A stretch of 36,187 nt of DNA, taken from assembly GCA_026708635.1 (NCBI GenBank), contig JAPOUP010000247.1, forward strand, positions 1-36,187. Reading direction: 5' to 3'. The DNA comes from Rhodobacter sp. (lineage in GTDB: Bacteria; Pseudomonadota; Alphaproteobacteria; Rhodobacterales; Rhodobacteraceae). The notes below the pieces were generated by a model. It saw only the letters and a list, made by a program, of their open reading frames with translations. It ran no database searches and was not told where the DNA came from. A program made the translations under genes and the position numbers. This document shows, one piece after another, positions 1 through 36,187 of this stretch (the stretch's first letter is position 1; each line of letters begins with the position of its first letter).

Positions 1-435
1 GGGGCACGTCGGCAGACTCACATGAATTGCCATCGTTGGGAATCGAGGCTAGCGCGCCGTGACACCGTTCGGACGGGGCGTCCATTCCATCGCTTATGGA
101 TCTCGTTCCCGCCTTATCGCGTCGTGCGCGTCGCCCACCTGGATGGCCCGGTTGAGCCGTTCCAGGCTTCCCTACAAGAGCTTACTCACCCCAGGGAGCG
201 GCTGGCGTTTGGTGGGATCGACGACGCGGCAGGCGGAGACCTCGTCGAATGCGAGGCACCTGCCCGACACGCCCCGATGATAACGGACCGGAAACCGCCG
301 GGGCCAGAATTTCGACCAAACCCCACAATCGGGTGAAATTCAGCGTTGCCGCGAACTCGGCAGGGGATGTCGCATTTACTTCTGTTACGGCGGGCAACGA
401 TCCCTCACTGTGGAATGCAGGGAGGGAGCGTAGCC
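1..435. other. Upstream region without a recognisable gene
   Basis: No reading frame here resembles a protein family I recognise. Short overlapping open frames exist on both strands, as expected in G+C-rich DNA. On the minus strand a frame across about 181-258 reads like coding sequence (it contains FDEVSACRVVDPTKRQPLPG), then hits a stop and continues in the same style. This could be the remnant of a mobile element or of a decayed gene. The right end carries the ribosome binding site of soxB (GGAGG at 421-425). Confidence 0.4.
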
Positions 436-1686
436 ATGACCTACTCCGCGTTTCGTATTCTGAAAGAGGCATTGACTGGCCATAAAGGGTGGGGCCCGCA
501 ATGGCGCGATCCCGTGCCGCAGCCCGACTATGATTATGTGATTGTCGGCGGCGGCGGGCATGGGTTGGCGACGGCCTATTATCTTGCGAGCAAGTTTGAT
601 CAAGGGCGGATCGCGGTTCTGGAAAAGCGCTGGATCGGTGGTGGCAATGTGGGCCGCAACACCACCATCATCCGCTCGAATTACCTGCTGGACGGCAACG
701 AGCCCTTTTATGAGTTTTCACTGAAGCTCTGGGAGGGGCTGGAGCGGGACCTGAATTACAATGCCATGGTCAGCCAACGCGGGGTCCTCAACCTCGTACA
801 TACCGATGCACAGCGTGACTCGGCGCGCAGGCGCGGCAATGCGATGATCCTGAACGGATCGGATGCCGAACTATTGGACGCTGACGGGGTGCGCGCGATG
901 TATCCGTTCCTGAACTTTGAGGATGCCCGCTTTCCGATCAAGGGCGGGCTGCTGCAACGGCGCGGCGGCACCGCGCGCCATGATGCGGTGGCCTGGGGCT
1001 ATGCGCGCGGCGCTGACAGGCGGGGGGTCGATATCATCCAGAACTGCGAAGTGACCGGTTTTCGCATCAAAGACGGCAAGGTGTTGGGGGTTGAAACCTC
1101 GCGCGGTTATATCGCCGCGGACAAGGTGGGTGTGGCCGTGGCCGGGTCATCCAGCCGCGTAATGGAAACGGCCGGCATGCGCCTGCCGATCGAAAGCCAT
1201 GTGTTGCAGGCCTTTGTGTCCGAAGGTCTGAAGCCGACCATCTCGGGTGTGATCACCTATGGGGCCGGGCATTTCTATTGCAGCCAGTCCGACAAGGGCG
1301 GGCTGGTTTTTGGTGGTGATATTGACATGTATAATTCCTATGCGCAGCGCGGCAATCTGCCGGCGGTAGAAGATGTGATGGAAAGCGGCATCTCCCTGAT
1401 TCCGGCGCTGGGGCGGGTGCGGCTGCTGCGCAGCTGGGGCGGGATCATGGATATGTCGATGGATGGCTCTCCCTTTATCGACAGGACCCATATCGAAGGC
1501 CTCTATTTCAATGGCGGCTGGTGTTACGGCGGCTTCAAGGCCACGCCCGCCTCGGGCTATTGCTTCGCCCATCTTCTGGCCACCGACCGCCGGCATGAGA
1601 CCGCCACCGCTTACCGGCTGGACCGGTTCCGGCGCGGGTGCATGATCGACGAGAAAGGGCAGGGCGCCCAGCCTAACCTGCACTGA
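436..1686 (+). CDS. soxB: Sarcosine oxidase subunit beta (SoxB)
   Basis: This is the beta subunit of heterotetrameric sarcosine oxidase, which oxidatively demethylates sarcosine to glycine and carries FAD plus a covalent FMN. The 416-residue product has the FAD-binding motif DYVIVGGGGHGLATAYYL at about residues 33-50, followed by IGGGNVGRNTTIIRSNYLL. His182 in the GGTARHDAV segment is the candidate FMN attachment site of the family. The C-terminal block MDMSMDGSPFID and GWCYGGFKATP is typical. I chose the ATG at 436 because GGAGG lies about 10 nt upstream and family members start with a similar YSAFRILKEALTG segment. A longer in-frame start at 346 would add 30 residues foreign to the family. 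It is the first gene of a tight soxBDAG operon. Confidence 0.95.
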   Translation: MTYSAFRILKEALTGHKGWGPQWRDPVPQPDYDYVIVGGGGHGLATAYYLASKFDQGRIAVLEKRWIGGGNVGRNTTIIRSNYLLDGNEPFYEFSLKLWEGLERDLNYNAMVSQRGVLNLVHTDAQRDSARRRGNAMILNGSDAELLDADGVRAMYPFLNFEDARFPIKGGLLQRRGGTARHDAVAWGYARGADRRGVDIIQNCEVTGFRIKDGKVLGVETSRGYIAADKVGVAVAGSSSRVMETAGMRLPIESHVLQAFVSEGLKPTISGVITYGAGHFYCSQSDKGGLVFGGDIDMYNSYAQRGNLPAVEDVMESGISLIPALGRVRLLRSWGGIMDMSMDGSPFIDRTHIEGLYFNGGWCYGGFKATPASGYCFAHLLATDRRHETATAYRLDRFRRGCMIDEKGQGAQPNLH

Positions 1687-1702
1687 GACAGAGGAGCGGG
1701 AT

Positions 1703-1990
1703 ATGATCATCAACCACCCTATTCTGGGCCCACGGGATGCGCAAGAGTTCACCTATCTGGGCGACGCGAACCTGATCGACCGCCCCGACTGGCGGGCTGA
1801 AAACGCCATCAAGGCGTTCCACGACTATCTTCACCTGCGCGACAATCCGGCAGGCGAGCATCGTGAACTGTGGTTCCACGAACAGGGTGACCGGTCCTGG
1901 CTGGTGGTGACGCGCGACACGCTCACCCATGAGATCACATCGGTGGAACTGGCCCGGGATGTGGCGCGTGAAAGAGGGCGCGGCAAATGA
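1703..1990 (+). CDS. soxD: Sarcosine oxidase subunit delta (SoxD), cysteine-free variant
   Basis: This is a 95-residue delta subunit of heterotetrameric sarcosine oxidase, placed between soxB and soxA as usual, with a GAGGAG ribosome binding site. The segments YLHLRDNPAGEHRELWFHEQ and WLVVTRDTLTHEI align by eye with the delta-subunit core, where family members read LRxNPKGxHxERWRH. The characterised delta subunit binds zinc through an N-terminal CPxC pair plus a His and a Cys further on. Here the protein has no cysteine at all: the CPxC position reads HPILG and the HxxGC position reads HEQGD. It therefore probably does not hold zinc in the classical way. Its stop overlaps the soxA start (ATGA). 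Confidence 0.85.
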   Translation: MIINHPILGPRDAQEFTYLGDANLIDRPDWRAENAIKAFHDYLHLRDNPAGEHRELWFHEQGDRSWLVVTRDTLTHEITSVELARDVARERGRGK

Positions 1991-4941
1991 CGCAGGTGAA
2001 CCGTTTGCAGGGCGGGCTGATTTCCCGTGACCGCACGCTGAATTTTACATTTGATGGCAGAAACTATCAGGGCCATCCGGGCGATACGCTGGCCTCGGCG
2101 CTGCTGGCAAATGGCGTGCGGCTCATGGGACGGTCCTTCAAATACCACCGCCCGCGCGGGCCGCTGACCGCAGGCTCGGAAGAACCCAACGCTTTGGTGC
2201 ATTTGCGCAGTGGCGCGCGGCAGGAACCAAACACGCGGGCGACGGTGACGGAACTCTATGACGGGTTGGAGGCACGGTCGCAGAACGCCTGGCCCTCGCT
2301 GAAATTCGATGCGCTGGCGGTGAATGACTGCCTCTCAAACTTCCTTACCGCGGGGTTCTATTACAAGACCTTCATGTGGCCCGCGATCTTCTGGGAAAAG
2401 ATCTATGAGCCCGTAATTCGCCGTGCGGCGGGTTTGGGCGAGATCTCATTTGAAGACGATCCGGACGTTTATGATAAGGGGTTTTTGCATTGCGATCTTC
2501 TGATAATCGGCGCCGGGCCCGCCGGCCTGTCGGCGGCGCTGACGGCGGGCCGGGCCGGGGCAAGGGTGATCCTGGCCGAGGAGGACCTGCGTCCTGGCGG
2601 GCGGCTTTTGGCTGAAACGAGCCCGCTGTCGGATCAGTCCGGCGCGACCTGGGCCGAGCGGGTGCGGGGCGAACTGGTGGCGGCGGGCAATGTGCGATTC
2701 ATGCCGCGCACCACGGTGATCGGAGCGTTTGACCACGGAATTTACGGCGCGGTCGAGCGGGTCTCGGACCATCTGCCCCAGCCTGAGGCCGGCAAGCCGC
2801 GTCAAGTGCTGTGGCGGATCTATTCGAAACGGGCGATCCTTGCTGCGGGGGCCACGGAGCGTCCGATTGCATTTGCCAATAACGACCGTCCCGGCGTGAT
2901 GCTGGCCGGTGCCATGCGCGCCTATGTTAACCGCTGGGCAGCTACACCCGCGCAGGATGTGGCGCTTTTTACCAACAATGATGACGGGCACCGCACCGCG
3001 CGGGATCTAATCGCCAAGGGCGTGAACCTGGCAGCGGTGGTTGATGTGCGCCCGAATGCGCCGAAAGTGGACGGGGCCGCGCTTTTCGCAGGGGCCGAAG
3101 TGATTGACAGTTCTGGTCGTTTGGGCCTAAAATCCATCCGCATTCGCCTGCGAAATGGCGAGACGCGGGACATTTCTTGTGGGGCGTTGGCGGTTTCGGG
3201 CGGATGGAACCCGAACGTCCATTTGACGTGTCATCAGCGCGGGCGTCCTGCCTGGGACGCGGGAATTGCCGCTTTTGTGCCGGGAGATGCCCTGCCAACG
3301 GGCATGGCTGTCGCGGGTGCCGCGAAGGGTGACCTGTCCACCGCAGGCGCTTTGTCTGGCGGGGCCGGGGCCGCTGTTCAAGCGCTCCGGACATTGGGCA
3401 TAACGGCCAAACCACCTGATCTGCCCGAAGCCGAGGACATGGCCGTTTCGCTCAAGCCCTTCTGGCATGCGAAGGGTACGAAACGCGCCTGGCTGGATCA
3501 GCAGAATGACGTGACCGTCAAGGACGTGAAACTGGCGCATCAGGAAAATTTCATCTCCGTCGAGCACCTGAAGCGCTACACTACGCTGGGCATGGCCATC
3601 GATCAGGGCAAGACCTCCAATGTCGGTGCGCTCTCCGTGATGGCCGAGCTGACCGGGAAATCCATCCCCGAAACCGGCACCACCATCTTCCGCCCGCCAT
3701 ACACGCCCGTTGCCATGGGCACCTTTGCGGGCCGCTCGGTAGGCAAGGAGTTCCGTCCCACGCGCCTGACCCCCAGCCATAAATGGGCCGAGGAACGGGG
3801 CGCGGTCTTTGTCGAGGCCGGTGATTGGCTGCGGGCGCAATGGTTCCCGAAACCCGGCGAAACCCACTGGCGGCAATCCGTGGATCGCGAAGTGCTGGCC
3901 ACGCGCGGTTCGGTCGGCATCTGCGATGTGACCACGCTGGGAAAAATCGACGTGCAGGGGGCCGATGCGGCAGAGTTCCTGAACAAAATCTATGCCAATG
4001 GTTTTGTCAAACTGCCGGTTGGCAAAGTGCGCTATGGTCTGATGCTGCGCGAGGACGGCGTGGCCTATGACGATGGCACCGCCGCCCGCTTGGCCGAGGA
4101 TCATTTCGTTGTCACCACCACCACGGTGAATGCGGTTCTGGTCTATCGCAATATGGAATTTGCCCGCCAATGCCTTTGGCCGGATCTGGACGTGCAGCTG
4201 GCTTCCATCACCGAGGCGTGGGCGCAATATGCGGTGGCCGGGCCGAACAGCCGCAAACTGCTGCAAAAGATCGTGGACCCTGCCTTCGACATCTCGAACG
4301 ACGCGTTCCCTTTTATGGCCTGCGGTGAGATCACTGTATGTGACGGCCTGCGGGCGCGACTGTTCCGTATCTCGTTCTCCGGCGAGTTGGCATATGAGAT
4401 CGCCGTGCCGACTCGTTATGGCGACGCGCTTATGCGGCGGATGGCGGAGGTGGGCGCGGAGTTCGACGTGATCCCGTACGGCACCGAGGCTCTTGGCGTG
4501 ATGCGGATCGAAAAGGGCCATCCGGCCGGCAATGAGTTGAATGGCACCACTACGGCGCTGAACCTTGGCATGGGACGCATGGTGTCGAAGAAAAAGGATT
4601 GCATCGGCAATACGCTTTCCGAGCGTGAGGGGCTGAACACCGAGGATGCGCTCAGGCTGGTGGGCTTGCGTCCAGTGGATCCGACCAACCCGGTTGTCGC
4701 CGGGTCGCATCTGATGGCCGAGGGCGGGCCGGTCGATGCCGCCCATGATCAGGGCTACATCACGTCGGCAGCGTATTCGCCGGTGCTTGGCCATTCCATC
4801 GGTCTTGGTTTTCTGAAGCGGGGTGGGGCCCGCAAGGGCGAAATCCTCCGTGCGGTCAACCCGCTTGAAGGGGTCGAAGTAGCGGTGGAAGTCGTCAGTG
4901 CCCATTTTGTTGACCCGGAAGGGGAGAAGCTTCGTGTCTGA
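1987..4941 (+). CDS. soxA: Sarcosine oxidase subunit alpha (SoxA)
   Basis: This is the 984-residue alpha subunit, of normal length for the family. It has an N-terminal ferredoxin-like fold (about residues 15-100, with GDTLASALLANGV and SFKYHRPRGPL), then a dinucleotide-binding domain with LLIIGAGPAGLSAAL at about 171-185. The C-terminal aminomethyltransferase (GcvT-like) half runs from about residue 610 to the end and includes GTEALGVMRIEKGHP. In characterised enzymes this part binds tetrahydrofolate and captures the methyl-derived one-carbon unit as 5,10-methylene-THF. The start overlaps the soxD stop by 4 nt, implying translational coupling. No frameshift or truncation is visible. Confidence 0.95.
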   Translation: MTQVNRLQGGLISRDRTLNFTFDGRNYQGHPGDTLASALLANGVRLMGRSFKYHRPRGPLTAGSEEPNALVHLRSGARQEPNTRATVTELYDGLEARSQNAWPSLKFDALAVNDCLSNFLTAGFYYKTFMWPAIFWEKIYEPVIRRAAGLGEISFEDDPDVYDKGFLHCDLLIIGAGPAGLSAALTAGRAGARVILAEEDLRPGGRLLAETSPLSDQSGATWAERVRGELVAAGNVRFMPRTTVIGAFDHGIYGAVERVSDHLPQPEAGKPRQVLWRIYSKRAILAAGATERPIAFANNDRPGVMLAGAMRAYVNRWAATPAQDVALFTNNDDGHRTARDLIAKGVNLAAVVDVRPNAPKVDGAALFAGAEVIDSSGRLGLKSIRIRLRNGETRDISCGALAVSGGWNPNVHLTCHQRGRPAWDAGIAAFVPGDALPTGMAVAGAAKGDLSTAGALSGGAGAAVQALRTLGITAKPPDLPEAEDMAVSLKPFWHAKGTKRAWLDQQNDVTVKDVKLAHQENFISVEHLKRYTTLGMAIDQGKTSNVGALSVMAELTGKSIPETGTTIFRPPYTPVAMGTFAGRSVGKEFRPTRLTPSHKWAEERGAVFVEAGDWLRAQWFPKPGETHWRQSVDREVLATRGSVGICDVTTLGKIDVQGADAAEFLNKIYANGFVKLPVGKVRYGLMLREDGVAYDDGTAARLAEDHFVVTTTTVNAVLVYRNMEFARQCLWPDLDVQLASITEAWAQYAVAGPNSRKLLQKIVDPAFDISNDAFPFMACGEITVCDGLRARLFRISFSGELAYEIAVPTRYGDALMRRMAEVGAEFDVIPYGTEALGVMRIEKGHPAGNELNGTTTALNLGMGRMVSKKKDCIGNTLSEREGLNTEDALRLVGLRPVDPTNPVVAGSHLMAEGGPVDAAHDQGYITSAAYSPVLGHSIGLGFLKRGGARKGEILRAVNPLEGVEVAVEVVSAHFVDPEGEKLRV

Positions 4942-5494
4942 TCTGAAACCCGTCACTCCATTGGGCGGGGAGACTGCCCGCGTCGATACGATCGGTGGCC
5001 TGACCATTTTGGAAAACCCCGACTGGGCGCTGGCATCCCTCAGCGCACGGCAGGACCATGACGCGGAGGCGGCTGAGTCGGCGAAGGATTTTCTGGGCTT
5101 TGACCTGCCAGAGGTAGGTGCGATGGCTGTTGGGGATGTCTTTTCCGCGTTCTGGATTGGTCCGCGGAGCTGGATGGTCGCCGCATCACATGACGATCAC
5201 GAGTTGCTGGTTGCAGAGATGAAAATCGCATTGAAGTGTGCGGCGTCGGTTGTAGAGCAGACTGATGGCTGGTGCAGGTTTGATGTGGCCGGTGCGGCGG
5301 CGTTTGACCTTATTGAGCGTAGCTGTGCGGCGAGTGTACGTGCTATGCTGGCAGGTCAGGTTGTTCATACCACAATCCACCATACAGGATGTTTCCTGAT
5401 CCGCGATGATGGCGGATGGTCTGTGCTCGGGCCCCGTTCTTCGGCCGGATCGTTGCATCACGCACTGGTTACGGCGGCGCATTCGGTTGCCTGA
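4934..5494 (+). CDS. soxG: Sarcosine oxidase subunit gamma (SoxG)
   Basis: This is the gamma subunit, the fourth gene of the operon. I prefer the GTG at 4934 (product starting VSDLKPVTPLGG), because GGAAGGGGAG lies just upstream inside soxA and the alternative ATG at 4898 would add 12 foreign residues. With GTG the gene overlaps soxA by 8 nt and encodes 186 residues, a normal length. Typical features are FWIGPRSWMV and the WCRFDVAGAAAFDLIERSC segment. The gamma subunit is structural in known enzymes and resembles the folate-binding half of GcvT. In many relatives purU, folD or glyA follow; here the operon ends against degenerate DNA. Confidence 0.88.
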   Translation: MSDLKPVTPLGGETARVDTIGGLTILENPDWALASLSARQDHDAEAAESAKDFLGFDLPEVGAMAVGDVFSAFWIGPRSWMVAASHDDHELLVAEMKIALKCAASVVEQTDGWCRFDVAGAAAFDLIERSCAASVRAMLAGQVVHTTIHHTGCFLIRDDGGWSVLGPRSSAGSLHHALVTAAHSVA

Positions 5495-5939
5495 AACGTG
5501 AGCGTATAGCCGTTGTTTCAACGCGCAATCCATCCTCAATACCGGCGCTCGCTTTACGGAGCGCGCTTTGAACGCCCGCATTAACCGGAACTTCAGAGAG
5601 AACAAAACGGGATCCAGCGCGCGCAGGCCCGCGGTCCGGGCCATCGCCATGCGGCCCGGGAACTGCCCGAGCGGAGGAAGGGAGGCCAGAAATACCCGGC
5701 CGGATTCGGACTTCAGCACAGCCGGTATGGCGGCGGCGGTCCGGCCCGACGATGCGCGCAGCCCGAAACGCGGCCTTCGCGCGGAACTCGGCGATCAGGG
5801 AGTCGTGCCCCGCGAGATCCGCCGACGGGCCGGACACCATGCCCGCCGATCACTCAAGATCGTCGATCGTTTCCGACACGGGAATACATGCCTGTCCTTC
5901 ATGCTGCCTATGACTGCGGCTTCAGCCGTCCTGGACGGC
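5495..5939. other. Degenerate stretch after soxG, no gene supported
   Basis: Open frames exist on both strands, but none shows family motifs or a credible ribosome binding site. No U-tracted hairpin is visible directly after soxG. The adjoining 5.94-7.64 kb is full of gene relics, so this is probably the decayed flank of the same rearrangement. Confidence 0.45.
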
Positions 5940-6260
5940 AGGCCTGAGAGAGATGCGGCCCGGTGTCCACGGAACGGAAGTGCAGGACCGGGACGGGGCG
6001 CTGCCTGTGATCCTTGCGATGCCGGGAAGTGCCGGAGACGCGGAAGCTGTGAACTTACGGCGGCTGGCTGCGCCGGGCCCAAGCTGGAGGCCGCGCCAGC
6101 CGGGCACGGCCTCGGACCGGTCCTTGGGATCGTGCGGAGGCACTGCGGAATCAAGGGCTTCACGGCTCTGTGCCGCCGCCGGATCGTGAAGCGGAGGCTG
6201 GCAAGCTCGCTGGCGTGGGCGCTCGACCGTGTCGCATTGGTCAGCCGACGATACATGCCG
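5940..6260 (+). mobile_element. Relic of an IS5-superfamily transposase
   Basis: Two plus-strand frames together carry the catalytic C-terminal half of an IS5-type DDE transposase. The first frame (about 5953-6030) reads VHGTEVQDRDGALPVILA, matching the family pattern around the second Asp (VQDRDGA). The second frame (about 6045-6260) reads CAGPKLEAAPAGHG and IKGFTALCRRRIVKRRLAS, corresponding to the family segments AYAGPKLE and GFxVLPRRWVVERTLAW. The change of frame, the loss of the VER(T/F) signature and the missing N-terminal part show that it is inactive. I could not identify terminal inverted repeats. Confidence 0.65.
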
Positions 6261-6346
6261 CAGCTCGAGTTCGCGACAACAGAGAATGCCGCTCCCCGCT
6301 CGGGGGCCGGCAGGCAGGTATGTCGACGTGCCTTGACTGGTGACCG

Positions 6347-6655
6347 TTACTGAAACTCGGCCGCGTTTTCGGGCGTCACGAGTATGGCACCAGTATCGAT
6401 CTCTTCCGGCAGTTCCTCGCCAGCGGCGAGCTTCAGCACGTACTCGACGCCCATCTGTCCCATGTTGTAGGGACGCTGAGCGACAGATGCTTCGAGATCA
6501 CCGGCAAGGATTGCCTCGGCCGCGTTTCCGGTGGAGACCTTGGTGACTGGCCGGATCGCTCTCGAAGATGCAGTGACCAAGGGCTTTGACGCACTGGCCG
6601 AGCCCGGCACCCATCACCAGAAGATCCTTATCGAGATGTCGAGCTGAGGAGGCCA
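6347..6655 (-). pseudogene. 3' fragment of a sugar ABC transporter binding-protein gene
   Basis: On the minus strand the last 60 or so codons read AEAILAGDLEASVAQRPYNM, then GVEYVLKLAAGEELPEEIDT and a normal C-terminal stop. This is the C-terminus of a periplasmic binding protein of the ribose/inositol class (Peripla_BP_4 type). Upstream of about 6540 the similarity moves to another frame (DLLVMGAGLGQCVKALG), showing a frameshift, and then ends. The N-terminal 200 or more residues, including the signal peptide, are absent. It ends close to the IS5 relic, so insertion or deletion probably destroyed the gene. Confidence 0.65.
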
Positions 6656-6659
6656 GGGT

Positions 6660-6849
6660 TGATTGCGGCGACCGCTGGGCCGTACTCACGGCGGTCTGTG
6701 CACCGATGCTCGGAGACCGCAGTTTGACCTTCGGAAACATTCACCTGCTGCTCGCCATGGCTGGCGCTCTTGACGGCACGGGGCTGGCTCGTCTTAAGCG
6801 CGAGATCGAGGCGCATGCGAGCGGCACCCGCTTCGACGCCGTTATGTAG
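6660..6849 (+). pseudogene. 3' fragment of a TPR-type (TTC38-like) protein gene
   Basis: A plus-strand frame ending in TAG at 6847-6849 reads GDRSLTFGNIHLLLAMAGAL followed by ARLKREIEAHASGTRFDAVM. This resembles the repeat region of bacterial tetratricopeptide-repeat proteins of the TTC38 kind, in which DxxLxFxxxHxLxALAGAG is common. Only about 60 codons are recognisable, with no start or ribosome binding site. It is fused head-on to the back end of the binding-protein relic and runs directly into the iolG relic. The assignment rests on memory of the family pattern. Confidence 0.45.
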
Positions 6850-6854
6850 CTTGG

Positions 6855-7640
6855 GGTCGGTGGTGTGATTATCGCGTCTTCCACCGCCTCGCATGGTGGA
6901 ACCGCCGCGGCATGCGCGGCAGCAAAGACACCGTTTCTCTGCGAGAGGCCACTCGCCTTTGATCTTGAAACCGGTCAGCAGATCGTCAACGAGGTGCGCG
7001 CGGCAGGGATCTTTGCTGCGATAGCGCTCAACCGACGCTTCGACGCGGGATACGCCGGCATCAAGGCCGCAGTCAATGCTTGCGAGATCGGCCGGATCGA
7101 GATGATTCTCGTAACCTCCCGGACCGCTGCACCGCCGACGGTGGAGTTCACGCGAACGTCCGGCGCTCTCCGAGGAGAAAAGGGAGCCCTATTTACGATC
7201 TCGCCCGCTGGATTACCGGCGAGCATCCAGTGGAGATCTTCGCCATGGGGGCCGCACTGGTCGATCCAGCATTCGAGGAGACCCGAGAGGTAGACACAGC
7301 GATGCTGACGATGCGGATGCCTCCGGCGCGCGGTCTACGGTCAAGACGAGCGGTTCGAAGTCAACGGATCCAAGGGCATGCTGCAGACCCCTCAGGCCCC
7401 AACGTTCAGGTACATCCAGACCGAAGCCGCGGGTTAGACGCTTCCGGGAAATTGCCGGGCTGGTACGAACGCTTCGCCCCCACATATGCCCATGAGCTTG
7501 ATCTGTTTGTAAGAGCCGATCGCCGGGGACTAAACGTCAGCCTTGCCGCGACTTGAGGATGGGCTGGGCGCGCAACGCCGACGGAGATGCAGGCCCGGGC
7601 CTTCGGCCTGCTGGAGATCGACCACGCCAAGATGCAGTGA
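6855..7640 (+). pseudogene. iolG: Frameshifted inositol 2-dehydrogenase gene
   Basis: A Gfo/Idh/MocA dehydrogenase of the inositol 2-dehydrogenase type is recognisable in three pieces. About 6862-7188 reads VIIASSTASH, CERPLAFDLETGQ and ALNRRFDAGYAGIKAAVNAC. Then, in a second frame from about 7179 to 7320, YDLARWITGEHPVEIFAMGA and VDTAMLTMRMP follow. A third frame (about 7328-7435) reads RAVYGQDERFEVNGSKGMLQ, and the tail WYERFAPTYAHELDLFVRA (about 7460-7515) is back in the second frame. The N-terminal Rossmann motif (about 60 residues) is missing, and a short piece between MRMP and RAVYG is deleted. It is clearly dead and unlike the two intact Gfo/Idh genes at 26-29 kb. Confidence 0.8.
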
Positions 7641-7681
7641 GAAGCCGGGACCGTTAAATGTCAAGTCCCGCCCGGAATCGG

Positions 7682-8746
7682 TCATCGCGCTGATTGCAAG
7701 GGGTCTTGCGAGTTATTGGTACTGAAGTTCCGATTGGGATCGAGAGAGGGCGGCGAAAGGTTCGCTTCCAACCGAAAACTGTTGGCTCTCGCGCGATCCT
7801 GGGTTGGGCGGATTCCAAACTGATCTTTGTAGTTCTGAATCAACATTGAAGTGCTATTATAGCCGATAGCCGCCGCGATCGCGTCCATGGATCTGTTGGT
7901 ATAGCGCACCAGCTGCCTGGCCGCACGCAGGCGCATTATACGATAGTATCGCGCCGGGCTTTCATTGACGGCCCCTCGGAAACATCGTTCCAGCTGTCGT
8001 AACGAAACATTCAGGGTCCCGGCGACTTCAGACATGGGTAGCGGCTCTTCAATGTGGGTTGCAAACAGCTCGATGGCCTGCTTCACCAGCCCTGGTAGGG
8101 CATCGGTAGTTTCTTCGGACCTTAAAGACGGCTTTCTTTGCCGCACCCCTCCGGTGCGTCTGATCGGATGTTGAAACCAGCACGCGACCTCAGTTGCGAC
8201 CTTGGCATCGATGGCGGTTTCAATCACCGAAAGCATCATGTCGAACCCGGCCGCCGCCCCCGATGCTGTCAGGAGGTTGGGTCCGAAAACGATGACGTCA
8301 TCGCTGATAGGTTGATCCGGAAACTCATTCTCAAAGGCTGTCCTGTAACACCAGTGCACGGAGCAAAGCTGTCCGCCTGTCACACCTGCTCTGGCAAGCT
8401 GGAAAACCCCTGCGCTTATCGCGCCTAGCGGGGTGCCGTGGCGGGACAGAAAACGCAGCCTGCCATAGGTCTTTCCCGGATCCACGGGCTGGCTTTTGGG
8501 GCCGGCCAGCACGATTAGCATATCGACCTGTTGAACGTGATCCAGCGCGGCGTCTGGCTGGAACACCACGCCCGCGCTGGATCTTTGAGGAGTGCCATCT
8601 TCGGAAATCAGCTGCCATTGAAACACGGCTTTTTCGCCGATCTCATTGGCGGCCCGCAACGGCTCGATGGCCGATGTTAGGCAGGCCATCGGAAAATCCG
8701 GCAAAAGCAGAAAACCAAAACGTTTACTGTTTAGCGAGCTGGTCAT
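7682..8746 (-). CDS. GlxA-family AraC-type transcriptional regulator (DJ-1/PfpI + HTH)
   Basis: This 354-residue protein has an N-terminal DJ-1/PfpI-like domain (about residues 8-190; GFLLLPDFPMACLTSAIEPL is typical) and a C-terminal AraC DNA-binding domain (about 220-320). The latter contains MSEVAGTLNVSLRQLERCF and MDAIAAAIGYNSTSMLIQNY. This architecture is shared by GbdR, CdhR and ArgR-type regulators, which activate catabolism of glycine betaine, carnitine or arginine. The C-terminal tail of about 35 residues after the HTH is not typical and abuts the iolG relic. The gene follows the amino acid ABC transporter on the same strand, 87 nt after the ATPase gene, so it may control that importer and perhaps the divergent hydroxylase-aldolase genes. 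The effector cannot be read from sequence. Confidence 0.85.
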   Translation of the reverse strand: MTSSLNSKRFGFLLLPDFPMACLTSAIEPLRAANEIGEKAVFQWQLISEDGTPQRSSAGVVFQPDAALDHVQQVDMLIVLAGPKSQPVDPGKTYGRLRFLSRHGTPLGAISAGVFQLARAGVTGGQLCSVHWCYRTAFENEFPDQPISDDVIVFGPNLLTASGAAAGFDMMLSVIETAIDAKVATEVACWFQHPIRRTGGVRQRKPSLRSEETTDALPGLVKQAIELFATHIEEPLPMSEVAGTLNVSLRQLERCFRGAVNESPARYYRIMRLRAARQLVRYTNRSMDAIAAAIGYNSTSMLIQNYKDQFGIRPTQDRARANSFRLEANLSPPSLDPNRNFSTNNSQDPLQSAR

Positions 8747-8833
8747 CGGGACACGTTATACCCCCGGACCAATGATCCAAGGCCAGGGACGGGCGCGTTA
8801 ACGCCCTTGGCGTCAATAAATTGGGACATTGCC

Positions 8834-9580
8834 TCAATGCTGCAAAATCTGGCCAAGGAAATTGCGCGTGCGTTCGTTCTGCGGGTTTTCGAAGAACTGC
8901 ACAGGCTCGTTTTCTTCGATGATTTCACCTGCGTCCATAAAGATCACACGATCCGCAACAGCCTTTGCGAAGCCCATTTCGTGGGTCACGCAAACCATTG
9001 TCATCCCATCTTGGGCAAGGCTGACCATCGTATCGAGCACCTCTGACACCATTTCCGGATCCAGCGCGGATGTGGGTTCGTCAAACAGCATCACCTTGGG
9101 ATTCATGCAAAGGGAGCGCGCGATCGCGACCCTTTGCTGTTGGCCGCCTGACAACTGGCCGGGATATTTGTCAGCCTGTTCGGGAATGCGGACCCGCTCA
9201 AGGTATTTCATTGCCGTCTCACGCGCTTCCGCCTTGGCAATGCCACGCACCCACATCGGCGCAGCCATAAGATTTTGCAGCACCGACAGATGTGGGAAGA
9301 GGTTGAAGTGCTGGAAAACCATCCCGACTTCCATCCGCACCTTATCGATGTCTTTCATCTTTTCGTGCAGGTGAACGCCATCGACAATGATCTCGCCCTC
9401 CTGATGCGCCTCTAACCAGTTGAGGGTACGGATCATGGTGGACTTGCCGGAGCCGGACGGGCCGCAGATGACGATCTTGTCGCCCCTGTTCACAGTGAAG
9501 TTGATGTCACGTAGAGCGTGATAGTTTCCGTACCACTTATTGACGCCACGCATTTCGATGATCGGACTGTTTTCACTCAT
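8834..9580 (-). CDS. Polar amino acid ABC transporter ATPase
   Basis: This 248-residue ATPase of the GlnQ/HisP type energises amino acid import. It has Walker [11 protein letters not shown]-loop [13 protein letters not shown], signature LSGGQQQR, Walker [14 protein letters not shown] and the H-loop [11 protein letters not shown] chose the ATG at 9580 ([10 protein letters not shown]) because AAAGGAG lies at the right distance; the longer frame from 9613 would include this ribosome binding site. The genes read binding protein, permease, ATPase on the minus strand, but about 850 nt with a transposase relic separate this gene from the permease. Whether both still share one transcript is uncertain. 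Confidence 0.92.
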
Positions 9581-9639
9581 TTCATCGCTCCTTTGATCGC
9601 TCGGGAACTTCATTTGGGGGTCAGACGGGAAGCCTCTAC

Positions 9640-10427
9640 CGTTTCAGGGGTTCGGCGGCCGGCTCCGGCGGTCTGAACCTGTCACTTACATGGCGACATC
9701 CCGGGCCGGGTCGATGTCCGGGATCTCGAAAGCGCGGCACCGCGCCCGGTCGGCGTCGTCGGAAGTGGAATCGCGTGGCCCGAACCGTCCGGCAACGCCT
9801 CCTCCGTGGCCCTGAACGTATACTTCGCGCCTGCGGGTAGCTGGAGGACATTCCGTAAAGGATGAACGTATCGCCCTTCAGGCGGCGGTTCGCCAGGCTC
9901 CGTTCGATCCGGGGCTGCCACGCCAGCGGCCAGTCCGGAGTCTCGTTGCCGGTCACCCCACCCCTCCGCCGGAAACCGAGCGCGTTTTCGGGAGGTTGGT
10001 GACGGTCCGCCCGCGGACGAGCCTGCCCTCGCGCGGCAGGATGGCGGGCGTCCCGTCCCCCGCGACTCCGCACCTCGCCGCCCTCGCACGCACGGTCGAC
10101 CGCCGCGCCTTCCTCGCCCAGCCCTTCCAGATATGTCACGTCGTCCGGATACCGGCGCGCGCCGGTCCCTTCTTTCCGTGTCATAGCCCGCGCTTCCGCC
10201 GTTGCCCGGCACGCCTTGCGCATAATGGGCCCAAAAACGCCGGAGTCAAAAAAAGTGGGGCTACACCCGCCACATGTCCGGTCCTTGCATGGCAGCCGTT
10301 CGGGGCGGGAATATACCAGGGAAAACGCATGTCAACAGAAGTCCAGAATAAGTCCCCGCCCGGAAAGGTTCAGCGATTTCAGGAGCCTGTGCGAAACGGA
10401 CGGGGAGTTGTCGGGATCGGGCTCCGT
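9640..10427 (-). mobile_element. Degenerate insertion between permease and ATPase genes (IS1634-like transposase relic)
   Basis: On the minus strand, around 9830-9960, one frame reads LAWQPRIERSLANRRLKGDT followed by FILYGMSSSY. This matches the pattern before and around the first catalytic Asp of IS1634-type transposases (DWLLxRQxxIExxLAxRHLxxGTLxLYDVSSSY), except that the Asp has become Gly. Sequence on either side is open in several frames but not recognisable, and downstream parts of a transposase are missing. It is therefore a heavily decayed relic. The remaining 10231-10427 holds no gene that I can support. No inverted repeats or target duplication were identified. Confidence 0.45.
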
Positions 10428-11402
10428 TCAATGGCTTTTGGTTCGGAAATGGCGCTCTATCCGGCCCTGCGCCAGCTCCAGGCACATCGACAGCGCCCAA
10501 TAGATAAGTGCGGCGGTAATCAACATTTCCATGTGCTGGAACGTTTTGTTGCCCAGGGTACGCGCCAGGAACATCAACTCCCACACGCCGATAACGGACA
10601 CAAGTGAGCTGTCTTTCAGCATCGCGATGAACTGATTCCCGGTCGGCGGAATGATCAATGGCAGAGACTGCGGCAGGATGATACGGCGCATGGTCAATCC
10701 GAATTTGAAGCCAAGCGAACGGGACGCTTCCCACTGCCCTTTCGGTATCGACTGAATGCCCGCGCGAAAAATCTCCGTCATATAGGCGCCATAACACAGG
10801 GTCAGCGCGAGAATGCCCGCAGGTACCGCGTTGATCACATAACCCAGCTGCGGCAGGCCCAGGTAAATCAAATAAACCTGCATCAGTAGCGGAAGTCCGC
10901 GGAAGAAGGATGTGTAAAAGCTGGCGATCGCGTAGGCAAAACCGTTGGAAGAGAGTTTGGCCACCGCCCCGACAATTGCCAGAACGGATGCCAGCGCGAT
11001 GGAGATCGCCGATACGTAAAGCGTGGTGAATACGCCTTGCGAGACCATGAACCAGACCTTCGACCGGATGAAATTGAAATCCAGGTCAAACCCATAGAAA
11101 AACGCGAGAAACAACACCAACAGCTGTAGCCAGACGATGATCACCTGAAATTGAAACTTCAGAAAACCGATCAAAACGATGTTCAGGACAAACAGGATCG
11201 CCACGACCAAGCCGGTCGCGAACCGCCCGTATAGCCCGCTCTCCGCGGGCTCCCCGATCACCGGGCGCATCAGCTCACCGAAAATCGTTCCCGTTAGATT
11301 GAATAGAGTAAAGAGAAGGGTCGCAACTACGACCATCAGGACGATAATTGTCCCGGATTTGTGAACCAGTGGACCACTGGTCACAGTGTCTGCGTATAGC
11401 AT
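10428..11402 (-). CDS. Polar amino acid ABC transporter permease
   Basis: This 324-residue inner-membrane permease of the HisM/GlnP type has a long N-terminal part with several hydrophobic segments (IIVLMVVVATLLFTLF, FATGLVVAILFVLNIVLIGF, IIVWLQLLVLFLAFFYGF). The transport domain begins at GVFTTLYVSAISIALASVLA. The cytoplasmic EAA-loop equivalent is EASRSLGFKFGLTMRRIILP. I prefer the ATG at 11402. The longer GTG start at 11432 falls inside a strong stem-loop (11426-11457) and has no ribosome binding site. Its upstream neighbour is the binding-protein gene; downstream it is cut off from the ATPase gene by a transposase relic. Confidence 0.88.
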   Translation of the reverse strand: MLYADTVTSGPLVHKSGTIIVLMVVVATLLFTLFNLTGTIFGELMRPVIGEPAESGLYGRFATGLVVAILFVLNIVLIGFLKFQFQVIIVWLQLLVLFLAFFYGFDLDFNFIRSKVWFMVSQGVFTTLYVSAISIALASVLAIVGAVAKLSSNGFAYAIASFYTSFFRGLPLLMQVYLIYLGLPQLGYVINAVPAGILALTLCYGAYMTEIFRAGIQSIPKGQWEASRSLGFKFGLTMRRIILPQSLPLIIPPTGNQFIAMLKDSSLVSVIGVWELMFLARTLGNKTFQHMEMLITAALIYWALSMCLELAQGRIERHFRTKSH

Positions 11403-11425
11403 GGATTGGTATCCCGAAAGCGATC

Positions 11426-11457
11426 GGTCCACGCCCCAATCATTTGGGGCGTGGACC
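11426..11457. promoter_or_regulatory. Strong intercistronic stem-loop between binding-protein and permease genes
   Basis: GGTCCACGCCCCAA (11426-11439) and TTGGGGCGTGGACC (11444-11457) form a perfect 14-bp stem with a TCAT loop. It lies 13 nt after the binding-protein stop codon. There is no U-run after it in the minus-strand transcript. Such hairpins usually stabilise or partly terminate the message, giving more binding protein than permease. Confidence 0.75.
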
Positions 11458-11470
11458 TATCAGAACAGAA

Positions 11471-12307
11471 TTACCTGGTGCTGGTGTAGTCGATGCCGTA
11501 CCACTTTTCGCTCAACGCGGTAAGTGTGCCGTCAGCCTGCATATCGGCAACGATACCGGCAATCTTGTCGTTGAATTCGGCGTCTCCTTTGTCGATGGCA
11601 ATCGCCAGCGGTTCGTAGAAGACAGGTTCACCGAGAATCTTGATCGGGTAGTTGTTTTCGATCGCGTTCAAAAGCGCGGGCAGTGAACCGACCATGCCAT
11701 CCAGGCGGACACCGTCCCCTAGACGCAGGTCGTCCATCACAGCGGTCGAATCCTTATATGAGCGCAGCTCGCCCGGATCGATTTGATATTCGAAGGACGG
11801 AACGCCTTCGGCGTCAATGGTCAGATCCTTCTGCAGATACAGTTCGAACACGCTGGCGGTCGTGGCACCCACGACCTTGCCGTTCAGATCGCCCAAAGAA
11901 ACCGCGCCGCTGTCTCTATGCACCGCGGCGGCGGCGGGAGTGTAGTAATAGACGACCGGGAAATCCAGAACGTTGGACCGCTCCTTGGTTGGCGTCATGG
12001 AACCGACCGATACGTCCCAACGGCCATTCCAGTTACCGGCGGTGATAATGTCCCATGCAGGCGTTACAAATTCGACGTCGGCACCCATACGCTTGGCAAG
12101 CTCGCGTGCCACATCGACGTCGAAACCGTCCATTTCATTGTTTTCATTGAGAAAACTTTGCGGTGCCCAGTTGGCGTCTGTTGCCACCTTGAGCATTTTG
12201 TTCCCCATAATGCGATCCAGTGCCTCACCGGAGAGGCTGGCTCCAGCGGATAGCGCAACAAGCGTCATCGCAGTGGCGGCGGCGAGGGCGCGGCGAGTGA
12301 ATGTCAT
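11471..12307 (-). CDS. Amino acid ABC transporter substrate-binding protein
   Basis: This 278-residue periplasmic binding protein of family 3 (SBP_bac_3) starts with a Sec signal peptide, MTFTRRALAAATAMTLVALS, cleaved shortly after. The mature part has ATDANWAPQSFLNENNEMDG, FDVDVARELAKRMGADVEF and SVGSMTPTKERSNVLDFPVV. The TKER arginine is at the position that binds the ligand carboxylate in amino acid-binding members, so the ligand is probably an amino acid or amino acid-like compound. The ATG at 12307 has GGGAGA in front; a longer in-frame start at 12406 would put the signal peptide inside the protein. It is first in the transporter operon and divergent from the hydroxylase-aldolase genes. 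Confidence 0.9.
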   Translation of the reverse strand: MTFTRRALAAATAMTLVALSAGASLSGEALDRIMGNKMLKVATDANWAPQSFLNENNEMDGFDVDVARELAKRMGADVEFVTPAWDIITAGNWNGRWDVSVGSMTPTKERSNVLDFPVVYYYTPAAAAVHRDSGAVSLGDLNGKVVGATTASVFELYLQKDLTIDAEGVPSFEYQIDPGELRSYKDSTAVMDDLRLGDGVRLDGMVGSLPALLNAIENNYPIKILGEPVFYEPLAIAIDKGDAEFNDKIAGIVADMQADGTLTALSEKWYGIDYTSTR

Positions 12308-12364
12308 GGATGTCTCCCTGTCCATTTTATTCGGGTACCATTGCGCATTTTTATCCGGATTGGG

Positions 12365-12401
12365 CCAGAAAAAAATTTCTGGTAGTTGAAAAATTTTCAA
12401 C
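12365..12401. promoter_or_regulatory. Two adjacent palindromes upstream of the amino acid importer
   Basis: CCAGAAA-AAAA-TTTCTGG occupies 12365-12382 and GTTGAAAA-A-TTTTCAAC occupies 12385-12401, only 2 nt apart. Both have perfect arms (7 and 8 bp). They lie about 60-95 nt before the binding-protein ATG. They may be operator sites for a regulator of the importer; the protein that binds them is unknown. Confidence 0.5.
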
Positions 12402-12627
12402 CTCATGGCTTTAAGCTCGGGATTTCCGGCTCTGGGTCCCAGAACCTCTCCTCACGCATTACATACGGAATAGACAGCAGCACACGATCTTAAGTTCTGA
12501 AATCATTGAATTAATAGAAAGAGCAAGATGTTAGGGGCCCCTTTGCGCACACGGAAAGCGCTGGAGGCCATCATGTCGTTCGGTCTCCAGTTCGGCCACT
12601 TGATGCTTTTTTGTCATGATTGCGTGA

Positions 12628-12644
12628 TTGAAACTGACTTTCAA
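12628..12644. promoter_or_regulatory. TTGAAA-N5-TTTCAA palindrome upstream of the hydroxylase gene
   Basis: TTGAAA (12628-12633), CTGAC, TTTCAA (12639-12644). The arms share TTGAAA/TTTCAA with the palindrome at 12385-12401 on the importer side. It lies about 60 nt before the hydroxylase start, a position suitable for a regulator of both divergent units. Confidence 0.4.
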
Positions 12645-12704
12645 AATTCGCCAACGCTCATATTGATTGACTAAACACAGACACGGACAGCCGGGAGACA
12701 CCTA

Positions 12705-13382
12705 ATGACCCATATCTCTCAAATCAAGGATGCCGATGTGGATATGATTCGGAACGCGATGTCCAGAATGCCTGATTATCAATCAGTTGCGGACTTCGTG
12801 TCCGGCCCGGGCATTGCCAAGCTGGATCTAAAATTCGACATCGAAAAGCTGCGGAAAGCACTCGCTGAGTGCCTGAAACGCGAGGCCTTCATGGGCGAGA
12901 TGCAGGATCAGGGCTTTGCCGCTTTGCCGCTGACCCAGCGCCCGGGTCAAACCGAATGGACTAAAAATGACCTCTCGGGCCGCTACTGGTTGCGCGCCGA
13001 TGAGCGCTATGTCGAAGAGCCACGCGAGGAACTGGTGCCTGAAATCGACTTCTCGGAATTCAACCCGAAGTTCAAAGGCACCTATTTTGAACATGTGCAT
13101 GAGGAACTGACCAAGCGCTTCCCGATTGGCCGCACTCGGATTCTGTCCAAGGGGCTGTACAACTGCAATTCCTGGCACCGTGACCCCGAGCCACGCCTGC
13201 ACATCCCGCTGATCTCGAACCCCGGTTCGCTCTTCATCGTGAACCACCACGTGACCCATCTGCCCGCGGACGGTTCGGTCTACTTCACCGATACCCGCGC
13301 CTATCACACCGCCCTGAACGGTGGCGAGAAGCACCGCGTGCACCTCGTTGCGGCCCTGGCCTACGACCAAATCACCGAATGA
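12705..13382 (+). CDS. Fe(II)/2-oxoglutarate dioxygenase, aspartyl/asparaginyl beta-hydroxylase type
   Basis: This 225-residue protein has a double-stranded beta-helix core of the aspartyl/asparaginyl hydroxylase class in its C-terminal half. NSWHRDPEPRLHIPLI (155-170) provides His158 and Asp160, YHTALN provides His201, and Arg211 in EKHRVHLV is the likely 2-oxoglutarate anchor. Vertebrate AspH has only the two histidines; here a full His-x-Asp...His triad is present, as in free amino acid hydroxylases such as cis-proline hydroxylases. The N-terminal 120 residues are not recognisable. GGGAGA precedes the ATG. The stop overlaps the aldolase start (ATGA). With the aldolase, this suggests beta-hydroxylation of a free amino acid that is then cleaved. 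The substrate is unknown. Confidence 0.75.
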   Translation: MTHISQIKDADVDMIRNAMSRMPDYQSVADFVSGPGIAKLDLKFDIEKLRKALAECLKREAFMGEMQDQGFAALPLTQRPGQTEWTKNDLSGRYWLRADERYVEEPREELVPEIDFSEFNPKFKGTYFEHVHEELTKRFPIGRTRILSKGLYNCNSWHRDPEPRLHIPLISNPGSLFIVNHHVTHLPADGSVYFTDTRAYHTALNGGEKHRVHLVAALAYDQITE

Positions 13383-14431
13383 GCCTTTATGGCCATGCCG
13401 CCGCGGATGCGGCCACGAACTGCATCTGCGATCTCCGCAGCGACACCCTGACCAAACCCGGCGCCGGCATGCGCGAGGCGATGATGAGCGCGCCGTTGGG
13501 GGATGATGTCTATGGCGAGGATCCGACGGTCGCCCGCCTGGAGCGGGAGCTGGCGACACGCCTGGGCAAGGGAGCGGCGATGTTTTTTCCCACCGGCACG
13601 CAGAGCAACCTGGCCGCGGTGATGGCGCATTGCGGACGCGGCGACGAGATGATCGTCGGTGACCGCTATCATCTCTATTGCGATGAGGCCGCTGGCGCAT
13701 CGGTTCTGACCGGTGTGTCGATGGTGCCCGTCGCGATGGCTACCGATGGCGGCCTTGACCCGGATGGAATTGCCGCCGCGATCAAGGTTGATGACCCCCA
13801 TTACGCCCGCAGCCGCCTGCTCAGCCTGGAAAACACTGTCGGTGGACGCGTGGTGTCACTTGATCGGATCGATGCCGGCGTTCAGGTCGCACGCGAGGCC
13901 GGTTTGTCCGTGCATCTAGACGGTGCCCGTTTCTTCAACGCGGTCACCGAGCTTGGTTGTGACGCGCGCCGACTGGCCGCGCCGATGGACACGATTTCCG
14001 TTTGTCTTTCCAAAGGCCTGGGAACGCCTGCCGGGTCGGTTCTGGTTGGCCCGCAAGAGATGATGGGACAACTCAGGCGCAACCGCAAAATCCTGGGCGG
14101 TGCAATGCGTCAATCCGGTGTCCTGGCAGCCGCGGGGCTGTATGCTCTGGAACATCATCTGCCGCAACTGGCAGAGGATCACGCCCATGCGGCCCGTCTG
14201 GCGGCAGCGCTTCGTGAAACGGGAATTGGCGCGGTTTCGTCGCATACCAACATGGTGTTTCTTACCCCTCAGGCCGGGGATCACGGCCGCCTGACCCAGC
14301 ACATGGCCGAAGCCGGGATCAAGATCGGCGGGCAATCACCGGCGATCCGCATGGTTTTGCATCGTGACGTCGATGACGACGCTCTTGAAGCCGCCATTCG
14401 CGCGTTTCAAAGCTTTGATCCCACTCATTGA
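13379..14431 (+). CDS. Threonine aldolase-family PLP enzyme (beta-hydroxy amino acid aldolase)
   Basis: This 350-residue fold-type I PLP enzyme of the L-threonine aldolase family cleaves beta-hydroxy-alpha-amino acids to glycine and an aldehyde. Visible motifs are LRSDTLTKPGAGMREAM and GDDVYGEDPTVARLE near the N-terminus, FFPTGTQSNLAAVMAH, SVHLDGARFFNA (Asp181, PLP ring) and CLSKGLGTPAGS with the Schiff-base Lys212. His98 lies in the YHLY segment near the family's active-site histidine. Its start overlaps the hydroxylase stop by 4 nt. This coupling suggests that the real substrate is the hydroxylase product rather than threonine. The glycine formed would join the product of sarcosine oxidation. 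Confidence 0.88.
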   Translation: MSLYGHAAADAATNCICDLRSDTLTKPGAGMREAMMSAPLGDDVYGEDPTVARLERELATRLGKGAAMFFPTGTQSNLAAVMAHCGRGDEMIVGDRYHLYCDEAAGASVLTGVSMVPVAMATDGGLDPDGIAAAIKVDDPHYARSRLLSLENTVGGRVVSLDRIDAGVQVAREAGLSVHLDGARFFNAVTELGCDARRLAAPMDTISVCLSKGLGTPAGSVLVGPQEMMGQLRRNRKILGGAMRQSGVLAAAGLYALEHHLPQLAEDHAHAARLAAALRETGIGAVSSHTNMVFLTPQAGDHGRLTQHMAEAGIKIGGQSPAIRMVLHRDVDDDALEAAIRAFQSFDPTH

Positions 14432-14518
14432 TCTGGGTCTGACACGCGGTTCTCATGATAGGCGCAAACAGGCATTTCGGAACCAAAATCACCTCAAACA
14501 CGATAAAAGAGACCTTCC

Positions 14519-15838
14519 ATGAGTGACGTTATCTCTTTCATTTCAAATACCCGATACGACGACCTGCCTGAATCGGTGATCCAGAACGCGGTAAACGCCT
14601 TGGTGGACACTCTGGGCGTCGGCATGAGCGCGGTGCAAACTGATATGTCCCGGATTATCTCAGCGCATGCGGCGCATATGTTTGGCGGAAACGCCGCGCA
14701 GATCTGGCCTGATGGCCGCAAAGCCAGCGCGGCCGGAGCAACGTTGGCCAACGGTATTACCATTGACAGTCTCGATGCCCATGATGGCCATAAATTGACC
14801 AAGGGCCATGTGGGCTGCGGAGTGATTCCGGCGGCAATTGCCATGGCGCAGGCCGAAGGCGTTACGGATGCGCGCGAGTTTCTGACCCTTGTGACCATTG
14901 GCTATGAGATCGGCACGCGCGCGGGCATCGCGCTGCACCGCAGTGCCTGCGATTATCACACGTCGGGAGCCTGGGTGGCGCTCGCCGCCGCCGCCATGGG
15001 CGCGCGCGTCCTTGGGCTGGGCGAGGCCCTGATACGCGAAGCCCTGGGCATTGCCGAATATCACGGGCCGCGCAGCCAGATGATGCGGGTGATCGATGCG
15101 CCGACTATGGTCAAGGACGGCTCCGGCTGGGGGGCGATGGCCGGCGTCTCCGCCGCTTATCTGGCCCGCGACGGGTTCACCGGCGCACCGGCCATTTCGC
15201 TAGAGGCTGAAGATCTGGCCGATATCTGGGACGATGTCGGCGCCTGCTGGTATATCCAGGATCAGTATTTCAAATTCTATCCCGTTTGCCGTTGGGCCCA
15301 GCCCGCCGCCGAGGCGGTAATGACCTTGCATCGTGATCACGAATTTAACCACAGCGATATCACCGCGATTCGCGTGGAAAGCTTCCACGAGGCCAAGCGG
15401 CTCAATGCTATCCCGAACAACACTGAACAGGCGCAATACTCGCTGCCTTTCTCGGTTGGGGCGGCGCTGGTCAAGGGTACAATCGGTGTGGACGAGGTGA
15501 TGGAGCCGGGCCTGACCAATTCTGACATTCTGCGGCTGACCCGGATGGTCGAGATCGAGGAAACCGATACGTTCAACGCGGCCTTCCCCGCGCGCCGTTT
15601 TGCGCAGGCCCATATCACGCTGGCCGACGGGCGCGTTCTGACATCAGGGGTGACCGAGGCACAGGGCGACCCGGAAAATCGGGTCAGCCATGATGTCATT
15701 CGTGACAAATTCCTGCGCCTTAGCGAACCTGTGATGGGGCGGGACAAGGCAAGGGCCCTGTTGGCAGGCATTGAAGCCTTGCCCGCGAACGGAGATCTTG
15801 GGGCGATGATTGCGCAACTCAGCCATAAAGAGATGTAG
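14519..15838 (+). CDS. MmgE/PrpD family protein
   Basis: This 439-residue protein belongs to the MmgE/PrpD family, which includes 2-methylcitrate dehydratase, cis-aconitate decarboxylase and an iminodisuccinate epimerase. Typical segments are VDTLGVGMSA near the N-terminus, SLDAHDGHKLTKGHVGCGVI (about 80-100), and YFKFYPVCRWAQPAAEAVM (about 254-272). The order and length fit the whole family, but the motifs do not reveal the substrate. It lies 87 nt after the aldolase gene on the same strand, with a weak purine-rich site (AAAGAGA) before the ATG. It probably acts on the same pathway, either on the imported substrate (for example an epimerisation) or on the aldehyde-derived acid. Its role is inference. 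Confidence 0.85.
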   Translation: MSDVISFISNTRYDDLPESVIQNAVNALVDTLGVGMSAVQTDMSRIISAHAAHMFGGNAAQIWPDGRKASAAGATLANGITIDSLDAHDGHKLTKGHVGCGVIPAAIAMAQAEGVTDAREFLTLVTIGYEIGTRAGIALHRSACDYHTSGAWVALAAAAMGARVLGLGEALIREALGIAEYHGPRSQMMRVIDAPTMVKDGSGWGAMAGVSAAYLARDGFTGAPAISLEAEDLADIWDDVGACWYIQDQYFKFYPVCRWAQPAAEAVMTLHRDHEFNHSDITAIRVESFHEAKRLNAIPNNTEQAQYSLPFSVGAALVKGTIGVDEVMEPGLTNSDILRLTRMVEIEETDTFNAAFPARRFAQAHITLADGRVLTSGVTEAQGDPENRVSHDVIRDKFLRLSEPVMGRDKARALLAGIEALPANGDLGAMIAQLSHKEM

Positions 15839-15922
15839 TCATGCATACCCGGTGAACCGGATTCGACCGCATTTCAGAGCCTGATTCGCCGCCGCGTAAG
15901 CTTCGGTACGCCTCCCCTATCC

Positions 15923-15941
15923 GACCGGTTCCGTACCGGTC
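15923..15941. terminator. Hairpin between convergent prpD-like and reductase genes
   Basis: GACCGGT (15923-15929), loop TCCGT, ACCGGTC (15935-15941). It is a 7-bp perfect stem in the 218-nt gap between two converging genes. No T-run follows on either strand, so it may be a factor-assisted terminator or have no function. The gap also has an open minus-strand frame that I cannot assign. Confidence 0.3.
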
Positions 15942-16056
15942 ATAGGCAATCACCCGGAAGCTGTCGGTGACGGACTCCGCTATCCTCGCCCGTTCCAGTG
16001 GCGTGGTTTCGTCGAAAAGCCGGAAATCTCCTCCCAAGGGCCGCTCCTTTATCTCT

Positions 16057-18383
<2,327 letters not shown>

Positions 18384-18411
18384 CTACGCTCCGCAAGCGG
18401 AATGTCATCGT

Positions 18412-18444
18412 ACCGCCGCCGGGAGAATGAGCCCTGGCGGCGGT
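18412..18444. promoter_or_regulatory. Stem-loop between the flavoprotein and oxygenase genes
   Basis: ACCGCCGCC (18412-18420) pairs with GGCGGCGGT (18436-18444), and GGG/CCC at 18421-18423/18432-18434 extends the stem. It lies in the only long gap of the four-gene minus-strand operon. In the minus-strand transcript no U-run follows, so mRNA stabilisation or partial attenuation is more likely than full termination. Confidence 0.55.
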
Positions 18445-18487
18445 TTCGTTTCCGCTGATAATCCATGGCTTCACATCTTCCGGTCCA

Positions 18488-20896
18488 TCAGGCCCGCAGA
18501 CGCCTGCCTTCGGGGTCAAAAGGCGGTTTGGACAGGATCGTGGCCGGGACGGATCCGCCTAGAATGGCCACGTTCACCCTGTCACCCGGTTTGGCCAATC
18601 CTGCCTTCACATAGCCAATCGCCAGCGATTTTTCGACATTATAGCCATAGGCCCCGCTGGTGATCTGGCCGGCGGGTGTGCCGTCCGGCAGGAACACCGG
18701 CTCACCACCCAGTGCGTCATTGTCCACGCCATGAACCTCCATCAGCACCATATTTTCGCGTGATTCCCGATCGGCAATGGCGGCATAGGCCTCTTTGTTC
18801 AGGAACTCCTTGTCCCTCTTCACAAGACCGGCCAAGCCCTGTTCCTGCGGCCAATATTCCGGGCTGTAATCACGCCCCCATGAGCCATAGCCCTTTTCCA
18901 GACGCAGGCTCATCAGTGCGCGGCTGCCAACTGGTCCGGCACCGATGGCTTTGCCCGCCTCGATCAAAGCAGCGTAAAGCGTGGCCTGATATTCGGTTGC
19001 GCAATGCAGCTCCCAACCCAGATCGCCGGTGAAGGATACACGCAGTGCCACCGCTTCGACCCCGGCAATTGTAATGCGTTTCGAGCGCATGAAGGGAAAA
19101 TCGGCGGTTTCAAACGAGGTCTCGGCCAGTCCCTGCAACAGGGCGCGCGACTGCGGTCCAGCCACGTTGAAACCACACATTGCCTCGGTCCGGCTTTGGA
19201 AGCCGGTGTCCTCGGGCAGCGGTACCTCGGCGAAGAAACGGCTATGGTAGCGTTCCGCCATGCCTGAACCGATGATCATGAATTCGTCCTCGGCCAGACG
19301 GGTCACGGTAAAGTCGCCGGCCAGACCGCCGCGCTTTCCGATCAGCGGGGTGAGGCAGGAGCGGCCCAAGGACTTTGGTGCCCTATTGGCAAAGATCGCG
19401 TTCAGCCAATCCTCGGCCCCCGCGCCCTTGACCTGATATTTAGCGAAGTTCGAGATGTCGATGATGCCTGCCACGTTGCGTAGCATCCGCGCCTCGCGGC
19501 CCACGCTGTACCACCAGGGCTGACGGGTAAAGCCCGCGCTGTCCGGCGTGTCGGCATCAAAAAACAGTGGGTGCTCCCAGCCATAGTTCAGGCCGAATTT
19601 CGCGCCCAGTCCCCTTTGCATCTCATAGATCGGGCGGGTGCGCACCGCGCGGCCCGCCTCACGCTCTTCGCCGGGAAAGTGGATCTTGAAGCGGTTGGCA
19701 TATTGGTCCTGAACCCGCGCCTTGGTGAACTCCTTACTGGCCCAATGACCGTAACGCGCCATGTCCCAGCCAAATATGTCGAGCCTGGGTTCGCCCTCGA
19801 CCAGCCATTCGGCCGCGTGCCGGCCCATGCCACCCGACTGGCTGAAGCCCGGGATAATGCCGCAGCAGCAGAAATAGCCCTTCAGCTCCGGCACCGGACC
19901 CATCAGCACCGAACTGTCCGGTGACCAGATCATCGGGCCGTTGATGACGCGTTTGATCCCGGCAGTGCCGACAACGGGAACACGGTCAATGGCGCGCAGC
20001 ATGTTGTCTTCGATCCGTTCCAGATCATCCGCGAAAAGCTCATGGCCAAAGCCCGACGGTGTGCCATCTTCGGCCCAGAGTTTCATGTCCATTTCATAGG
20101 CGCCGACCAGCAGACCGTTGCCCTCCTGGCGCAGGTAATATTCGCCATCTCGGTCAGCAACCGAAGGCAGGCGGCGGTCCATGCCTTCGATTTCCGAGAT
20201 CGCCTCGGTCACGAAATACTGGTGTTCCGTTGGAATGAGCGGCAGTTCGACCTCCGCCATCGCCGCCACTTCGCGTGCCCAGAGGCCGGCTGCGTTGATC
20301 ACCCAGGGGGTGCGGATGTCGCCCTTTTCGGTGCGCACGATCCAGATACCATCGGGCTGCCGCTCGGTACCGAGCACAGGCGTGAACCGCATGATTTCGG
20401 CCCCGCGCTGGCGCGCGCCCACGGCATAGGCATTGGTCACGCCCGAAGGATCCACGTTGCCGCCGTCGGGTTCGAACATGATGCAGCGGATACCGTCAAA
20501 ATTGACCAGCGGGTGCAGCCGCTCAGCCTCGTCCCGTGATACCTCGTGGAAATTCATCCCGTAGCGGTGCGCCCTGGCCGCCTGCAGGCGCAACTGTTGC
20601 TCGCGCGCTTCGGTCTGCGCCAAATACAGCGAGCCGGGCCGGAACACGCCGCAGCTCCGGCCGGTTTCGGCCTCAAGCTCGTTGTAGAGCGTCATCGTAT
20701 AGTGCTGAAGGCGCGAGATATTCGTGCTGTCATGCAGCCCGTGAATATTGGCCGCCGCGTGCCAGGTGGAGCCCGAAGTCAGTTCGTCCCGCTCCAACAG
20801 GATGACATCGGTCCATCCCAGTTTGGCGAGGTGATAGAGGATCGAGCATCCGATTACGCCGCCGCCGATTACGACGGCCTGAGCGTGCGTGCGCAT
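18488..20896 (-). CDS. Dimethylglycine dehydrogenase-like FAD- and folate-dependent oxidoreductase
   Basis: This 802-residue protein has the full dimethylglycine/sarcosine dehydrogenase architecture. An N-terminal FAD domain (VIGGGVIGCSILYHLAKLG, residues 9-27) is followed by the covalent-flavin histidine candidate His46 in TSGSTWHAAAN. A linker domain follows (about 385-440), then a C-terminal GcvT-like folate domain (about 445-800) with VSFTGDLGWELHC and LMSLRLEKGYGSWGRDY. In characterised members dimethylglycine is demethylated to sarcosine and the carbon is captured as methylene-THF. AAAGGA precedes the ATG, 36 nt after the methyltransferase gene. Position between a betaine oxygenase and an MttB-like gene supports dimethylglycine, but another N-methyl amine substrate is possible. 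Confidence 0.85.
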   Translation of the reverse strand: MRTHAQAVVIGGGVIGCSILYHLAKLGWTDVILLERDELTSGSTWHAAANIHGLHDSTNISRLQHYTMTLYNELEAETGRSCGVFRPGSLYLAQTEAREQQLRLQAARAHRYGMNFHEVSRDEAERLHPLVNFDGIRCIMFEPDGGNVDPSGVTNAYAVGARQRGAEIMRFTPVLGTERQPDGIWIVRTEKGDIRTPWVINAAGLWAREVAAMAEVELPLIPTEHQYFVTEAISEIEGMDRRLPSVADRDGEYYLRQEGNGLLVGAYEMDMKLWAEDGTPSGFGHELFADDLERIEDNMLRAIDRVPVVGTAGIKRVINGPMIWSPDSSVLMGPVPELKGYFCCCGIIPGFSQSGGMGRHAAEWLVEGEPRLDIFGWDMARYGHWASKEFTKARVQDQYANRFKIHFPGEEREAGRAVRTRPIYEMQRGLGAKFGLNYGWEHPLFFDADTPDSAGFTRQPWWYSVGREARMLRNVAGIIDISNFAKYQVKGAGAEDWLNAIFANRAPKSLGRSCLTPLIGKRGGLAGDFTVTRLAEDEFMIIGSGMAERYHSRFFAEVPLPEDTGFQSRTEAMCGFNVAGPQSRALLQGLAETSFETADFPFMRSKRITIAGVEAVALRVSFTGDLGWELHCATEYQATLYAALIEAGKAIGAGPVGSRALMSLRLEKGYGSWGRDYSPEYWPQEQGLAGLVKRDKEFLNKEAYAAIADRESRENMVLMEVHGVDNDALGGEPVFLPDGTPAGQITSGAYGYNVEKSLAIGYVKAGLAKPGDRVNVAILGGSVPATILSKPPFDPEGRRLRA

Positions 20897-20932
20897 TGGA
20901 TTTTCCTTTCAGGCAGGTGCCGCGGCGGGGTC

Positions 20933-22486
20933 TTATGGCTCCCCCGCTCCAATTTCTTCTTTGCGGTGAGCGATGTAGGTTTCCAGTTCTTCGGCAATGG
21001 CCGGATCCAGCACTGGCTCCCGGTATTCCCCGAGCGCACGTTGCCAGAGTTCAGTCGCCCGGGTCAGGGCATCCTTGGCCCCCGCGGCCTCCCATGCGCC
21101 GTGACCGGTCCAATCCGAGAGGATTGGTTTGTAAAACGCGGTTTCATAGCGTTCCAATGTGTGGGAGGTGCCGAAGAAATGGCCCCCGGTTGGCACATCG
21201 GCGATTGCGTCAAAGCCCAGCTCGCCTTCTGAGAAGTCGATCGGCTTGAGCAGCTCCATCATGTTCTGGATGATCTCGACATCGAGGATCAGCTTTTCGT
21301 AGGAGGCGGTCAATCCCCCCTCAAGCCAGCCGGCCGCGTGATAGACCATATTGGCGCCACCCATGACCGCGCCCCAAGTCGCCATCGAGGTTTCATAGGC
21401 CGCCTGCAAATCCACCGCGTTCGACGCGTTGGCATTCGAGGTGCGATAGGGAATCCTGTAGCGTCGCGCGAGCTGTCCCGCGATCAGGTTCGCCTTGGTG
21501 TTTTCTGGCGTGCCGAAAGCCGGCGCACCGGATTTCATATCCACATTCGAGGTAAACGCTCCATACATGACCGGGGCCCCGGGGCTCACCAGCTGGGTCA
21601 GCGCGATGCCAAACAGGGCTTCGGCGTTTTGCTGTGTCAGAGCGGCCGGCAGGCTGACCGGGGTCATCGCGCCCATCAGGGTAAAGGGGGTCACGGAAAC
21701 GGGCTGGCCGTGAAGGGCCATGGCGATCAGCCCTTCCGCCATTTCTCCATCCAGAAGACGCGGCGAGTTAACGGAGATGATGGTGATGATCCCGGGATCC
21801 GTCTCCATTTCCTCGGGAGAGATGCCGCGCGCGATGGCCATCATATTGATACCATCCATCGCTCTACCCTTGCCGATGGCGGTGCAATGAAAGGACAGAT
21901 CGCTGAGGCGCAGATTGGCGCGATAAGTATCCAGATGGCGGTTATTGGCCGGCAATTCCATTGGTGCGGTGACTTGGTTTCCGATGATATTGATCGCGTT
22001 GAAATGATGCGCGAGGCGTATGAAATTCTCGTAGTCCGCGAGGTTGCCCGAGCGCCGCCCGGTTATGCAGTCATGTACATTGGGAGGCCCCGCCACCAGT
22101 CCGAACGCCACGTTTCGCCCGCCGATGGTCAACTTTTTCGCGGGATTGCGTCCGGTCAGGGTAAAGGTCTCGGGGACCGTGCGGAGCGCCTCATCGATCA
22201 CTTCCGCGTCAATTCGGATCGTATCTTCACCGCGGTCAACCTTGGCGCCCGCCGCTTCGAATATGTCCATGACGCGCGCGCTCATCACGCGGATACCCAG
22301 CTCCGACAGAATCTTTAGCGAGGTGTTGTGGATCGCTTCGATCTGCTCTCGGGTCGCCAACTCCATCGGCGCATAAGGGTTATGGAGGTTTTGCCACGAT
22401 AGCTGCGAAATGGGGGCCGAGCCCCGGCCTGCCCGGCCTCGACGACCACCGCTCCGGCGTTCGCGTGTTTTATCTACGTTACTCAT
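20933..22486 (-). CDS. MttB-like (trimethylamine/glycine betaine methyltransferase superfamily) protein without pyrrolysine
   Basis: This 517-residue protein is of the MttB superfamily (COG5598). Visible features are a basic N-terminal extension (RERRSGGRRGRAGRG), NPYAPMELATREQIEAIHNT, VAFGLVAGPPNVHDCITGRR, SPGAPVMYGAFTSNVDMKSG and SNANASNAVDLQAAYETSMA. Archaeal MttB reads through an amber codon for pyrrolysine. Here no in-frame TAG interrupts the gene, so it is a non-pyrrolysine member like glycine betaine methyltransferase MtgB. Those enzymes transfer a methyl group to a corrinoid protein, but no corrinoid-protein or MtvA/MtgA gene is visible in the window. It is first in a four-gene operon with dimethylglycine and betaine oxidation genes. 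Confidence 0.82.
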   Translation of the reverse strand: MSNVDKTRERRSGGRRGRAGRGSAPISQLSWQNLHNPYAPMELATREQIEAIHNTSLKILSELGIRVMSARVMDIFEAAGAKVDRGEDTIRIDAEVIDEALRTVPETFTLTGRNPAKKLTIGGRNVAFGLVAGPPNVHDCITGRRSGNLADYENFIRLAHHFNAINIIGNQVTAPMELPANNRHLDTYRANLRLSDLSFHCTAIGKGRAMDGINMMAIARGISPEEMETDPGIITIISVNSPRLLDGEMAEGLIAMALHGQPVSVTPFTLMGAMTPVSLPAALTQQNAEALFGIALTQLVSPGAPVMYGAFTSNVDMKSGAPAFGTPENTKANLIAGQLARRYRIPYRTSNANASNAVDLQAAYETSMATWGAVMGGANMVYHAAGWLEGGLTASYEKLILDVEIIQNMMELLKPIDFSEGELGFDAIADVPTGGHFFGTSHTLERYETAFYKPILSDWTGHGAWEAAGAKDALTRATELWQRALGEYREPVLDPAIAEELETYIAHRKEEIGAGEP

Positions 22487-22578
22487 CTTTTCGCTCTGTG
22501 CGCAGGGCCCCGTTCACATGTGTCCGCGACTGACGAAACTACGCGATTGGCGCGACGGGGCATTGCACAATTCGGACA

Positions 22579-22597
22579 TCTGATTTCATAAATCAGA
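22579..22597. promoter_or_regulatory. Palindrome over the stop codon of the GbdR-like gene
   Basis: TCTGATTT (22579-22586), CAT, AAATCAGA (22590-22597) is a perfect 8-bp inverted repeat. It covers the stop codon of the regulator gene and lies about 95 nt before the methyltransferase start. It could be an operator for the betaine operon or a weak terminator; no U-run follows. Confidence 0.4.
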
Positions 22598-23588
22598 CAT
22601 AGCGTGTCACAATTTTTCGGCGCGTCTGCGACGGGCTCTCGCCGAACTGCGCTTTGTAGCTACGGCTAAAATGGCCAAGGCTGGAAAAGCCACAGATCTC
22701 GGCGATCACCTCTAGCGGCTCGGTAGAGGACAGCACCATCCCCCGCGCTGCCCGCAGCCGCAGTTCCAGATAAAACCGTGAGGGTTGGGTCTGGACTCCA
22801 CCACTGAACAATCGCGCCAGTTGCCGTTTCGACAAATCGACCTGCTCGGCGATCCAGGAAAGTGGTTTGGGATTACCCAGGTGCGCCTGCATCAGTTCGA
22901 TTGCCTTTAACAGGCGCGGATCATTGACGCGGAACCGCCACTGGGCGTCCTGGCGTTGCATCTGAGTGGGCGGGCGAATCTGACCATGCAGAAACTGTTC
23001 GGCCACGTCATTCGCCAAAGTCGCTCCATGCACCTTGGTGATCAGCGCCAGCATCAGATCCATCGCGGCCGCCCCGCCGGCAGATGTCAGCACGTCGCGG
23101 TCCCAACAGTAGATTTCCCTGGAGGCATTCACATGGGGAAACGCCGTTTCCAGCGCTCGTTCGGTTTCCCAGTGGATGGTCACCCGGTGGTTGCCGAGCA
23201 CCCCGGCCCGCGCGAGTAGCAAGGTGCCGCTGCTGACCGCGCCGATCATTCGCCCCGTCGAGCGCAGCCGGCGCAACCGTGAGAACAGGGTCGCATTCCC
23301 ATAGTTTTCGGGGAGAAAACTGGCAACCAATATGGTCAGATCAGCGGTGGGAGCATCCGCAAACCCGTAGTGTGTCGCAATTTCAATCCCGCTGCTGGAG
23401 GCGGCATGCCCGACCCGTTCGCTAACCAGAGTCCAGTTAAACAGCGGGACTCCGGCCAAGCGATTGGCCGCCCGCAAGGGCTCGATGGCGGACGTCAGGG
23501 CCATCATCGAAAACCCGTCGATCAAGATGAACTGTATATCCATGGTGGGGTGGGAACCGGTGCGGCGCCCTTGCGGCTCTTGGCCCAT
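22593..23588 (-). CDS. GlxA-family AraC-type regulator, GbdR-like
   Basis: This 331-residue regulator has a DJ-1/PfpI-like N-terminal domain (about 17-200; FILIDGFSMMALTSAIEPLR, VSSGTLLLARAGVLG, SAGGAAAMDLMLALI) and an AraC HTH domain (about 230-325). The HTH contains LSWIAEQVDLSKRQLARLF and LEVIAEICGFSSLGHFSRSY. In Pseudomonas the homologous GbdR senses glycine betaine or dimethylglycine and activates gbcAB, dgcAB and sox genes. Here the gene lies directly upstream of the methyltransferase-dehydrogenase-oxygenase operon on the same strand, 106 nt away. The start at 23588 has AGGGG 6 nt upstream; a second ATG at 23543 is possible and would fit the family length equally well. Confidence 0.85.
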   Translation of the reverse strand: MGQEPQGRRTGSHPTMDIQFILIDGFSMMALTSAIEPLRAANRLAGVPLFNWTLVSERVGHAASSSGIEIATHYGFADAPTADLTILVASFLPENYGNATLFSRLRRLRSTGRMIGAVSSGTLLLARAGVLGNHRVTIHWETERALETAFPHVNASREIYCWDRDVLTSAGGAAAMDLMLALITKVHGATLANDVAEQFLHGQIRPPTQMQRQDAQWRFRVNDPRLLKAIELMQAHLGNPKPLSWIAEQVDLSKRQLARLFSGGVQTQPSRFYLELRLRAARGMVLSSTEPLEVIAEICGFSSLGHFSRSYKAQFGESPSQTRRKIVTRYV

Positions 23589-23681
23589 ATAATACCCCTA
23601 TATTCATGGTTTTTCCCGAAGCGCTTTGTTGACTACAATAATTGAATCGCTTGCGTAAGTTCCCCAGGTTCTGGATCTGAA

Positions 23682-24584
23682 ATGCCACGTAAAATCCCTC
23701 CTTTCGCATCGATACGCGCCTTCGAGGCTTTGGCGCGACTCGGACGGCAAAGTGATGCGGCACGGGAACTGAACATCACGACCTCGGCCATTAGCCATCA
23801 AATCCGGGCGTTGGAGGCTTATCTGGGAGCGGCGCTCTTTCAGCGCGACGCCGCTCGACATGTACAGCTGACCGAAGAGGGCCGAACGGTCTTGGTCGGC
23901 GTGTCACGCGCACTGGACGGTCTCGATGAGGCCTTTTCCCACTATACCCGCCCAAACCAAGACCAGGTTTTGTCTATACATATGTATCAATCGCTGGCCA
24001 ATTTGTGGTTTATTCCCCGATTGGCCAAACTGCGTGCGGCCTTGCCTCACTTCAGGGTCAGGATCATCACCGAGCCGGAAGAGATTTCCTTGAGCGGCAG
24101 CGATGTCGACCTAGCCATTGTCTTTGCGGATACGCCACCGCAAGAAGAGCGCTGTGTAAAATTGTTTGACGAGTTGATTGAGCCGGTTTGCGCACCTGAT
24201 TACTACAACGCACAAGAGCGACCTCCAAAAACCGCTGATATGCGCTTTGAGCCTTTGATCCACAGTCGCCATTACTGGGAGGAATGGTCCCGCTGGTTCG
24301 ATCATGCAGGTTTAGCCGAGATAGAATGGTGCCCCGTGATAGAAACGGACAACCGCTCCAACGCGCTGCAGGCCGCGTCTAATGGTGTGGGCTGGGCTAT
24401 GGACCGTCGCCCCTTCGGCGAAGAGTTGCGACAGAACGGTCATCTCATCGCCCCGTTTGATCTCCCCGTGCATACCGGCAACGCCTATTATCTGGTGACA
24501 TCATATCGCTCGGAAGGTTCTACCAATGTTATCCAGTTCCGTAATTGGATCGTTCGGTTATGCCAAAAGGAATTCAGCGAATGA
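23682..24584 (+). CDS. LysR-type transcriptional regulator, GcvA-like
   Basis: This 300-residue LysR regulator has an N-terminal winged HTH (IRAFEALARLGRQSDAAREL and ITTSAISHQIRALEAYLGA, about 10-50) followed by a periplasmic-binding-protein-like effector domain (about 93-295). The start MPRKIPPFASIRAFEALARL is the form seen in GcvA-type members, some of which control glycine and betaine metabolism. It is divergent from the GbdR-like gene across a 93-nt gap, so it may regulate that gene and itself. It converges with a second LysR gene. Targets and effector are inference. Confidence 0.87.
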   Translation: MPRKIPPFASIRAFEALARLGRQSDAARELNITTSAISHQIRALEAYLGAALFQRDAARHVQLTEEGRTVLVGVSRALDGLDEAFSHYTRPNQDQVLSIHMYQSLANLWFIPRLAKLRAALPHFRVRIITEPEEISLSGSDVDLAIVFADTPPQEERCVKLFDELIEPVCAPDYYNAQERPPKTADMRFEPLIHSRHYWEEWSRWFDHAGLAEIEWCPVIETDNRSNALQAASNGVGWAMDRRPFGEELRQNGHLIAPFDLPVHTGNAYYLVTSYRSEGSTNVIQFRNWIVRLCQKEFSE

Positions 24585-24611
24585 TTTTTCCTTCACACAT
24601 TCAGTTAGACC

Positions 24612-25514
24612 CTAGTGCCGCTTCTCCGTCCGCAGATGGGTGAGTAGCCATTTGCGTATCCTTTCAATCCGCACAACGCCAACCTTGGCCTCGGGTGTCA
24701 GCAGAAAATAAGCGCTATTGGTTATCGCCTCATATGGATGTACCTTGACCAAACTGCCCTGACGCAATTCGGAGCGCACCAGAATTTCGGGAATGATCGC
24801 GATGCCATGACCGTTTCGGGTGGCGTCGATCAGCATGTCAAACTGACTAAACATCGGGCCGATGATCCTGCGCGACAGTCGTAGGCCTTGCTCATTGAAC
24901 CAGATCTGCCAGGACTGCGGACGGGTGGAGTGTTGCAGAATGCGATGTTCCAGCAGACTGTCCTGGTCTCGCAAGGGCTCGGGAAACTGATTGGGTGATC
25001 CTACCACGACGAGTGTTTCCGACATCAGGTGATCGGCGCGATAGCCGGACCAACGACCGTCGCCCTGGGCGATGGCTAGATCCACCAAGCTCGGATCAAT
25101 TTCGGAGTTTTGCAAATAGGTGACAAGATTCAGCAGATGCCTGATCCTGTCTGCCTCGGGACCCATGATCAGCGGCATTAACCAACGACTGCCCAGCGTA
25201 GGGTAAACCCCGATATTCAACGTGCCTTCGGCGCTGTTATGGGATTTAGTTTTGAGAATGGCGAGTTCCAGATTCTCCAGAAGCGGCGACAATTCCGCCA
25301 ACAGGCTTTTGCCCGCGGCAGTCAGTTTGACCCGCTGTTTTGACCGGGTGAACAAGGATTGGCCGACAAAAGCCTCAAGTTGCTGAATCTGGCGACTGAC
25401 CGCGCTTTGTGTGATGTTCATGGTTTCCGCCGCACGCACGAACCCTTCGGCTTTCGCGGCCGCCTCAAAACACAGCAAAGCCGTGATCGATGGGATACGC
25501 CTGCGCATCGGCAC
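24612..25514 (-). CDS. LysR-type transcriptional regulator
   Basis: This 300-residue LysR regulator has an N-terminal HTH with FVRAAETMNITQSAVSRQI and a substrate-binding domain from about residue 95. It differs clearly from the neighbouring LysR protein, so the pair is not a recent duplication. The GTG at 25514 has GGAG 5 nt upstream; an ATG two codons later (25508) has AAGG 5 nt upstream, so the start is ambiguous. It converges with the first LysR gene, separated by 27 nt without an evident terminator. Upstream, 190 nt away, lies a divergent DUF1127-like gene. No target can be named. Confidence 0.87.
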   Translation of the reverse strand: MPMRRRIPSITALLCFEAAAKAEGFVRAAETMNITQSAVSRQIQQLEAFVGQSLFTRSKQRVKLTAAGKSLLAELSPLLENLELAILKTKSHNSAEGTLNIGVYPTLGSRWLMPLIMGPEADRIRHLLNLVTYLQNSEIDPSLVDLAIAQGDGRWSGYRADHLMSETLVVVGSPNQFPEPLRDQDSLLEHRILQHSTRPQSWQIWFNEQGLRLSRRIIGPMFSQFDMLIDATRNGHGIAIIPEILVRSELRQGSLVKVHPYEAITNSAYFLLTPEAKVGVVRIERIRKWLLTHLRTEKRH

Positions 25515-25704
25515 CTTGTCTCCTAAAGCTGTGAACGCTGAACATATTGCAAAATGCTCATCATGTTATGCGGTTATTCTACTTTTTTCCGCAAAAAATC
25601 GGCGTAATGGAGCGAAAAGCTGAATAGCGGGCTAAAATCCCCTCGTTCAGACCAGCGCCTAAAATGGACTTCGGATGTCACTCAAGTAAACAGGAATGAT
25701 AGCC

Positions 25705-25908
25705 ATGCACGCGAAACAGATCACTTCCGGGCTGTACCTGCCTTTCGTAGACAGCGTCCTCCAGGTCGCGCAACTTGCAAAACGCGCCGTGGATCCAGTT
25801 ATCGGCATCATTGCCCACGAATGGACCATGCATATTTTGGATGACCTAAGCGATGAAGAGCTCAAGGACATTGGCTTGAACCGCCGTGATCTGCCAGCAA
25901 AGTTCTAG
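25705..25908 (+). CDS. Small DUF1127-like protein
   Basis: This 67-residue protein ends in HILDDLSDEELKDIGLNRRD, the hallmark of DUF1127 (YjiS-like) proteins, in which LxxLxDxxLxDIGLxRxDI is common. The N-terminal 40 residues (LYLPFVDSVLQVAQLAKRAV) are unlike the short arginine-rich forms. DUF1127 proteins are linked to RNA turnover and phosphate or C/N metabolism in alphaproteobacteria. I prefer the ATG at 25705, because AGGA at 25692-25695 lies 9 nt before it; the ATG at 25696 immediately follows AGGA. It stands alone, followed by a hairpin. Confidence 0.72.
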   Translation: MHAKQITSGLYLPFVDSVLQVAQLAKRAVDPVIGIIAHEWTMHILDDLSDEELKDIGLNRRDLPAKF

Positions 25909-25924
25909 ATGCTTCCGTCGTGCC

Positions 25925-25952
25925 TTCCGCCATGCTCCAGGGCATGGCGGAA
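25925..25952 (+). terminator. Perfect hairpin after the DUF1127-like gene
   Basis: TTCCGCCATGC (25925-25935), loop TCCAGG, GCATGGCGGAA (25942-25952): an 11-bp perfect stem 16 nt after the stop codon. No T-run follows. The 5' arm can also pair in a longer outer stem: CGTGCCTTCCGCC (25919-25931) with GGCGGGAAGGCACG (25958-25971), with one bulged G. The two folds are mutually exclusive. It may be a terminator or the trace of a mobile element end. Confidence 0.5.
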
Positions 25953-26341
25953 CGAGCGGCGGGAAGGCACGGGGCCGCGCCCCTAGGGCGCTTCAGAGCG
26001 GGAACGTTTTTCGGCTGGGTCACGAAGGGGAATTGGGAGGACCCGTTTTGACGGTTTCCGCGGTCATACCAAGCCAAATATGCACTCACGGATAGGAACC
26101 ACGGATTTCAAAGTGCGCCGGGAATCGCCGTCAAGTGCGTGAGATTTACCATAAGGTTTTGCAGGGCATGCCCGCCTGCGGGCGCGGCGGGAAAACGGCG
26201 TCGCCGAGGCGGACCGCGCCGCATACATAGCCCGTATGACAGGAGCCGTCGGATCCACTGGCGGTCGATTTCTTGCCTGCGGCGACGGCGAGGTTACACG
26301 GCCCGGCCGGACGGGAAGCGACCTACCCCAAGCCCGATGGG
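25953..26341. other. Intergenic stretch without recognisable content
   Basis: This G+C-rich DNA lies between the DUF1127-like gene and the end of the sugar locus. Short open frames on both strands have no family features. I see no RNA gene and no insertion sequence motif. Confidence 0.45.
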
Positions 26342-27475
26342 CTATCGGAACATCGGCGGCCGAGCGTCCATCCAGGTACCATGCATCTTCGCGGAGGCGA
26401 CCGTCGCATGCACCGCGGCCATGGACCTGAGGCCGTCGACCGCGGTTGGCAAAGCTTCGCGAGTGTCGCCACGGATCGTGGCCGCCAGATCCATGTAGAT
26501 GTTGGCGACAGCCAACGGAAATCCCTCGGGATGCGCGATGGCGACACGGCTCAGACCCACCACCTCACCGGACAGTCCCGCCTCGCCCTTCTCCATGATC
26601 TGCGTCCGCCCCCCCAGCGGTGTCCACATCACCTGGTTGGGCTGTTCGGAGGCCCACCTGAAACCGCCTCCCTCGCCAAACACCTGGATATCCAGCCCGT
26701 GCTGCCGACCGACCGCGACGGACGATGTCCAGAGACGGCCCACGACACCTCCCGCCGTACGGTAACAGACCATTGCCTCGTCCTCGAGCTCCCTGGACGG
26801 GATGCAGGAGGCGAAATCCGCGGACAGCGTTTCCACATCGTCGTCGGTGACGAAATTCGCCAGATGCAACGCATGGATTCCACAGTCAGCCATCTGTCCG
26901 GACGCTCCCGCCAGAGCCGGATCGTAGCGCCAGCGCACCCTGGGATTGCCGACGTCCCCGCCATCCGCGTGATGACCGTGACTGAAGTTCGCGACAACAA
27001 GCCGGATGGCCCCCAGATCCCCGCGGCGCACCATCGCCCTCATCTCCCGCACCATCGGATAGGCGGAATAACAGTAGTTCACGGCACAGGTTCGGCCACA
27101 CCGTTCGGCGACCCGGACAACTTCCTCGCCCTCCTCCACGGTCATCGTCATCGGCTTTTCGCACAGAACGTGAAATCCGGCCTCAAGGAACGCTTTGGTG
27201 ATCTCGAAATGGGTGGAATTTGGCGTTGCCACGGTAACCAGGTCGACGCGGTCGGCGCGGTTGCGCTCACCCCCAAGCATTTCCTGCCAGGTTCCGTAAG
27301 CCCGCTCCTCATCCACGCCAAGTTCGATAGCGTATGAGCGGCCCTCATCGGGCCTGTGATCCAGCGCCCCCGCGACCAACGCGAAATTACCGTCCGCCTG
27401 CGCCCCGATTCGGTGAACGGAACCGATCTGGCTTCCCCTCCCACCACCTATCAAGCCCCAGTTGAGCCTTTTCAT
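26342..27475 (-). CDS. Gfo/Idh/MocA family oxidoreductase (sugar or inositol dehydrogenase)
   Basis: This 377-residue NAD(P)-dependent dehydrogenase has an N-terminal Rossmann fold with NWGLIGGGRGSQIGSVHR, the catalytic-lysine motif HVLCEKPMTMTVEEGEE (the EKP Lys is family-typical) and a C-terminal alpha/beta domain with MADCGIHALHLANFV. I chose the ATG at 27475 (MKRLNWGL), with GAGG 6 nt upstream; it leaves a 7-nt gap after the TIM-barrel gene. The earlier start at 27493 would overlap that gene. It is last in a three-gene minus-strand operon with another Gfo/Idh gene, opposite iolC-iolB-aldolase. It probably oxidises an inositol or sugar, but the exact substrate is not readable. Confidence 0.87.
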   Translation of the reverse strand: MKRLNWGLIGGGRGSQIGSVHRIGAQADGNFALVAGALDHRPDEGRSYAIELGVDEERAYGTWQEMLGGERNRADRVDLVTVATPNSTHFEITKAFLEAGFHVLCEKPMTMTVEEGEEVVRVAERCGRTCAVNYCYSAYPMVREMRAMVRRGDLGAIRLVVANFSHGHHADGGDVGNPRVRWRYDPALAGASGQMADCGIHALHLANFVTDDDVETLSADFASCIPSRELEDEAMVCYRTAGGVVGRLWTSSVAVGRQHGLDIQVFGEGGGFRWASEQPNQVMWTPLGGRTQIMEKGEAGLSGEVVGLSRVAIAHPEGFPLAVANIYMDLAATIRGDTREALPTAVDGLRSMAAVHATVASAKMHGTWMDARPPMFR

Positions 27476-27482
27476 GCGGACC

Positions 27483-28373
27483 TCAGAATCCAATTGATTT
27501 CAGGTAAGAGCCATTATGTGCGCTGTCATCGAGCGGCGAGGTCCCGCCAAGCGGGTCACAGTCCTGCTCGACCGTGCACCACCCATCGAAACCACTGTCG
27601 AGCAGAAGCGCGCGCACTGCCGGAAAATCCACGTATCCCAGTCCAAGTTTGCAGAAAATACCCTGTGCGCAGGCGTCATAGAATCCGGTGCGCCGGGCAA
27701 TGACGTCCGCCTTCACCGCTGGATCGATATCCTTGAAGTGCACGTAGCTGATACGTCCGATATGCCGGCGCATGAAGGCAAGCGGATCGTAGCCCGCATA
27801 GCTGTGATGGCCGGTGTCCAGGCATATCTTGAGAATGGAATCGTCGACCTGGTCAAGAAGCCGCTCAAGTTCGGGCTCGAAATCCATAAATCCCGCCGCG
27901 TGGGCATGGACGCCGACGGTCAGCCCGAATTCCTCGCTGCCGATCCGGGCGATCGTCCGGAACCGCTCCACGAAAGCGTTCCATTCCGCCCGCTCCATCT
28001 GTTCGGCTTCGTCAATGCGGCCTGCCGTGTGCGCGCGCCGCGGGGAAATCGCGTCGATCAGGACAAGATGCTCGGCACCATGCGCGGCGAGTGTCTTACA
28101 GGTACGCACCGACCCATCCCGCACATCCTCCCACTTCGCGGGATCATGAAATGCGCGGAAGACAACGCCACCTATCAGTGTCAGCTCATGTTCGGCCAAT
28201 GCGTCTCCCAGCTCGGACGGATCCTCAGGCATGTAGCCGACCGGACCCAATTCCACTCCACTGAAACCCGCCTGCCGGCATTCCCTCAGAACCTGTTTCC
28301 AGGGCGGGTTACGCGGATCGTCCGCGAACTCAACTCCCCAGGAGCAGGGCGCGTTGCCAATCCGGATAGTCAT
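27483..28373 (-). CDS. Sugar phosphate isomerase/epimerase-type TIM barrel (inosose dehydratase-like)
   Basis: This 296-residue xylose isomerase-like TIM-barrel protein is of the IolE/IolI class (COG1082). It begins GNAPCSWGVEFADDPRNPPW and has GVELGPVGYMPEDPSEL, VGVHAHAAGFMDF, ICLDTGHHSYAGYDPL and YVHFKDIDPAV. The Glu and His/Asp residues of these strands are the usual divalent-metal ligands. It sits between two Gfo/Idh dehydrogenases (9 nt and 7 nt gaps), so it probably acts on the keto product of one of them, as inosose dehydratase does in inositol breakdown. Sequence alone does not separate dehydratase from epimerase or isomerase. Confidence 0.83.
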   Translation of the reverse strand: MTIRIGNAPCSWGVEFADDPRNPPWKQVLRECRQAGFSGVELGPVGYMPEDPSELGDALAEHELTLIGGVVFRAFHDPAKWEDVRDGSVRTCKTLAAHGAEHLVLIDAISPRRAHTAGRIDEAEQMERAEWNAFVERFRTIARIGSEEFGLTVGVHAHAAGFMDFEPELERLLDQVDDSILKICLDTGHHSYAGYDPLAFMRRHIGRISYVHFKDIDPAVKADVIARRTGFYDACAQGIFCKLGLGYVDFPAVRALLLDSGFDGWCTVEQDCDPLGGTSPLDDSAHNGSYLKSIGF

Positions 28374-28382
28374 TCGTTCAGC

Positions 28383-29495
28383 CTAAATGATGTCATCGAG
28401 CGATATCCATGAACCCGACTCGTGCGACGCGAACGCCGCTTCAACTATGCGCCGCACCTCCAGCCCGTCGCGGAAAGTGGGCCAGACCTGCGTTCCAGTC
28501 TCGATCGCCGTCAGGAAATCCTTCGCTTCAATGATGATCTGGTCCTGATATCCCGTTCCATGTCCCGGCCCCCTGCAGAACGGAAGATAGTCGGGGTGCG
28601 CCGGCCCTGCGAGAATTTTCCGGAATCCCCGTCGCTCGGGCGGATCGGAAGCATCGTAATACCAAAGCGCGTTCTGGTCCTCCTGATCGAAGCGGATCGA
28701 GCCTGCCGTCCCCGCAATCTCGTATGCATAACCCATCTTGCGGCCGGTCGCGACGCGACTTCCGAACAGATGGCCCATCGCGCCGTTCGCGAACCGCACC
28801 ATCATCTGCACCTGATCATCGTTCGTGACTTCGCGGCCACCGCGCCGCTCATGTACGGTCTCTATCCGCGCCGACAGCGAGTCGACCGGTCCCACCAAGG
28901 CTAGCGCCGCATTGAAGATGTGGGGGGCAAGGTCGCCGATGCAGCCGTTGGCCCGGCCCGCGTACCGCCACGCGGCGACATCGGTTTCGTTATGGAAATC
29001 TTCGGTGTGCTCGCCCCTGAACCAGGTAATGCGTCCAAGGGCGCCTTCATTTACCATGCGGCGCGCGTATTGCGATGCCGGCGTGCGTATGTAGTTGTAG
29101 GCGACCATATTCGGGCAACCCGACCTCTTCGCCGCGGCCACCATGGCGCGCGCATCCTCCAGCGAGGCACCCATCGGTTTCTCGCACATCACCGGAAGGC
29201 CCCGATCGAGAGCCGCGACGGCGATCTCGCGGTGAGTGGCCTGAGGCGACGCGATGACGACAGCCTCGATCCCGGGGTCGGAGACAAGGTCTCGCCAGTT
29301 CCCCGTCGCCCGCGCGAATCCATAAGCGACGCGATAGCGCTCGGCGCTCTCCGGTGTGTTCGCGGCGATCATCTCCAGGCGCGGACGAAGCCCGGTCGCG
29401 AAAACCGCGCCCACCGCGGCCATGGCCACCGAATGAGCCTTGCCCATATAGCCTCCGCCGACAATGCCAACCGCTATCTCTTTCATCCCTGACAT
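28383..29495 (-). CDS. Gfo/Idh/MocA family oxidoreductase, second copy
   Basis: This 370-residue dehydrogenase has an N-terminal GIVGGGYMGKAHSVAMAAVG dinucleotide motif, GLPVMCEKPMGASLEDARAM with the EKP lysine, and CIGDLAPHIFNAALALVGPV in the C-terminal domain. It differs strongly from the other Gfo/Idh protein of the operon, so each probably has its own substrate or they act at different steps. It is the first gene of the minus-strand operon and divergent from iolC across 121 nt. The ATG at 29495 has only a weak ribosome binding site; an ATG three codons later (AGGG in front) is an alternative. The likely role is oxidation of inositol, an inositol isomer or a related sugar. Confidence 0.87.
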   Translation of the reverse strand: MSGMKEIAVGIVGGGYMGKAHSVAMAAVGAVFATGLRPRLEMIAANTPESAERYRVAYGFARATGNWRDLVSDPGIEAVVIASPQATHREIAVAALDRGLPVMCEKPMGASLEDARAMVAAAKRSGCPNMVAYNYIRTPASQYARRMVNEGALGRITWFRGEHTEDFHNETDVAAWRYAGRANGCIGDLAPHIFNAALALVGPVDSLSARIETVHERRGGREVTNDDQVQMMVRFANGAMGHLFGSRVATGRKMGYAYEIAGTAGSIRFDQEDQNALWYYDASDPPERRGFRKILAGPAHPDYLPFCRGPGHGTGYQDQIIIEAKDFLTAIETGTQVWPTFRDGLEVRRIVEAAFASHESGSWISLDDII

Positions 29496-29616
29496 GATCC
29501 GCTTGAGACTCGGTTCCCGTCCCTTGCGTCACTGAATTGGCTGACGTCAAGTTACCGCTGGAGGGCAAACACGCCTCCGAAAGGTTTCCTTTCATGGCTG
29601 ATAGGAGTGTGGTGCA
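29496..29616. promoter_or_regulatory. Divergent promoter region of the inositol-type locus
   Basis: This 121-nt gap separates the two divergent sugar operons. It contains the 8-bp palindrome TGACGTCA at 29542-29549, and GCGTCA occurs again 16 nt upstream. It may be an operator for a repressor encoded outside the window; no IolR or other regulator gene is adjacent. Confidence 0.35.
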
Positions 29617-30621
29617 TTGGACAGCAAAGTGGGGGCGGTTCATCGCGTGCCCGGGTTCGCCTCCGACAGGTTTCTGGTGATCGGTCGCGCGGGAATGGAT
29701 TTCTACGCCGATCCGCCGGGAACGCGTCTGGAGATTGGCGACCGGTTCGTAGCCGCGCTGGGCGGTTCCTCGGCCAACATAGCGGCCGGGCTCTGTCGAC
29801 AGGGTGGCAGGGCCGCGCTTCTCACATGCGTATCGGACGATCCCGTAGGCGGGTTCTGCCTCGGAAAGCTCGCGGAATTCGGCGTTGAGACGCAATATGT
29901 TAGCAGGACTGGCGGTGAGGCGCGCACGTCCCTTGCGGTGTGTGACACCCGAGGCGACGGGACCCGGGTCGTCATCTACCGGAATGGCGCCGCCGACCTC
30001 CTGATGGCCGTGGAAGACGTAAGGCGCGCCGACATCGCGGGATTCGGCGGATTGGTCACAACCGGCACCGCACTTGCCAGCGAGCCTTCGCGCTCCGCGA
30101 CACTCATGGCGATCGAAGCGGCCCGCGCCGCCGGGATCACGACCGTGTTCGACCTCGACTACCGTCCGTACTCATGGCCGGACGCGGACACAAGTTCCCG
30201 CATCTATACAAAGGTCGCGGAGAAATGTGACATAATTGTCGGAAACGACGATGAATTCGGAGTACTCGCGACGAACTTCCGCGATGGGCTTGGTGCCGCG
30301 CGCGGGTTGGCACGGGGCGGAAGAACGGTAATTTACAAGATGGGCCACCGGGGATCGATTGCCTTGACCCCCGATCGCGAAATCCACACCGGCACCTTCA
30401 AGGTTGACGCTCTAAAACCCACCGGCGCGGGCGATGCGTTCATGGCCGGCTTCCTGATTGCCATGGCCCGTGGCCGCTCGCTACGCAGCTCGATCGTCCG
30501 GGGATCGGCCGCCGCCGCCATTGTGGTCACACGCGTTGGCTGCGCTCAGGCCCAACCAACGGCTGAGGAACTTGACCGCTTCGTCTCAACCCACCAAATC
30601 CGGAACCCTTCCGAGGAGTGA
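29617..30621 (+). CDS. iolC: 5-dehydro-2-deoxygluconokinase (IolC)
   Basis: This 334-residue PfkB-type sugar kinase strongly resembles alphaproteobacterial IolC. FLVIGRAGMDFYADPPGTRL and VAALGGSSANIAAGLCRQGG are at the N-terminus, TVFDLDYRPYSWP and IIVGNDDEFGV lie in the middle, and the catalytic anion-hole motif KPTGAGDAFMAGFL contains the base Asp. IolC phosphorylates 2-deoxy-5-keto-D-gluconate in the inositol pathway. The best start is a TTG at 29617 with AGGAG 9 nt upstream. It is followed 3 nt later by iolB. In relatives iolD and iolE normally lie alongside; iolD is absent here. Confidence 0.9.
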   Translation: MDSKVGAVHRVPGFASDRFLVIGRAGMDFYADPPGTRLEIGDRFVAALGGSSANIAAGLCRQGGRAALLTCVSDDPVGGFCLGKLAEFGVETQYVSRTGGEARTSLAVCDTRGDGTRVVIYRNGAADLLMAVEDVRRADIAGFGGLVTTGTALASEPSRSATLMAIEAARAAGITTVFDLDYRPYSWPDADTSSRIYTKVAEKCDIIVGNDDEFGVLATNFRDGLGAARGLARGGRTVIYKMGHRGSIALTPDREIHTGTFKVDALKPTGAGDAFMAGFLIAMARGRSLRSSIVRGSAAAAIVVTRVGCAQAQPTAEELDRFVSTHQIRNPSEE

Positions 30622-30624
30622 AAC

Positions 30625-31467
30625 ATGCACATCCCACCATTCGACAACCGTAACCTACCCATTGTTGATGTCGGGAATCCCACGGTTCCGCTAAATTATT
30701 TCAACATCGTCAAACTCGGGAAAGGCGAAACCTTCAGCTACCGCGCACCGGGCATCGAGACCTGCGTGGTTCCGGCGACCGGCACGGTGAGTCTCGATAT
30801 CCAGGGCCATAAGGTCGCGGCTCTCGGAAACCGAAACAGGGATGTCTGGGACGGCGAGCCTGAAGGCGCGTACGCGCCAACCGGCGTGCGGGTCGAAATG
30901 GTCTGCGCATCCGACGGATGCGAAGTATTCGTCGCGGGCGCCCCGTTCGAAAACGTGCTTGAGCCGTTCACTGTCCGGTCCCATGAGCTGGATCTCGTCC
31001 AGTATGGATCTGACGCGACCAAGACCCACCGGAAAATAAAACACATACTTGGACAGAAACAGTCGGGAAGGGTCGGACGGCTGTTGGTAAGCGAACTGTT
31101 CACCGTCGGTGCTGGCGGATGGTCGGGCTTTCCAAGCCATAAGCACGATACGGATCGTTTGCCCGATGAGACCCATCACGACGAGACATATAACTTCCGC
31201 TTCAGACCAAGCCATGGAACCGGCATCCAAATGCTTCAGCGCGAGGACGGATCGTCAGGCGACGCATATCATATCGTTGACGGATCGACCGTCTGTATTG
31301 ACAGAGGCTATCATCCATGCGCCGCGCTGCCGGGCTACGAGATGTACTATTTCACTATCCTTGGCGGCGCGTCGCAGCGGCCGCTGGTTCAGTATTTCCA
31401 GCCAAGCCATGCCTACCAGGTGGAGACGATTCCGGGGATCAAGGACATGATCGCCAAGTTCGGATGA
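30625..31467 (+). CDS. iolB: 5-deoxy-glucuronate isomerase (IolB)
   Basis: This 280-residue cupin-fold isomerase converts 5-deoxy-glucuronate to 2-deoxy-5-keto-gluconate, the IolC substrate. The metal site is in GFPSHKHDTDRLPDETHHDE (HKHD, then a Glu followed by Y-x-F). The N-terminal RNLPIVDVGNPTVPLNYFNI and the C-terminal EMYYFTILGGASQRPLVQYF with IPGIKDMIAKFG are typical of the family, and the length is normal. The gene sits 3 nt behind iolC, and its stop overlaps the aldolase start (ATGA). The cluster therefore processes the lower inositol pathway. Confidence 0.92.
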   Translation: MHIPPFDNRNLPIVDVGNPTVPLNYFNIVKLGKGETFSYRAPGIETCVVPATGTVSLDIQGHKVAALGNRNRDVWDGEPEGAYAPTGVRVEMVCASDGCEVFVAGAPFENVLEPFTVRSHELDLVQYGSDATKTHRKIKHILGQKQSGRVGRLLVSELFTVGAGGWSGFPSHKHDTDRLPDETHHDETYNFRFRPSHGTGIQMLQREDGSSGDAYHIVDGSTVCIDRGYHPCAALPGYEMYYFTILGGASQRPLVQYFQPSHAYQVETIPGIKDMIAKFG

Positions 31468-32291
31468 CACTGGCAACCCTCAAGGACGTTCTGACGCCAG
31501 CCAAGCGGGACGGCTATGCCGTGGCCGGACTGGTGGTGCTCGGCTGGGAGGACGCCCGGGCCTACGTGGCCGCCGCCAACGCGGAGGATGTTCCGGTAAT
31601 CCTGCAGGCGGGGCCAGGCTGTCGGGCGCATACGCCGCTTCCGGTTCTTGCCGCCATGTTCCGTCATCTCGCGGAAACGGCCACCGTGCCCGTCGTGGCC
31701 CACCTTGACCACGCGCGTTCGGTGGAAGAATGCGAGGAGGCCATCCGCTGCGGATTCTCGTCAGTGATGTTCGATGGCTCACAACTCGCGCTTGACAAAA
31801 ACATCGAGGAGACCGCGAAAGTCACCCGCCTGGCCCATCGTTCGGGCGTTTCGGTGGAAGGTGAGATTGGATTCGTGGGCTATGATGGCGGTGCGTCATC
31901 CCACGGCACCGACCCCGAGGAAGCGCGTCTGTTCGCGGACGGTACCGGTATCGACGCGATGGCCATTTCCATCGGAAACGTTCACCTGCGGCGTGCGCGA
32001 AGCGCCAAGCTCGATTTCGGGCTTCTTCGCCGCATAGAAAACCTGACGGACGTTCCGCTTGTCCTGCATGGCGGCTCGGGAATACCCCATGCCCAGCGTC
32101 GGATGCTGGCCCTCGACTCCAAGGTCTGCAAGTTCAATGTCGGCACCGAGCTTCGCCAGGTATTCGGAGCCTCACTCCGGGCCGAACTCGCGAACAACAT
32201 CGGTGAGTTCGACCGGATCAGGCTCCTGGCTGCGATCGAGCCCTCATTATGCGAGGCCGCGAGGGCCATAATTCGTACGTTTAGCCGATGA
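31464..32291 (+). CDS. Class II fructose-bisphosphate aldolase-type enzyme (IolJ-like)
   Basis: This 275-residue class II aldolase has the zinc-binding VVAHLDHARSVEEC segment near residue 80, SVMFDGSQLALDKNIEET, VEGEIGFVGYDGG, VLHGGSGIP and KFNVGTELRQ in the family order. The start at 31464 overlaps the iolB stop by 4 nt; longer open sequence upstream in the same frame is antisense-like shadow of iolB. In inositol breakdown the matching enzyme (IolJ) splits 6-phospho-5-dehydro-2-deoxygluconate into dihydroxyacetone phosphate and malonate semialdehyde. It completes the IolB-IolC-aldolase order. A tagatose- or fructose-bisphosphate role cannot be excluded. Confidence 0.87.
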   Translation: MTLATLKDVLTPAKRDGYAVAGLVVLGWEDARAYVAAANAEDVPVILQAGPGCRAHTPLPVLAAMFRHLAETATVPVVAHLDHARSVEECEEAIRCGFSSVMFDGSQLALDKNIEETAKVTRLAHRSGVSVEGEIGFVGYDGGASSHGTDPEEARLFADGTGIDAMAISIGNVHLRRARSAKLDFGLLRRIENLTDVPLVLHGGSGIPHAQRRMLALDSKVCKFNVGTELRQVFGASLRAELANNIGEFDRIRLLAAIEPSLCEAARAIIRTFSR

Positions 32292-32479
32292 GGCGGAACT
32301 CTGGCTGGAACCTCCCGTTTCCACCGCCAAAGTCGTGAATTGCCTTATAATGCCACTCTCACACTTCTTGATTAACCCTCGGAGGGCGTTCAGCCTGAGA
32401 ACATTGACCACATGGTGTCTTAATTCTTGCGGCGAAATCAAAAGAACGGTCGTTTTGGGTCGTTGAGCAACACTCATAA
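32292..32479. other. Intergenic, no gene
   Basis: This is an A+T-richer stretch between the aldolase and a livF-like fragment. It contains no recognisable reading frame and no clear U-tracted hairpin. It may hold the promoter of the TRAP transporter operon. Confidence 0.4.
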
Positions 32480-32629
32480 ATGGCCGAAGAGATCGCGGAC
32501 GCCTATCAGGTGCTGGATAACGGACACATCGTCCTGGAAGGCGCGACGGCAGCGCAGTCTTTTCACATCGAACGCAAGCAAGTAGGGATGAAACTTACCA
32601 AGCCACCAAAACGGAGGATACAACCATGA
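32480..32629 (+). pseudogene. 3' fragment of a LivF-type ABC ATPase gene leading into dctP
   Basis: An open frame of 49 codons begins MAEEIADAYQVLDNGHIVLE and continues GATAAQ before becoming unrelated. The first part matches the C-terminal end of branched-chain amino acid or urea ABC ATPases (LivF/UrtE), where LADRxYVLxxGRIVLEG is common. Walker and signature motifs are absent. The frame ends in TGA that overlaps the dctP ATG (ATGA), and GGAGG for dctP lies inside it. It is a relic rather than a functional gene, but if translated it could couple to dctP. Confidence 0.55.
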
Positions 32630-33654
32630 AGATCAAGAGCTTTTTAGCGGCTTTGACTGCCTTGGCGCTGACCGGCACCCCTGCGATCGCGCAGGATGTC
32701 ACTTTACGGTTCCAACACTTCATTTCGCCAAATGGCGCGGTGCCCGCAGGCTTTATGAAACCATGGGCGGATAAGGTGATGGCGGACTCCGGCGGTCGCC
32801 TTAAAATCGAATTGTATCCGGGCATGCAGTTGGGCGGAAAGCCGCCCGCCCTTTATGACCAGATCCGTGACGGTGTGATCGACGGCGGATGGGCGTTGCC
32901 CGCATACACGCCCGGCCGGTTCCCGGAGACGGAGGTTTTCGAACTGCCCTTTGTCTCGTCAAAATCGGCGGAAGAAACCTCACGCGCGGCTTGGGAGTAT
33001 TCCCAGACCCATCTAGCCGAACGAATGGGCGACGTGCATTTGATCGCGGTCCATGTGCATGGGTCCGGCATCGTGCATACCAAGGGCGAGCCGATCACCA
33101 GCGTCGCCGATTTCGCGGGCAAAAAGCTGCGCGGGCCGTCCCGCGCGGCCAATAATCTCTTGAGCGCGATGGGGGCGACACCCGTTGGCATGCCCGTTCC
33201 GGCCTTTCCGGAATCGCTTTCCAAAGGCGTGGTCGAAGGCGGGGTGATCCCATGGGAAATCGTGTTGCCGCTTAAAGTACACGAATTGACCGACAGCCAC
33301 AGCGAAGTGTCAGGTGACAGGTCGATGTACAACACCTTCTTCATCTGGGCGATGAACAAGGACAGCTACAACAACCTGCCTGACGATCTCAGGGCGGTCA
33401 TTGATGCTAATTCCGGCCTGGAAGCCTCGGCTTGGGCGGGGCGGGCCATGGATCAGGGTGACGCGGCGGCCAAGGAGGTCGTACGGGGAACCGACAATGC
33501 GATCGTGATGATGTCGGATGCCGCGACGGCCGAAATCATGGCCATTGCGGAGACGCAGATCGCCGAGTGGATCGAGACCATGAACGGTGCCGGATTGCCG
33601 GGCCAGGAGATGCTGGATACCGCACGTGCCCTGATCGAAAAACACGGCAAATAA
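32626..33654 (+). CDS. TRAP transporter substrate-binding protein (DctP family)
   Basis: This 342-residue periplasmic binding protein has a Sec signal peptide (MKIKSFLAALTALALTGTPA, cleavage after about residue 22). The mature protein has LRFQHFISPNGAVPAGFMKP, LYPGMQLGGKPPALYDQIRD, GKKLRGPSRAANNLLSAMGA with the family's ligand-binding Arg, and GGVIPWEIVLPLKVHELTDS. DctP-type proteins capture carboxylate-bearing solutes. GGAGG precedes the ATG. The membrane genes dctQ and dctM follow only after 520 nt because an IS5 relic intervenes. The ligand is unknown; the neighbouring inositol-type locus makes a polyol or sugar acid possible. Confidence 0.9.
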   Translation: MKIKSFLAALTALALTGTPAIAQDVTLRFQHFISPNGAVPAGFMKPWADKVMADSGGRLKIELYPGMQLGGKPPALYDQIRDGVIDGGWALPAYTPGRFPETEVFELPFVSSKSAEETSRAAWEYSQTHLAERMGDVHLIAVHVHGSGIVHTKGEPITSVADFAGKKLRGPSRAANNLLSAMGATPVGMPVPAFPESLSKGVVEGGVIPWEIVLPLKVHELTDSHSEVSGDRSMYNTFFIWAMNKDSYNNLPDDLRAVIDANSGLEASAWAGRAMDQGDAAAKEVVRGTDNAIVMMSDAATAEIMAIAETQIAEWIETMNGAGLPGQEMLDTARALIEKHGK

Positions 33655-33774
33655 TGAGATCGACCATAGTGGCATGGGTCCCTTAGGCAATCAGCTTGCG
33701 CGTTGACCGGTTGGCAGTCATCTTGCCCGCAAAGCACGCCGGAACGGGCGGCGGGAACATGAGCGAACGGAACG

Positions 33775-34090
33775 GTGACGCCCGACGTCATGCGGGCGCG
33801 GTTCGGGGACATGCCGCCGGGCAGAACGTCCGACCCCGGCGGCCCGGCGGCGGACAGCCGCCCGTTCCGGAGGCGGCGCTCCGGCGTTTCCCGTCCGGGA
33901 TCGCCGTTGTGTTATCTTGCCGAGCGCCTCGGCAAGCGCGGCGGCGGCTCCGGGCACTTCCGCCGCCGGACCTTTTCCCGGATTGCCGAACGTGTCCTCA
34001 ATGCCATATCCGAGGAGTTCGGCCTCGAACGTGTGTTCGTCGGCGAAACGGTTGTCCAGGCGTCACGACAGTCAAAAGGCCCTGGATGGT
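33775..34090 (+). mobile_element. Relic of an IS5-family transposase between dctP and dctQ
   Basis: A plus-strand frame reads PPGRTSDPGGPAADSRPF, then RPGSPLCYLAERLGK, FSRIAERVLNAISEEFGLER and VFVGETVVQASRQ. This is the N-terminal third of an IS5/IS427-type transposase (LPGxxxDPGxTxxDNRLF, RTGSPWRDLPExFG, FxRIFxALSDEFDLEYVFVDGTIVQAHQ), with the first catalytic Asp region changed to GET. One stretch has slipped into another frame (ALRRFPSG), and the C-terminal two thirds are missing. The relic is of a different subgroup from the one near 6 kb. It begins about 120 nt after dctP and ends about 85 nt before the dctQ start. The remaining flanks hold no gene. Confidence 0.72.
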
Positions 34091-34174
34091 ACCGGGATCA
34101 AACGCCGTCACCCGCATTGCGGAGAATCTCGCGTGGGACTAGCTGTAGCTGCCGAAAAGCGGGTGGCCCGAGCC

Positions 34175-34714
34175 ATGAAGCGCCTGTCTCGCCGGTTGGC
34201 GCAGTTTGGGGGAGTACTTCTGATCGCCCTAGCGCTCGTGACGGTGGCATCGACCATCGGGCGGGCGTTTGTTGGGCTTCAGATTGGCCTCGGACCGATC
34301 CCCGGTGATTTTGAACTGGTCGAGGCAGGCACGGGCGTGGCGGTGTTCTGTTTCCTGCCCTGGTGCCAGTTGAACGGTGGCCACGTGACGGTGGACGTTA
34401 TCTCTTCAAGATTGCCTGACCGGGTTAACGCAATCCTGGTTCTGATCGGAAACGTGTTTGTCTTTTTGTTCGCCTTCGTGATCGTATGGCGACTTTGGAT
34501 GGGATTTGGGGAACAGGTCACGTGGTTCAGCCAGACTGTGCGCGATGTGCTCGGGTTCGGCTACAAACCCTTTACGAATAACACGACTTACATCCTCGGC
34601 CTGCCCTTCTGGTACAGCTATGCACTCGCCTTTTTCGGCGCTCTGAGCTTTGCGTTGACCAGTGCGTTTACCGTTTGGCGTGCGCTCAACGATCTTTTGG
34701 GACGCGACCAGTGA
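34175..34714 (+). CDS. TRAP transporter small membrane subunit (DctQ family)
   Basis: This 179-residue membrane protein has four hydrophobic segments, as DctQ does: GGVLLIALALVTVASTIGRA, VEAGTGVAVFCFLPWCQLNG, ILVLIGNVFVFLFAFVIVW and YALAFFGALSFALTSAF. The motif GGHVTVDVI after the second segment is typical. The best starts are ATG at 34175 or GTG at 34163; neither has a strong ribosome binding site. The frame is open further upstream into the IS5 relic, which probably replaced the native leader. The stop overlaps the dctM start (GTGA). The protein should pair with DctM and the upstream DctP. Confidence 0.87.
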   Translation: MKRLSRRLAQFGGVLLIALALVTVASTIGRAFVGLQIGLGPIPGDFELVEAGTGVAVFCFLPWCQLNGGHVTVDVISSRLPDRVNAILVLIGNVFVFLFAFVIVWRLWMGFGEQVTWFSQTVRDVLGFGYKPFTNNTTYILGLPFWYSYALAFFGALSFALTSAFTVWRALNDLLGRDQ

Positions 34715-36063
34715 GCGGTTTCGGACTCTCCGTTCTCGGTTTTGCCATAATGCTGGGCGCAATTTTTCTGCGCATGCCAATTGCCGTGGCGATGGCGGTG
34801 ACCGGTTTTGTTGGCAGTTGGATCATCCGCGGACAGCCAACGGCTGTGTTGAGCCAGATGAAAACCCTTTCATACGATATGTTCTCGTCCTATTCGCTAT
34901 CAATCGTGCCATTGTTCCTTCTCATGGGTCAGTTCGCGACAAAATCGGGCATGTCGCAGGCGCTTTTTGATGCGGCCTCCGACTGGCTGGGCCATCGCAG
35001 GGGAGGCGTCGCAATGGCCGCTGTCGGCGCCTGTGCCGGATTCGGCGCCGTCTGCGGGAGCTCTCTCGCCACCGCCTCGACCATGGGTCAGGTGGCTCTA
35101 CCCGAGATGCGCAAGCGGGGCTATTCCAATGCGCTCTCTACAGGCACGCTGGCCGCTGGGGGCACGCTTGGCATCCTGATCCCGCCTTCGGTCATTCTGG
35201 TCCTCTACGCGATCATGACCGAGCAGAATATCGTGAAAATGTTTCTTGCCGCGCTGGTTCCAGGGATTTTGGCCGCGCTAGGCTACATGCTGGCCGTTGC
35301 GATTTATGTAAGGATCCATCCAGGCAGCGCACCGGCCGCAGCGCGTGTACCCTACGGGCAAAGGATGCGTTCGCTCGTGCGCGTCTGGCCGGTTATACTG
35401 ATTTTCAGTCTGGTCATGGGGGGCATCGCAGGCGACTGGAATTGGTCTAAGGACGGAATCCAGGCCCTCTTCACCCCGACCGAAGGGGCGGCCTGGGGTG
35501 CGGTGGCCACAGGGCTTTACGGGCTCTGGACCGGAGAGTTGAACCGCAAAACAATTGAGGAATGTCTGCTGGGCACGGCCTCGGCGACAGCCATGATCTT
35601 CCTCATAATTCTGGGTGCGCAGCTATTCAACTCGTTCCTCGCGATTACGCAAACTCCGCAGGCCCTAGCGGACTGGATCGCCGGTTCCGGCCTGACACCC
35701 CTGATGATTCTGGTGGTGATGCTATTGACCTATCTCGTCTTCGGCTGCGTCATGGACAGCTTGTCAATGATCCTTTTGACAATTCCCATCTTCTATCCGA
35801 TCATCGAAAGCCTTGATTTTGGAATGAGCCCTGAGGAAACCGCCATCTGGTTCGGCATCCTTGCGCTTATCGTGGTCGAAGTGGGGCTAATCACACCGCC
35901 AGTTGGAATGAATCTGTTTGTTATCCACTCAATGGCCAAGGACATTCCTATCCAACGCACCTATTACGGTGTCTTGCCTTTCTTGTTTTCAGACGTGTTC
36001 CGCGTCGCTTTGCTGATTGCCTTTCCCTCGATAACTCTTTGGCTGACGCTCGGCTTTGCCTAG
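34711..36063 (+). CDS. TRAP transporter large membrane subunit (DctM family)
   Basis: This 450-residue integral membrane protein with about 12 hydrophobic segments forms the sodium-coupled transport channel of TRAP systems. Conserved parts are FLRMPIAVAMAVTGFVGSWI, LFLLMGQFATKSGMSQALFD, CAGFGAVCGSSLATASTMGQ, GTLAAGGTLGILIPPSVILV and VEVGLITPPVGMNLFVIHSM near the C-terminus. I chose the GTG at 34711, overlapping the dctQ stop by 4 nt; starting at 34675 would duplicate coding of dctQ. The length is normal and no frameshift is seen. It is the last gene of the operon, followed by an intrinsic terminator. Confidence 0.93.
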   Translation: MSGFGLSVLGFAIMLGAIFLRMPIAVAMAVTGFVGSWIIRGQPTAVLSQMKTLSYDMFSSYSLSIVPLFLLMGQFATKSGMSQALFDAASDWLGHRRGGVAMAAVGACAGFGAVCGSSLATASTMGQVALPEMRKRGYSNALSTGTLAAGGTLGILIPPSVILVLYAIMTEQNIVKMFLAALVPGILAALGYMLAVAIYVRIHPGSAPAAARVPYGQRMRSLVRVWPVILIFSLVMGGIAGDWNWSKDGIQALFTPTEGAAWGAVATGLYGLWTGELNRKTIEECLLGTASATAMIFLIILGAQLFNSFLAITQTPQALADWIAGSGLTPLMILVVMLLTYLVFGCVMDSLSMILLTIPIFYPIIESLDFGMSPEETAIWFGILALIVVEVGLITPPVGMNLFVIHSMAKDIPIQRTYYGVLPFLFSDVFRVALLIAFPSITLWLTLGFA

Positions 36064-36113
36064 ACGCTATACTTTTGGGAGCCTCTTGCAGAACTCCGCG
36101 GTCGAGTGATTTT

Positions 36114-36135
36114 GCCCGGGAAACGGGCTTTTTTT
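36114..36135 (+). terminator. Intrinsic terminator after dctM
   Basis: GCCCG (36114-36118), loop GGAAA, CGGGC (36124-36128), followed by seven T residues (36129-36135). It is 50 nt after the dctM stop codon and is the only textbook U-tracted terminator I found in the window. Confidence 0.88.
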
Positions 36136-36187
36136 CGACGGCTCGGGACTATCCCACGCTCCCCGCCTTCGCATGGCCAGAGTGGTG

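Follow-up and report, generated by a model that had tools for sequence, protein, structure and literature searches.

The MttB-superfamily methyltransferase described here is, in our judgement, likely to be a corrinoid-dependent quaternary-amine methyltransferase that uses a hub encoded in trans, the MtgC-type corrinoid protein of a split methionine synthase, and its substrate is probably not glycine betaine. The gene lies in a stretch of 36,187 nucleotides of Rhodobacter sp. DNA (the window), which is one entire contig of a 3.52-Mb draft assembly of 337 contigs that is 96.5% complete.

The best explanation of the gene content, conservation, co-occurrence and residues reported below is the following reaction course, in which activity, methyl flow and substrate class are predicted. 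A trimethylammonium compound of the betaine type would bind in the TIM barrel of the window MttB, and one methyl group would pass to the cob(I)alamin of the single MtgC-type corrinoid protein, encoded elsewhere. From this protein the methyl group would go to tetrahydrofolate (by an MtgD-type protein) or to homocysteine (by an MtgE-type protein). A RamA-like protein and DUF1638 would keep the cobalamin active, and the dimethylated product would be oxidised by the neighbouring dimethylglycine dehydrogenase (DMGDH)-like enzyme.

The MttB gene and its neighbourhood

The MttB gene and the genes around it are listed in Table 1. The product matches the Pfam MTTB family (PF06253) with 661.8 bits, from profile position 1 to 500 of 500. 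The pyrrolysine-type equivalog (TIGR02369) has a cut-off of 525 bits, which the protein misses with 302. The frame of 517 amino acids is open and has no amber codon where pyrrolysine would be encoded, so that the protein lacks this residue. Relatives of known structure are 4yyc, MtgB (2qne, 9yce), which is a glycine betaine methyltransferase, and MttB (7xcl). The protein is thus a predicted quaternary amine:corrinoid-protein methyltransferase.

Table 1. Features at and near the MttB gene, in window coordinates
Feature	Position	Strand	Basis or remark
Non-pyrrolysine MttB-superfamily (COG5598/PF06253) methyltransferase, 517 aa	20933..22486	-	Pfam MTTB, PDB relatives, pocket residues
DMGDH-like FAD and GcvT-folate protein, 802 aa	18488..20896	-	Pfam DAO, FAO_M, GCV_T and GCV_T_C
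Rieske oxygenase, Stc2 (stachydrine N-demethylase) type, not GbcA	17148..18368	-	Structure and model scores
Oxygenase reductase (FAD/NAD/2Fe-2S), GbcB/Stc4-like	16057..17199	-	Overlaps Rieske gene
GbdR-like AraC/DJ-1 regulator, predicted local regulator	22593..23588	-	GbdR model 257.9 bits, below cut-off of 480
Fe/2-oxoglutarate beta-hydroxylase-like protein, convergent cluster	12705..13382	+	PF05118 22.3 bits, just under cut-off of 22.6
Low-specificity threonine aldolase family, convergent cluster	13379..14431	+	NF041359 397 bits, PRK10534 361 bits, both over cut-off
MmgE/PrpD family protein, convergent cluster	14519..15838	+	Profile match, conserved near MttB

On the minus strand MttB is followed after 36 bp by the DMGDH-like gene and, after a further 119 bp, by the Rieske gene with its overlapping reductase gene. 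The DMGDH-like protein scores 565 bits against mammalian DMGDH structures and is predicted to catalyse the next demethylation step, yielding methylene-tetrahydrofolate. A preliminary description, made from the sequence alone, had the coordinates of MttB exactly, and its assignment to the non-pyrrolysine MttB proteins is borne out by the scores and open frame given above. It also placed MttB at the head of an operon. The three genes are indeed downstream, but the GbdR-like regulator is found 106 bp upstream on the same strand, so MttB may not strictly head the transcript.

Four full copies of MttB and one fragment are present in the source genome. The fragment consists of the C-terminal part alone (G000 contig C187, positions 4808-5035, locus L012; profile positions 424-499 in a frame of 119 amino acids). 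It occurs about 5 kb from a RamA-like gene and is probably the remnant of a lost paralogue. A divergent copy is present on contig C47.

Sarcosine oxidase is the usual final step in glycine betaine demethylation. Genes for a heterotetrameric sarcosine oxidase occur on the plus strand of the window at 346-4941 (SoxB 675 bits, SoxA 1312 bits, both over their cut-offs); the MttB operon is 11 kb away. Another GbdR-like AraC regulator (7682-8746, minus strand; 231 bits, under the cut-off) adjoins an amino-acid/ectoine-like ABC transporter at 8834-12406. Judged by eye from the translations, the region 26342-36063 is likely to be a catabolic cluster for an inositol-type sugar. It would encode a TRAP transporter, two oxidoreductases, proteins resembling a sugar-phosphate isomerase and IolB, a kinase and an aldolase. 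No Rfam RNAs or riboswitches reached the gathering threshold in the window or in five partner or paralogue loci.

The neighbourhood was compared in 80 related MttB loci (47-87% identity). The count of neighbour genes used a cut-off of 35% of query length and left aside matches at or under half length or below E 1e-10. Of the 71 loci with 2.5 kb of sequence past MttB, 39 have a DMGDH-like gene immediately downstream, and such a gene occurs somewhere in the flanking sequence in 56 of 80. The closest relative (locus L022) keeps the regulator, MttB (87%), DMGDH (87%), PrpD, aldolase and hydroxylase. Sixteen loci have an MttB of at least 70% identity, and in 14 of them an MmgE/PrpD relative (41-84%) is found nearby. 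At four roseobacter loci (L162, L163, L023 and L036) the MttB orthologues (73-78%) adjoin hydantoinase A/B and an Asp/Glu racemase, and several of these clusters also include a transaminase, an MmgE/PrpD protein or sarcosine-oxidase subunits.

Probable corrinoid partners encoded in trans

No corrinoid protein or pterin-binding methyltransferase is present in the window, the profile matches in the whole genome being all on other contigs. The sole PF02607 protein of the genome is a free-standing corrinoid protein of 254 amino acids with the motif DIHDIG. It is encoded on contig C107, where it adjoins a homocysteine S-methyltransferase (PRK07534, 579.7 bits, cut-off 338) and a DUF1638 protein. 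Because this is the only match, the PF02607 search found no classical MetH in the source genome. There are two pterin-binding proteins, of which the one on contig C268 matches the methyl-H4F:corrinoid methyltransferase model PRK07535 (397.9 bits, cut-off 259) and adjoins a weakly MetF-like gene. A RACo/RamA-like activase is encoded by one gene on C187, which crosses a run of N. The genome thus holds the free corrinoid protein, pterin-binding methyltransferase and RamA-like activase of the MtgBCD set. This partner set is a predicted split methionine synthase plus two reactivation proteins, as in the marine relatives Phaeobacter inhibens and Ruegeria pomeroyi.

The preliminary description had presented the enzyme as being without a corrinoid partner, a claim that falls with the free-standing corrinoid protein and the activase. 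It had offered as one alternative that the partners lie elsewhere, and here it was right: they are single-copy on C107, C268 and C187, together with DUF1638. The genome search that it proposed, for MttC-like and MtgA/MtvA-like genes, was run and returned the corrinoid protein and the CH3-H4F:corrinoid methyltransferase. A gap in the draft assembly is an unlikely cause of a missing partner, since the partners were found on other contigs.

Co-occurrence was examined in 101 genomes of the same family, from 55 genera. MttB and a free corrinoid protein occur together in 94 genomes, both are absent from six, MttB occurs alone in one and the corrinoid protein alone in none (Fisher p 5.5e-9, uncorrected for the shared ancestry of these related, non-independent genomes). 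RACo is present in exactly the same 94 genomes as the free corrinoid protein. By a hand count, 27 PF02607 matches of less than 50 bits were left out of the table, having been classed as regulators from length and score only; as none is in the seven genomes that lack the free corrinoid protein, the table is unaffected. A protein search of these seven genomes with the C107 sequence gave only MetH-sized frames. G039 is the only genome of the 101 with an MttB (one) in which the free corrinoid protein and RACo are absent, and is an unexplained exception.

The 95 genomes with MttB have a median of three and a maximum of 11 MttB matches, fragments included, and 93 of the 94 genomes with a free corrinoid protein have a single one. 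Many MttB proteins per corrinoid protein would be expected if substrate-specific methyltransferases feed one hub. In Eubacterium limosum several MttB paralogues (MtpB, MtcB and MtyB) likewise act on different betaines and share one corrinoid protein, MtqC (PMC8604678); this species is an anaerobic acetogen, unlike the source organism, and the likeness is taken from the published description.

Corrinoid-system genes of at least 50% identity were found within the 10-kb flank of a same-clade MttB in 12 of the 80 related loci, several of which are from Mesorhizobium and so are non-independent. MtgC (72%) and DUF1638 are near MttB at locus L074, and RamA is near it at L071 and L097. At L069, which is outside these 12, there is only a corrinoid-system match of 25%.

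These observations bear on a reading, also raised in the preliminary description, in which this subgroup needs no corrinoid protein and the methyl group goes to another acceptor. The partner gene's absence from the window and the exception G039 are all that speaks for it. MttB is missing from six of the seven genomes that lack the free corrinoid protein, all 94 that have it also have MttB, and same-clade MttB genes adjoin corrinoid-system genes in other species. Since MttB follows the free corrinoid protein and RACo from genome to genome, we reject a different acceptor and consider it extremely improbable.

The shared-hub system that we favour has close counterparts. In R. pomeroyi, knockouts have shown that both methionine synthesis and growth on glycine betaine depend on MtgC and MtgD, and a single genome may carry up to seven PF06253 genes (Mausz et al., PNAS 2025, PMC12478193). 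The MtgBCD(E) system of R. pomeroyi DSS-3 resembles the one proposed here in its PF06253 methyltransferase, its single shared corrinoid protein with a second role in methionine synthesis, its dispersed genes, its several PF06253 paralogues and the MetF-like gene beside the pterin-binding subunit. It is likened by family, and differs in that the window MttB has a changed predicted pocket and is in an operon with an Stc2-type oxygenase. In P. inhibens, RamA-like and DUF1638 proteins accompany a split methionine synthase (Price et al. 2018, PMC5764234). The same domain set is found on C107, C268 and C187; unlike here, the P. inhibens set is described for methionine synthesis only.

The Stc2-type oxygenase pair

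The Rieske protein scores 750 bits against PDB 3n0q and 656 bits against Stc2 of Sinorhizobium meliloti (3vca/4qup). The Stc2 contacts A223 and W353 and the CxxC pair C202 and C205 are all kept. With the GbcA model (NF058607) it scores 494.3 bits, under the cut-off of 670, and the S. meliloti Stc2-type protein scores 496.5 bits, also under it. An identification as GbcA was rejected on this cut-off and on the equal score of the Stc2-type protein. The oxygenase, previously described as betaine-type, thus resembles the stachydrine demethylase Stc2 rather than GbcA, and proline betaine demethylation would be a candidate activity. In S. meliloti, Stc2 stands with its reductase only and without MttB, unlike in the window operon.

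Among the 80 related MttB loci a Rieske gene is found in one (27% identical) and the reductase in none. A wider sample of 295 genomes, one per genus, includes 12 others with an MttB at least 66% identical; a Rieske of the window type (at least 55% identity) is present in one of these 12 (G336), on another contig, and beside MttB in none. At nine homologous Rieske loci (71-82% identity, 1.5 kb flank) the reductase is adjacent in all nine and DMGDH or MttB in none. In L022 an aldehyde dehydrogenase occupies the position of the Rieske pair, and no remnant of it was found in the window (best match 22 residues, E 2.9). A conserved MttB-oxygenase operon was rejected on these counts, and as judged from gene order the oxygenase pair is a local addition to the MttB operon. 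Base composition gives no support for a recent foreign piece, the G+C of the pair being 0.59 against 0.60-0.62 for its operon neighbours. A literature search for an MttB-Stc2 operon gave none described among the matches listed, the closest being the PNAS paper (PMC12478193).

These results also concern the idea that MttB and the Rieske oxygenase could each carry out the first demethylation of one substrate, such as proline betaine, with MttB serving at low oxygen. The preliminary description had likewise suggested an oxygen-independent route alongside the oxygenase. The Rieske gene is on the same strand, only 119 bp past DMGDH, with unbroken base composition (0.59-0.62 G+C), its Stc2 contacts and CxxC pair are intact, and proline betaine is demethylated by MtpB of E. 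limosum (PMC8604678). The pairing, however, is not conserved: it is as good as absent from the 80 loci, the closest relative has the aldehyde dehydrogenase instead, and homologous Rieske genes have only the reductase next to them. We regard two routes for one substrate as unlikely.

In a hand count across the 295 genomes, Rieske relatives (at least 43% identity) are present in six of the 14 genomes without MttB and in 57 of the 281 with MttB, as if the oxygenase sometimes replaced the B12 route.

The predicted pocket and the substrate

In MtgB of Desulfitobacterium hafniense (DhMtgB), docking into a homology model places Tyr94, Asn199, Arg309 and His345 in contact with glycine betaine (Creighbaum et al., PMC6855144). 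The window MttB is, like DhMtgB (2qne/9yce), a non-pyrrolysine MttB homologue (phmmer 297 bits over 42-513). The four positions align with A132, S238, R348 and H383 (the chain index in the alignment is one higher than the published numbering), so two of the four predicted contacts, Arg309 and His345, are kept, and the window MttB has Ala for Tyr94 and Ser for Asn199. DhMtgB also differs in coming from an anaerobe, where it has an MtgC and an MtgA of its own.

The pocket was aligned in 109 sequences, one per locus, leaving out loci without a match over 400 amino acids. Arg348 and His383 are kept in 108 of the 109, the exception being the C47 copy. Ala-Ser-Arg-His is the state of the window clade (46 sequences), and wider relatives mostly have A-N-R-H, G-N-R-H or S-N-R-H. 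A paralogue of the same genome, on contig C226, has all four predicted contacts (Y-N-R-H), as do 19 C226-type relatives. In the tree the window group and the C226 group are separated with support near 1. Because two of the four predicted pocket residues are changed and these are kept in C226, the substrate is probably not glycine betaine; the pocket model suggests a different quaternary amine, perhaps a bulkier one, as the probable substrate of the window enzyme, and the C226 paralogue as the better glycine-betaine candidate.

Some features of the window suit glycine betaine, namely the neighbouring DMGDH, the GbdR-like regulators and the sarcosine oxidase genes. The enzyme might accordingly be seen as a second glycine betaine methyltransferase (MtgB2) of an R. 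pomeroyi-type system. With DMGDH directly next to MttB, regulators at 22593-23588 and 7682-8746 and sarcosine oxidase, the window genes together give a full route from glycine betaine through dimethylglycine and sarcosine to glycine, and two PF06253 proteins are induced on glycine betaine in R. pomeroyi (PMC12478193). The Ala and Ser in place of Tyr94 and Asn199, at positions where C226 and its 19 relatives keep Tyr-Asn-Arg-His, argue against this assignment, which we hold to be possible but doubtful.

The changed pocket could also mean that the gene is a relic, or was recruited to a function other than methyl transfer, in a genome that also has an MttB fragment (C187) and a divergent copy (C47). 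The frame is nevertheless full length and matches all 500 profile positions, the Arg and His are invariant in all sequences except C47, and Ala-Ser-Arg-His is common to the 46 sequences down to about 62% identity, which indicates that the pocket change is old and selected. A relic or recruited gene is therefore very improbable.

The hydroxylase-aldolase-dehydrogenase set of L022 suggests an amino-acid betaine as substrate, although the set is seen in two genomes only and several of the family calls are under curated cut-offs. The window hydroxylase matches the beta-hydroxylase PDB 7v4f with E 1e-19. The latter belongs to caprazamycin biosynthesis (PMC9814697), a link that does not identify the substrate of the window protein. 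It is conceivable, though quite unlikely, that the window and L022 encode a pathway for a trimethylated amino acid other than glycine betaine, with the first methyl group removed via B12. Its parts would be the amino-acid ABC transporter, the Fe/2-oxoglutarate beta-hydroxylase-like protein, the threonine-type aldolase, the MmgE/PrpD protein and, in L022, the aldehyde dehydrogenase. MttB and the DMGDH-like protein would strip the methyl groups, the first entering the methionine/folate pool through B12. Trimethyllysine via gamma-butyrobetaine would be one chemically sensible case; a literature search for a bacterial trimethyllysine route gave nothing relevant among the matches listed. In the source genome the Stc2-type pair may have taken the place of the aldehyde dehydrogenase, maybe widening the substrate range.

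The mechanism is already known in kind, the window enzyme being most likely a member of an aerobic MtgB-type system with its partners in trans. Its tie to a shared MtgC hub removes the apparent paradox of an 'orphan' corrinoid-dependent methyltransferase in an aerobe, and the co-occurrence table of 101 genomes supports this hub independently of the single bench-tested species. The analysis also points out an MttB clade whose predicted pocket is unfit for glycine betaine; the range of methylated compounds drained via B12 in marine and soil Alphaproteobacteria is therefore probably wider than has been assayed.
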